Part shown: one piece after another, positions 1 to 64,000 of the stretch
Numbering within the stretch: position 1 is the stretch's first letter
Layout: each line of letters starts with the position of its first letter
Source of the DNA: Quercus robur
Taxonomy: Eukaryota > Streptophyta > Magnoliopsida > Fagales > Fagaceae
Assembly (NCBI RefSeq): GCF_932294415.1
Contig: NC_065536.1
Location: forward strand, 17,605,974 to 17,669,973
Reading direction: 5' to 3'
DNA length: 64,000 bases
Position numbers and translations under genes: made by a program
Notes under the pieces: model-generated
Database searches by the model: none
The model's input: only the letters and a program-made list of their open reading frames with translations
Told to the model about the DNA's origin: nothing

Positions 1-148
1 AAGGATGACTACCTAATTGCATCAGGCCCCTGGCATTACGGTCTCCCTTGCCCAACCCAACTAGGAGAGCCATGTTGGGTACCTTAGATTTAGGTTTTCT
101 AACATTAGATTTAAGTTATTCGTCCTCGGCTTTGCTTTGCTATGTCAA

Positions 149-202
<54 letters not shown>

Positions 203-300
203 TTGAACAAGTTTCTAACTGTTTAGTTTTTCTTTGTGTAACAGATAAAGAGCAAGTAAATCCTCGGATTAGCTTAATCAACGTACCTGCGCTAAACTAT
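1..300 (+). pseudogene. Second, partial copy of the Tat antisense ORF (exon 1 end, intron, exon 2 start)
   Basis: This stretch is nearly identical to 6026-6307. It holds the end of exon 1 (1-73), an intron (74-244) and the start of exon 2 (245-300). The intron contains an uninterrupted T run (153-199) where the other copy has a short T-rich stretch. The base before the donor GT is changed relative to the other copy. At 300/301 the sequence switches abruptly into the antisense of the retrotransposon RNase H, so this is a deletion or recombination junction. The feature continues beyond the left edge of the window. Confidence 0.75.
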
Positions 301-1950
301 CCCAGCATTCTTTCATCTTTCGCTTCGAATTCCCCTTTTACTTGGTCAACAACGAGCCTTGAGTCTGAGAAAACTTTTACTGACTTTCCACCCATTTTCT
401 GAACCATTGCTACTCCCATCACCAGAGCTTCATACTCGGCCTCATTGTTCGTAGCCGAGAAGCCCAACCTTAAAGATTTTTCAACAATGACCTTCTCAGG
501 GGATATCAGTACTAGTCCAATCCCTGAACCCTTCTGATTTGATGCCCCATCAACGTATACTTCCCAGGGCAAAATGCCATGTTGGGAGATTGTGCCAACC
601 AACTTTCCATGAGTGTTCTCTGCCGGTTCCAACTCTTCCATTAGGGGTTCAGTGAATTCGGCCACCAAATCCGCGAGGACTTGTCCTTTTATGGAGGTAC
701 GAGGCATGTATTTGATGTCAAAAGTCCCCAAAATGGTACCCCACTTGGCTATTCTTCTTGTGTAGTCAGCGCTTCGGAGTATGGCTTTAAGCGGGAGTTG
801 AGTAAGAACAACAACTGCGTGTGCTTGGAAGTAATGGGGCAGCTTACGTGTGCCAAGCACTACTGCCAGGATAGCTTTTTCCAAGGGTAGATATCGCACC
901 TTAGCTTCATGCAATGATTTACTCACATAATAAACCGGCCACTGTACACCACAATCAACTCGTATCAGTACTAAACTTACAGCGTAGGGGGCCACAGCAA
1001 TATAGGCAAGCAATACTTCATCTGGCTCAAGACTAGACATGATCGGTGGCCGAGCGAGATAGTCTTTAAGTTGTTGGAAAGCCATGGCACATTCTTCATT
1101 CCACTCAAATCCTTTCCTTTTGTTGATCAACAAAAAGAAAGGTTTGCATCTATCTGCTGATCGAGAGATGAAACTATTCAAAGCGGCGGCCATTTCGGTC
1201 AGTTTCTGGACCTCTTTGGGATTCCGAGGTGATTGCAAGTTATTAATAGCCTTAATCTGGTTGGGGTTAACTTCAATCCCTCTGTGAGTGACCATATAGC
1301 CTAAGAATTTGCCCGACCCCACACCGAATGAGCACTTAGAAGCATTTAGACGCAGCTTATATTTTCGAAGAATTTCAAAAATAGTTCCAAGGTCTTCCAA
1401 ATGTTCTACAACCACTTTACTTTTCACCACTATATCATCAATATAGACCTCGATATTCTTCCACAGTTATGACTCAAACATCTTCGTCATCATTCTTTGG
1501 TAGGTGGATCCTGCATTCTTCAAACTAAATGGCATCACCTTATAATGGTAATTCCTGATAGGGGTCACAAAAGCAGTTTTCTCCTAATCGTCCGAGGCTA
1601 AAGGTATCTAATGATAGCCCTGAAAGGCATCTAAGAAACTCATCCGAGGATGAACAACAGTGGAATCTACTAGTTGATCTATTTTGGGCATAGGGAACGG
1701 ATCCTTGGGGCAAGCTTTATTCAAATCTGTGAAATCTACACACACTCGCCACTTCCCACTCTTCTTCTTTACTACTACAGTGTTTGCTAACCATTCAGGA
1801 TAAAACACTTCCTTCATAGCTCCTGCTTGCTTAAGCTTAGATACCTCCTCTCGCACCGCTTCAGCGTGTTCTTTGGACGGGCGTTAAGGTGACTGCTTCC
1901 TAGGTGGGATTAACGGATTAACTTTCAAATGGTGACAAATGAATTCTAGA
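301..1950 (-). pseudogene. Ty3/gypsy pol: reverse transcriptase, RNase H and second (archaeal-type) RNase H, decayed
   Basis: On the minus strand one reading frame runs from about 1950 to 301. RT fingers/palm motifs appear around 1850-1610 (WRVCVDFTDLNKACPKDPFP). The catalytic YIDD lies at about 1435-1446, followed by the RT connection and first RNase H (VYYVSKSLHEAK near 930). A second RNase H follows, with VDGASN (first Asp, near 555), NNEAEYEAL (Glu) and SDSRLVV (second Asp). It is cut at 301 before its end. In-frame stops occur near 1884, at 1608, and near 1576 and 1468; those at GYH, DD and ES stand where related elements have glutamine. The two successive RNase H domains place it in the Tat lineage. 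The protein is not translatable as it stands. Confidence 0.85.
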
Positions 1951-2243
1951 TCTACTCCTGGGGCTTCGTAGGAATTCCAGGCAAAAACGTCAGTGTTCCT
2001 TCTAAGGAATTCTATCAGACCTTCTCTTTCATGATGAGGCAATTGGGATCTAATCTGAAAGAACTTCTCTGGATCGTCCCCTATAATAATCTTTACGAAG
2101 TCCTCACACTTCGCTTCCTTGGCTGGCTTATCAACGGATAACGACGGGGGTTTTAATTGCTACAAGCCCTTCTCTTCATGGGCCGAGGACTCGGCCTCGG
2201 GTTTATGCTAGATGGCTACCACCAAGCATTGCCTTGCCATAGA

Positions 2244-2700
2244 CTAATCCCCTAGTATTTCTTTAATCTGACCCTCTGACGGGTATTTAACATTCTGGTG
2301 TAGGGTAGAAGAAACTACCCCCAACGTATGAAGCCAAGGTCTGGCGACAATTGCTGTGTAGGGAGAGTATGCATCCACGACAATGAAATCTACTTCTACT
2401 ACTTCTGAGCTAGTCTGAACAGGTAGCCTGATTTGACCTTTTGGAATGATAATCTTCCCCTCAAAACTCACTAAGAGGGAGCTATAGGGGGTTAGGTCTT
2501 CAGCTTTTAAGTTCAGCCCCTTATAAAGGTCGGGATACATTATCTCGGCAGCGCTACCTTGATCCACTATTATCCTCTTCACATCATATCCCCCCAATTC
2601 GGAGGGTGATCACCAAGGCATCGTCGTGGGGTTGAATGGTTCCAATCTTATCCTCATCAGAAAAGCCCATGACTAACGACAATTCTGCTCTAGCCCTCTT
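2244..2700 (-). pseudogene. Ty3/gypsy aspartic protease, frameshifted
   Basis: The minus-strand segment encodes a retropepsin-like domain. The active-site region reads VDQGSAAEIMYPDLYKGL, and the later hydrophobic VEVDFIVVDAYSPYTAIVARPWL is typical of this family. The usual DTG/DSG triad is DQG here. I believe that variant is common in this branch of plant elements, so it need not be a mutation. A run of six G near 2596-2601 (minus strand) breaks the frame with the upstream part, and a TAG at 2244 ends it. The protease would normally process the Gag-Pol polyprotein. It lies between gag and RT as expected. Confidence 0.75.
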
Positions 2701-2879
2701 CGAATTCTAATTGATGTCTCCTGAGGATAGATGAGCTACAGACATTACCCTAGACGGGCATGATCCTGTTCTCCCTGGTGTAGCAAAGATGACATTGATA
2801 GTTCCTAAGGGAGGCCTCGAAGGAATATCCCTTCTGGACTTGGAATTCGCCTGGCTCCCCTAGCCACTAGAATGATGTA

Positions 2880-4205
2880 GCAACTGTTTTAATTTTCCCT
2901 TTTGGACGAGTTGGTCCAAATGATCCCATAAACTCTTAAATCCTTTGCGGTATGCCCATGATCCTGATGATATTGGCAATAGAGGTTACGGTTTCGCTTT
3001 TCGGGATTTCCTATCATCTTATTTGGTCGTTTAAAGAATGGTTCATTTTTTATCTTTTCCAATACTTGATGCACCAGCTCTCGGAAGACTACACCGACGA
3101 CCTGAGTATTGTTTGACCTTGATTGATCTGCATAATCCCTTATCGGCCGGTTATTGTTGTATTGGTCCAACCTGAAATCCCTCCTTTCTTGAGGGATAAC
3201 CTTAGTTTTCCCTTTTCCTTGTTGTTGATCGTCTTCAATCCTCTTGTACTTATCAACTCGGTCCATTGGCTGGCGTAAACTAGTGACAGGCTTACCTGTC
3301 AGAGATTTCCTCAAACCGTGCTCGGATGGGAGACCGATCTTGAAAGTTCTAACAACAACCTCATCAAAATCGCCATCAATCTCGTTAAACATCTCCCAGT
3401 ACCTTTCAGCATATGCCTTCACGGATTCTCCTTCCCTCATTGACATGGACAATAAAGAGTTTAGAGGTTGAGGAACCCTACTGCATGTAATGAATCGGGA
3501 ACAGAATGATTGGGTGAGTGTCTTGAAGGAACTGATAGAATTTGTTCTTAACCCATCAAACCATCTCATCGGCATTGGTCCCAAACTGGATGGAAATACT
3601 CTACACATCAAAGCCTCGTCCTGAGAATGGACAACCATCTTCTATTTGAACTGACTTACGTGCTCTACAGGATCCGTTCGACCATTATACATGGCGAGCG
3701 TTGGCTGATGGAAATGCCTGGGAAGTTTTTCCTTTTCTATCCCTCGTGTAAAGGGTGATTTAGAAATCTGGCTCAAGGCTTTCTTCATAACATCAATTCC
3801 TACTACCTTGAAAGATGGACTCCTGCATTTCCTTTTGTGAAGATACTCCTTCTCACAGGAAAAAGACTCGCTAGGTGGAGTTCTTGACCGTTGTCTGCAG
3901 ATAGTATCTTCTTCGTCATTAGAAGAAACATCAGAGCTGGGAGGGGATTGCTTCCGTTGTGCTCGACAAAGTTGCCTCTTTAAGTCATCATTCTCTTGTT
4001 GAATGGCTTTTTCATCACCTTGCTCATGAACTGCATGACCTTTCCTTCGAAAACCGCTTCCACCTGTGTGAAGCGTTTGCAAGCTGCCTTCCTGATAGTT
4101 GTCCAGATCCTTTTCACGCTCAAGATTGAGGAGTTCATCTTGTTGACGAACGTTGGCGGATTCCTCATGGTGCAGACTGGTTTGGTGTGATCTTGATCCC
4201 GCCAT
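2880..4205 (-). pseudogene. Ty3/gypsy gag (retrotransposon capsid), interrupted by stop and frameshift
   Basis: The likely start is the ATG at 4203-4205 (MAGSRSHQTSLHHEE), about 50 bp downstream of the LTR. The first ~185 residues are charged and low-complexity. The capsid domain follows (ALMCRVFPSSLGPMPMRWFD, then REGESVKAYAERYWEMFNEI). A TAG at 3642-3644 splits the two halves in frame. The zinc-knuckle begins YCQYHQDHGHTAKD near 2965-2930. A one-base indel then destroys its last cysteine and shifts the remainder out of frame. Gag would form the virus-like particle and bind RNA, but this copy cannot make a full product. Confidence 0.85.
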
Positions 4206-4237
4206 GACCGTTATACTACACTGAAGCACAAGCTCTT

Positions 4238-4254
4238 CCTACAGACGGCGCCAA
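4238..4254 (-). other. Retrotransposon primer-binding site
   Basis: Directly downstream of the LTR in element orientation the minus strand reads TTGGCGCCGTCTGTAGG. The first nine bases of TGGCGCCGT match the complement of the 3' end of plant tRNA-Asp (CCA end included), after which the match weakens. Position and sequence fit a tRNA-primed minus-strand start site; the tRNA identity is an inference. Confidence 0.6.
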
Positions 4255-4255
4255 T

Positions 4256-5026
4256 TGTAAGAGCACAAATTGTAGCCCTAGCCCAGAAGAATTGGGGTAT
4301 GAGCCCAATACAATAAATTTGTAGAGAGTGGGTGAAAGAACTAGGCTTTTAGCGAATTGAGCAACGATTAGCTAAGATTTCAAGTGTAACCGAGTATGGA
4401 ACCACACGTAACTAGGGATGAAATGTAGGTCCGATGAGATGTTTTAATAATCAAATCTCTATTTGAGAGAGAGTTCAATGTTTTAGGGCTACAGTAGTTC
4501 TTCTTCTCTCTTTTTCCGATCCCTTCTTTATGGAGGGTCTTCCACATTATATAAACTTTTTTAGGTCATCTCTATCGTACACTTGTTCATCATCTAAGTC
4601 TATATTCGAGTATGTGTCTTATCAATCATCTTCCCTGGCTCTCTGTGAATGGTGGTGGTTGAGACTACACCATTCAGAGGTCTTTTCCACGTAAATGCGG
4701 CCAGCAAAGTTGCTGCAGTGCATTTAATGCGGTGGTAGCAGCTTTTCCCTTAGATATTTCTGTATTCTTATCCTCTCCGTACGTGCCTGAAGTCTATCCT
4801 CATCATTGGAGGCTCCTGGAAGGTCGCCTAAGTCACCCGGGTGCCCACTTGACTGATATTCGTCCGGTCCGAGGAGGGTAACCTCCTCGGACTTCAGCCC
4901 TCCACCCTTTCCTTACACGATTAGCTATTCTAGGGCTTCTTCGGTCATTTACTCCTCCTCGGACGTATCCACTTTAGCAAATAGGGCTTAAGGCACAACG
5001 TACAAATTTGAGCTTTTGCCCCCACA
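4256..5026 (-). mobile_element. LTR (771 bp) of the Tat element
   Basis: In element orientation the LTR starts TGTGGGGGCAAAAGC (at 5026) and ends CTTACA (at 4256), giving TG...CA termini. It abuts the primer-binding site. A TATA-like TTTATATAA lies at about 4547-4555 on the minus strand, suitably placed to start the genomic RNA. It is followed by gag on one side and preceded by the antisense ORF of the other half. It therefore serves as 3' LTR for the right part and 5' LTR for the left part. No second LTR is visible in the window. Confidence 0.75.
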
Positions 5027-5313
5027 GTAGTCTCTCAAAATTTTAATTTTCCCTTTTATCTGAGGAGAAAAAATAGAATTTTGACTTGCCACAGTAACCG
5101 TGGTTAAAACTGTAGTAGTGTCCAAATTTACGCACGTAGAAATGTGATTTAAGTCATTTCACCATTGCTTTTGACGCTTCAGAATTCGTGAAGCGTCATT
5201 AATTACTTTGGACAGCGCTGTGTCTTTGGCATCCAACGGAGGGGCTTTGATCCAACGGACCACATTTTCCTTCAAGATTTGGGCGGGATAAATCCCACTC
5301 ATTTTCAGTCCCT

Positions 5314-5321
5314 TATATAAA
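5314..5321 (+). promoter_or_regulatory. TATA box, putative promoter of the antisense ORF
   Basis: TATATAAA stands outside the LTR, on the plus strand, about 280 bp before the aORF start codon. A CT-rich stretch begins about 20 bp after it. It would drive transcription opposite to the retrotransposon genome. This is an inference from sequence and position only. Confidence 0.45.
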
Positions 5322-5597
5322 GCCTGATGGGAGAGTTCTTTTCTTTTCTTCACTATAGTTCAGAATCTGCAGCGCACTCAAACATTTAATCTCACACCGA
5401 TTATCAGATCATCTATCCTATTTCCTCAAAAATTTTAAAAATCCTCTTAAGAATTTCACTGATCAGTTCCTGATTTAGTTCATGTAAGTTCTAGCTTCTA
5501 CGAATTTTTCTTTATTTCCTCGGACAGTCTCCTCGGCCCATCATTCCTCATTACCCCGTTGTCACTCCTAGCGTTTTCTCTTTTCCTCTTATTCGAA

Positions 5598-8167
5598 ATG
5601 GGTAGATTTAAGTATTTAGTGGATAGCCCTGCTTTGATAGAAATATTCAAAGATAAATATCACATACCCCAGGAGGCATCATTGCGATACTGTTCCCCGG
5701 AAGGATTAGTATTTGATCGAGAGGTGGGAGAAGTCACATTCCCCATGATAGCCTGCATAGAGGGAGGAATGACTCTCCCCATGGGTAGGATCACAAGAGA
5801 CTACTTGCGTAACCATAGGCTTTGCCCCCAACAGTGCGCACCTAATTTCTTTAGGATTCTAGGAGCAGTTCACGCTCTGAATCGACACTTAGGGTTGGGG
5901 CTAACCTGGCACGACGTAGTTCACCTATACGAGGGTCATAAACAAAAAGGGGCGGGATTTTACCTTAAATCCTGGTCTGATGCTGTCAGGCTCATTTCGT
6001 GTCTTCCCAAGTCTAGCAAGGGGATGAAGGATGACTACCTAATTGCATCAGGCCCCTGGCATTATGGTCTCCCTTGCCCAACCCAGCTAGGAGAGCCAGG
6101 TGGGGTACCTTAGATTTAGGTTTTCTAACATTAGATTTAAGTTATTCGTCCTCGGCTTTGCTTTGCTATGTCGAAAAGATTTTATTTTATTTATTTATTT
6201 TTTTTTATAGTGAACAAGTTTCTAACTGTTTAGTTTTTCTTTGTGTAATAGATAAAGAGCAAGTAAATCCTCGGATTAGCTTAATCAACGTACCCGCGCT
6301 CAACTATCTGTTGAGATCTCAAATTTTTGTGAATGACGACGGACATCTTCGAGCTGCCCATCTAGTTTTGGACTACGAACCCCTTTCAAGATCCTTTCAG
6401 GACGTCGACAACGCTATTAGGGCAAACGACTATCGTCAAGCTCGTATAAACGTGTCTCAGCCTCACTTTTTAGCCCCACACGACCTTCCACCAGTTGATC
6501 ATCCAATCCCACAGGGCATTCCCTTGGCCGCCCAGCCAATTCAGTAAGTACCTCTTGGAAAAGCTGTAGCCTAGGAAGGAATTGCATCTTCCTCTTCACT
6601 TGAGGAAGAAATTGACCAGTTCCAATTTGAAGAAGAAGGAACGCAAGGAGTAGAAGCCATTGTTATATCGGAGGCCGAGGAAGAAACTGACGAGTACTCG
6701 TGCATTCAAACCTTTGCTCCTATAATCACTTACGTGGAGGACTCTTCAGACAACAAAGCTGAAGAAATGGCTCCAAAATCCGGCAAAAGTTTGAGAGAGC
6801 TTATGAAGGGGAGGAACACGACGCCTACCCCCCAAGAAGCTAATAAGTCCAAGCCCCCAGTGAACCCTCCTCCTTCCCCTCCTCAGCTCCCTGCTGATCT
6901 TGGGCTTAATCCTGAACTGAGGAGAAAGAGGCAACGTGAGGCTCCTGAGGAGGGCGAGATAGGCACTCCAAAGGGAAACAAACAACAGAGGATGTCCCAG
7001 GACCAAAGAAGTAGGAGATCCAACTCTGTTGAAAGCCGAGAAGATCTTCCCGTGGCTCAAGTGCGCCATCCATCACGCATATGGTCTCCTAAATTGGAGG
7101 TGGATGGTGTCCCCATTGCCTGGGATACCTCCATTAGACATTACCACGGGGGGCATGCAGGTCATGTTGCCGAGGTTTTGGAGCAGCCCCTCCTCCTTCC
7201 AAAAGACATGGAGGCTTATGGGTGCTTCAATCAACATGAGCTCTTCTTATCCCTTAAGAGGGATCTGGCCATGGTAAGTAGTTTAATCTATTGCCCTACC
7301 TAAACACTTGACTATTTTCATAAGTTTTTGCTCTATGTTTTATACTAAAAATAAAACTTTTATTTCGTCATGTAGATTACCCAACAGGTTTATGTGGCCG
7401 AGGATTGGGTTAACGATGCCCGCAGCAAGGCCAGGGCAGCCTTCGATGCTCGGTCCGAGGTCGAGGTAGAGCTGGGCGCCCTAAAAGAAAACCAATCCAA
7501 ACTGGCCGAGCAGTTGAAGGAGGTAGTTAGGGTAAGGGACAGCTCTAAAGCAGGTCTTAAGACTACTGAGAAGCAAGCGGAAGATCTACGTATATAGTTG
7601 CATTATACTGAAATCAATCTGGCGAGAGAAAAGCAATTGGTGACGGAGCTTTGCGAAGAACTTCAGAAGGCCAAGGAAGCTGTCCAACTGGTTAAGGAGG
7701 CAGCTGAGGCCGAGAAGCAGGCTGCTTACACGCTTGGGGTGGAGGAGACTCAAGCCAGACTCATAGAGGAACTCACCGCTGTATGCAGAGATTACTGCTA
7801 CATCTCTTGGGGTAAAGCCCTTGATGCTGCTGGGGTCCCTGTGGGCTTTGATTTGAGGTGACCTGAGAGCATTTACTACGATCCAGAAATTCACGAGCTC
7901 CCAGGTCTTGACTCCTCTCACCTTGAACAAGCCACACAGGTATCTGTGCAGTCAAAGGTAGACCAAGTCCCTCCTGCCCCCTCGGAAGTTCCAAAAGACT
8001 TCAACCAAGATGGTGGCCAAGGAAAAAAGACTGAAACTCTCAAGGGCAAGGATAAAGATCAGGATAAGAAGAAAAATTCTTCTAATCCCACAAAGAAAGC
8101 CCCTGATATTGTTGCCCCCCAGCTCGGCCAAACTGTTGACCCAGTGGTCTCTAAGACAAAAGCTTAG
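5598..8167 (+). pseudogene. Antisense extra ORF (aORF) of the Tat element; gypsy-type 'Transposase_28'-like N-terminus
   Basis: Three exons share a consistent reading frame: 5598-6099, 6252-7273 and 7376-8167. The introns are bounded by GT...AG (CAG/GTGGGG...AATAG and ATG/GTAAGTA...TGTAG). The start is the ATG of MGRFKYLVDSPALIEIF. Exon 1 resembles the plant family annotated as putative gypsy-type transposon protein (PF04195-like); exon 2 is acidic and proline-rich; exon 3 is a long coiled coil (AEVEVELGALKENQ type heptads) ending in a lysine-rich tail. Joined length would be about 771 codons. Four in-frame stops interrupt it (TAA 6545, TAG about 6575, TAG 7595, TGA 7859), each one C-to-T step from Gln or Arg. 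Such antisense ORFs are known in Tat elements; their function is unknown. Confidence 0.7.
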
Positions 8168-8555
8168 GCTAGGGAATTTTTATTGTTTTTATATGTTTTC
8201 TGTTGTTGTTTTCATTTATAAGGAATGTGCCACATTTTTTATTATCAATGAAGAAATTTCTCTTTTATTTCATACATCTTTATAATGTGTGCTATGAGAT
8301 TCATTGTCAAAGTATGATGACCTTTTGCCACTTTAACTTGAACAAAATCCACTGCCGCATCCTATAAACAGGCAAGTAACTTTAATGGGATATTGATGAA
8401 CATTGTTGCAATTTAGGCAAGTTATTGAGCAATTTACCTCGATCTTACCAAGGGTAATACTACAAGTTAATTCAAATCCAATAAATAGCCCAAGGTATCC
8501 AAGTGCAACTTCAAAGTTATATAAATATCTATAAGCATGGCATTGTGATGCTAAC

Positions 8556-9655
8556 CCATTCAAATCATTCAGTCTGAGGACTGCGAATGAGTGTTAGCTA
8601 ACCCAAATCATCTGGTCCGAGGACTTCAGGCATGATTGAATTTAAGTTTAAACACCTATGAGAACTGCGAATGAGTGTTAACTAACCCAAATCATCTGGT
8701 CCGAGGACTTCAGGCATGATTGAATTTAAGTTTAAACACTTATGAGAATCATGAACGAGCGTTAACTAACCTAAATCATCTAGTCCGAGGACTTCAGGCA
8801 TGATTGAATTTAAGTTTAAACACTTGAGAACTATGAACGAGTGTTAACTAACCAAAATCATTTGGTCCGAGGACTTTAGGCATGATTGAATTTAAGTTTA
8901 AACACTTGAGAACTATGAACGAGTGTTAACTAACCAAAATCATTTGGTCCGAGGACTTTAGGCATGATTGAATTTAAGTTTAAACACTTATGAGAATTAT
9001 GAACGAGCGTTAACTAACCCAAATTATCTGGTCCGAGGACTTCAGGCATGATTGAATTTAAGTTTAAACATTTATGAGAATTATGAATGAGTGTTAACTA
9101 ACTCAAATCATCTGGTCTGAGGACTTCAGGCATGATTGAATTTAAGTTTAAACACTTGAGAACTATGAACGAGTGTTAACTAACCAAAATCATTTGGTCC
9201 GAGGACTTTAGGCATGATTGAATTTAAGTTTAAACACTTATGAGAATTATGAACGAGTGTTAACTAACCCAAATCATCTGGTCCGAGGACTTCAGGCATG
9301 ATTGAATTTAAGTTTAAACACTTGAGAACTATGAACGAGTGTTAACTAACCAAAATCATTTGGTCCGAGGACTTTAGGCATGATTGAATTTAAGTTTAAA
9401 CACTTATGAGAATTATGAACGAGCGTTAACTAACCCAAATCATCTGGTCCGAGGACTTTAGGCATGATTGAATTTAAGTTTAAACATTTATGAGAATTAT
9501 GAACGAGTGTTAACTAACTCAAATCATCTGGTTCGAGGACTTCAGGCATGATTGAATTTAAGTTTAAACACTTGAGAACTATGAACATGTGTTAACTAAC
9601 CCAAATCATCTGGTCCGAGGACTTCAGGCATGATTGAATTTAAGTTTAAACACTT
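8556..9655. repeat. 82/84-bp tandem array, about 13 copies, in the Tat 3' untranslated region
   Basis: Units share the core GGTCCGAGGACTTCAGGCAT followed by TGATTGAATTTAAGTTTAA. Core positions are 8614, 8698, 8782, 8864, 8946, 9030, 9114, 9196, 9280, 9362, 9446, 9530 and 9612, so spacings are 84 or 82 bp. The 2-bp difference is presence or absence of AT in CACTTATGAG/CACTTGAG. It lies between the end of integrase and the end of the antisense ORF. Tat elements are known to generate satellite-like arrays in this region. Confidence 0.95.
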
Positions 9656-9726
9656 ATAAGAACTAAAAAGTAAAAAGTGTAAACTTCTTATATAACGAAT
9701 AAATAAATTGATCATGAAAATATTTA

Positions 9727-11077
9727 TTAATAGTAATACCTCTTTAGGTTGTTTACATTCCAAGGACGTGGTATTACATGCTCGTCCAAATCTTATAGAA
9801 AATAAGCTCCAATGCCAGCTTCCGAGGTGATACGGTAAGGTCCTTCCCAATTTGGTCCTAACTTTCCCCAAGCTGGATTCTTTGCAGTGCCCACAACTTT
9901 ACGTAACACCAGATCACCAGGAGTTAAAGGTCTTAATTTTACATTGGCATCATAACCTTGTTTCAGTTTTTGCTGGTAGTAGGCCAATTGGACCATTGCG
10001 TTTTCCCTCTTCTCTTCAATCAAGTCCAAATTCCTTTTTAGATGCTTATCGTTATCACTTGGATTGAATAAACTGCTTCTCAATATTGGAAAACCAGTCT
10101 CCAAAGGGATAACAGCCTCGGCCCCATAAGTCATCGAGAAGGGGGTCTCTCCAATAGATCTATAAGGCGTGGTTCTATATGTCCAAAGAATATGTGGTAG
10201 TTCTTCCACCCACTTGCCCTTTGCGTCATCTAGCCTTTTCTTTAGCCCATTTACTATAGCTTTATTTACAGCCTCTGCTTGTCCGTTTCCTTGGGGATAG
10301 GCAGGAGTAGAATACCTATTTGTAATCCCCAACTCGCCACAATAACTTCTAAATGTTTTGCTGTCGAACTGAAGGCCATTGTCCGAGATAAGCACACGAG
10401 GAACCCCAAACCGAGTGACAATGTTTTTCCAAATGAATCTTTTCGCATCCACGTCCCTGATGTTGGCTAGGGGTTCAGCTTCAACCCACTTCGTAAAATA
10501 ATCTATGCCAACTAGGAGATATTTCCTGTTTCCCACAGCTTTGGGGAATGGTCCTACAATGTCTAAGCCCCATTAAGCAAATGGCCACGGACTGGATAGC
10601 GGATTAAGAACTCCTCCTGGTTGGTGTATGCTCGGCGTAAACCGTTGGCATTGGTCGCACTTCTTGACGTATTCTTGAGCTTCTCTCTGCATATTTGGCG
10701 ACCAATAACCTTGAGTGATAGCTCCATATGCTAGGGATTTGCCACCAGTATGGCTTCCGCAGATTCCTTCATGCAACTCTTCTAAGAGCGATTCAGTCAT
10801 CTCAGGGTGAATACATAACAAATAGGGTCCTGAAAAAGAATGCTTATATAACCTCTGATTTTTGGATAACTAGAACCTTGAGACCTTCCTTCGTACTTTA
10901 TCAGTCTCTGTCCTTTCTTCAGGTAGAGTATCATCCTTCAAGAATTGAATTATAGAGTCCATCCAACTCGGCCCTGCTCTAATTTGATGAATTTGAGCTG
11001 TCTCTCTTCTTGTCTCCATGGGTTTGTACAAGTCTTCAACAAGGATAACCCGAGGCAAATTCTGTGCCGAGGAGGTT
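9727..11077 (-). pseudogene. Ty3/gypsy integrase, decayed
   Basis: On the minus strand the segment starts inside the spacer after RNase H (LPRVILVEDLYKP, near 11058). It continues through the HHCC zinc-binding domain (ELHEGICGSH...CDQCQ, about 10770-10640) and the DDE core: first Asp in VGIDYFTKWVEAEP, second in LISDNGLQF, Glu in GNGQAEAVNKAI. It ends after the C-terminal PWNVNNLKRYYY at the natural stop 9727. Two in-frame stops (TAA near 10571 and at 9793) break it; the first replaces a usual Gln. The catalytic triad residues themselves are present. It abuts unrelated DNA at about 11078. Confidence 0.85.
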
Positions 11078-11123
11078 CATGATTGTAAAAGTATTTTGGA
11101 TGCAAGAAAAGTCATTTAAGAGA

Positions 11124-11155
<32 letters not shown>

Positions 11156-11371
11156 GGTTAAGTAGTGGATACAAAACAATACTTCCAAAGGAATACCTTT
11201 AACTTACGAAATATATCCAAAGCCCAGATCCAATTTCCCTTTTAACTCTTCAAAGCAAGTGTTTCCCCCGCATGCACATTGTTGGAAGCTTAAAATATCA
11301 AAGAGTTCATCATGATTGTAAAAGTATTTTGGATGCAAGAAAAGTCATTTAAGAGATTTGTTTTTTGGGGG
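11078..11371. repeat. Direct repeat of about 60 bp flanking the retroelement end
   Basis: The stretch beginning CATGATTGTAAAAGTATTTT at 11078 recurs at 11311 and is near-identical for about 60 bp, ending in a T run followed by a G run in both. The first copy begins exactly where integrase homology stops. This may be a local duplication made during the rearrangement that truncated the element. Confidence 0.8.
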
Positions 11372-11532
11372 GGGTTGGTTTGTTAAGGTGACTACCTACA
11401 TCCACAACCTATAAAAAGTTATATATTTCAAAACATGTCATACCCAAAAAAGCATGGGTAACTGAACTGATGAATGAAGATAGAAAGGATTGGTTTTTTT
11501 TGGGGGGGGGGGGGGGGGGGGGGGTGGGGGGG
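11131..11532. repeat. Three poly-T/poly-G tracts
   Basis: T runs switch directly to G runs at 11139 (16 G), 11367 (8 G) and 11502 (23 G, then T and more G). These are homopolymer-rich and could form quadruplex-like DNA or be length-uncertain in the assembly. Confidence 0.85.
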
Positions 11533-11699
11533 ATTGCTAGATGAGGCTAAGAAACAATTAAATGAATACCCTTGAGCACTCATGTACCTGAGGACAAACT
11601 GATTTGAACAGGTAATTCAACTGGCATGCGTATTGTCTATAGAGTGTTTACTGTGTGGTAAATGAAGGACAAATAAACATAAGCATAGGAGAGTGCTCT

Positions 11700-12620
11700 A
11701 ACATGTCAAACGCCACAGAAAAGCCTTTTGGAAGAAACTTTGGAAGTAAAAAGTACTGAATAATGTTGAAAATTTTTCCAGGAGGGCAAGTAGAGGGAGG
11801 GATCCGTTCCATGCAGATGCAGATTTGGATAAAAAGGGTGGTAGAGGACATGCAGGTTGTGTAGGGGCAACAAAGAAACCATACTTCATGCTTTAAGTGA
11901 ATGCACATATGCAGATAAGGTATGGAATCCTGTTCATCTCCAATGTGAAGAACATAGCTTTTTCCAACCACAACCAAGTTCTATGGCCTTGGTTTGGGAC
12001 ATTATGGATCAAGCACTAGAATCCAAATTGGAGCTGTTTCTGGTAATAGTGGAGAACATTTGAAATCAGAGGAATGCTATCATGGAGACAAAAGAAAAGA
12101 TCCCCAACTGATAGCAACTAGCAAGTATGGCTGTAGAGTATAAGCAAAATTTTTTACAAGAAACAGACATCCAAAACACTATTAACAACGGAAAAGACAT
12201 GAAGTGGGAGGCACTGAAATAGAAGAAATAGAAGCACTGGCAACGATCCAGACCATTCGAATGGCAGGAAACATGAGAATACAAAACCTCATACTGGAAG
12301 GAAACACGCTGACCATCATGCAAGCATTAAAATTTAAAATCAAAGGAAGCAAGTCCTTCCAAATTTGGATACCTAATAGATGAGGCAAGAGACACACTTG
12401 AGAGGTTCAGGCAGAGGAGTATAAAACATATTAACTGGAGTTGAAATATGGTAGCACATCTCTTAGACATACCCAGTAGATTTGATGAATGTAACATCTG
12501 GCTGAATGAAATTCTAGACTTCATTGCAAGAAATGTTTGTATGGATGACAATTACATCAATAAAAAATATATAGTTTGTTCTTAAATAAAATAAAATAAA
12601 AAAATAATAATAATAATTCA
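11700..12620 (+). mobile_element. LINE-1 (L1) 3' fragment with zf-RVT and RNase H-like remnants
   Basis: Forward translation in shifting frames gives AFWKKLWKLK (from about 11715) and then the zf-RVT signature of plant L1 ORF2, CRLCRGNKETILHALSEC (11850-11905). An RNase H-like tail follows, with WNQRNAI near 12064 and NMVAHLL near 12450. It ends in an A-rich AAATAAAATAAAAAAATAATAAT tail at 12584-12615, as expected for a LINE 3' end. Frameshifts and stops show it is dead. The 5' part is missing, which is usual for LINE insertions. Confidence 0.7.
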
Positions 12621-14895
12621 AGATGTAATACAATGTGTGTGGTGAAATATTTAAGGAATAAAAATTAATATGCTACAGATCAAAATCAAGCATCTCTTAT
12701 GAGGAGCTTGTTTTAGTGCACAAGCAACAGTAGAAAACCTTTACAAAGAACTAAAAAAGATGTAGTTCTGCATTATGCTCTCTTTGTAAGAAACATGTAG
12801 AGACAATCAAACATGAACCATTACCTTGCAGATGGGTGAAGCTGTCTGGTTTAGATATAATTTTGGATACTCTATGAATGCTACTGTGTGTTCAGCCATG
12901 TGTGGAACTCTGTTTCTACTGTTAAATTCAGAAAGTTCAAGCTTAAAGATTAAAATGGCCTTCAGACTCTAGCATTTCTAAAGAGCCAGGAGTGAAGTGA
13001 AGTGTAGAATAGAATATTTATCTGATCAGAAAAATTTACCATATCCGAGGCAGCAACAGGATATTGGTCAGCTTGAGTGGAAAAATAACAACCTCATAGA
13101 TCTTGGCCTACATTCACAGGTCAGCCTACTCTACAAAGTTGGTTGCCACCAGCTCTTGGAACTCTAAAATACAATGCTGTGCTTTTTCAAAGGATGAAAA
13201 GCCCTTTGAAAAAGCAAGCTAGAAAAGGAGTAAGTAGTCAAAGACCACAGTAATTGTTATGGATGGGAAAGCTAAAACTGAGGCATTAGAATTTAGTAGT
13301 TAACTAGGCATGCTTGATGGCTAAAGGAAGCAACTACTTTTTGTTGAAACTAACTCTAAACAACTATTTGTTATGAATAGAAGCTATTTGGAGGGGAAAT
13401 GGGGATTGAGCTCCATCATCAGAGATAATAAAATTGGCAGAGATTGAGACTCAAAATGCACATTGGCTCCTTGTTTGGGAAATTGAGCAGCAGATTGGGC
13501 CAAGGAAGCTGGAAAGAGAATTCCTAAACCTGGATGGGCATTATCACCTCTAAAGCTAGAATTTGTATAGAAGTCTGACTGTTCTTTTGTTATTTATTAA
13601 ATACTTTTTGGCTTTCCTGATGTTTCCACCAAAAGAAAAGGTCATGATGGGGCATTAGAGAGTCAAACATTAGAAGTTGTGGATGTTCCAACACAAGGTA
13701 TCAATGTTTAGCCTAAAACAGACATGAATTGAAGCTGAAAAGAAAATTCCAATGATTTGACACAATTTGTGTTACCAGAAACAAAAAAGAGAAAGTTAAT
13801 CACATAACAAGGAAACAGAGTCAACCAAAATCCAGAAGCCCAACCAATTCTAGACTTCAAAACACTACACATCGAATAGTAGAAATTCAGCGAATTCAGC
13901 TGGAGAACCTTCCAATCCTTTTCTCTACAATTTTAGCTCAAGTTACTTGTAACTCAGCCAACCAGTGGAGCAAATATCACCAAATAATCAATTCAATTGC
14001 TACCAATTGACAATATGTTTTTATTGATAAAATTGAAACCTGAATAGATAGTGGTAGATGCGCTGTTAAAGATGTGGACAGATATTGAGTTTTAGAATCG
14101 ATAAGCTTTAAGAATAGGGAACAAGAAATTCTACCCAGGAGATATAATTATAATGTGTGTTATCTTTATTTGATTATTTGTAACAATTGAGACCTTGAAG
14201 AACTTATCATTAGTTCAGGATGATAGGGATAAAATAAATGAGTACTTTTGACGAATGTGATTTACTTACTCAAATTAAATCCTACGAGACATCTTAAAAG
14301 CAGGAATGTACTTCTAGCCATGAGGATGTTTGTACAAGCACACTCTCATTCTCATATAGAAAGGGGCTAGGATAAATTTATACCTATTAAATTACAGAAC
14401 CCTTGTTGACTTCTTCTTCCTTAACTTCTTCTTATTCTCTGCTCACCAAAGATATAAGAGGCTGATCTCACTCCTCAATTCTTGCATGCCATCAGTTCAA
14501 TCTTAGAATACCCTGCATTCTAGGGATGCTAGGTAGCCATTACAAATTTACAACCAAAGTCCTTCCACAGTTATAGTTTATAAAATAATAATGGTTCAAA
14601 ATCTTGCTTCAATTACTCAATAAAACTGACATACTTTCCAGACAGTCGGATTGCAGTTCTTCAAATGCTACTATGTTTACACATTCATAATTCATTTGGA
14701 CAGAGAACTAGTAAAAACAAAATATACCATTTATAAATCACTCAAGTAACCCGAATTATAACATTTCCCCATATCATAAATACACATTGATATCACATAA
14801 ACATAACACCACCAATAATTACTTCAAAGGAAAAAGAAAGAGAGCTACAAAAACTATTACCTATTACTCATTTCTTTCCTTCCCCAGCTCTTTAA
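12621..14895. other. Intergenic, no recognisable feature
   Basis: AT-rich DNA with only short, unsupported reading frames. It lies between the LINE tail and the 3' end of the rubredoxin gene, whose 3' UTR probably occupies the last few hundred bases. Confidence 0.5.
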
Positions 14896-15489
14896 CTATT
14901 GTAGCCAGTAACCAGACAAAAAGAGCACAAAGAAAAGCAACAAGCTTCCATATATAAGTATAGCCTTCTGCCCAGAAGTCAATGCATTCCCACCAAGCCC
15001 AAACTGTTGGTTCTGTGCAAACCCAGCAATCTCCACACTCTTACTCTCAAAGAAGCTCTTAGCTGCCCCACATGTTGGGCACCTCCAATCCTCAGGCAGC
15101 TTTTCAAATTGCAATCCTGGAGCTATGGGATATGAAGGGTCTCCCACAGCTTCATCAAACTTGTGCCCACAAGACCTGCACTCATAGATACCTGTGTTTA
15201 ACACTGCAAACTTCTCTTCTAAGCGGCGCTTGTCAATATTTTCTTGAGGCTCTTCTAGAGGCTCTTGAGGAGGAGGTGTAGTGGTTTCTTGGCTTGAGGT
15301 GGGGGTGTCTTCTTTGGAGATGTCAATGGAGTGTGGCGTAGTCAGTTTGTATGGTTTGTGTAGAAGTGAGAGTTTGGGGAAGAGAGTTGGGGTGGTGGTG
15401 AAATGGGGTTTGAGTTTTGGAGCTGAGGTTTGGGGGAAAGAGGTTGAGAGGTGGAAAGAGAAGGTGGGTCTTGTTGTTGCACAAGCCAT
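14896..15489 (-). CDS. RBD1: Chloroplast rubredoxin-family protein (RBD1-like)
   Basis: Single-exon protein of 197 residues. Residues 1-60 are rich in Ser/Thr with few acids, as in a plastid transit peptide. A Pro/Glu-rich linker follows. The rubredoxin domain (about 100-147) has two iron-binding CxxC pairs, C104/C107 (YECRSCGHKF) and C137/C140 (WRCPTCGAAK). A single C-terminal membrane span (about 176-194) would anchor it in the thylakoid. The length and order match plant RBD1, a rubredoxin needed for photosystem II accumulation. The related ENH1 carries an extra PDZ domain, which is absent here. The start is MACATT, the first ATG in frame. The upstream minus-strand DNA is CT-rich (around 15540-15595), as in many plant 5' UTRs. 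It appears intact. Confidence 0.9.
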   Translation of the reverse strand: MACATTRPTFSFHLSTSFPQTSAPKLKPHFTTTPTLFPKLSLLHKPYKLTTPHSIDISKEDTPTSSQETTTPPPQEPLEEPQENIDKRRLEEKFAVLNTGIYECRSCGHKFDEAVGDPSYPIAPGLQFEKLPEDWRCPTCGAAKSFFESKSVEIAGFAQNQQFGLGGNALTSGQKAILIYGSLLLFFVLFLSGYWLQ

Positions 15490-16131
15490 GATAAGTAATG
15501 TCTTTGTGTATGTGTTTACTTATGTTTGTGTTTGTGTTTGTGTGGCTCCTGTTCCTCTCTCTCTTTTGCTGGAAGTGTATGAGAGAGAGTAATGAATTAC
15601 TGGGATTGTATGTATTTTTTAGTTGCTTTTGTTAATCTGGGTGGAGGAGAATTGAAGGGGATCCATGGAAGAGCATATGCTCACTTGAAAGAGACGCAGT
15701 TGGATAAGGTAGGGAGGTGGTATAAGATTTGATTGCGAAGTAGATGTTTTGGTAATGGGCTGGCTTCGGCTGAGTCAAACTCGAGGAGTTGAACCTAATT
15801 AGCCAGTGCAATCAGCCCAAAAGAGGAAAAGCCCAAGAACCTCTTCATTTCTGGAAAAATAATGTAATTAAAATATTATACCATTTTTATAATATTGTGT
15901 TTATTTATTTAGAATCTTTTTATTCAAATCCACGTGGCAGAATTCTTTCTTCAGATAGTATTTTTTTTTTTCAGATATATTTTCTTTATAAAAAAAAGGG
16001 TAAATGACCCTTTCTCCCTTTTATTTATGAGATAGTTTGCAATTCTCCATTTCTAGATAACTATTGAAAATGAGCCAATACCTCGTTAACTTGTAAAGCA
16101 TAGTAAATAAATAGATAATGGAATCTTTTGA

Positions 16132-16765
16132 GGCCAAAATGGCCCATTAGCATTAATTTTTGAAATATTTAGCAACAGAGCACTGTTTCGGAAATAATTA
16201 GGGAAATACTAATTTTTCTGGTACTCGAACTTGGGGAGCTCGAGTACCATGTTTTTTTTAATCTACCATCGCCCCATATTCAAGGAGCCCTATAGTGGCG
16301 TTTTTAAGTCCTATGGTGACGTTTTCGGGCCCTATAGCGGCGTTTTTAAGCCCCCATACCAGGTTCAAGGGGCCCTATAGTGACGTTTTCGGGCCCTATA
16401 GCGGCGTTTTCTTGCAAAATTTTTTTTATAAGTCCCATAACAGGTTCAAGGGACCCTATAGAGGCGTTTTTAAGCCCTATAGTGACGTTTTTGGGCCCTA
16501 TAGCGGCGTTTTCCTGCAAAATTTTTTTATAAGTCCCATAACAGGTTCAAGGGGCCCTATAGTGGCGTTTTTAAGCCCTATAGTGACGTTTTCGGGCCCT
16601 ATAGCGGCGTTTTTTTTTTTTGAGAAGATGTTTGACCAATGAAAAGATGGTACTCGAGCTCACCATGCTCGAGTACCAGAAAAAGTGGTATTTCCCTAAT
16701 TATTTCCGAAACAGTGCTCTGTTGCTAAATATTTCAAAAATTAATGCTAATGGGCCATTTTGGCC
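16132..16765. mobile_element. MULE-like palindromic MITE with 10-bp target-site duplication
   Basis: A 634-bp element with terminal inverted repeats of about 120 bp (16132-16252 and 16645-16765), both starting GGCCAAAATGGCCCATTAGC and differing at only a few positions. It is flanked by the direct repeat AATCTTTTGA (16122-16131 and 16766-16775). A 9-11-bp duplication and long TIRs are typical of Mutator-like elements. The interior is not coding but made of tandem CCCTATAG(C/T)GGCGTTTT-like units. The near-identical TIRs suggest recent insertion. Confidence 0.85.
16290..16616. repeat. Tandem CCCTATAGCGGCGTTTT-type units inside the MITE
   Basis: Short units alternating CCCTATAGTGGCGTTTTTAAG, CCCTATAGTGACGTTTTCGGG and CCCTATAGCGGCGTTTTC fill the loop, with a longer period of about 110 bp that also includes CAAAATTTTTTTATAAGTCC. 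The unit resembles the subterminal motif of the two CACTA elements further right. Confidence 0.85.
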
Positions 16766-16938
16766 AATCTTTTGATATATTTAAAAGAAAATTACTAAAA
16801 CACCCTATTTTAGTTGCAAAATACTTTTCTAGGTGGTCCAGAAAAATTATTTGTATAGCTCGATCTTCTTAGCAAGTTGGATCTTCGGTTTGGTGTTTGG
16901 TAATTTTTTTACCAACCCTCATAGTTGGCAAATATAGT

Positions 16939-19504
16939 TGTAATACCCGGAAAAAATAAAAAAAATAAAATGAGGGGTATTTAAGTAAATTTGTTTATGG
17001 GGTCAACTTTTTTAACTAATATTACTAAGGGGTTTTTAGAAAATAAGGTTGAAATCCTAGTTTATATAGTCTAATTTTATGTCAGCGTATACTGGCAGAG
17101 ATATTTGAGAGAGGAGACTACTCAAAGGACTGAAGTAAAGAAGGATTTACTACACAATTGAGGTAAGAGTCTATAAATCTCTTTCTTGTCAAATCTAAGC
17201 TTTGCTAGGATTTAGAGTATATTTTATGTTGGTAGTTTTGGCTAGTAGCATAATTATCTAAAATTTCTATGGGTTTTATGACGTAAGTATAAACAGAGAA
17301 GAATTGGGTTTGGGCGATAAAATCCTTTTTTTTTGGTGGTACTGCTTTCTTTGTAATATTGTTAATACTGGTGTTTTGTTGGGCATGGAGTTGCTTTGGG
17401 TGTATAATACTCTTTTGTGAATATTTAATTATAAGAAACAGTGGACTATTGGTTAGACCACCATTAGTCCAATAGCCCATTAGACTTTAGAGTCTATGGA
17501 GATTAGAGACAAAGATGCCGTTTGGAGTGGGCGTCTGCATTTTCAGTTTTTTTTTTTCCTGTGTGTGAATAGTAATATCACATGGGTTCTTTGTGCAGGA
17601 GACAAAAATCACTGTTCACGTACTGTTCATCACTGTTTACAGCACTGTTCACGTACTAAAAAATATTAAAAATGGGTTTCACGATACTATTCACTCATTT
17701 AAAAATTATTTTACTACAGTATTTTTAGTTTTCAGTTTCAGTAACAATAAGTTCAATCCAAACGAACCCAAAAACTTTTTTTTTTTTTTGTTAGAGATTG
17801 TACTCAGCTTTACAGAGTATTCAATCTTTATGAATGCATTCAACTTTTTAGCCTAAATAATTGTGTGAGGTGAGTCCCATATTACACAATGCTTGGGATT
17901 TGGCGTGAAACAAATTTTAATTGGAGTTAATACAAATGATAGAATATGGAATATAGCCATAGAAAAACTGTAGGAGAATTACTAGTGAGAAATTAGTGGG
18001 TACTTTAGAAGTTTCTCGTCTGGTCAAGTAACTTGAGGTTATTCTTATTATTTGATTATTGGGTAAATGGTGCTTTAAATTGTTAGGTGATATTTAAGGA
18101 TTTTAGAGACAGTGTTAGGGAGAAGTTCTTTGTGGTGAGCTAGTTGAGGTAAGTAACCTTATCCTAATTGGCTTTATTTTGCGTATTTTAACTCCTGAAA
18201 TTTGTTTACAGTTATTACAATTTTATTTCTATTGTATTACTGATTTCAAGTAAAGAATTATCACAAATATATTTAATTACTAAATATATGATGTATTTTA
18301 TTTAATTGTTTTTAGCTATACTGATTCAAAGTAACAAATAAAGAATTTTCACAAATACATATGAGCATTGAATATAAGATTTATTTTATTTAATTGATAT
18401 TTGTTAGCTATATTGATTTAAAGTAAGAATATAGAAATATCACAAATATATTTGATTATTGAATATATGATTATATATACGTATTTGAATAAGATATATT
18501 TTTGTTAGAAACTATGATTTTATACATATGATTATGGACAGTTTGACTATGAATTGATTTTGATACCCAAACCAATGGGGGTTATTCATTGGTACTCTGA
18601 TACCTAAACCAATGGGGGTTATTCATTGGTATTGGTATTTTGATACCCAAACTAATGAGGGCTATTCATTGGTATTTTGATACCTAAATTAAACCAATGA
18701 GGGTTATTCATTGGTACTCTGATACCTAACCAATGAGGGTTATTTATTAGTACTTTGATGCCCAGTCACGGGGATATAGCGTGATCATAGTCATAAGATT
18801 GTTAAAAATATAAATTACATTTGAATATTTAACTATTTTGAGTCATTAAAACTGTTTATGTATTTTTGGAACCTATTGTAAGTTATAACTTTTGATATAT
18901 GAAAAACTGACTACTTTCTAAACCATCTATGATACAATTGTAAGATTAAAGTATGTGATCTATTTGCAAAGTATTAATTTAAGATTATGAAACTCCTTTA
19001 ACTATTTTTTTGGAAAACAATTGCATATTATAACTTTTAAAGATTCATATTACATCTTATTACTTTACAGATTTATTGTGGGATAGAACTTATTCGGATT
19101 TTGGTTACTTATTGAGTTGTCAACTCACCCCCCTCCCCCCTCCTTTCTCTTTTCAGATTTTGATCAAGAAGAGTAGCATATGTTTGGGCTTCTGCTGGAA
19201 TGTGCGCATGAGTGAAGTTTAAGAAATCAATGGAATAAGATTTGAACTTTTATGTTTAAGATTACTATTTGTGTAGTCCTTTTGATTTAAAGGATTTAGT
19301 TTATTTTTAATAGATGTTGAAAGATTATTATTTGGAGATCTTTTGAGAATTGCTTTATTGAGGATATTTTTAATTTATTGATGAAATTTTCTTGAAGATA
19401 ATTCTTTAATTGTTAAGAGGGCCTTACACACTTATAGGGTGTAAACTTAATAAGTGTGTGATTATTGTCACGTGCCTAGCTCTACTTGAGTTCGGGGCGT
19501 GACA
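16939..19504 (+). mobile_element. Solo LTR, 2.57 kb, with 5-bp target-site duplication
   Basis: The element starts TGTAATACCCGG and ends GGGGCGTGACA, giving TG...CA termini. It is flanked by the duplication ATAGT (16934-16938 and 19505-19509). There is no coding capacity and no primer-binding site, so it is a solo LTR left by LTR-LTR recombination. Length and termini fit a long-LTR Ty3/gypsy family. It contains a minisatellite (18555-18770). Confidence 0.8.
18555..18770. repeat. Minisatellite, about 5 degenerate units
   Basis: Imperfect tandem units built on GATACCCAAACCAATGGGGG followed by TTATTCATTGGTA, with 36-55 bp between starts. It lies inside the 2.57-kb solo LTR. Confidence 0.85.
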
Positions 19505-19509
19505 ATAGT

Positions 19510-20755
19510 GATTGTAGGTTTATTTATTTATTTATTTTATTATTATTATTATTATTTTTAATCACTTTAACTTTATTGTATTGGGAGGATTATCTGATTG
19601 AAAATGAGAAACAGAGTCATATGAAGAGATTGGAGGTTGGTAGTCTTTTGATGACCCCATAATGAGCAATTGGAAGAATATATATATGAATGGGAAAGAT
19701 GATTTTTATTACTAAACTGTTTAGTTAGATGGATAGTAGAAATTAATGTAGAATTTGCAGTTACGCTTACATATATTCTTGTCCGGTTATAAAGAGCAAT
19801 CTCATCAAGTTATATATAACCCATAAAAATGCATAATAGATAAAACTATTTATTAAAAATGCCCAAAAATTACCCACATCGCATTTTGCAAAAATAATTT
19901 TTTTTTTACTAGAGCAAAAATTACAAATTACAAACAACCATGGTTACTTAGACCATTAGCATTAATGGCGGAAGGTAGGAATTCTTGTATGTGAAAGTGA
20001 ATATAAGTAGAACTAAAGGCTTCAAGCCTTCAACTATCTTCAACGAGTTTAGAGTTGGGGCTGACAGATTTCGTTACTATTCGGCTACTCTAACCTCACC
20101 GTTCTATTTCTAGTATGAGAAACTCCACATATTAATTAGTTTGTGTGTTGATTAATTTTGCATTTTCTTGCTTCTTCTTCTCTGAGTGGCCTTCTTTTAT
20201 TCGACCTCTCTCTTTCTAGCGAGATATGAAAGCTTCGAAAAATGGTTTGTTATCCTTAATTAATTTGATTATTTTTAACAATTGAGACCTTCAAGAAATT
20301 GTAATCGCTTTGTTCAATTTTTTTTTTCATTAATTGCTATATATTGGGACTTTAATATTTGTTATTTAACCAATAAAAATCAATTTAGAAAATTAAGTTA
20401 GTTCCTAAACATTGAGGTTAGTTAGTTACTTTTCTTAATTGTTTTAAGGACTAAGTTGATTTTAGGGTTCAAATTAGTTAGTTTTGAAAAGTCTTCATTA
20501 AACCTAGTTGGCAGCTCAAACCTCAGGCTATGTTTATGGAATTTACCCTTTTTTGTTTGTTGAAAGTTTGTTAAAACGCTAATTTAGTAATTGTAAATAA
20601 ACAAATAAATTAGAAAACTATTAAATAAAAATATTGCCAAAAGAGACCAATCAGCTTGCTGTGCTACTTTGCAGCAACCACTCGAGCTTTTTTTTGGGTA
20701 TAAATTTTAATTTTTTTATAACTATTATTATTATTATTATTTCAAAAAAGAGCTC
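19510..20755. other. Intergenic, no recognisable gene
   Basis: AT-rich DNA. A short ATT/TTA microsatellite occurs near 19520-19560. I see no supported coding sequence. Confidence 0.45.
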
Positions 20756-20756
20756 T

Positions 20757-21330
20757 TTTTTTTTTTTTTTTTTTTTGGGACAGCAACGATAGAAATATTA
20801 TTGAGTCAAAAGTATAGAGGTACAAAAAACTAATGCCAGGCCCACGTAATACAAAATATTGAAGGATTGGCTTGGCATGGGTATGCTTGGGAAAAAGCCG
20901 TTTGGCCACACTAAAGACAGCATTGCATACAAAGAAAACAACCACTGGTGTAAATCATTATTAGTTGAGCCTCTGGTATTCTTGTAGCAGTGTCATTGCG
21001 CCTCGTAAAATGTCACTGGGATGGGTTTGTTTTCTGTCAAATAGGTACCTGTTTCGTGCGTTCCAGATGGCCCATGATACTATAGCCCAAACCTCCACTT
21101 CATTTGTCGTCAACGCAGCCATCAGTTTTCACACCAAGCTATAGAAGTCCTCTGCAGCTAAGCTTCGGTTTCTGCAACTTTCTAGCCACCATTGCCCATA
21201 CATTTCTAGCCATGGGGCATCCCCAAAGAGCGTGAGCCACCGTCTCATCATGTTGATTACAGATTGCACAAGCTGGGTCCAGTGGGATCTTCCTTTGACA
21301 TAGGTTCGTGCGGGTTGGGAGTATGTTGGA
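20757..21330 (-). mobile_element. LINE-1 3' fragment with zf-RVT remnant
   Basis: The minus strand encodes LPTRTNLCQRKIPLDPACAI, then the zf-RVT pattern CNQHDETVAHALWGCPMARN (about 21290-21190). The ORF2 tail follows with several stops. The T run at 20757-20776 on the plus strand is the poly(A) tail of a minus-strand insertion. It is 5'-truncated and dead. Confidence 0.75.
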
Positions 21331-21765
21331 TATGAATGGACTTTGATATCTCCTACATCTTTTGTCGTAAGGCTCCTAGAATTTTTGAATTCCTTGAGCT
21401 TCCACTAATTTTCTATTATACTTTTCATTCATATTCTTTTAACTTTTCTTTCTTTTCTATTTGTGTTATGCTCTTTGTATACATCTTGTCATACTCATAC
21501 TTGCATAGCATTAGCACCTCTTTCGCTTTTATTAAAGCATTATTTACTTGTAAACTCCATGGAATATTAAATTTTTTATAAGAGTTTTAATCTGTTGGCA
21601 AACACGAACATAGAGGATGTAAGTTATGTAACATAAAGGCCGCTGGTGCTGGGTTAAAGTTTTTTTTTTTTTTTTTTTTCCTCTAAAAGAAAAAAAATAA
21701 AATAAATAACAACTGTTTGGATGCACGTACTCATGTCTCATACATAACGTTAAATAAATAAATAA

Positions 21766-21811
<46 letters not shown>

Positions 21812-22138
21812 GAGAATAACATGATGTTAAATATGATGCTGCATAAATGCAACACTTTTATATTGCTGCTCAATAAGGAATGATCAGAATAAAAAGCGGG
21901 AAAAATAAAATTAAAGATTAGAAAAATTGATTGGAGAAATTAAAAGTTAATCTCAGAAATCAGAATTTAAATTAAATAATTTGTTGAATTAAACTCAACC
22001 AACGCACACCGTATAGAAGCACACCAAATTCAGTACAATTTTATTAACTTTGGATCACACAGCAAAAAATTGAAATCCCCACAACATAAAAAAGTAGTTT
22101 ATACACATCATAAACAAAATACTAAAATAGAAACTACA
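21331..22138. other. Intergenic AT-rich DNA with (TA)n microsatellite
   Basis: A T run at 21661-21679 and a TA/T microsatellite at 21774-21811 are present. No gene or classified repeat was recognised. Confidence 0.5.
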
Positions 22139-22665
22139 TGTCATGCCTCAAACTCGAAAGGGTTCAAAGCATGAGAAAAACATTTCAAAGGTATCTGTAG
22201 ATTTTTTTTTTTTTTTTCCTTTTTGACAATTTAATTCAAATAAATCATATCAATTATCAACATCAAGAATTATCATAATAATTTCATTAAATATACTCCC
22301 AAGATAAGTCAAAGCTCTATGCAATAAATACAATGACTCTTGACCACAAAAGAATGAAGGTCTGAATAAATAATTACATATCATCAACTTGTCTCATTAG
22401 TGAAAATAAAGTCGTAACTACTATTAGATACAAAAGAATTGAGTCAAGTCTACTCTAAATTATACATCATCAATTATCTCCATCAGTTGAAAAAGTTTGT
22501 AAAATAATAGAATGAGACAAAACCCAGTAAGTAGCATAATTAATGGGAGTAGAGTAGGTGAGTCACATGTGTGGCTCCTTAAAAAAATATCTAACTTCCT
22601 TCTTCTTCTTCTTCTTTTTTATTTTATTTTTTATTTTTTTATTTTTATTTGTGCTGGGGCGTTAC
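22139..22665 (-). mobile_element. Possible minus-strand LTR (about 527 bp)
   Basis: Read on the minus strand it starts TGTAACGCCCCAGCAC and ends TTTGAGGCATGACA, termini like those of plant Ty3/gypsy LTRs and similar to the end of the 16939-19504 LTR. The flanking 5-mers (CTACA and TCATA) do not match. It is therefore an old or rearranged copy, or the ends are misjudged. Confidence 0.4.
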
Positions 22666-23616
22666 ATCATACCAACAAGACCACAAAATCTTTTTTTTTG
22701 AGTGTATTTGTAGCACCAAACCAAAGCTAGAAGCCAAACTACGAGGGAAGAACAACAAAACACAACGGACATCATGAAACCAATTACCGAAACAAACATA
22801 CTGCAAACAGTTGAGTTTTTGAGGGCATATAATGCGAAATCCATCTAGCATTCGCGAAAGATCATCAAGGAAAGCCAGTACCTAACACACTTGCATGAGA
22901 TAGTCCCATGTAAATTTTCCCACGCTTTTCCTGCAAAAAAAAAAAAAAAGGTTTAGAAACTCAGTTTAACATGATCATTGATCACCAAATTTGTTATCAA
23001 AAGATACATAACTCACCTAATCAAAACAACTACTTGGATCTTATAAGTGAAAATAGAAGTATTAGATTTCAATTAATGTTTTTAGAAATTTAGCACTTTT
23101 CTGTCATTCTCATTAACCTTTCTGACATAAACCCGTAAATCTTCCTCTAGTATATATGAGCTACATTACCAAAACCGAAAATTTTCAAAACATTTTTCTT
23201 TTTGTTTTTACATCGTGAAAATGTTTTAAGACACTGCAATTAATGTGCAAAACAATAGAACAATCAAAATCAAATTAATACTGGAAAGCAAGTAATATTA
23301 GAGAAGGATAGATTAACAAAACAAAAGAAGGTGGTGTATTTATGGTCATCGTCTACAGTGTTCACAGCAAGAGTAAATACAACACCATATGAAATTAATA
23401 GGTTGAAGAATATAAATTATAAGAGATTCGAGGTTTATGTCTCTCCATTATTTTCTGAGTTCACTAAAAAGCAGAGAAAAGTGTTAATGAACCCTAGTGC
23501 ATTACTGTTACAAATGGCCAAAAAAGAAAAGACAAGTTTCCATTTCTATTTGGAGAAAAAAAAAATTCCGATAAAAATTCGATACTTACCAGGAAGTCTG
23601 AAATTAATTCTCTTCT
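22666..23616. other. Region downstream of the NLR relic
   Basis: Contains a minus-strand reading frame (22662-22844) with two hydrophobic stretches that I cannot assign to any family. The rest is AT-rich and featureless. Part may be the former 3' flank of the NLR gene. Confidence 0.35.
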
Positions 23617-25833
23617 TCACACATAATTTGGGACTTCTGTGAATTTTGATCTGAAAGCATCCTTTGTGGCCATGTCCACCCAATGCAACCAGTTCCACCA
23701 GCTTGCCTCTCCCCTAATTTGCTTTAGGCCATTTGAGCTTGTGGCATTAAGAGGGAGCTTTTCTAGACTTGGGCATTGACTTACATGGATATCAATCAGA
23801 GCAGGAAAGGGCAGGGCTTTTGGGCAGATGCTTCATAGATTGGATAAAGTTTGCAAGTGAAGAGTTTCTAGACTGAGAAAATGTCCTGATGATAATGATC
23901 TGATAATATTGCTTCCATATTGCACTCAACTATTGTAAGCTTTTGAAGCCTTGGAGCATAATGAGCCATGTCGCGTCTAACAAACCACAACCCCAAATCA
24001 CCATATCACGAATAAGGCTATGAAAGAAGTCATGCGTTGTGAAATCCCTATTGTTAGAGATTTGATATTCATCGAGTGAAACTTCCAACTTTCCCAATTG
24101 TTCACAAAACATTATTTCGAGCTTCGCTAGATGCTTCATTCTTGTCAGAGAAGAAAATGATAGACTGAGAATGTTCAAAGAAAAGCAAGTGCTCCATCTT
24201 TTGGCACCACTGTTGTAACTTGGTTGACTGATATTCTTTTGGCACCACTGGCTGATCGTATTGTGATCCTTAGGTCACCCAACTCTTCCAAGCGCTCCAT
24301 CTCCACCAGCAAGCCTTCTTCATCATACAATGCAGTACTGTGAGAGGGACTACAATCATCTGTTACAATACTGAACACTTGCAAGTGCAACAGACCTGAT
24401 ATCACTTCCCTTGGGATTTCTATAAGATTCTTTGTATAATCCAATAGCAAACATTTCAATCTTCTTAGCCTCTTGAGCTCTGATGGCAACCCCATTATAG
24501 CCGTTTCTGACAGATTAAGATATTGCAAGTTGAATAATTCACTAATTGACTTTGGTAATTCAACTAAGCCACAATTACCTGACAAGTCCAAAACATTCAA
24601 GAGACGCATCGAGTGAAAGAACTGACTTGAGAACATCTTCAACATAGTATCCTTGACCAACAAAGTCGAGCTTGGGACAAACTGGTTCTCCAATGAAACA
24701 TTCTATACTATTATGATGACCCCATACTGATATTCTTTCTGCCTCCTCCCATCTTTCGATTCGGTGTGCATTAATAGAATTGACAAGCTGTGTCAAAAAT
24801 TTGTCTATCCTATCCCCACACACTAACCACAAGGCCATGTCACGGATCATGTCGTGCATCCTAAAAACTCTTCAGAACCATGCAGTACAAGAATTTTGCT
24901 TCTGTTCCACCCACTTGAATTGGCTACCCATAAGGCCATATCCCGGATCACGTCATGCATCCTAACAAATTCTTCAGATTCATCGCTCTCTATTAAACAT
25001 GCGAGCTTCAAAGTTCCAATAATAAATTCTCCACGATTGAAGGTTACATGTATGTTGTTGTTTCTGTACTCATCTAAAAGCCCTTCTCCAATCCAAAGAT
25101 TGATTAGTTCATCCTTTCTAATATTATATCCTTCTCGAAACATGGAGCAATAAAGGAAACAATTTCTGTCCCTTTCATAAAGCAAACTATCATAGTTGAA
25201 TTTAAGAACAGGAAAGACATCTGCACCTAGAAATTCCGAAGGATATCTCTGCAATACACTTACTGCATGGTTCCATTGCTCAGGAATCATCCTGCTACTC
25301 ATGGCTCGCCCAACAGTGATAAGTGCAAGGGGCAAACCGTCGCACTCTTCAGCAGCAACAACTTTGGCAAGCTTTGGTATATCTGGATGAGAATTTAGAG
25401 TCTCTTCACCCACCATCATTTGAAACAAATTTATTGCTTCCTCTCATGCTAGATAATGCACTTTTATCCTCCTTTGAGCTCCCATTAGGCCACACACGTC
25501 CCTTGATCGACTTGTAAATACTACTGTGGACTCATTTTGATCATCAATGCCCATTTTCACTAGATTAATTTGCTCCCATATATCATCAATCATTCAGCAT
25601 AAACTTCTTTGTTCTCAACAACATTAATATCTCTGAAGGTCTCTCTTCCTCGCTTTTACCAGCCCATATAGAATCAGGAATTTGTAATTTTTTTTCTAAT
25701 TACTTCTTGAATCTTCACCAAATTCACTTCCCTGGAAGCCACCACCCAAATTACTACATCAAAATTATGGGTTTGGTACGGTTTAGGAACTTATTATTAA
25801 TCTCCTTCAAGAGGGTAGTCTACTCTTTCCTAC
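23617..25833 (-). pseudogene. CNL-type NLR resistance gene, 3' portion: NB-ARC and LRR, frameshifted
   Basis: This is the main part of an RPS2/RPS5-like CC-NBS-LRR gene. Minus-strand order: rest of the P-loop block (GVGKS next to 25833), NFDVVIWVVASREVNLVKIQ, kinase-2 LLDDIWEQINL (about 25595), RNBS-B VVFTSRSRDVC, GLPL (GLPLALITVGRAM), RNBS-D CFLYCSMF, then RMHDVIRDMALWVA (MHD). Leucine-rich repeats follow (VLDLSGNCGLVELPKSISEL), and the family C-terminus ends at 23617 (stop TGA). Several frameshifts and stops occur (near 25790, 25690, 25445, 24860, 24690 and 24178), with a duplicated MHD block. Excluding the two insertions the gene would be about 2.7 kb, a normal length for this single-exon family. 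It would have been an intracellular immune receptor. Confidence 0.9.
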
Positions 25834-25859
25834 CACTACAAAAAAATAAGGCTATAGCC

Positions 25860-26450
25860 GCATTTGCAAAACGCAGCTATAGCCAATAAAAAACGCAGCT
25901 ATAGGCTATAGCTGCGTTTTTATGGCTGCGTTTCCAAACACAGCCTATGTAGCGAGGCTATAGCCCCTTGCGGGGACCTAGAGCTGCGTTTTTAAAAACG
26001 CAGCCCAAACCGGCGTCTGTAGCTGCGTTTCAGACATACTAGAGCCGCGTTTTTTTACAAACCTAGATGCGGGACCTATAACTGCGTTTTCTACAAAAAC
26101 GCAGCCCAAAAGGTATCTATAGCCGCGTTTATTTTGTCCTAGAGCCGCGTTTTTATGCTCCCAGGTGAGGGACCTATAGCCGCGTTTTCTATAAAAACGC
26201 GGCTATAGATGCAACATAGAGCTGCATTTGAAACGCAGCTATAGCCGGGTTCTACACAGTGGATTGTTCAGGACCTATAGCTGCGTTTTTTAGAAAACGC
26301 GGCTATAGGTCGGCTTGGGCTGCGTTTTATGTCTAAAGCGCGGCTATACTATGTGTTAGAGCCACGTTTCAAACGCAGCTATAGGTCCCGCACCTATATG
26401 CTGTGTAGAAACGCGGCTATAGGGGCCCAAAACGCAGCTATAGGATTTTT
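25860..26450. repeat. Left subterminal palindromic repeats of CACTA 1
   Basis: Many short inverted units (ACGCAGCTATAG, CTATAGC(T/C)GCGTTTT, AAAACGCGGCTATAG) in both orientations. Adjacent pairs could fold into hairpins. Confidence 0.9.
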
Positions 26451-26639
26451 TTTTTTTTTTAAATATTTTTTTTCTTCCTAAGCACATTACTGTCCAAAAC
26501 AAAACCTGTAATTCCACATACATATTCCTGCCAACACTCAAATGCAACAATACTGAACCAACAAAACAAATTGCATATTTGATACTATATAGTATCAAAT
26601 CATTACCAAAATATTAATTACATAAACGATAATTTTACA

Positions 26640-26890
26640 TAAACAAAACAATTAAGTTCGTTGCCAAAAGATTAATTACATATCCAAATAATTACATATA
26701 AAATAAAAGTTCCCAACAAACTTTGGTTTTTACATCACAAAATAAAAACATCACAAAGTTCCCACCTGATCCTATTGGATCGATCTGTCTTATTGCTGAT
26801 CGTTCACCTTCAATAAACATGATCGTTTCACAGGCCCTACCAAACATTTTATTAATGAAAAAAATGGTGTTCATCAATTCTACCTCATCA
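26640..26890 (-). pseudogene. Unidentified possible captured exon in CACTA 1
   Basis: The minus strand reads FGRACETIMFIEGERSAIRQ followed by IDPIGSGGN, more protein-like than the surrounding AT-rich DNA. I do not recognise the family and the splice borders are unclear. It may be another captured exon. Confidence 0.3.
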
Positions 26891-29239
26891 TAGTTATAGC
26901 ATATAAACGTTTAATTAGTTTTTTTGTTTGATTCTAGTCTCTAAGAGTTGCTAATTAGTTACTGCATATTGGATTGTGTTGGAAGGAAATCTATTTCTTT
27001 TCTTGATTAAATATTTGTGAAAAAGGGGATTGTTTTCAAACTGTTGAATAAATGCTTCTTTGGCATAATTACCCTTTAGAACTATAATACCAGCCATGCC
27101 AGCATTAAATGCGAAGATGAACTTCAAATGAGAAAAGGACCCAACTATAATTAATCAAGGAGGTGGGGGTTTTACAAGCAGCCTAAGAATTTCTTATGGG
27201 TAGTGAAGTCTATTTCTTGTGTGGACATATCCTGGCACTAACTCATGCAACACAAAAAAAATAAATAAATAAAAAAAATACGGTCAAACAACTTGCCCTG
27301 CATGTCAAGATGACTTACAAGTATTGCAGATTTTAAAGCTGACCAAGTTGTGGAACCAGTCGACCAGAAAAATTTGCAGTAGCCAATTCACAATAACCAA
27401 ATCAAGCTGTTAAATTCTTAACCTGTATATAGAAAAAGAGATGGAACATAAGTAACATACAAGGTTAATTAAACAAAATCAGAAAACATTCTTCAACGGT
27501 CGCATAAATCCATACTTCCTATTTAGAGATGGAAAATAGGCCTCATACATCTAAGATGATAAAATAGGCCTCATAGATTAAAAAAAAAAAAAAAATACTA
27601 ATACTAAATTGAAAATGATAGCACTAGTACGATATATATAATTAACTAAATTTGATAGGAATTTGTGAAGGTCTAGGACTGAATAAAATTTGCCATGAAT
27701 ATAAGATTTTGGGTGACATTCCAAAACTCATTGGAATGGGTTGATTTTTCAAGAACATGTTTCCAATTATTTTTATAAGATGGTGGATCTTGATGTTTTT
27801 GTTTGCTATTAATATGATTTTATTTTATTTTTCCAACTGGAACATAACAAATTTCTGTAACATAACCTAACATAAAATACTTTTTATTTAGTAAAAACAT
27901 AATTAATTCCTTCTCTTCAACAATTATAAACAACATTGATTAGACACTTTTTTTCCTCTCTTTCTTTGTCTAGGCATCACGCCTAACATGCTGCATGCTT
28001 ATTCATACATGCATTATTGTTTCCAACTAAGTAATACATTACCCTTATCTACAAGTATGTCGATGATCTTAATAAATTTACTTTAACAAATCAAAGTGAA
28101 GTCCGTGTTTGATAAGATATTGCATCATTGGAATTGAAAAAGAAGCTCTTTACTTTAGGGAAGAGACATCAATCCATATGCCATTACTTATAGTAAAATA
28201 TTAATTAATTTACAGGGCCACTCAATTCATTTCTATTCTATATCATATTCATTTCTATTCTATATCATACTATTTTTTCAAATATCCTACTGAAAATTAT
28301 TGATCCAATATAAGATTATTAAGTAGTTTAAGTTTTGTTAAAATTATTAAACTATGAGTGATAATAAGGCGAAGTAAGACCAAATCATGACTGTCTCTAA
28401 TACAAAATCTCAATATATCAAACATTCCAATTCAAATAAATTTTAAATTTTAAATTTTCTAATAGTCATAAACTCATAATGGTAAGTTCATGACCAAAAT
28501 CCATCCCCATCCTACACTTCTTCGGGACTGCAAAAAAACTTGCTAGAATAGTATAGGTTTGGATGAAATTGCCAAAGCTAGTGAGGTACTAATCATTTTT
28601 TTGACTGAAATGAAGCTAGGATAAAATAATTAACTAAAATCAAGATGCTACTAATAAGTCAACAGGAAAATATATAGTAATAATGTCATATATAATAGAT
28701 AGGCCTCCTTGGATGATTTCTCTCTTTATCTATTTTAATGAAAGCCATGTATCAGTAAACAAGATCTTGCATGGCAAACAGCCGACAGTGTTTAGTTGCT
28801 AAGGCCATAAGTTGAAACTAAAAAATAAAAAATAAAAAAACAAAACTATTTCTCCTTTTATGTACATTTGTGCACATACACATATGGAGGCATGAACAAA
28901 ACAAAAACGTTGTGTCTGCAAGATTTAAACATGTTCAAGAAGGAACTACTATCAAAATATAAGAATTAGTAAGCACTTTTAAATAAATTAAACAATCACT
29001 TAAGATAGAAGGAGAAATGAACTTACTTTAGTTATAAAAACTTTAGTTTTGTGTGTAAATAAAATTAATAGTGGGGATATTTTGATAGATTTGTTTGTGT
29101 ATAAGAAAGTGATGTCTCAACTGTTGACTAAATTATTTCATTCCTTACTTATGAGATACACTAAAAATCTAATAGACCAATAGTATGATAGATTTAACCT
29201 TGAACTTTTAGATTTACATTTCACATCTTAGACAAATAA

Positions 29240-29380
29240 GGGGTCATTTGATACTATTATTTAAACAACAGTTTTCAGTGTTTAAACACCACAATACGTA
29301 TTTCCACAACATTTTTTTACTCACATATATTTTCGCAAAATTTAAACAACAATACTAAAAATCTTTTACCAAATGGGCTC
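29240..29380. mobile_element. Small hAT-like MITE, copy A (within CACTA 1)
   Basis: Starts GGGGTCATTTGATACTATTA and ends TTTTACCAAATGGGCTC, imperfect inverted ends. The inner CAGTTTTCAGTGTTTAAACA and TACGTATTTCCACA match the copies at 54652 and 62684. Target-site duplication not resolved. Confidence 0.6.
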
Positions 29381-29871
29381 TAAGCCTACCACTTGAGTGC
29401 CCCTTGGTTTAATAATTTAGTATATAATCACGTTGGGTTAGGATATTTAAGTGGGTTTGATAATTTGAATCCTAATACACCCTTAACCAATTTAAACAAT
29501 AGCAAGCCATTACCAAAAATAAACCTGCCATTATAATAAAAAATAAAAAAAACCATACCCTAAAAGGCAAAACAAAAACTAAACTAAACCAATTTACCAA
29601 AAATGAACCTGCCATTAATTATGATTATAAAAAACAAAGCAAAAAAACCTAAAATGAGCATTAATATTGGATTTAAGGAAAACAAAAGGGGCATATCAGT
29701 CCACTCAAATAAGAAAAAGTCCAGTGACACAACAAAATGCACAATTTATGCGGTAGAAACGGCACACCGGCAACCTCCATCAACCACAACTCGCCACATA
29801 AGCGTTGTGGAACAAGTGTGCCTTCAAAGGTAACAAAACATAGTGAAGAACAATGAATGGCTTTCAATTAC

Positions 29872-31490
29872 CAGATTAGTCAAACGCTTTTGTTGCACAT
29901 CATTCTCAGCTTCCCTAGTTTGAAGCTGAAACAGAAAAATATCAAACTAATCAGTAATTGATCATATAATTCATTACTAAAAAAAAAAGCTTCCTTAGTT
30001 GTATATTATAAACAAAACAATAACACACACACACACAGAATTTAAAGGAGTTTTGTTACCTTTGAAGTCAATTTATTGTTCTCTTCCTCCAATTCTGCAT
30101 TCTTCCTCTGTAGGTCTTGTAGCTGAGATACCAAACCACTAACATCGGCCTGGAACCAAAAAATAAAAACCACGTTCTATTCCTGAGCAAACAATTAACT
30201 AAAAATATGATCAATGAGTGACAAAGGCCTCGTGAGGGACACAATAAATTGAAAAGGAAGAAGGCTGAAAATATACAGCTCATTGATTGCAACAATAATT
30301 TTGATCAGTACATATGCTAATGTCCAGAATAACAACCTCTCAGACCTTTATTTTCTTCCTTGAAGACAATAGCAAGAAGATTAAGGATCATGAAAACCCA
30401 TGTAACTAAATTTTGTTTTCTTTATAATAACAAAAGAAAAAAAAGGATTCAGCAAACACTGATGACAACCTACCAATGTGTTGGTATTTCAAATTATTGA
30501 ATCTAAAATCTTGTGCTACAAGACAGCAACTTTTTTTTTTTTGGAAATTAGATGGTTTAATTTTAAATCACCCCTAAAATATATGGTTAAAAAAAATAAT
30601 TAATATCAATATAAATCCCCAACAGCTTAGTAGTTTTTAAAAAAATATATAGGTTCTAATCTTTCATTTCTCGCTGTAACTATCAAACTTAAAAAAAAAA
30701 GAAAAATTCAAAAAAAAGAAAAATGGCCACACATACAACATATTACAGGGCTGGATGAGCCTGTAAACCAACAGCACAACTTGATGAGAAAAAGGTTCTC
30801 AAATAGAAACAAAAAGTAGCAGTAGAATTGAGAAAGAGACCTTTGACCGCATCTCTTAACCATTATATATATACACATACATATTATATGTATATGTATA
30901 TGTAAAAATAATCTTTAACCTAAAAAAACATTTTTCTAATAAAAAAAAAAAGCTGATCAGACGGTGATTTAGGAAGATCTTTCTCCAATACCACAAACCC
31001 ATTTTGGCTTTTGAATTTTTATTTTTATCTGTTTGTTTCTCGAGAAAAGTTTTGGGAAAATATCCCAAAGCTCAAGTTACTCGCCGCGTTTACTCACGGG
31101 TGAGCGAAATCTCTTTACTTCTGTTGTGTATCTACTCACATCAATTAGAAACCATATTAACAAAAGAAAGACTAAAACATAACAGCAATTCATCAACCAA
31201 TCAAAAACTAAGGCTTAAAAATTAAAATTTGTGCAAATTTCTCCAAATTGAGATTATTTACAAATTATTTTCCCTACCTCTGTGAGTCGATTTCCGCTCT
31301 CTGATTTTTTCATTCCAACAAAATCTGTGCACAGAAAAAATATATATATTTTAAAAAAAAATTAATTTGACCATGAGAGAAAGAGAGAGAGATGGTGCGA
31401 ACCATTGTGAAAGGAAGGTTGGGTGAGATCTGGTCCGGAAGAAGTTTTGATCAATCTCTCAGCTGCTCTCTTTTGACGAATCTCTTCCAA
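29872..31490 (-). pseudogene. Captured four-exon fragment of a host coiled-coil protein gene inside CACTA 1
   Basis: On the minus strand four exons with GT...AG borders keep one open frame: 31490-31403, 31324-31278, 30149-30060 and 29925-29872. They encode LEEIRQKRAAERLIKTSSGP..., FVGMKKSESGNRLTE, DVSGLVSQLQDLQRKNAELE..., and LQTREAENDVQQKRLTNL. I recall a conserved plant coiled-coil protein with these segments in this order, but cannot name the gene safely. A possible non-homologous leading exon ends at about 31576 (ACTCAG/GTAACAC). Downstream exons of the host gene are not evident. Intact splice sites and frame across four exons suggest recent capture and a possible chimeric transcript. Confidence 0.7.
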
Positions 31491-31659
31491 CTGAGATTTG
31501 AAGGAATAATCAAACAGAAGAAAAGGGGATTTTGACATTCAGAAATGAAGAAAGCGATGGGATGAGAAGTGTTACCTGAGTGTCTCCTGAGTGTTTTTCA
31601 ATTTAGGGATTGATTGGGTTGAAATTTTAGGGGTTTTTTGAATTTATAGGAAGGCTAGT

Positions 31660-32075
31660 TGCGGCATAAATGAGTCTGGAGCTGTGTTCAAATAAACGCA
31701 GCTCTACCACTTACTAGCTAGAGCTGCATTCTTCTAGACGCAGCTTTGACATGTCTGGAGCTGCGTTTAGAACAACGCAGCTCTATAAGTTTTGAAGCTG
31801 CGTTTGTTAAACGCAGCTCTCAGATATATTGAAAAAAAAAAAAAAAAATCCCAGGTTGGAACTAAAGCTGCGTTTTTGAAAACGCAGCTTCAATCCTACC
31901 CGGTAAACGCAGCTCTAACATCAAAAAACGCAGCTTCAGAGCTGGTCTATAGTCGGGTTTAATAAACACAGCTCAAACTGCATCCTGAAGCTGTGTTTAG
32001 AGAAAACGCAGCTCAAAATTCGACCCTAGAGCTGCGTTTTCTAAAAACGCAGCTCAAAAACGCAGCTTAAATTAC
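31660..32075. repeat. Right subterminal palindromic repeats of CACTA 1
   Basis: Repeated GAGCTGCGTTT / AAACGCAGCTC units in inverted pairs, with an A run at 31833-31849. Same motif class as the left end, but mostly the GAGCTGCG variant. Confidence 0.9.
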
Positions 32076-32089
32076 CGATTTTAGTAGTG

Positions 32090-32156
32090 TACACCCCTTA
32101 TACCATATAACCCAATAATTCCCACACTTCCATCTTCAATACAATGCCAAACCACT
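32090..32156 (-). pseudogene. NLR gene sliver between the two CACTA elements (start of P-loop)
   Basis: Reading the minus strand gives VWHCIEDGSVGIIGLYGIRG, the residues just before and at the glycine-rich start of the NB-ARC P-loop. The 67 bp include the two target-site duplications (ACT at 32154-32156, TAC at 32090-32092). They join in frame with the upstream ...GLDSTLEV at 37781 once CACTA 2 is ignored. Confidence 0.85.
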
Positions 32157-32169
32157 CACTACAAAAAAA

Positions 32170-32540
32170 AGGTTCTATGGCCGTGTTTTTAAAACGTGGC
32201 TATATGTCAAAAAAAAACGTGGCTATAGCCTATAGCCGCGTTTTTTTAGGCCGCGCTTTCTGATGTGACCTAAAACCTGTGACTATAGGACTGACGGTCC
32301 TATGGCCGCACTTTTTAACCGCGACCCAAGACCAGGTCCTATAGCCCCGTTTAAAACGCGGCCTAAGCATCTGATCTTTTAAACGTGGCCTAAGACCAGA
32401 CCCTTAGGCCGCGTTTAAAAAGTGCGGCCATAGCTCCCTTGGTTGACAGTCTCAAAAACATATTTTAGCTGCGTTTAAAACGCGGCTATAGGTTGTTAGA
32501 ACTATAGCCGCATTTTTAAAACGTGGCTATAGCCTTTTTT
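32170..32540. repeat. Left subterminal repeats of CACTA 2
   Basis: Inverted units such as TATAGCCGCGTTTTTTTAGG, AAAACGTGGCTATAG and GGCCGCGTTTAAAAAGTGCG in both orientations. Confidence 0.9.
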
Positions 32541-33348
32541 TTTTTTTTTTCTTCCTTTCTAGGCCTGATGACAAATGTTCTTCTACAAACGCTTCTTATC
32601 AGGATTGAATGCAACAAAATAACATGCTTGAATTTTTCTCCATCAATAAAATCATAAGTAAATTTCCAAAGACATCAAAACCCAAAGATCAATAGTTGGA
32701 AAGATTTACAATTGATCATATTCAGTTATAAGACATGGCAAAATGTTCACCATATGATACATAACCTAAGTACCATCCAAACAAATCTTTTTAGCAACTA
32801 TACAATTCTTAAATAGATGAGCTTTAGTTTCTAGTTCTAGACCGCAAAGGGAACATGTCTTCTTCTTCAATCTTAATTTAATCTTGAGGCCAAATCTATG
32901 TTTAGAGGAAGTGCTCCTACTGCAATTCTCCATAGTTGGACCTTTAGTCTTTTAAGGATTCTACTCTTCCAGTGCTTTTTCTAGAATGGACCTCATCAAG
33001 AATTCTACTGCTATGCTCCAAAATTAAATCTTTGAGAGTTGAAATCTAATAAGTAGATATAAAGAAAAGGTACCAGGTTAGCCACCATTAAAGGTTAATA
33101 ATCAATGCCTTCAAACTTGGGCTTAGGTTTAAAACCATCCACAAATGAAATCTATCTATGGGTCCTTTCAAACCACAATGTCTACATGATTAGATTCATC
33201 TTATATTTTTCTTTTAATTTTGTTTAAAAAATTTAAGAAAATATCATTTAATGCATTGTCTTTTACATAAAATGGTATAGATTTTTTAAACTATTCTCCT
33301 TAAAGTCATAGAAGCAATTTTAAAGATTCTAAAAAGAAAGAATCTTAC

Positions 33349-33463
33349 CATCCATGAACCATCCACCATCAGAGGATATGTAAGCTTTTGTTATGATAAG
33401 GTTAAGGTCAGTATGGACTTGTACAACTTCGAGAAGTATTCCATGTTTGTTTGCACTGTCAAC
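33349..33463 (-). pseudogene. Captured exon of an ACR (ACT-domain repeat) gene
   Basis: The 115-bp minus-strand exon encodes [20 protein letters not shown] followed by [18 protein letters not shown]. This is the start of the first ACT domain of plant ACR proteins (amino-acid-sensing, regulatory). It has an acceptor (TGATGCAG) and a donor (GATG/GTAAGA), and it is open throughout. The exon ends in phase 1, fitting the conserved continuation of the family. No further ACR exon was recognised in the element, so this is a gene fragment taken up by CACTA 2. Confidence 0.8.
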
Positions 33464-36400
33464 CTGCATCATACAATGGAATAAGTACCAAAAGATTCTA
33501 AAAATAAAAAAATAAAAAGGCCTGGATCTGTACAACAAAGAGAAACAAATTGAAAGCTATATCCTTATCTAAAGCATATATTGAAAGCTTTACCTAAAGT
33601 TCTCATCCTCAAAACAGACTTGTTTTTTTGGCTAATCCAACACTCTCAGGAAAATAACTTATGAAGACAATATCCCTCATAGTAACAGTCCCTTTACACT
33701 TTCCTAATTCTTCTACATCATGATCTCTCATCATAGTCATCAGCAAACAATTTAACAATATTTGTGTTCCCATAACTGGATACCAAAGTTTTAGCTAAAA
33801 AAACAATGAATACCAAAGATTACAGGTGTTAATCTTTGGTATCCATTGTTTTTATATTAGTAAGAGCAATGTTAAAAACAATGGAAACAAGTACTCAACT
33901 ACAAAAGATGAGGCTTACAGTTACAGGTGTTAATGCCAAGCCCACCAATAAGCCTCTTCTTCTCATCTACTTTTATGGAAATGAGACATTACTATGGAAA
34001 CAAAAACTATGATTTATTGACTTACCAGAAAAAACTATGATTTAAGTAAGAGGTGAAATTAAAGCAACTATCCAAAATAAGTAAAAGCCATAGTCATATG
34101 CATTGTCTTGACATACTGCACATCAATCAAAACATCCACAATTCAAATACATTTATTTAATGAGCATGTTTTATTATAATATCACATACCATAAAGCAAA
34201 TTTGACAACTAATTACTAATTGTGTTGATGGCAACATCACAAAAGACATAAAATGAGGAGGATGAGGGAAGTGAATCAAGAGAAGCAGTAGCTAGGCTTC
34301 TATTCAGCACTGGAGCCATTGAAAACCCCTTTCTTCTAAATTCTAATTCCCAGTGATCAACATATTTAACCTAGTGATCAACCAATGATTTAATTTTCTT
34401 GTCATTTCTACATATATAGAAAGTAATAAGGTGCTAAGTGGCAAACTGACAGAGAAGTGTTAAGGCTTTTCTCCTTGTTCTTCTTTTCTTATCCAAATTC
34501 TTTGGTTTTGGTATTGGTAAGACCATTTATAGAACTACCTATGCTAGAGTTGTTGATTGTGTTTAAATATATTGACAGCTACAACGCACATTCAAGAAAT
34601 GAAAACTAAAACAAGCTAATACCCACTTAAATGCAATCACAACATCAAAACCCACTTCATGTGAATATGGCAAAGAGACATAACACAAATTAAAAGGCAA
34701 ATGAACTTACCAAGAACTTGTAATTTGAACTCACAAACGTTCTAGCTTTCAATCCACAAATAGTGAAAAAACTGCTGGAACAATTACATTAATAAATTCA
34801 ATCTCACCTGCTAAAAACAATCAAAGTAGCATCATTACCTCAATGATGCAAGTGAGTACCATATATTGCACTGAGTGATTCAGCCAACAAAAAACAGAGT
34901 ATCTAATATAAAAAATGCAAGTCAGTATAAAAAAAAAAAAAAGCAAGTCAGTTTCATTCTCAATGCTCAGTACCATATATTGCACTTATGCTGATAATAA
35001 AATGGTAAGAATATCCTTCTACATATTCAATCTCAAGAATTATTTCATAAAAATTAACAAAATTCATTATTAAAGCACTTCAAGCAGAACCATAGATTCC
35101 TTAACTATACCAAAAAACAATTCTTAAGTCATAAACATGTGGTGAAAAATATACCAGAACCTAAGATTTATGGAAATGGAAACAAGTACTATAGTTTCAA
35201 GCCCTGCCATCAAAAAAGTTGAAACACCCCAAAATCTGTAAGAGTTTTCCTACAAACTGTAGACCAAATTAACCTGAAAAAGAGTTGGACCAAGGCACTA
35301 TTGCTTCATGGGATATCTCCAAGACAAGATAAATATTCGCATTAGTATATAATAATAATAAAAGGCTGAAAATAAGTTGAGGGTTCTGATTCTTGAGGCT
35401 TAAAATTACAATTATTTTATATGTAGCATTACAATATCTTAAATAATATTAATTTATTGTTGGCACCCAGTATTTTTATTTGCATTTCACAAGGTGTGTG
35501 CGAACTTTGATTGACAATCCAAAGCCTAGGATTTTTGTACTCTCCATTGTACATAACAAGCTGACTTTAGATTCTTTATCTCTTTTATTTCTATCAGCTC
35601 ATACCATACCCATTAAATGACCACCAACAATAAGAGAGTACAAAGGGCATGCCTTGAGTTCACCGTAGAAGGTGATATGTTTGCTTGATGAAAGGATAGT
35701 TTTCCCTGATGTGATGCCATGCAGTAACCACTAGATAGTAGGTAACTCTGTCCTGAATTTTATTTTATTTTTTTAAACCAAGCTAGAAGGCTTAAAGCAC
35801 TGGCATCAACATTGACAACACATTTAATTATAAACCACAAAAACAATTTTAATTAGTATTTTACAAGGTTCTAGTAGTGACAAGCAAACTCAAGTTGTTA
35901 TAGATAATAAATGAAAATCTCAAAATTTTGAGCAACAAAAATAGTAAAAACAGCTAGTGATAGGTAGAAATAAAATCTGCTATTGTTCCTGAGATCATAA
36001 CCATCCATCTTGTAATCTACAGATATGTTATTAAGACAAAAAGTGAACTCTTGTTAGAACACAAAAAGGCAAACAATGAAATAATTGTAAACCCTTTATT
36101 AACAAGTTACATATCAAGTACAAAATTAAATACCAAATCTTCCAAAGATTATTGTTAATCTAACAAAAACCAAACTCTCAGATGCACACAAATTAGCCAA
36201 AAAAGTCAAAAACTCAGCTTTACAATACAATTAGAAGCTTCATACAGAACATGAAAACAACCACAAAGCATGACAATTAGAAATTAATTGAAGTAACAAA
36301 AAAAAACCAATAGAGTAGAGAACGTTTCTCATTTTTAAGAGTAGAATTGTTTTTTTTTTTTTTGAAATGTCATATACTCCATAAACTACCACAAAAAAAA

Positions 36401-36635
36401 CTCTCCCAATTAACGGTAACCTCTCCCATATAGTCGATTTTGTGATTTTAGTTCTTCTTTTATTAGTTCAGGTCACTTAATAAACAAATCCCAAAAACCC
36501 ACACACCCCAATCTCTCAAACAAAACCAAAAATTAAAAAAAGCATTGACTTTTGAAATACCCACTTCCCCAAATGCAAAGATGATGAACTAAAAAGCCAA
36601 AAACACACACACGCACACAAAATGAAACCAAATAT

Positions 36636-36638
<3 letters not shown>

Positions 36639-36695
<57 letters not shown>
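36639..36695. repeat. (GA)n microsatellite
   Basis: An uninterrupted GA run of about 57 bp inside CACTA 2, next to the GC-rich segment. In plants such runs are common in promoters and 5' UTRs. Confidence 0.95.
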
Positions 36696-36698
<3 letters not shown>

Positions 36699-36910
36699 CA
36701 CGGTGGCGTTTGATGATTGCGTAGGGATCGAAACGACGCCGGTGGTTTGGAAGAGAGTGGTGACGAGAGTGCCGGATGGAGGGACCTGGTGGAGGTCGGC
36801 AAAGATGGTGGTGGAGGAGATGAGGGAAGCGAAGGAAGATCTGCTCTGATGGAGGGTGAGGGTTGAGCTAGATCGGGCTTGAGAGATGGAGGCTATGTGC
36901 GATGGAAGAG
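36696..36910 (-). pseudogene. Unassigned GC-rich possible first exon in CACTA 2
   Basis: On the minus strand an open stretch begins near 36890 (MASISQARSSSTLTLHQSRS), is Ser/Thr-rich and stays open to about 36700. It is followed there by the GA run. Base composition differs sharply from the AT-rich interior, suggesting a captured 5' exon or promoter-proximal piece. I cannot name the source. Confidence 0.35.
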
Positions 36911-36954
36911 GCTAGGGGTGAAAAGGTTTGTAGTTTAGTATTTATATAATTCCT

Positions 36955-37273
36955 GAAGCTGCGTTTTTAACCTGCAGCTATAGGGGCCATCTGAAGCCAC
37001 GTTTAATAAACGCGGCCACTTCCTAATTTAAAGCCGTGTTTTATACACGCGGCTACAGACAAAACTTAAAGCCACGTTTGATAAATGCGGCTTTAGCTAG
37101 TTGAGATTTAAAAAAAAAAAATACGCAGGTCCTATAGCCGCGTGTTTTAAATGCGGCAATAGCTCAAAAAACGGAGGTCCTTAGGCCGCGTTTTTAGCTC
37201 AAAAAAACGCGGCCTAAGAACCCGTCTCTGGCCCCGTTTTTAAAATGTGGCCACAGTTAAGGAAAAGAAAAAG

Positions 37274-37311
<38 letters not shown>

Positions 37312-37770
37312 AGTTAGCCAAAAAATAAAATACGGAGGTCCTTAGGCCGCGTTTTTAGCTCAAAAAAACGCGGCCTAAGAACCCGTCTATGGCCCCATTT
37401 TTAAAATGCGGCCACAGTTAAGGAAAAGAAAAAAAAAAGTTTGCCAAAAAATAAAATACGGAGGTCCTTAGGCCGCGTTTTTAGCTCAAAAAAACGCGGC
37501 CTAAGAACCCGTCTATGGCCCCATTTTTAAAATGCGGCCACAGTTAAGGAAAAGAAAAAAAAAAGTTTGCCAAAAAATAAAATACGGAGGTCCTTAGGCC
37601 GCGTTTTTAGCTCAAAAAAACGCGGCCTAAGAACCCGTCTATGGCCCCGCTTAAAAAACGCGGCCTAAGAACCTGTCTATGGCCCCGTTTTTATGAAACG
37701 TGGCTTCAGTCTATCTTGGGCTGCGTTTTTTATAGCCACGGCTTAAAAAACGCGGCCCAAGGCCCCCGCG
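36955..37770. repeat. Right subterminal repeats of CACTA 2, including a 126-bp tandem
   Basis: Inverted GGCCGCGTTTTT/AAAACGCGGCC units. A higher-order tandem starts ACGGAGGTCCTTAGGCCGCG at 37171, 37332, 37458 and 37584; the last two spacings are exactly 126 bp, and the first is stretched to 161 bp by an A run (37274-37309). Confidence 0.9.
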
Positions 37771-37780
37771 TTTTGTAGTG

Positions 37781-38236
37781 ACTTCAAGTGTTGAGTCCAG
37801 GCCAGCGGTCGTATTTTTCTCCACAGGCATCTCATCAACTAGAGCTCGTGGCAACGGGTAAGCAACAACATCAAAATTTCCATCGGTTATTGCTTGTCTC
37901 ACTTCATTGAGCTTAGCACTTATACTGTCATTCCAATTGAGGAGACATATCTTCTGTAATTCCTACTCGTTACTTTGTAAAATACCATCCACTTCACTTC
38001 CGAAGAGAGCTGGGCTCTACAACCAGCCATTCACGCGTTCGCTCCATGTCATCATGTGTTGTCTCTCTTCACATTCAACTCTTGTCCTTGGGTCTTCGCG
38101 GTGGTGCCCGAGTTCATTCTTGACATTACGATAATTCCGAAAGATTCGTTCGAAGATTGGTAAAGTAGTTTGCATGGTCGATTGTGCAGGTGCAAAAGTA
38201 AGAGGCAATTTCCAAAATTAGTCTCACCAAATCCAT
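37781..38236 (-). pseudogene. CNL-type NLR gene, 5' portion (coiled-coil domain)
   Basis: The start codon is probably the ATG at 38234-38236 (MDLVRLILEIASYF), followed by NYFTNLRTNLSELS, as in RPS2/RPS5-like CC domains. After a frameshift the frame continues NVKNELGHH...RVNGWL. It then reads EVDGILQSNE, a TAG, KLNEVRQAITDGNFDVVAYP and GLDSTLEV up to the CACTA 2 insertion point. The pre-P-loop motif GNFDVVA-PLPRA and GLDST are typical. The frameshifts and stop show decay in addition to the insertions. Confidence 0.85.
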
Positions 38237-38920
38237 GTCTATTCAGACTCAGGGTTTGCGACAATTTTTTTTTTAGAAAAATCGAGAATATAAGAGAGAT
38301 TTTGTTTAGGATCGCATCCGTCACAATGGTATGGACATTAGATGGAATTCAGAGGAAAAGGGAATAAAATGTCCAGTTGCACAACTACACAACAATTGAG
38401 AATTATTTAAATCTGACAAACTTTGAGAGAAAAAAACATTAATATTGACCACCTGGTTTGAGATACATCAAGCTAGGAAAAAGAATTTCATAAATTTCAA
38501 GTCATAATCAGTTTATGATTCTTGACTTTTATGTCAAATTACCATGATCATATCAATAATTAACTCTATTAATTGATCAGGAGATCTCACGTGGTGGCAC
38601 GTGAGATTAGATGGTGGTGCGAGGTGGCCTGTGAGCATGTGAGTTAATTTGCAGAAGCTTCTTGCACCTCTGCGTTGGCGGTTTGATGAGTAAAAAGACT
38701 AGATTCGAGCAATGACTCTAATATCTTGTTAAGAATACATAGATAGAGAATAAACTTGTAAAGTCTATATATTGTGCGTAGAACATTGTACAACAAGAAG
38801 TACAATGGGTCTAAGCCCATGTAGGCTAACTATTATATATTTATATATATATATATATATATATAATAACATTTCTCTTGAACTTTATTCACATGTGACC
38901 ATACTTACCAAATGGACAGC
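38237..38920. other. Upstream flank of the NLR relic
   Basis: Former promoter region of the NLR plus AT-rich DNA with an AT microsatellite (38836-38866). No gene recognised. Confidence 0.4.
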
Positions 38921-39314
38921 TAGAGGTGTGTAGTCAATCTAACAAAATCAATTTGATCTAACCCAACCCGCTATATTGGGTCAGATTTTAGGGATTGGTG
39001 GGTTGGATAGGGTTGAGAGTTTTTTTTTTTTTTTTTCCTTAATTTTTTTTATAGTGGGGCGAGTTGGGTTCGGATCATAAGATTCACAATTCCGCTTATC
39101 TTGACCCAATTCACCTATATTTAATATAAATTTCAACTTTAAAAAATATATTTAAAGCTATATTATACAATTTTTTTATTTACATTTTTATCCCTCTTCC
39201 TAAATAAAACCCAAACCCTAAGTGTCCTCATATAGTTTGTGTTGGATTGGTGTTATGCTTAAATTATTTAGTTATAAATTTGCTCTTATTTGTGGTGGTG
39301 TTCTAGTGCACAAT

Positions 39315-39354
<40 letters not shown>

Positions 39355-39432
39355 CAAAATTGTCCAACCCATAAGTTTAACTCAATCCAACCCGGTCCAC
39401 GTGGGTTGAGTTGGATTTTTTTTTAAGCCCAC

Positions 39433-40859
39433 TGTAGACATCGTATTTTGTACCTCTTACAGCTTGGGCTCATGTTCCCCAATGATGCTCGAACTCTAAG
39501 GTTCAAGGCCTATTTAGAGTCCAATCAGATATTAAATTGACTTGAGGAGTGTTAAAATGGAAAATACAACATTTTAAATAAGCAAAAATCTATTTTTGGA
39601 AATAAAATGACCAAAGTGACCCTTAGCCTGCGCAAGTGAGTCGCAACTTGTATATGCGAGCCAATGCATGTGTACGCAGGCACATTCCTGTGCACGCAGT
39701 TAGGGTTTCAGAAGCATAAGAAAGACAAGTTTTCTACAATAATGGCTAAAGTTTGGAATGAATCTCACATCATCTGGGAGCCGTTCCAAACCCCATTTTT
39801 TCAACTATAAAAAGCCTTACATGATACATTTTCAAAACACACAATCACACAGGAAAGACCTAATATTCACTAGAAAATAGTAAATCAAAAGGGAGTTTTT
39901 TCACAAAATACACTTAAGTCTCTTTTTATTTGATTGGGACCTTTCTAGCCCCAATCCTTTGAGTTTAAGAATATTAATTGCCATTTTATTGAATTGTGAT
40001 AGATTTGACTAAGTGGAACGGTAAAAAATCAAGCCTAGGAGCTTTAGCTTTAAAGAATTCTTTTAAACTTTTCTTTTTATTTTCTACCTTTAATATTTGT
40101 TTTAATCCATTTATTTTGTTTATTTGATGCTTACACATGTTAGTTTAGGTTAGTTTTAGGTTTTCTTTATGTCTTCAAGTGTGTTAGGTTGCTAGATTTT
40201 ATGTTTTGTTTGGTTTCTGCTTTGTTTTTGTGTTGATTAGGGTTTCTGGGTAAGGATTTATGTACACATGACTTAGCCTGCGCACGCAGGCTAAACTCAT
40301 GCGTACACAGACTTGTTCTAGCGTGCATGATGCTGTTACCCAAAAACCCTAATTTTTGTTTGTTTTATTGCTACCTTCACATGTTTGTCTGCATAGCCTC
40401 TTTTTCACATGTTTTAAAACTCATAAAATGCTTGCTCACCTTTTAACATGCTTGTTTGTTATCACATGTCTAGATTAGGGTTTAATTTAGGGTTTCTTAG
40501 TTTTAATGCCGTTCATTAACATGTTCATGCATTGATACCATAGATGCTGTGCTGCTAAGAGGTAAGTAAATGGTAAGTCATGCATTAGCAATGTTCACGC
40601 ATTTGTGTTAGGGTTTTTAGATGTATGATTAGGGTTTCTAATGTGTTAACGTTTTGTTTTTTATATGTATTGTTTGACTATATGCTTGCTGCCATGTTTG
40701 AGGCTACAACCTTGTTTAGATGCATGATAGGGTTTTCACATATTAGATGAATGCTAGGGTTTCTTTTATATGTTTGGTTCTTTTTGTTTGGTTAGGTAGA
40801 TGAGTATGCTTTGTTTTGGGATGAATGATGCCATGATTGTTTGTTAGATGTATGTTAGT

Positions 40860-40902
<43 letters not shown>

Positions 40903-41142
40903 TCTAGAATACAAGTATTTAAGTAGTTTTTAATAGGGTTAAGATATAGGACACAATGATGGGAGGCCAACCTTAGGGTTGGGCAATCTTGGGTGCTTAA
41001 CATTTTCCCAAGAGCATACCTAAATTCTGAACCCAAACTCTAATAGTTCGATCAAAGGTCCTTCCTCGAAAAGACGCTATATTCATGGTTCCTAGGCCAT
41101 ATAACTAGGTGGTGACTCCATTATTCCTTCCCTTGCGTCACA
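39433..41142 (+). mobile_element. Solo LTR, 1.71 kb, nested in the hAT-like MITE
   Basis: Starts TGTAGACATCGTATTTTG and ends CCTTGCGTCACA, flanked by CCCAC on both sides (39428-39432 and 41143-41147). A TATA-like ACTATAAAAAGCC lies near 39805. There is no coding sequence. It contains TGCGCACGCAGG-type repeats and a TG microsatellite. Confidence 0.8.
40857..40899. repeat. (TG)n microsatellite
   Basis: About 20 TG units with minor interruption at the left, inside the 1.71-kb solo LTR. Confidence 0.9.
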
Positions 41143-41214
41143 CCCACCATGGTAGGTTGGGTTGAAAAAACCCCTTAACCCAACCCAACCTAACCTAGCT
41201 TATGCACACCACTA

Positions 41215-42118
41215 CGTGCAACTACTATTTTGCCATAAAAATGCAAAATAAATCATATAAATTAAAAATGCAGCTCATTTGTTCTTGACCCTTGACCATT
41301 GAAAATGAAATGGGTTCTTAAAATGAGAGTGAAGTTTTCTTTCTATTATTTAATTTAATTTAATTTAATTAATTAATTTATTTATTTTGGTGAAAGTAGG
41401 TGATACTTTAAAGAGAAAGATGTCTTGGGCTAGGCTCAAGGGAGTTAATATTGTACCGAATTCTATTTCAATTTGGCTAGAAAACAAAATATTTCGACAT
41501 CGTTTCGAAATATTTCTCCATTTCACTAAAATATAAAGTTTAGCTTAGGCGTGAAAATAAAAGGGCTGAGAAGTTGAGTTAATATCAACAAGATAATTTC
41601 TCGCACAATGTGTAAGCACTTTGCAAAATTATTTGAAATAATTTTTATGTTTTTTAAGACCTATTTATAATACTCATTTTGTTGTATAATATTTATGTTT
41701 TACCATAATATTGCTAAATGTTTTGAAACTCAATTTTCTTAATTCATATTTTATACAATAAAAAATTTGTCATAGAATTGGTTTTTAAATATAGCGTTAA
41801 ATTGCTCTACTGATCTAAATTTCTATGGTTGGAACAGTCAAGATTTTTGGACATTTCTAGGAGACTAACATATTATATTATATGTAGACTTTATTTTTTA
41901 AATTGATTAAATGATTTCAAATTTTGAAATTTATAATTCAAATTCAAAGTATAAAATATGTTCATATCCTAAAATTTCAAAAATTCAAGAAACCTCCAAA
42001 CACGTCCTCAACTACTCAATTTTCACAACCAAATACCGACCCACAAATCTCAAACACCCATTTCATTATTTCAACAAAAGGAAAGTATTTGTTAGTACTG
42101 GCATATAGAGAATGTAGT
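41215..42118. other. Intergenic AT-rich DNA
   Basis: No supported gene or repeat; only AATTT-rich simple stretches near 41345-41385. Confidence 0.5.
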
Positions 42119-42241
42119 TGTTGAAACTAAAAAATTACTTTATAAAAAGGTTTGCATGTACATGGCAACTAGGATTAAACAATAGCATAGGTTCAAAAAA
42201 AAAAAAATGTGGTCATGTATGGTCGGCATCTAGCTAATACT

Positions 42242-42280
<39 letters not shown>

Positions 42281-44173
42281 GAGCCACGTTCATAGCCTGC
42301 TGCCTAGTACAAAAGCAAAAGATAGACACAAAACGAGTAAAACAAAAACAAAAAAACAAAAGCTGAAAAGTGAATAAGGAAGTGGCATCACCAGAAAGTA
42401 AGGAACACGGTTTGGTGAAAGTGGACCTGAAAAGTTGAAAAGTGGGGGTGTCATAAGCTAAAAAGGGGGAGTTTAAAAAGGAACGAAACAAATAAAAGAG
42501 AAAAGAAGCTGAAAAAAGGGTCATGGCTCAACATAAAATTAGGAGCTGTGGAGGAAAAACTGGCGAAAACTGCTCCATGATCTGATCAGTTGGGAGAAAA
42601 ATAAGGGAACAACTTCTTTGGAATCTCTCTATAAATAGAGGGGTACACACAAAGGAAAAAAAATGGGAAAGAGAAAAAAAGAAAAAGAAAAAAGAGAACA
42701 AGTGCTCACACACGACAAAGACATAGAAAGAAGACAAAAAAGAGAGGCACAGACAGAGAGAGCAACATCAAGCAGAAGAGAAATACGCATCATAGGTTCC
42801 TATATGGGATTTCACATTAGTCCCTTTCTTCTCTAAATCTCTTTCTCCCTCATTTTCAAATTTGAATTTTTGCATGGTAATGCAAATAGGATTGGGTTTC
42901 ATGGAGAGTTCCTAATTCTATGCATGGAGCTTTAAATATGAGTCCTTCACTTATAACTTCTATTTGTACATTACCAAATAAAAATTCTCTCACTACCAAA
43001 ATCTTTCTCTCAACCTTCTTCAAATAATTTTTGTTTGGGAAAACAAATAGGGTTGGGTTTCATGAGGAGTTCCTAACTCCATACATGAAGCTTTATACAA
43101 GAGTCCCTGACTCTTAAATCCTATTTGAAAATTACCAAATAAAAATTCTCTCAAGTTGTGATGTAATGTCTTTTCTTTTAATTGGAGTCCTTGACTCTAC
43201 CCCCATAATTGGAGTCCTTGACTCTACCCAATCAACATTAATGAAATCCTCGACTCCCTTGAATAAAATGAGAAATTCTAATTCCTTCAAATTCCAATAT
43301 GACAAATTCTTTGGAATTTGTAATCTCTTAATCAAGATTGAAATTAATAATTCTCAAAATAAAATGACCATAAAAATTGATTTAAGGAAACTTTCTAATC
43401 CCCAATATTCATAAAAAATAATAATTGCTTCAAAGGAGTTTTTCTTTCCCTTAATTTAATTTAGAAACCTCAATCAAACTATTATTAAAATTCCTACAAA
43501 GAAGCAAATGAAAGAAAGGGAAAATTACTTGGAACTTTAACTTCTTAAAAAGAGAATCTTTGATTCAATTTCCATGAAAACATGGTCTTATCCTTGAGAT
43601 TAAAACCAATTATCTCGCCCAAAAGTAAAATTAAGTTGATACTTAATTAATTACAAAGTATTTGACTTAAATGTCCATCATTTAAATTGGGCAAAATCAA
43701 TTTGAGGATTTTGAATCTAAAACCTCAAATTAAGAATTACGAAGTGGCTTGATCCCCGCCAAGGGTACGTAGGCAACCTAAATAAATTATTAGGTGCAGC
43801 CACAAATAAATAAAAACATATATTCCCTTAAACATAAAAATAAATAAACCCATGTACAAAGATGACATGGTTGGAATCAAAGGGTCTTCCCTTGAAATAA
43901 GGGATTGTAATTAAGAGGTCTTCCCTTGAAATAAGAGATTGTAATTAAGAGATACATTATCTTGAATGGGCATTACTCACATCAATAAAACTCATAAGCC
44001 AAAAGGCCTATGAGTGAAATTATGTTTGATGAATTTGACAATGTTTGCTAAACATGATTTAACAATATTTGTTAAACATAATTTGACGACGTTTGTTAAA
44101 AATAAGTTGACAACGTTTGTTAAACATAATATAACAATTATTGTTAAACATTAGTTAACAATTTTCGTCAACA
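42119..44173 (+). mobile_element. Probable solo LTR, 2.06 kb
   Basis: Starts TGTTGAAACT and ends TTCGTCAACA (inverted TGTTGA...TCAACA), flanked by GTAGT and GTAAT (one mismatch). A clear TATA box (CTCTATAAATAGAGG, near 42627) and the phrase GGTACGTAGGCAACCTAAAT with a following GGTGCAGCC are typical of some Ty3/gypsy LTRs. A tandem of about 28 bp built on GACAACGTTTGTTAAACATA occupies 44037-44173. Confidence 0.6.
44037..44173. repeat. Degenerate short tandem (about 28-bp unit) at the LTR end
   Basis: Five or so units of (A/G)ACAA(T/C)(G/A)TTTGTTAAACATAA with substitutions. Confidence 0.8.
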
Positions 44174-44178
44174 GTAAT

Positions 44179-45768
44179 AAAATGAAGGAAAAAAATGCTT
44201 AAAAACATTTCCATTTATAAAGATTTAATGGCCTTTAGATAGGCTTCCACATAAAATAAAATAAAACATTTAAAAATAACACGAAAAATACTCTAAAATC
44301 ATCATTGTCTTTCAATTTTATCATCATAGCACATATCGATATTGCACTAAATAGCAATAGAAAATTACAAAGAAATCTAAAACTTATGACTTTTTAATCA
44401 CATCATTTATAGAACCCACAATATCTAATCTCAACATGAAAAAAATAAGTCATCGTTGTGACTCAATAAAAAAACTAGGTTATCTTTCTTGGTTATAGCC
44501 AACTAATACGGGTTAAGATTAGATGGGATGATGGGAGCTGGTGCTAGGTAGGTGTCTTAGAAAGATTGAAGGTATATGACCTCATTCTTGGTTGGGATGT
44601 ATTTGAGATGACATGAAGGATTATAAGCATGTATATATAAATGAGTAGAAGTGCAAGAAGTTTTTAGCTCGAAACATTGAACCAAAGAAAACAAAGAGTC
44701 TTACAAAGAATCCTTATTCTTTAATAGGAGAAGTCTTGAAATATTGAACCAAAAAAATCAAAAGTCTCTATCTTTTTGTTCTTATCTTGAGGCTTTAATG
44801 ATTATTTCAATTATTTTTTCAAAGAGAGCATCACATAGCAGAACTTCATGCTCTCCCGCATGAGGTGTCTGATTATATATATAATATTAATTAGTTGATT
44901 ATATCCAGCCCTGTGAAGATAGACGGGGTAACAATAACATTAATTAAGAATACTTTTTTTTTTATAGAGATATCTAATAAAAACACCTAACAACTAAGCG
45001 TATACAGTTGAGGTAAAAAAAAAAAAACCGTATACAGTCAGATCGGCTTGTTTAAGCCATTCTCACCATATTCGAATTTTTTAGCTCTATCTCTACCCCA
45101 ACGTTATTAAACAAATTTTTTCAGCAAAAGTTGAATAATAACAAATCAATAAGTAGCCACATGTAAATTCATATTATGAGTGGATTTAGAGACTACCGAA
45201 ATACATAAACGACCAGCTGGCAGTCTTGAAAGTTGACAGCAGCTGAGCTTCAGTCTAGATGCATGATGAGAAGGGAGTTCTGTAATTGAAGGCTTGGGTT
45301 GTAGCTTGTAGATGGAAGGGAAGTCAAGCCAGGGTTTGTTGTGGGAGGGTTCAAGTTGGTAAATGAAAGTGATATTAACGGTGGGTCTAGTTAAAACCAA
45401 TAAAAAATTGGTCACATTAATATTTTGTAAAAATATTGTAAAATAATTTGTGCCTGTAGCATTACTTTTATTTAACAAATTTCTTTTTGTCATCTTTTTA
45501 CATGGGTAAAAATGAGGAAATGGTAGATTACAACAAGGTACTATTCTTTCAACCCTCTCCTTCTATTACGTTGTGTTTGTTTTTGTATAGTTTTTAGTAT
45601 TCACATAGTTACATAATAAATAGATACTCACATGTTATTGTATAGTATACTTGTATACTCTCTCTCACATGATACCTATGTATATATCTCACATTTTTTG
45701 CTTGTATATATTGTTAGAGTTATTATTCATGTGATAGTTATACATAAATATTTATTTAGATGAATATA
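44179..45768. other. Intergenic, no recognisable gene
   Basis: AT-rich. A minus-strand reading frame at 45146-45493 has no family features I recognise. Confidence 0.4.
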
Positions 45769-46640
45769 TGTTAGGGTCATATTTCCTATATAATTGGCTA
45801 ATCCTTTGACAAAACGCACTTTACTTGTAATTAGGTAAATCTAAGTTGGGATTAATGTATCAAGAAGTATATTGTTCAAACATATCAAGTGGTATTATTA
45901 AAGACATGAACGTTGATCCAAGAATCAAGTGAAGAAAAGTTGTTTTATTAAAGCTCGACATAAGCTAATATCGAGGATTAATGGACAAACTTGACACAAG
46001 CTCGATCTATTGAGATTTACGATTTCAGAAATCTTAGATCTGAAATTGCCCATTATGACGTGAATTATTAGGGTTTCTCTTCTAACAACCCCAATCATAT
46101 ATACGGATTATTTTAAAAGTCATCAAGTATGGAAACAAAAATCTAGAACTCATATACTCTGATCTTCATTGTTTATGAAGTGAAGAACTTTGCAGCCAAC
46201 AACAATCAATCAAGTTACTGGAGTTAGTCCTGTACTAGGATCCTTGCAAAGGAGCTAGTCAGAGATTGGAAATTTGTACAAAAAAAGGAAAGAAGTTTGC
46301 TATAAAATTAAATCCAATTGGGTATTAGAGCAAATGTTCAACTGTAGGTTAATATTTTGAGATAGACTAGTGTAGTGATAAGATTTTTCATACATGTTAC
46401 CACTTGGTTACTGATTAGTAGATTCTTGGAAGTGGTGATCTTAAATTCACCCTGTGGAGTTTTTGCCTTACGAGAGATTTTCCCCATCTGTTAACAAATC
46501 ACCGTGTCAATTAAATTTCCGTTGCACTTAGATTATTTGGTGATTTGTTGGTGCCTCCACAATTTGCATGTAATTTAACCTAATTAATCAATTTGGATAA
46601 TTAAATTAATTAATCGAGGTCAATCTATTTTAACCCAACA
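45769..46640 (+). mobile_element. Probable solo LTR (Ty1/copia-like), 872 bp
   Basis: Starts TGTTAGGGTCATATTTCC and ends TTTTAACCCAACA, flanked by ATATA and ACATA (one mismatch). The interior CACCCTGTGGAGTTTTTGCC and AACAAATCACCGTGTCAATT are phrases I associate with plant copia LTRs. No coding sequence. Confidence 0.55.
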
Positions 46641-49600
46641 ACATATGTATATTGTTTGCAAAAACCTTTTCAAAAAAAAAAAAAAAATCAAAATGACAAG
46701 TTTTCTATTTGTTCATTAAAAGTTAATGTTTAAAATAAATTAAAATGAGATACTATCTTTGAATAGGCATTATTGGGTGCGTAACACATTTCCCACACAT
46801 AATCAAACTTCCGAGTCCAAGATCTTTGGTTTAACGACTTTTGGTTTACCTTAATTAATGAACCTTTAAAATTTGGTTTAGTCAATTAGGTAACTTAAAA
46901 TAAATTAGATATCTATGTGACTAATCACACCTAATACAAAACTAATGGTTGATAGCGATTCTTAAAATAAAAGTAAGAAAAAGGGACTCACACAAACACA
47001 CACACACCCCACCCTAGAGACACAAGCGCACATGAGTCACATCACCAAGGACCCAATGTGTGACGAAACCCAAAATTTTTCTTCTCAAAATTTTATGAGG
47101 GGCATCCACAGGTTGACAACAAGAACCAAAACGGTCATGGTTTTTGTTTTTAGGGACTGAAATAGGCATGAAATCAAGTTAGAGACCAAAATGAGAATAG
47201 GCCCAAAATATAGAGACCAAAAATGCATTTTCGGCTTGTTTATTTTGTACTAAAGTCCGGATTCTATTTTAATGAATAGTTTAAATTAGCAATTCAATCA
47301 ATCAAGTGAAGAATAATGTGTGAATTAAGGTTTCTTAGTTCCTATTAGCTACTTCATAAATTAAAGAGTACAAAATCATTCTTGACAAGGGTGAAATAAA
47401 GTACACAAGGGTGCATTGAGCAATGGAAGCCCTTGCAAGCTATTCTGCTTATCCTTCAAAAAATTACTCTGTATGTGATTGTTACCCTCATGCATTGTCA
47501 TCCTTCTATAGGCCCAACAATACTGATGGCAGCTTTTGTTGTGTTACCACATGATTGGTAGCTTCACCTCAAACGGAAGTTACCTTACTTGGCTTAAAGT
47601 TTTTTATTAAGTAAGAATATATTGTAATTTACTCTACTCAATGTAAATTTCGTTATTTGTGTTTTGATGCATTTTTCTTCTTCTCGTATGTTTTCTTTGT
47701 GACGTACTTGAATGAATTGAATGTGATTTGTAAAACACTTTTTGGAAAAAAAAAAGGGTTTAGAAAGTATGTTGTTATTGTTATTATTATTATTATTATT
47801 ATTATGTGGGTATTTTAAAAAGAAATATGAGTAATATTAAGTTAACCCAACCTGTCAAAGACCGGGTAAAAGCTAAAGGAATCCATTTTAGTCTAACAAG
47901 TTTTTTATTAGAATCTAATTTGACCAAGACTAACTGGAAAACCAATTGATCAAACCTATATACCAGGATTATATTATATGAGGTTTATCATGACCAAAGT
48001 CCAAGAACCCGTGCAGACCAAACATAACCGAAGTACCAAATGAACTATGATTAAGACTTTAATGTAAACTATTTTCAAAAGGAAAAGGGGGAAAAATACT
48101 TAATGGAAACCCTGCTAGAGAAGTTGAAAAGGACTTCTTGGTCTTGATCTTCGTAGAAAATCTGTTCTACTATCGACACAAGAAAAATGTATCTAATGTT
48201 TCAAATATATACAACATCACACTAATAATATGTAAAACCCACAACACTCACCTGTGAAACCCGCATATAGTAAGTCTAATGTTAAATGTATCTAAAACAT
48301 TAGATACCACCTCCATGCCATACTACTTGATCTTATTGTCTCAGTCCAAACATTTTCACATATTTTAATCGTCATTTGGGTTTGCCTATTCATACAATTA
48401 AGATTTAGGATAAATCAATATTTTTTTAGTTCCTTTCACATCTTGCAAACACCCCCCCACCCCCCCCCCCCCCCCCCCCCCCCACCCCCTTCCCCTCCAA
48501 AAAAAAAAAAAAAAAGGGTTCTGAATCCAATAGAATGTTTCGTGACAAAAATTGGATAAAATAATAAACCTGACAGGTTTATAAAAATGAGAAATGCCCT
48601 ACCTTTGAGTGCAATTTGAACTATTAATTTATGTAATTGGAAGTCGGTGCTAGTAATACATATGATTATATGAAAGTGCCCACATATCTAATACAATGTA
48701 TTCCTTTAAACAACTCAACCATTTGATCTGTTTAAAATGGATGGGCAAGGTCCAGTGCTTTGGAGCACTAGACCCAAGCCCATTCAAAAATGGGTCTATA
48801 TCAATCAGACCCAAACAATTGGATTTATCAGCAATATGCATATTACAAGACACTAGCATCAAAATTAATATGCAAGGGTACTCATGTCATGCCTCCAATT
48901 TGTTTCTCTCCAATGAACCAGAAGTGGTTAAGCCATGGCTCTTAAGACTTGCTCCACCCCCACCAGCCTTATAAGTTAACAATCAGGTTGGGATGACATG
49001 ATAATTGATGGAGAATTTACATTCATTCAGTTTGAGTTTTAATACAAACAATTTGCTATCGTTGCTGAGTGATGCAAACGGGTGGTGGCTAATCCTCTAA
49101 TCAGTGAGACAATCTCCTAGAACTTCTCATAGTGCCACCCATAAACCTGCTTACGGGGCTCTGAACACCTTTGCAGGAACAGTTCCTCCATAGTTTGATT
49201 CGCATCTTAGTAGAAGCAGTAGTGCTGTCTAATGCTCCAACCTCATGACTTTTTTGCGTTTTTTCTTTATTTGTTTTGTTTTTGAGAACCCTTTGCTACA
49301 GCAAAAAGAAAAGGAAAAAAAGAGAGGGCTTGGGGGCTCATGTACGCAGGCAGAGACCAGCAGACAGACCCACCACAAATGTCCCCCATTCAAAGTTTTC
49401 TAACTCATGAGAATAGAAAAATGACAAATTAAGTGCAACCCTTCACGAAACACATACCAAGCACGCCAAAAACACGTTTGGTGGCAAGTGGAAGGGTATG
49501 TTGTGCACAGTCAAGGAACCAGTAGTGCAAAGTGCAAACATGCATCACCATCTACCATCAACTGAGTATTTGCACTAAAAGAACCATGATGAAAGCACTC

Positions 49601-52224
49601 ACCAGCCCGAACCACTACTCAGCATTATGCATACTGTCTAGCTAATGTAACAATGCAATATAGTCCCTTTTTTCTAATAGTAGATTACAAAGGGATTAGC
49701 ATTTAGAAAAGCTAAAACTTTTCACAAACATTCGTGCAAAGTTTAGTCCCATAGATGGTTCCTGCTAGACAATTCTTTCATTACTAGTGTAAATGGCTTA
49801 GCTAATCTAATTGCATGTAACATAACTAGTGAGGTAACATTCATTATTTTTAGACATGGACGGTTCAAAGAACCGAAAAAGAAAAAGGTTCAAGATTTTA
49901 AAATTGGACCGAAATTTAACCAAGATCGAACTGTGATGACATCAAAATTAATTTAATATTAGTTAAAATATAAATAAATTTATCAAATGTACAAAAATAT
50001 GGAAATTTACCCCCAAAAAATATAAAGCAATTTAAACAACTTTCAAATATAAAAATAAATAAATAAAAAATAAAAAACTTTAAAATTTTGCGTTTATTAA
50101 TCTTTCAAATAAAAAACATTTTAATTAAAATAAAATCATTTTTAACATAATTTTACAAATTCATATTCACATGTAATGATGTAAAAGCAAAATTCTAGAA
50201 CACAACTAAATTTAGCAAATTAAAATAAATAAAATATAAATTCCATATGTGACACAATTAAGCTAATTAGTTCGGTAGTTAATGTGCTGGACGAAGGTCA
50301 CTGGTTCTATACCAGTTGTCACTTGCAAAAGAACCGGGTTAGGCCACAGTTCCCGGGTACGACTGTCCGGTCCGGTCCAGGTTTGACAAACTTAGTAACA
50401 TTTCAAAATTCCAAGAATGCCCATGGGATCCCAACACACCCAAAGGCTCTCCATCTGTTAAAACTCCTAAGTACAGTTGCTAGAAATTCCATACCAACCA
50501 TCCACCCACAGAAGAAAAGTGGGGCGTGAGGGGTTGTAGTTGTTGGCGTTAGGAAACTCCAATAGATTCTAATATGAAATTGCTACCTCTTATATGCAAA
50601 GGTAATATTTTAATGTCTAACTAATTCCAACTATAATACATATCGCGTACCCGATCAACCATCACTAAATAATACATTTCAGTGTATTATGTTTCTCTTT
50701 TCAATAAAGTCTTCTTTTCCATTAAAAAAATAATACATTTCAGTGTACGCTTCAGTTTCTAGTGCTAATAGTTAACAAAAAGCAGCACGCCTTAATGGTT
50801 GTTATACATAATAAATTACATCAACCATCACTAGCTTTTAGTATGCACCCACACATGATTTGATTGAAAGAACATCAATAACACGAAGGTAGTTCAGATA
50901 GCCAAATTTAATTGGGAGAAAAGTGGATTCCTCATGCACAAAGTAAAGGGAAGAGCATAATGAATCTTTAGTAGCCTCTCGGCTCAATGAAATGACATCT
51001 TATTTCACGTTTTTGCCCATATAATCATAGAGTAAGGTGAGAGAGAGGGCGAGAGAGAATTAAAGATTAAGGGCATAAAAAATAGGTAATCAAATCTAGT
51101 GTAAGATCCACCTAAGTTCTCCCCAACCCACATAAAACCCAGACAACTAGACCAAGTTTTCAAATACGTATCTAGGTCATTCACTCAAATTGCTCTAGTT
51201 CAGATTTTATCTAATTTCTGTTACCTGTTTAGTCAAACAGTAAACTATAATATCAGAGAAAAGATACTTTGTGCTTAAATGTGCAGGAAAGGAAAATATG
51301 GTTGATCTGCTTTCAGAGTCACATAATCAGAATCGTCTACCAAAATAAATCTGTGTCCAAAAGTCTAATTATTCTATGTCGTTGCATAGAGAATCACACA
51401 TTTGTAATAGAATAATCCTGTTTCCATTTCCACCATTCCTCTCTCTCTCTCTCTTAGACACAGAATAAACAATAACTCCCTTGGGTTTTCTTCACCCACC
51501 TATAACCATGAAACGTAAACCCTTCATTTGGGCATAAAGTATAAAAAAGGAATGGGTTCTCAAACAGTACAGAGGTTAACAAGCTTGCCTAATGCAAAAA
51601 CATTTAGAACAAAAATTCATGCTCATGGGAAGCAAAAAATCAATGAAATTATATCCAGCTTTGAAAAATGAAAATACAGCCACGGCCTGAATACATCATT
51701 GCTACTCATCTTTCAGATTGAAAATGAAACGAATGCAACCTTCATCATCTCAATAAAATATAACAAACCAACAAACCCCACATCCCAAAATCCCCTAATT
51801 TTGCCTCACGGCCGCTATCACGCCCAAAAACATGAAGAACACAATAAAATTTCAAGTTACAACTATTCACACAAGATTGCATCAGATTCTCTAAAACTAT
51901 TGAAAGAAAAAAAAAAACAGAAACTCAACATAAAACCGTGTCATTATGCTACCAATTCATTCATTTCAATCTAATATCTACAACTATCCAAAGATTATGA
52001 ACAAAATATGGGAGACACTAAACAATTAGAAATCATTATTCAACAACTGTTCTATCAAAAACCAAAAAAAGAAGGAAAAAAAAAAAGTATAAGAATCCAA
52101 AAGCAATTAACTCAGCTACACTACCAATAAACACCAATAAATATTCATCAACTAAAAACAGTAAAATCAACCCACTTACATCCAATTCCTTCTCCCCAAT
52201 AGAATCATCAAATCAACCAATCAA
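46641..52224. other. Long intergenic stretch, no supported gene
   Basis: AT-rich DNA with ATT microsatellite (47775-47804), a C tract (48452-48490) and short unsupported reading frames. A tRNA-like B-box (GGTTCTATACC, 50302) hints at a SINE scrap. The last few hundred bases are likely 3' UTR of the minus-strand GeBP gene. Confidence 0.45.
48452..48490. repeat. Poly-C tract
   Basis: Almost uninterrupted C run, followed shortly by an A run. The exact length is likely uncertain. Confidence 0.9.
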
Positions 52225-53508
52225 TCACCCCCCCATTGACCGCAACTCCTCCAAGGCGGCCCGAATCTGATCCTGCACCAAATCCAACCGCTTCGAGTAC
52301 ACCTCCAGCTCCAATATCTGCTGTTTCCTCCACTTCTCATCCACCACACCGCCACTCTCCCCTCCCCCGAAATTCAAAGGCATAGCGTTCATCGCCATTG
52401 CATTCATTCCCATCCCTCCAAACCCAATTCCCCTCCCTCCAAATCCACTCCCCCCCATTGCATTGCTCAACAACTCCTTAAACAGCGGCGACAAGCAACT
52501 CTTCACCGTCTCCTCTATCATTCCCCCCAAATTCCCACCACCACCGCCGCCGCCGCCGCCGCCACTGCCACCGCTACCGCCACTCCCAACAACATTCTCA
52601 TTCCCATTATTCGCCTTCTCCTCGGTCCGAACCCGCGATCTTGACCTTTTTCGCGACGAATTCGGCTTCTTCTCACCGCTATTGTTGTAATTCGCATTCT
52701 CCTCCAACAAATTAGGGTTTTTCGAATCTTCGTCGTCGAAAACCGAATCATCCACCACCACAGCGAAGCGATTATTCGAATTGTTATTGATATTACTATT
52801 GCTCCAGATCTTGCGCGAGATTTCGAAGGTGGCTTGATCGTGAGGGCTCTTGAAGGAGAAATCTTTGCCGGTGCTGATTTTGCCGACAACGTTTCGGTAC
52901 TTCTTCTTCAAACGACGCAGCTTCTCGACGAGCTGGTTCTTGTTGAAATCGAGCTGGAGCTTCGACTTAATCTGATCGTAGAACAAAGCGGTGTCGTTGT
53001 GGTGAGTCGAGCCACGCGACGTCGTGTAGTCCAAAAACCCCTGGAGAAGCTCGATCTCGTCCTCATCGGTCCACAGCCTCTGAAAAAGTCTCCGCGAATC
53101 GTCGATAGGAATTGGCTGCGGCTTCTTCTCCTCGAGGTGTGGCTCGATAGTGATACGCTGTCGTTTCGGGGAAGGCGTGGTGGTTGCTGTTGCTGCGGCT
53201 GCGGCTGCGGCTGCGGCGGCCGCGGCGGAGGTTGTTATGACCGTCGTGGTGATTGCTGACGTGGCAATTGGCGGTTCGACGGCGACGATGGCGTTGGAGA
53301 CGGAGGAGGAAGGGACGGCGACGGTGACGGTAGGGGATGACGTGGAGGGAGAAGCGGAGTTGATGACGTCATCGTCCTCTGGATCGGGGAGAACGTCGTC
53401 GTTTTCGTCGTCGTCTAATTCTTCTTCGTCTTCCTCTTCTGATAATTCGTCATCGTCGTCATCGAAGTCTTCTTCGGCGAAGACGGTGTCGTTTTCCTCC
53501 GAGGCCAT
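52225..53508 (-). CDS. GeBP/STOREKEEPER-family DNA-binding protein (DUF573), copy 1
   Basis: Intact single-exon protein of 427 residues. Residues 1-50 are very acidic; an Ala run lies around 95-107, then a basic SPKRQRI (possible nuclear signal). The DUF573 DNA-binding domain (about 139-237) contains RRLFQRLWTDEDEIELLQGF, NKNQLVEKLRRLKKKYRN and TFEISRKIW. A Gly-rich stretch follows around residue 315-330. The C-terminal region has a leucine-zipper-like helix (LELEVYSKRLDLVQDQIRAA). The layout fits plant GeBP/GPL and STKL nuclear transcription factors. In Arabidopsis GeBP genes act in cytokinin responses; the role here is inferred only from family. MASEEN is the first in-frame ATG. The paralogue at 58778 is divergently oriented. 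Confidence 0.9.
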   Translation of the reverse strand: MASEENDTVFAEEDFDDDDDELSEEEDEEELDDDENDDVLPDPEDDDVINSASPSTSSPTVTVAVPSSSVSNAIVAVEPPIATSAITTTVITTSAAAAAAAAAAAATATTTPSPKRQRITIEPHLEEKKPQPIPIDDSRRLFQRLWTDEDEIELLQGFLDYTTSRGSTHHNDTALFYDQIKSKLQLDFNKNQLVEKLRRLKKKYRNVVGKISTGKDFSFKSPHDQATFEISRKIWSNSNINNNSNNRFAVVVDDSVFDDEDSKNPNLLEENANYNNSGEKKPNSSRKRSRSRVRTEEKANNGNENVVGSGGSGGSGGGGGGGGGGNLGGMIEETVKSCLSPLFKELLSNAMGGSGFGGRGIGFGGMGMNAMAMNAMPLNFGGGESGGVVDEKWRKQQILELEVYSKRLDLVQDQIRAALEELRSMGG

Positions 53509-53557
53509 TATAAAACCTTTTTTTTTTTAGAGAGAGAGACACAGAAAGGGGGGGCTT

Positions 53558-53593
<36 letters not shown>

Positions 53594-54430
53594 GTGGGTT
53601 TGGAGTTTGGACTAGTTGTGGGGCTAAGGTTGGGCGAGAGTGGTTGGGTTAGGGGGGCGAGAGAGAGAGAGAGAGAGAGAGAAGTGGCTTCGTTGTATTT
53701 GCTAAGGTTACGGTTGCGTGGTGGACTAGGTAATGGGTTAATTTGGGGAGTGGAGAATTGGGTTGGGACCAGACCTATGAAGTCACACACGCGTATACGT
53801 GTTGAACGGATTGGATGTGTGACTATGACTAACTATTATGGGAGAGATTTCAAAGCCTTTCTCTCTGTACTTTGTTTAATAATAATATACTCCTGTAACA
53901 AACCCTTTTTCTTTTCTTTTTTACTCTCGTTGATGATTGATGATGATGAGAATGACAATGTACTATCACTGTATCTCGTTTACCTTTTATTTATTTATTT
54001 ATTATGTTTTTTTTTATTAAATGTTATAATTTATTGGTGTAAAATGAAATGTCAAAAGTCAACTTTTAGATCGAACGTTTCAGAATTTTAATAGGTGGAG
54101 GAGTGCAGAATTCGACATTCTTGATGAGGAATGAACGGAGGGTACAAGCAATCACATTTTTTGATCAAATTAAATGAATCCCATTTATTTTTTTAACAAT
54201 ATCATTGCAATATTATGTACTTTAATATTTGGGTTATGGTCCTTAAATTCTCCAAACATTAACCATGTCTCTTGAGTGGAGTTGTGGTGTGTTTTTGTGT
54301 TAGAACTCATTTTTCTTTTCCTTGTGTGTATATTTGTTTCTCAAAGAAAAAAAAAAAAAAAAATTCTCCAACCATTATAAATTCTTGGGAATAAGCTTAT
54401 CCTAAGTATTCTCACCTAGCCAATTGATTT
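53509..54430. promoter_or_regulatory. 5' flank of GeBP copy 1 with T run and GA repeat
   Basis: Contains the 5' UTR/promoter of the minus-strand gene. A T run (53562-53589) and a GA repeat (53660-53682, i.e. CT-rich on the coding strand) lie just upstream of the start, as in many plant 5' UTRs. No other feature seen. Confidence 0.45.
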
Positions 54431-54442
54431 TTAATTTAAGTG

Positions 54443-54443
<1 letters not shown>

Positions 54444-54477
<34 letters not shown>

Positions 54478-54634
54478 GAGAGGGAGTTTTAATCTATAAC
54501 GTTTGCTTTTTTTAATAATAATTTTTTATCATCAGATTAAGACACCAACTGATTTTTGGTATAGACGAAAATTGAATCACAAATCTCTTATTTAATAATT
54601 AGAGATTTTACCAGTTAAACTAATTAAAACCCAC
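54444..54634 (-). mobile_element. tRNA-derived SINE with poly(A) tail and 13-bp duplication
   Basis: On the minus strand it begins GTGGGTTTTAATTAGTTTAA, with A-box-like TAGTTTAACTGG and a B-box-like GTGATTCAATTTTCG. It continues CTATACCAAAAATCAGTTGG and ends in CTCTCTCTAAAA plus a long A run (54445-54474 on the plus strand as T). Flanks TTAATTTAAGTGG (54431) and TTAATTTAAGCGG (54635) match at 12 of 13 positions. Confidence 0.7.
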
Positions 54635-54651
54635 TTAATTTAAGCGGTTTA

Positions 54652-54780
54652 GGGGCCGTTTGGTATGTGATTTTGAGCAATAATTTTCAGTTTTTAAACA
54701 ACATTACACGTATTTCTACACACTTTTTCACTTATATGTATTTCTAAAAAATACAAATAACGTTACCAAACAAGCCCTTA
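54652..54780. mobile_element. Small hAT-like MITE, copy B
   Basis: Starts GGGGCCGTTTGGTATG and ends GTTACCAAACAAGCCC (imperfect TIRs). The interior CAGTTTTTAAACAACATTAC and ACGTATTTCTACACACTTTT match copies A and C. Confidence 0.65.
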
Positions 54781-55622
54781 TACTTCTTGAAATGTCCATT
54801 ATATTTAGGGATTAAATTTTCTTTTATATTGTAAATATCGAATTATCAGACAAAAGAAAAGCATACAAGCATTATCATGATGAGATAAGCTCGATGAATG
54901 GACAACTTCCTAATTGAGGGAGGCATAAGCCCAAAAAATATGTGGGCTAAATCTTTGGAAGAAAATGGACTACACTTAGGTTTCTGCTAAATCGTGGTAT
55001 AGGTTCCCATGAATCATACCCACAACATTCAGAGATGTCTCGCTACCTCAATCATGGAAGTTCTCGAAATTGTGAAGCAAGCAAATTGCATGAAATATAT
55101 GGTCTTTCTTAGGAGCTTGAGAGGTATGAAAAATTACACCACACACACCTTTTGTTATCCATAAACTTTACCGTTATTAACTTAATCATTGGAAAAGCTT
55201 AGTATTTCATTTAAGTGGATTGTCCTAAGCCCGAGTTGAACATGTGTCATTGATCTCTCATGCATCGTCACAAATAACGTCCCTTTTGAAGTTTAAAAAG
55301 TGATAACCTCCACAAAGAAACACAGTAGGTGTAATATATAACACTAATTTAGACCATTGGTGACATTTTAGTTGATTGAAGAGGAAAAGAGTTTTAAAAA
55401 AAATTAATATTAGACGGATTTGAACCCTACATGTTTCTATTGAATATATTAAGTTGTGCCAATTGAGCCCTAAAAATCTCTTGCCACTTAGCTCTTTCTA
55501 AACCAAACTTTCTAACCAAAACAATAAATCAATAAATTGATTTAGAAGTCTATAGTAACTCATAACATTCATTAAAAAAATGGGAAAATTTTGCTACATA
55601 ATGGGTTATGTGGCATGAAATT

Positions 55623-55654
<32 letters not shown>

Positions 55655-57339
55655 TATCCAAGAGTCATGTGCAATTGCTTTCTTTTTACTGCATACTAAT
55701 ATACAGCAAACCTTTCCCATAAAAAAATAAAAATAAAAACCTCATATAAGTCAGTTTCCCTTTTGGATTATGTGAAAGAGTTATTAGTTTATAACACTTC
55801 TCTCACCAAGAAAGGCATGGGTAGAGTTGGCTTGACAAATGTTCAACCCAACAAGGTAGGATTAGGTCACTGGGGTTGGCTTTTTGAATTATGTCAAGAG
55901 TTATTAGTTGGAGGGCATGGGTAGAGTTGGGTTGAGAAATCTTCAACCGAACAAAGTAAGATGGGTCACTGAATTGAGGCTAATTTTGTCATATCCAATA
56001 AGAAATTTGGGTTTTCATTCAATTATTTTAGTCTATTATTCAATAAATTATTTATAATTTATGAAATTTAGCCTAATATTTCAATTTTTTCAAATTATAT
56101 ACTAAAAATCAAAATAAATTAAACTAACAAATTTAAACTAAATCTAAACTTCAAAAATAATATTCTAGGTTGGGTCAGGTTACTTGGGTTGAAAATTTGT
56201 CAACTCGAGCTCTCTACCCAATCCAATTTTCAAAATAATTTGGGAACTCAATACTCAATCCGGCCATGATAACAAATCCAAGACTTTAGATTGGACAGAT
56301 TGGTTTAGACTTGTTGTATTTGATGATTAATTCACACTCCTATTCTCAAATTTCTGTAGGATGAATATTTTCATTTTACACTAAAAAGTAGTAATAAGAG
56401 TGTGAATTACTCAGTTCTGTTTTGTTTTTATTGCTGCCCTCAAAGAATACGAGTTTAAAGGCGTGTAGGACGTAGGTTTCTTTTTTTCTTTTTCTTTTTT
56501 TGATTGAGAAGAAGGTAAGTAAGTGAGCGTGTGTAGCCTAAACATTCTGTATAATTTCAGTTAAATTTTATTGAGAGATATAAGAAAAGAAGCTAAAGAA
56601 AAAGCCATCTCATCTAAAATATAATAAATAGGCTAGATTTAGAAATTTCAATGCCTGATATACTGAGTCTTTGGACGCTACTATTTCTCACACTTTCTGC
56701 ATATCATTCTACATATTAATTTTCTTATATATTAGTTATTTGGTTTCAGTTCTAACATTTTATAATAAAAAAAAGATATTTGGTTTTATTGTAATAAATG
56801 TTTAGCATGTGATCACATGACATTTTTAATTATACTTTTTTATTTTTATAAATAGAGTTGGCGAAGCAAATTGCTTTCAACTTTCAAGTGTTTCCATTAT
56901 ATAGTTACATGGAATTTAATATGTAGAATGATGTGCTATATATATATTTAAACCGATGTGCAATATACTTGTTAGACTCTCCAAGGCGATATGGTTCGAA
57001 GCTTTGTACTAATTATCAAAAGAAAAACTCTAAAGACACGTCCAAACTCATACCCAAATCCACAATACGTTTAACTGTAGAAATGGTTTCCTTTTCCCAT
57101 CCCTAGAAAAGAAAGAGTTCCGTTGATTTTATTTTAAAAAAATAATAATAAAATAACAACAATTGAAAAAGTCTCCTTAATTAGCCAAGAGTTTTGTAGT
57201 ACAATTTGTTGGCATCTATTAGTATTTCTAATAGAAATATCTAGGATTCGAACTCTCCTTCCCAATAATAATAACAATTGAAAGGAGACATTCAGGATTC
57301 GAACCTCCCTTTACGTTATAACTATCGAATTATCAACCC

Positions 57340-57370
<31 letters not shown>

Positions 57371-58773
57371 TTTCTAGAAGTCTTCTCTAGATACCTCATA
57401 CAGTCATACTAGTCAACTAAGATATGAAAGTTGCTTATGCACGCCATGCCAAGTGAAAAGTTCCAAAGTTATTAAAAATTATACAGATATGGATTTTTTT
57501 TTTCTTCAAGGAAGCACTTTCGTTTGCATAAGTCCAAGCCGACCAATCAAACAACATTCCAAATCAGTGTCCCAACTACCCTGTTAGATTAACTCTAAAA
57601 AACTACCCTGTTAGTAATTCTTAGTAGTTTTAGGTATAAGCTCCTGTCATTCTTTTTCTTTGATGCTAATCAAATGCCAAGTCTAACGCCAACCAAAAAA
57701 TTGGACACAGTTTTGTTGTATTTAGTATTGGACTTGGCTTGAGTCTTATGTTCAGTCACATTTAACTCATCCAGATGATAATATGTGTCTACTTTCAAAC
57801 ATGTATCATCATCCTGATAAGTTCAGTGTAATTAATTAAATACTAAACCAAACCTTATCCTTTAGTATTTACCGCAAGAAAAGAAAAATAGAAAAAAGAA
57901 AAAGTCACTTCAGGCTATATATAGCTCAGTATCTCCCAATGGAAAAGTTGTTTCTGTTACCATTTCCATTTCCAGTACTGGTTTGACAATCAGACCAGCA
58001 TAAAACTATGGCTCCAAATCTCCACGCTACACTTGAGCCGAATTATAGGAGGTCCAAACTGTTCTTTCCCTTCACCTTAACGCTAATAAAATCACAGAGC
58101 AAAAGAAAGCAAAGATGAATTACGTGTTAGCTATGTTGAATGTTTTGACCATTTTTTTTTTATGTGAATCTGTTTTGACCAGATTCATATCATTGTTCTA
58201 AAATCGTCACAATCCACTTATAATAATTAAATGCCATGTTAATTAGTTCACATAGTACTTCCACATCATTGCATATAAATTCTTGTGTACAATTATAATT
58301 ATTAGTACATGTGATAATAGTTACACACTGTCTCTATGGGACATGTAGTTAAAATCGTGTTTTCATTAACTAAAATTGTACAATTACACAATTGCGTTTG
58401 CACATAATTTTACAATTTCATATTGTAACTAAAATCTTATTTTTAAAACATGATTTTAACTATAATATGTATGACAATAATTAGCTAGTAGTATATAAAG
58501 CCTTTTTGAGGCGAATCGCACGTGGACCACAAACAGATAGTAGCTAACAAGTGTTCGATTCCTTTGTTTTGCAACCAATGGTGTGCAATGTTTTGTGGCC
58601 GGAATTCTAGTCTTGTTTAAATAGAAAATTCCAACAAACTTTTATTTTTGTCTGGTTCCAAATCACTAATACCTTTTAGAAGTTTGCTGAACCGTCCATA
58701 CCAACTCTTTTTCTTTTTTTGCTGACAAGTTCCAACCCTTATTCATAAAAACAATTCATATCTTTTCATTAAA
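54781..58773. other. Intergenic between the GeBP paralogues
   Basis: AT-rich, with an A/TA microsatellite (55622-55657), tRNA B-box-like scraps on the minus strand (near 55416 and 57293), and no supported gene. The last kilobase is the presumed promoter of GeBP copy 2. Confidence 0.45.
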
Positions 58774-58869
58774 ATGTATGAAAATGCTTTCTTCATTGGT
58801 TGGCTGGATTATACCCTCTTCTTCTTCCTCTTCCTCTTCTTCCTCCCAAAACGACGAAAAAGAAGATGA
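58774..58869 (+). CDS. Short overlapping upstream ORF of GeBP copy 2 (31 aa)
   Basis: An ATG four bases before the main start opens a different frame: MYENAFFIGWLDYTL, a Phe/Leu-rich stretch, then PKRRKRR and TGA. It overlaps the start of the main protein completely. The predicted peptide is hydrophobic with a basic tail. It may only be a scanning decoy that lowers translation of the main frame, or it may be chance. Confidence 0.3.
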   Translation: MYENAFFIGWLDYTLFFFLFLFFLPKRRKRR

Positions 58870-59920
58870 CAACACAAAAAACGACAGCATTTCTGCTAAA
58901 CCTATCGATAACATTGATGAATCCATTGACGATCCCAAAATTCCAGTTGGAATCGCCGTCCGCTCCACCCCTATAGTCACAATTGCACTTCCTGCCGCCG
59001 CGGCCGCCCCTCTAGGCAACCCTCCGATCACAGCCACCACCACCACCACTACCATAATTGTGAATTCAAAACGACAGCGTGTTGAGAATGAGAACAAGAA
59101 CGATGCATGGGCCATGCAGGAAGAGAAAAGGCATGTGGACTGTTCTCGGAGACTGATTCAACGGATTTGGACTAACGAGGATGAGATTGAGCTCCTACGA
59201 GGCTTCCTTGAGTTCACAACACAGCGTGGCTCCACAAATTACAATGTCACCAAAGAATTCTACGATCAAATCAGGTCCAAACTTCAGGTTGAGTTCAACA
59301 AGAACCAGCTCTCTGATAAGCTCAGCAAGTTAAAGAGAAAGTACAAAAGAATTCTTGAAAAAATCAACCCAGACAAAGAGTTTTCTTTCAAGACCGCACA
59401 TGAACAAGCCAGGTTTGAAATTTCTCGTAAGATCTGGGGTGATATTGTTGGCCGAATTGGCGTTGAAGATAACATGTTGGATGAGGATGAACCGAGTTCT
59501 AGCCTTAATGACATTAATCTTGTCAATGTTAAGGTGGAGGATGAGGAAGTTATGGGTGATTTTAGGCCATGGAAGCGACCAAAGTCTCTGTCAAGTTTGA
59601 AAATCAATGAGAAGCACGTTTCGAACAATGGTACTTTGCCAAATGACATTGAAAATGGGAATAATGACGTAGCGAGCTTGATTGAGGATACGGTGAAGAG
59701 TTTATCACCATTGTTTCAAGAGCTGTTGAGCAATGCATTGAGTCCAACGCAATTGAGTCCTGATGGGGTGTCGACGACGAATATGCAGAGTGGAGAAGCG
59801 GTGGATGAGAAGTGGAAGGAGCAAAAGATTAAGGAGTTGGAGGTTTATTCAAAGCGTTTGGAGTTGGTGCAGGATCAGATTAAAGCAACATTGGAGGAAT
59901 TGAAGTCTATGGGAGGTTGA
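58778..59920 (+). CDS. GeBP/STOREKEEPER-family DNA-binding protein (DUF573), copy 2
   Basis: Intact single-exon protein of 380 residues. The N-terminus has a Ser run (14-23) and a short Ala run, then a basic SKRQRVE. The DUF573 domain (about 122-221) contains SRRLIQRIWTNEDEIELLRG, NKNQLSDKLSKLKRKYKR and RFEISRKIW. A C-terminal leucine-zipper-like helix (KELEVYSKRLELVQDQIKAT) ends in LKSMGG, as in copy 1. It lacks the long acidic start and Gly-rich stretch of copy 1. The two genes are divergent, about 5.3 kb apart, and look like an old inverted duplication. ATG 58778 gives MKMLSS, and a second in-frame ATG follows two codons later. An overlapping upstream ATG (58774) could reduce its translation. 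Confidence 0.9.
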   Translation: MKMLSSLVGWIIPSSSSSSSSSSQNDEKEDDNTKNDSISAKPIDNIDESIDDPKIPVGIAVRSTPIVTIALPAAAAAPLGNPPITATTTTTTIIVNSKRQRVENENKNDAWAMQEEKRHVDCSRRLIQRIWTNEDEIELLRGFLEFTTQRGSTNYNVTKEFYDQIRSKLQVEFNKNQLSDKLSKLKRKYKRILEKINPDKEFSFKTAHEQARFEISRKIWGDIVGRIGVEDNMLDEDEPSSSLNDINLVNVKVEDEEVMGDFRPWKRPKSLSSLKINEKHVSNNGTLPNDIENGNNDVASLIEDTVKSLSPLFQELLSNALSPTQLSPDGVSTTNMQSGEAVDEKWKEQKIKELEVYSKRLELVQDQIKATLEELKSMGG

Positions 59921-62581
59921 TGGAGGATATATTCGGGTTTGAATCCGAACATATGCAGACTTTTTGGGTCTTAAGCTTTTACTTTTTTCACAAATTTTTC
60001 TTGGTGATTGGTCACTAGTTGATAGTGCACGTAGCAAGAAATAATTGAGTTTTTGGTTTATATATCCTTACTGGGTTTATTAAAATAGTTTTTTAACAAT
60101 AATTTCTGAAATTTGATAGTATGGTCATATTAATATTGTTTGGATACAATTTGCCCAATTAATTATCATCCCATGCATAGGTTGTTTTTGTTTTCATGCA
60201 TTAGCTAGACTCATTGAATTCAAGTATTCATCCAAAGATCGTGTCCAAGTTACAATTTAAGGCTAATTTGAAGCAGGTTGTTTTTATTTTCATGCATTAG
60301 CTTACGCAGATTTTTCCTGCCCTTACCGCAACAGAGAGATCCCATACACACGGTTTTAGATGCGGTCCATGGAGTGAAGCCACTAGCACTGATCCCCCTC
60401 CTCGAAGCATTGCCGACGCAATGACTCCATGCACCCGCGAGAGGGACCCATAGAAGGCGGTGTTGGACTTCATGGACGGAATATTGAAGCTCTATGTTAC
60501 GCTCACTATCCCAATCTCCCAGCCCTCCTTGTCTCATAGTCTCTCTCGGAGGTTTTGTAGAAGATGTTACAAATTAAAGATAGCCAAAGATATCTTTAGT
60601 AGGGGGGTTTGTGGACCGTGGTTCAAGACCTGAGGGTAGATTTAGGGTTATATATTTCCAACCATGACTAGAAAAAGAAAAAGAAAAAGAAAGTAAAGTA
60701 GAGGAAGAGAGGGTTTTTGGGTTCTGTTAATTTATTGCTGAGTTGGTTAATTGAGTTGGAAAGCACTAATTGGGCTTTTTGAGTTGATTAATTGAGTTGG
60801 CCAGCACTAATTGGGCAATTTGGGCTAGCTAAGTCAGCAATTTTAGCTTAACACTTTTTTATTTTTTTGAAAAAAAATATTGAGTGATATACTGATATGG
60901 TCCCTGACCCCAATCTGCCAAAATTAAAAATTAAAAAAGAAGGAGAAACTATTTAAAATGTCGGGAAGCTAAGCTAATACTTTGAAGAGATTCCAGTTGA
61001 GTATCCAATATAAGACTTAGCTTCTATACTAATCACATCATTTACACCTGAATATTACAGCATAAAAGTCTTTAGCTTGTTTCAAGGTTCAACTCATAAG
61101 TTTCTTGACTTCTATTCAAAGATTTTGGCACAATCCTACCCTTAATAAGATTTTAGTAGGGTATAAAAGAATGAGTTGTACATGATGAATTATTGAAAGA
61201 ACATTTACTCTATAAATAACACAAATTTACCTTCTCTTGCACATAATACTTAATGATTTTTATTTTTAAATAGGACATGGTATGACCCCAAAAAAAAAAA
61301 AAAAAAAAGCGTGGAAGTCATGCTTGGTAACACAATTAAATAATTGTAAAAAAAAAATGTCAAAACAATAAAATGCCTTTTCTGTTTTGAATTCAAATAG
61401 CAATAAACCATTGAATTTGTCTATGATGCACATTGTTGGCATAAAAATTGTATTTAAGATCATAGTTGTCACAAGATAAGAACCAGTCTTTTTTTCCTTT
61501 TATTGACCTAAAAATAATTAATAAAAAAATACACCATTAAATTACGAATATATCATACTTAGAAAGAATTTAAATGCACCTAACATTTATGTCAAGAAAT
61601 CAAATTTGCCATTATCCATCAATTGATTTTATGTCCATTTATGCCAGAGCCGGCGTGCGGTATACACTAGCTATAGCTGTCAAAAGATTTGATCATGAAA
61701 CAATTCTTATTATTATAAATAGATTAGTAGCACCTTCTTTATACCATACAGTTTTCATCCATGTTAGCTTCTCTCCTTCTAGATTTCTCAAAAATTATAT
61801 TTATCATCCATTCAGATCACAATATCGGATCAATGATTTACCAGAATAGAGCTTCATGTTTAATTTGAAATTAAACAGGGTAATGCATGAATATAGCCCT
61901 GGAGCTTTCAAGTTCGGTGAGTTATTAATATTGCTTTTAGTAATAATCCAATTGCTAGTATGAATGCTAGGCTAAAAACCTCACATTTATATTTTTTGGG
62001 TTTTTGTTACAGGTTGGAGTTCTTATATCAAACCATCACATAATGCGCTTGGGATGATTCAACAGTTGCAGCAAACAAGAGCATCATGCACAGAAATCTT
62101 CCACCAAAGGAATATGTCTACTTCACAAATAATTAAATCGTTACTAGATAGCCATGCATGCAAATAAAGTTTTGCATAGCATTTACTTCTCATGCAATGG
62201 TCCAGTTGAAATGTATCTTTTATTTTCAAAAAGATTTTTTTTTTTTTTAAATGTCAAGATGTAACTATCACATATATCAAAATCTCAGAGAATAGAGTGT
62301 ATGTTTATGAAATGATGTTTTATTGATTTTTCGAAACCTCATGGAAGGTTAGTAATTTTGTTAATTTTGAAATTAGTTGTACTCTTGGAGAATGAGAGAT
62401 CTAAATTGAGTTGCTGAAAAATATATTTTTTAAATGAACTTTTTTTAATAGACGAAGAATGAATTTTTTTTTTTAATAAAAAAAATATTTAATGTATGAA
62501 AGGGTAAAAAATAATGCATCCCCTTGTTTCCTAAGAAAATGAACTTTTTTTTGGTGTATGATGTACATGTTAGGAGTTGTC

Positions 62582-62617
<36 letters not shown>

Positions 62618-62683
62618 CAACAAAAGGGGGGGGGATTTTGAGACAAAATTTTGATTTGCGTAGAATGCATTTTAAGATATTAA
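59921..62683. other. 3' flank of GeBP copy 2 and intergenic DNA
   Basis: The first ~200 bp are likely 3' UTR. A less AT-rich stretch at 60300-60540 is protein-like on both strands but I recognise no family; it may be a gene scrap. Short ATT microsatellite at 62581-62618. Otherwise AT-rich and featureless. Confidence 0.45.
62581..62618. repeat. (ATT)n microsatellite
   Basis: About 12 perfect ATT units. Confidence 0.9.
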
Positions 62684-62824
62684 GGGGCTGTTTGTTAGTG
62701 TTATTTAAACAACAGTTTTCGTTGTTTAAACGACACAACACGTATTTTCACAGTACTTTTTCACTCACATATATTTCAACAATATTTAAATAACGTTATT
62801 GGTACAACATTACCAAACGGGCTT
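62684..62824. mobile_element. Small hAT-like MITE, copy C
   Basis: Starts GGGGCTGTTTGTTAGTG and ends ACATTACCAAACGGGCTT. The interior CAGTTTTCGTTGTTTAAACG and ACACGTATTTTCACAGTACT match copies A and B. Target duplication not resolved. Confidence 0.65.
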
Positions 62825-64000
62825 TAACTTTCCGACAACTTCCTCAAGAAGCTTTGCTTGGAATTGAAATTTTGAAGAATTCAGATTTTCTAGATTTTCT
62901 AAGATAATCTACCAAATAGATTCAAATCCTCTAGATTTCCTAGAGGATCTAAATCCAATTCTGAATGGCTTGCTCAAGCATGCTTTAATTTCAATTGCTT
63001 GAGCAAGCAAAAGCAGGCCTCAATTGCTTGAGCAGCCCATGGGCAGCACTTATGTTTATTACTGCTCATTGTTACAGAGCTTGCTTGAGCAGATTCATTT
63101 CTTGCTCGAGCAAGATTCTACATATTGGATTCAACCAACTAAAAACGTAACAAATTGGATATTATTTATAACCGAATCCATAAATATATGTTTTTGTGCT
63201 TAACTCGAAACCTTTTATAGATGAGATAAGAATTTTACAGTACACACTTTTTTTTTTTAATGTACTATATGGACTTCATCCTTTTCCTTTCTTATCTTTT
63301 CTTCTTCTTCTTTTTTTTTTCATATATATCCTACCTAATTTTAATTGTTAACACATGTTATTGCCTTATTTAATATATATTTTATAATAATATATGTATG
63401 TAGAGATTAGGTAGGTATGATATGTACCTAAAAGAAAATTTGTGTATTGTAGAATGAATGATCATTCATGAGATAGTTTTTGATCTTTAATTATCTTGAT
63501 ATTATACAAAAATGTAAGATATAAGGAAATTATGTAATCTAATGATAGAATTATTGAAAAATGAATCTAATAACAAGTTTTTAATTAAATGATATGAGTC
63601 TTTTTAAAGATACAACAAAAATTTACAAAAAATTACAACATTCCCAAATTAGTTTACCAATTCACACTTGAACTTTAAAAAAATTAAATTGAAAATTGTG
63701 GTAGATCCATGTTTAAGGTGGTATGTTAATTTGAAAATTTTGTGAAATTATTGTGAATTTTTATTATGTCAATAGCTTTATTGAAATTGTATTGCCTTAA
63801 TATAAATTAAATGGGAGAGATGCAGCTTAACACGTTTGTAGGTGGTCCATATGGACCCGAATCCAAAAACTAAAAAAAGGAAGGACAAATTATTTAAAAG
63901 TTTGTGAGTTGTTTCAATTCATAAATTTCTTGGCTTCTTGTAGGAAATCTGGGAAATGGGAATAATCCTATCCTTAATAAGTTTTTAGTGGGGTGTAAAA
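62825..64000. other. Intergenic AT-rich DNA with a cluster of TTGAGCAAG-type inverted motifs
   Basis: Between 62965 and 63115 the motif (T)TGCTTGAGCAAG and close variants occur repeatedly in both orientations. No gene recognised to the window end. Confidence 0.5.

Follow-up and report, generated by a model that had tools for sequence, protein, structure and literature searches.

The window, a 64,000-nucleotide stretch of the Quercus robur genome, contains two CACTA elements, E1 and E2, that lie 67 bp apart in a single NLR gene. With a probability of about 0.85, we interpret them as separately inserted, non-autonomous elements of the Pack-CACTA type in an unconstrained NLR pseudogene. The element ends, the target-site duplications (TSDs) and the in-frame spacer between the elements were read directly, and the paired arrangement stands as originally predicted.

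Two insertions at the P-loop of an NLR pseudogene

E1 (25834..32089; 6256 bp) and E2 (32157..37780; 5624 bp) have the same orientation, and both start with CACTAC and end with GTAGTG; coordinates of the elements and their parts are given unstranded. Each element is flanked by a perfect 3-bp duplication, which is TAC for E1 (left copy 25831..25833, right copy 32090..32092) and ACT for E2 (left copy 32154..32156, right copy 37781..37783). Based on reading frame and genome DNA matches, the 67-bp spacer (32090..32156, minus strand; one TSD copy of each element is counted) is NLR sequence from just upstream of the P-loop and into it. When the flanks are joined, a minus-strand frame is open over both sites (...LEVVWHCIEDGSVGIIGLYGIRGVGKS). 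E1 inserted at the Val codon of GVGK in the P-loop and E2 approximately 22 codons upstream of that site; the NLR coding sequence is thus split both just before and inside the P-loop, as had been claimed.

Pfam identified NB-ARC, winged-helix and LRR domains in the NLR, and the P-loop was recognized by translation. All three remaining parts are on the minus strand: the coiled-coil side as far as the E2 site (37784..38150, outer limit approximate; translation and protein match, with window positions 37777-37938 matching residues 1-54 of an NLR protein query), the second half of NB-ARC plus the winged helix (24847..25443; NB-ARC E=4.1e-12, WH_DRP 5.6e-10) and the LRR part (24175..24702; LRR_14 E=4.7e-13). 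Even with the two elements set aside, the reading frame is not open; additional stops and frame changes occur before and after the P-loop, so the NLR is a pseudogene irrespective of E1 and E2. In two paralogs the frame is open over 909 and 891 aa, in agreement with the expectation that the usual form is a single frame of ~2.7 kb. Relaxed selection, also raised in the original prediction, fits because the NLR bears these other lesions, which may precede or follow the insertions.

The empty-site comparison that had been proposed was run on NLR paralogs in the same genome. Using a 79-aa protein query, we identified five other listed NLR places, all of which span both junctions without an element. 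At the DNA level, junction 1 is spanned in both of the other loci (2/2), and the uninterrupted cluster paralog L065 has a single TAC at the E1 site. No DNA-level empty site for E2 was found, as that stretch is missing from the C3 paralog and the C5 paralog ends earlier; the E2 empty site was judged at the protein level. The spacer matched at full length in the window alone (five candidates, five scored).

The prediction had named one larger rearranged element as a reading that could overturn independence; in that case the inner ends would be end-like in appearance only. The similar ends and motifs of E1 and E2 are compatible with such an element; however, each has its own TSD, the spacer is in-frame NLR sequence, NLR relatives are uninterrupted, and E1 and E2 family copies occur separately. 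We rejected this reading as almost certainly wrong, and independence was retained. Because NLR places without elements occur alongside six element relatives that share the same ends and perfect TSDs, E1 and E2 are best explained as two independent insertions with true 3-bp duplications. The arrangement is known from the assembly alone, and the window is identical to G000, which is the same assembly and therefore no independent check against a misjoin. Nonetheless, an artefact joining two insertion alleles is extremely unlikely, as a misjoin would hardly leave each site with a perfect duplication and the frame restored.

Element families and the choice of target

Both elements have the features of CACTA (En/Spm) elements, namely CACTA terminal inverted repeats, a 3-bp TSD and subterminal repeats. 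CACTAC is common by itself (19 occurrences in the window vs 15.1 expected); what exceeds chance is that the ends are paired and flanked by duplications, that a subterminal motif clusters near them, and that family copies have an identical start base. The motif is gathered at both ends of each element, with one stray match inside E1 and one inside E2. Among the genomic matches listed, many begin at query base 235, which is the first base of CACTAC. The suggested genome search for copies sharing these ends recovered six relatives elsewhere, each with CACTA-type ends and a perfect 3-bp TSD: CAA, TTT and TAT for E1, which has complete family copies, and ACA, AAG and GTA for E2. A sister copy of E2 (C2:4713017-4719045) aligned in pieces that are 86-99% identical. 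The left ends of E1 and E2 are 79% identical over 100 bp, and, judged by sequence, the two are related but distinct subfamilies.

The proximity of the insertions had been taken as a possible sign of a preferred target; for CACTA elements this could be NLR P-loop regions in general or this one locus. Two insertions inside 67 bp are in keeping with this idea, as is a genome-wide search for GTAGTG-N61-91-CACTACAAAAAAA, which returned 10 matches including that of the window, vs 2 for the reversed control. The other nine are pattern matches alone, some resembling copies of one repeat, and we therefore dropped this result as proof of enrichment. Against the idea, triplets vary among copies: 11 different triplets were found at 13 E1-family left ends (GTT and ATT twice each; ACT, the E2 triplet, once), and the E2-family copies lie at ACA, AAG and GTA. 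A fixed target triplet is ruled out by this variation, although GTT, ATT and ACT recur. None of the five other listed NLR places is interrupted at either junction, though interrupted copies could escape the search, and the next closest E1-family/E2-family pair, among the matches listed and judged by eye, is ~103 kb away. Based on the varied triplets and this distance, the comparison of target sites went against the prediction, and we regard a preferred target as very unlikely.

Under uniform insertion, the expected number of close pairs is ~0.02 if the 205 and 652 candidate copies are taken, rising to 0.7 for 2000 copies of each. Since the expectation ranges from 0.02 to 0.7 depending on copy number, the pairing may be a coincidence; under the 0.02 estimate, a chance pairing would be moderately unlikely. 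Alternatively, a resident CACTA element or shared transposase machinery could have drawn the second element nearby. Such linked insertion, or local hopping, would also account for the common orientation of E1 and E2, and Pack-TYPE elements are reported to insert locally in the same orientation in PMC8903248, where the statistics cover hAT and PIF elements and Pack-CACTA is cited to Catoni 2019. However, E1 and E2 are of different subfamilies, and the closest E2 copy among 40 scored of 652 candidates is on another contig, C2, which makes linked insertion unlikely.

Cargo and coding capacity

E1 is a mosaic, and 6164 of its 6256 bp can be assigned either to family copies or to seven other loci. 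The left end and the part common to other family copies (E1 1-2223; 25834..28056) are followed by three ordered pieces resembling C1:5349789-5351663 at 90-96% identity (28052..28945), within which E1 3007-3112 is also present in one family copy. The next pieces resemble C5:77111861-77112440 (28945..29525; 94%), which lies 5' of a dioxygenase (DIOX_N) exon ORF, and C35:573206-573500 (29510..29804; 94%), where the ORFs on either side belong to an expansin-type gene (DPBB_1). A piece that is contiguous at C1:29040604-29041362 appears in two halves, the first at 29834..30169 (89%) and the second at 31151..31572 (92%). Between these halves lie a piece resembling C3:61938650-61939028 (30152..30534; 96%), a short distance 3' of a 496-aa kelch ORF, and one resembling C3:61265183-61265774 (30537..31136; 91%). 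The right end (31587..32089) is common to family copies.

Three of the seven matching loci lie beside recognizable genes (dioxygenase, expansin and kelch protein), and the matched parts are non-coding. Pieces beside or between these ORFs give E1 the host-gene fragments typical of Pack-CACTA elements. The direction of copying, from donor loci to E1, is inferred. Five of the ten joints between E1 pieces overlap by 1-18 bases and the other five leave 2-33 unassigned bases; on the basis of these joints, which are only suggestive, the cargo was probably built from several loci by error-prone, template-switching repair.

Most of the E2 cargo is shared with the sister copy on C2, and neither Pfam analysis of 63 open stretches nor genome matches recognized a gene in it. 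The description of both elements as gene-carrying is therefore supported for gene fragments in E1, but not for whole genes or for E2. Stop-to-stop frames within E1 and E2 reach at most 131 aa, and captured working genes were ruled out, as no such coding capacity was seen. Pooled E1 stretches gave weak Pfam matches only (best ZapB, 8.4e-5, plus other coiled-coil-type models). Pooled E2 stretches gave a weak match to zf-RVT (1.9e-4, below its cut-off), which suggests a piece of a retroelement and not of a host gene, and weaker ACT-like matches; six single E1 or E2 stretches gave nothing better than E=0.52. No transposase family was found in 138 open stretches (75 of the 80 listed for E1 and 63 of 63 for E2), a scan that covered stretches of at least 32 aa other than low-complexity ones, in the interior of each element, starting 0.4-0.9 kb inward of its ends. 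Within the stretches scanned, both elements thus lack a transposase of their own, in line with the Pack-CACTA type. In an 11.5-kb family copy, a weak match to Transposase_24 scored 21.1 bits, under the cut-off of 28.7 (E=3.6e-4).

Proposed capture geometry and comparison with known systems

In the history we propose, a CACTA transposase acting in trans would have moved both E2 and E1, the latter with cargo probably assembled by repair of the kind described above. The two would have inserted separately, with a 3-bp duplication each, into a CC-type NLR that was already, or later became, a pseudogene, where selection to remove them would be absent.

In the Pack-TYPE model, as set out in PMC8903248, gene-fragment capture is proposed to begin from a neighbouring same-orientation pair, and by our analysis the E1-E2 pair has the geometry of that intermediate. 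Because the elements share an orientation and are spaced by 67 bp, joint use of their outer ends is conceivable, and this would carry off the P-loop spacer as new cargo. A genome search with the spacer (five candidates, five scored) revealed no composite copy elsewhere. We consider it doubtful that the locus is a preserved capture intermediate, with a ~11.9-kb composite that could be mobilized together with the P-loop and an E1 interior reflecting an earlier, template-switching capture route. Under the same doubtful reading, an earlier visit might have left as its footprint a palindromic 5-base length difference, which ends 8 bases away from the duplication at E1.

Compared with the Pack-CACTA and Pack-TYPE elements of PMC8903248, E1 and E2 are similarly non-autonomous, with CACTA ends, 3-bp TSDs and a same-orientation pairing, and E1 likewise has cargo from several loci; however, the three gene-adjacent E1 pieces are non-coding and the E2 cargo has no named gene. 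We scanned both elements and found neither CACTACAAA nor a matching inverse end inside them. E1 thus shows no relics of inner ends, and repair-type capture accounts for this no less well than a fusion of neighbours would. The soybean wp allele carries Tgm-Express1, a single element in an F3H intron (PMC1947982), whereas here two elements occupy the coding part of a pseudogene. Two VANDAL21 elements are reported head to head at a spacing of ~200 bp, in sequence homologous to a TIR-NLR pseudogene (PMC12312487); in that study, reads pointed to alternative transposition and PCR detected a spacer circle. Both cases involve a close pair of DNA transposons within an NLR pseudogene; in contrast, the oak elements are CACTA, lie head to tail and are known from sequence alone. 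In the literature searched, we found no earlier description of an NLR that holds two Pack-CACTA elements.

This single locus, otherwise ordinary plant transposon biology, offers a clean case of the pair with which Pack-TYPE capture is proposed to start, with uninterrupted-site and family controls from the same genome, and the mosaic interior of E1 may record another capture route.

Two CACTA insertions in an NLR pseudogene

Within the Quercus robur assembly (785.7 Mb in 42 contigs), the window corresponds to C3:17605974-17669973. Reading of the sequence, combined with a script, placed the borders of E1, a non-autonomous CACTA element of the Pack-CACTA kind, at 25834-32089 (6256 bp) and those of a second such element, E2, at 32157-37780 (5624 bp). 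Both start with CACTAC and stop with GTAGTG, and the 3-bp target-site duplications (TSDs) at their borders are TAC for E1 and ACT for E2; this confirms the two CACTA insertions with 3-bp duplications described in the original prediction, and their independence was also borne out. Because the CACTACAAAAAAA end is on the left in both, E1 and E2 share the same orientation. The spacer of NLR bases between them (32090-32156) is 67 bases long, counting one TSD copy of each element. The right subterminal part of E2 (37137-37675) contains four repeat units of ~126 bases, 79-100% alike to the reference copy.

Pfam identified the flanks of the elements as encoding an NLR on the minus strand, with NB-ARC and winged-helix matches at 24847-25443 (-) and an LRR match at 24175-24702 (-). 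When the flanks are joined, the translated minus-strand frame is open across both sites and reads ...LEVVWHCIEDGSVGIIGLYGIRGVGKS; this places E1 at the P-loop valine codon and E2 ~22 codons upstream. The same translation has a stop shortly past the P-loop, the remaining NB-ARC in shifting frames, and a coiled-coil part that is also interrupted by stops, so this NLR copy is a pseudogene even apart from E1 and E2. Beside the E1 site (25815-25823), where the sequence forms the palindrome GTAGTCTAC, there is a 5-base length difference between the NLR and a paralog on C3, and these copies show another 5-base difference ~40 bases to the left; an earlier excision may have left these differences as a footprint, or they may simply reflect decay. 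Two occurrences of the motif RMHDxIRDMALW lie in different frames, at 24575-24871 and 24847-25443 (-), suggesting a small duplication within the pseudogene.

Uninterrupted sites were sought at other NLR loci of the same genome. A 79-aa query spanning both junctions (30 candidates scored) gave seven matches: two were window pieces, and five were NLR places elsewhere. These five (query ranges 2-78, 8-78, 5-78, 7-78, and 35-78) all aligned over both junction positions with no element-sized insert. Relative to the query, each is short by 2-3 residues; in L064, the one of the five that was read, the missing residues fall upstream of the E2 site. Two of the five belong to open frames, one of 909 aa and one of 891 aa. 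A 435-base DNA query matched three window pieces and two other loci, both unbroken at the E1 site: the C3 paralog (~109 kb away, 81%), which has only one TAC at that position, and a C5 locus (69%) that is also one of the five protein matches. Neither locus reached the E2 site in DNA, as the C3 paralog is without the stretch and the C5 match stops short; with this query, the full 67-base spacer matched in the window only. The P-loop query matches three NLR places within 27 kb (C5:23670771-23697247), which form a small NLR cluster; one of the three contains an internal stop.

Elsewhere in the window, open frames at 297-4238 (-) and 9793-10572 (-) look, by reading, like LTR-retrotransposon polyprotein and integrase parts, and a 207-aa ORF at 14896-15519 (-) looks like a plastid rubredoxin-type protein. 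Two similar ORFs in opposite orientation, at 52225-53526 (-; 433 aa) and 58691-59920 (+; 409 aa), look by reading like GeBP/STKL-type DNA-binding proteins.

Element families and cargo

A query with the E1 left end returned 205 candidates; the best 40, which were scored, contained at least 74 matches, many beginning at the first base of CACTAC. Three complete E1-family copies are 5799, 11552, and 4902 bp long, with TSDs CAA, TTT, and TAT, respectively; one more copy, near 73.93 Mb on C2, has a changed first base and, by eye, seemingly the TSD CTT. Thirteen E1-family left ends are preceded by the triplets TAC, CTC, GTT, CCT, CAA, ATT, TTT, GTT, TTA, ACT, ATT, TAT, and CTT, of which 11 are different. 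A sister copy of E2 (C2:4713017-4719045; TSD ACA) aligned to E2 in pieces of 99, 99, and 91% identity over most of its length and at 86-90% at the left end, with ~460 extra bases at one position; the TSDs of two shorter E2-family copies are AAG and GTA. E1 and E2 share 79% identity over their first 100 bases and therefore belong to related yet distinct subfamilies.

No transposase was found among the 75 E1 and 63 E2 stretches scanned with Pfam, of 80 and 63 listed (five E1 stretches were dropped); the scan covered stretches of at least 32 aa, other than low-complexity ones, in the interior of each element, beyond 0.4-0.9 kb from its ends. The longest stop-to-stop frame within either element is 131 aa. 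The best E1 match was to a coiled-coil-type model (8.4e-5), and E2 had a weak zf-RVT match plus weaker ones. The 11.5-kb E1-family copy on C2 has a weak Transposase_24 (Ptta/En/Spm) match, below the curated cut-off, as well as a zf-RVT match (matches at L048:477-878 and L047:6227-6607, loci from this copy). In several E1-family copies (L002-L006), a stretch reads by eye ANLSGQLVPQLGQLLNLQYL, then GT; it seems partly deleted in E1, near 27200-27390 (-). We take this stretch to resemble an LRR exon of SERK-type receptor kinases.

By its alignments, E1 is a mosaic. Family copies cover 2832 of its 6256 bases (1-2223, 3007-3112, and 5754-6256) and seven other loci cover 3950, for a joint coverage of 6164. 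Three of the seven adjoin recognizable genes: at a dioxygenase locus, the E1 match is 5' of an exon ORF; at an expansin-type gene, it falls between ORFs; and at a kelch locus, it is just downstream of a 496-aa ORF. At a fourth (C1:29.04 Mb), the adjoining ORFs are coiled-coil-like by reading, with no Pfam family above the cut-off. The predicted gene-carrying nature thus holds for E1 in the form of gene fragments; E2 cargo matched several places, some of them repeats, and no gene was named among these matches (best 40 of 652 candidates).

Consecutive E1 pieces meet at ten joints, five with overlaps of 1-18 bases and five with gaps of 2-33 bases assigned to neither piece; no CACTA ends of the searched forms are left inside E1. 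The C1:29.04 Mb piece, contiguous at its source, is interrupted in E1 by two others, the kelch-side piece and the one from C3:61.27 Mb; this suggests either that a capture took place within previously captured DNA or that copying went back to a template already used. From the joints, the absent inner ends, and the split piece, we infer that the cargo may have been assembled by repair with template switching, which the structure of E1 fits; the copying direction of each piece is likewise something we infer. Fused neighboring elements, too, can lose their inner ends.

Proximity of E1 and E2

Under uniform insertion, ~0.023 E1-E2 pairs within 67 bases are expected from 205 and 652 copies, which are first-look candidates unconfirmed as copies; the expectation rises to 0.11 if the open share of the genome is one fifth and to 0.68 with 2000 copies each. 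The pattern GTAGTG-N61-91-CACTACAAAAAAA had ten matches, including the window, versus two for the reversed control; the nine outside the window are pattern matches rather than confirmed elements, and several of the ten look like copies of one repeat. Among the matches listed, the next closest E1-family/E2-family pair is, by eye, ~103 kb apart. These results mark the pair as unusual; chance insertion of both elements into a pseudogene could still account for it, and the suggested preferred target is not supported. As the NLR carries other damage, relaxed selection offers the simplest explanation; that damage may have come before or after the insertions.

Pack-CACTA elements whose cargo comes from several loci are described in PMC8903248, together with a model of joint movement by two neighboring elements and the intervening DNA as a single unit; the same two-element idea, with complementary terminal deletions, appears in PMC13317346. 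The E1-E2 pair has the geometry of this model, and Tgm-Express1 (PMC1947982) is a close structural match for E1. Captured fragments are reported in Chenopodium CACTA elements (PMC8978399), and two VANDAL21 elements, separated by ~200 bp where the sequence is homologous to a TIR-NLR pseudogene, are reported with alternative transposition (PMC12312487). Given these precedents, this kind of arrangement is already known, and the E1/E2 locus adds a fresh example with good controls.
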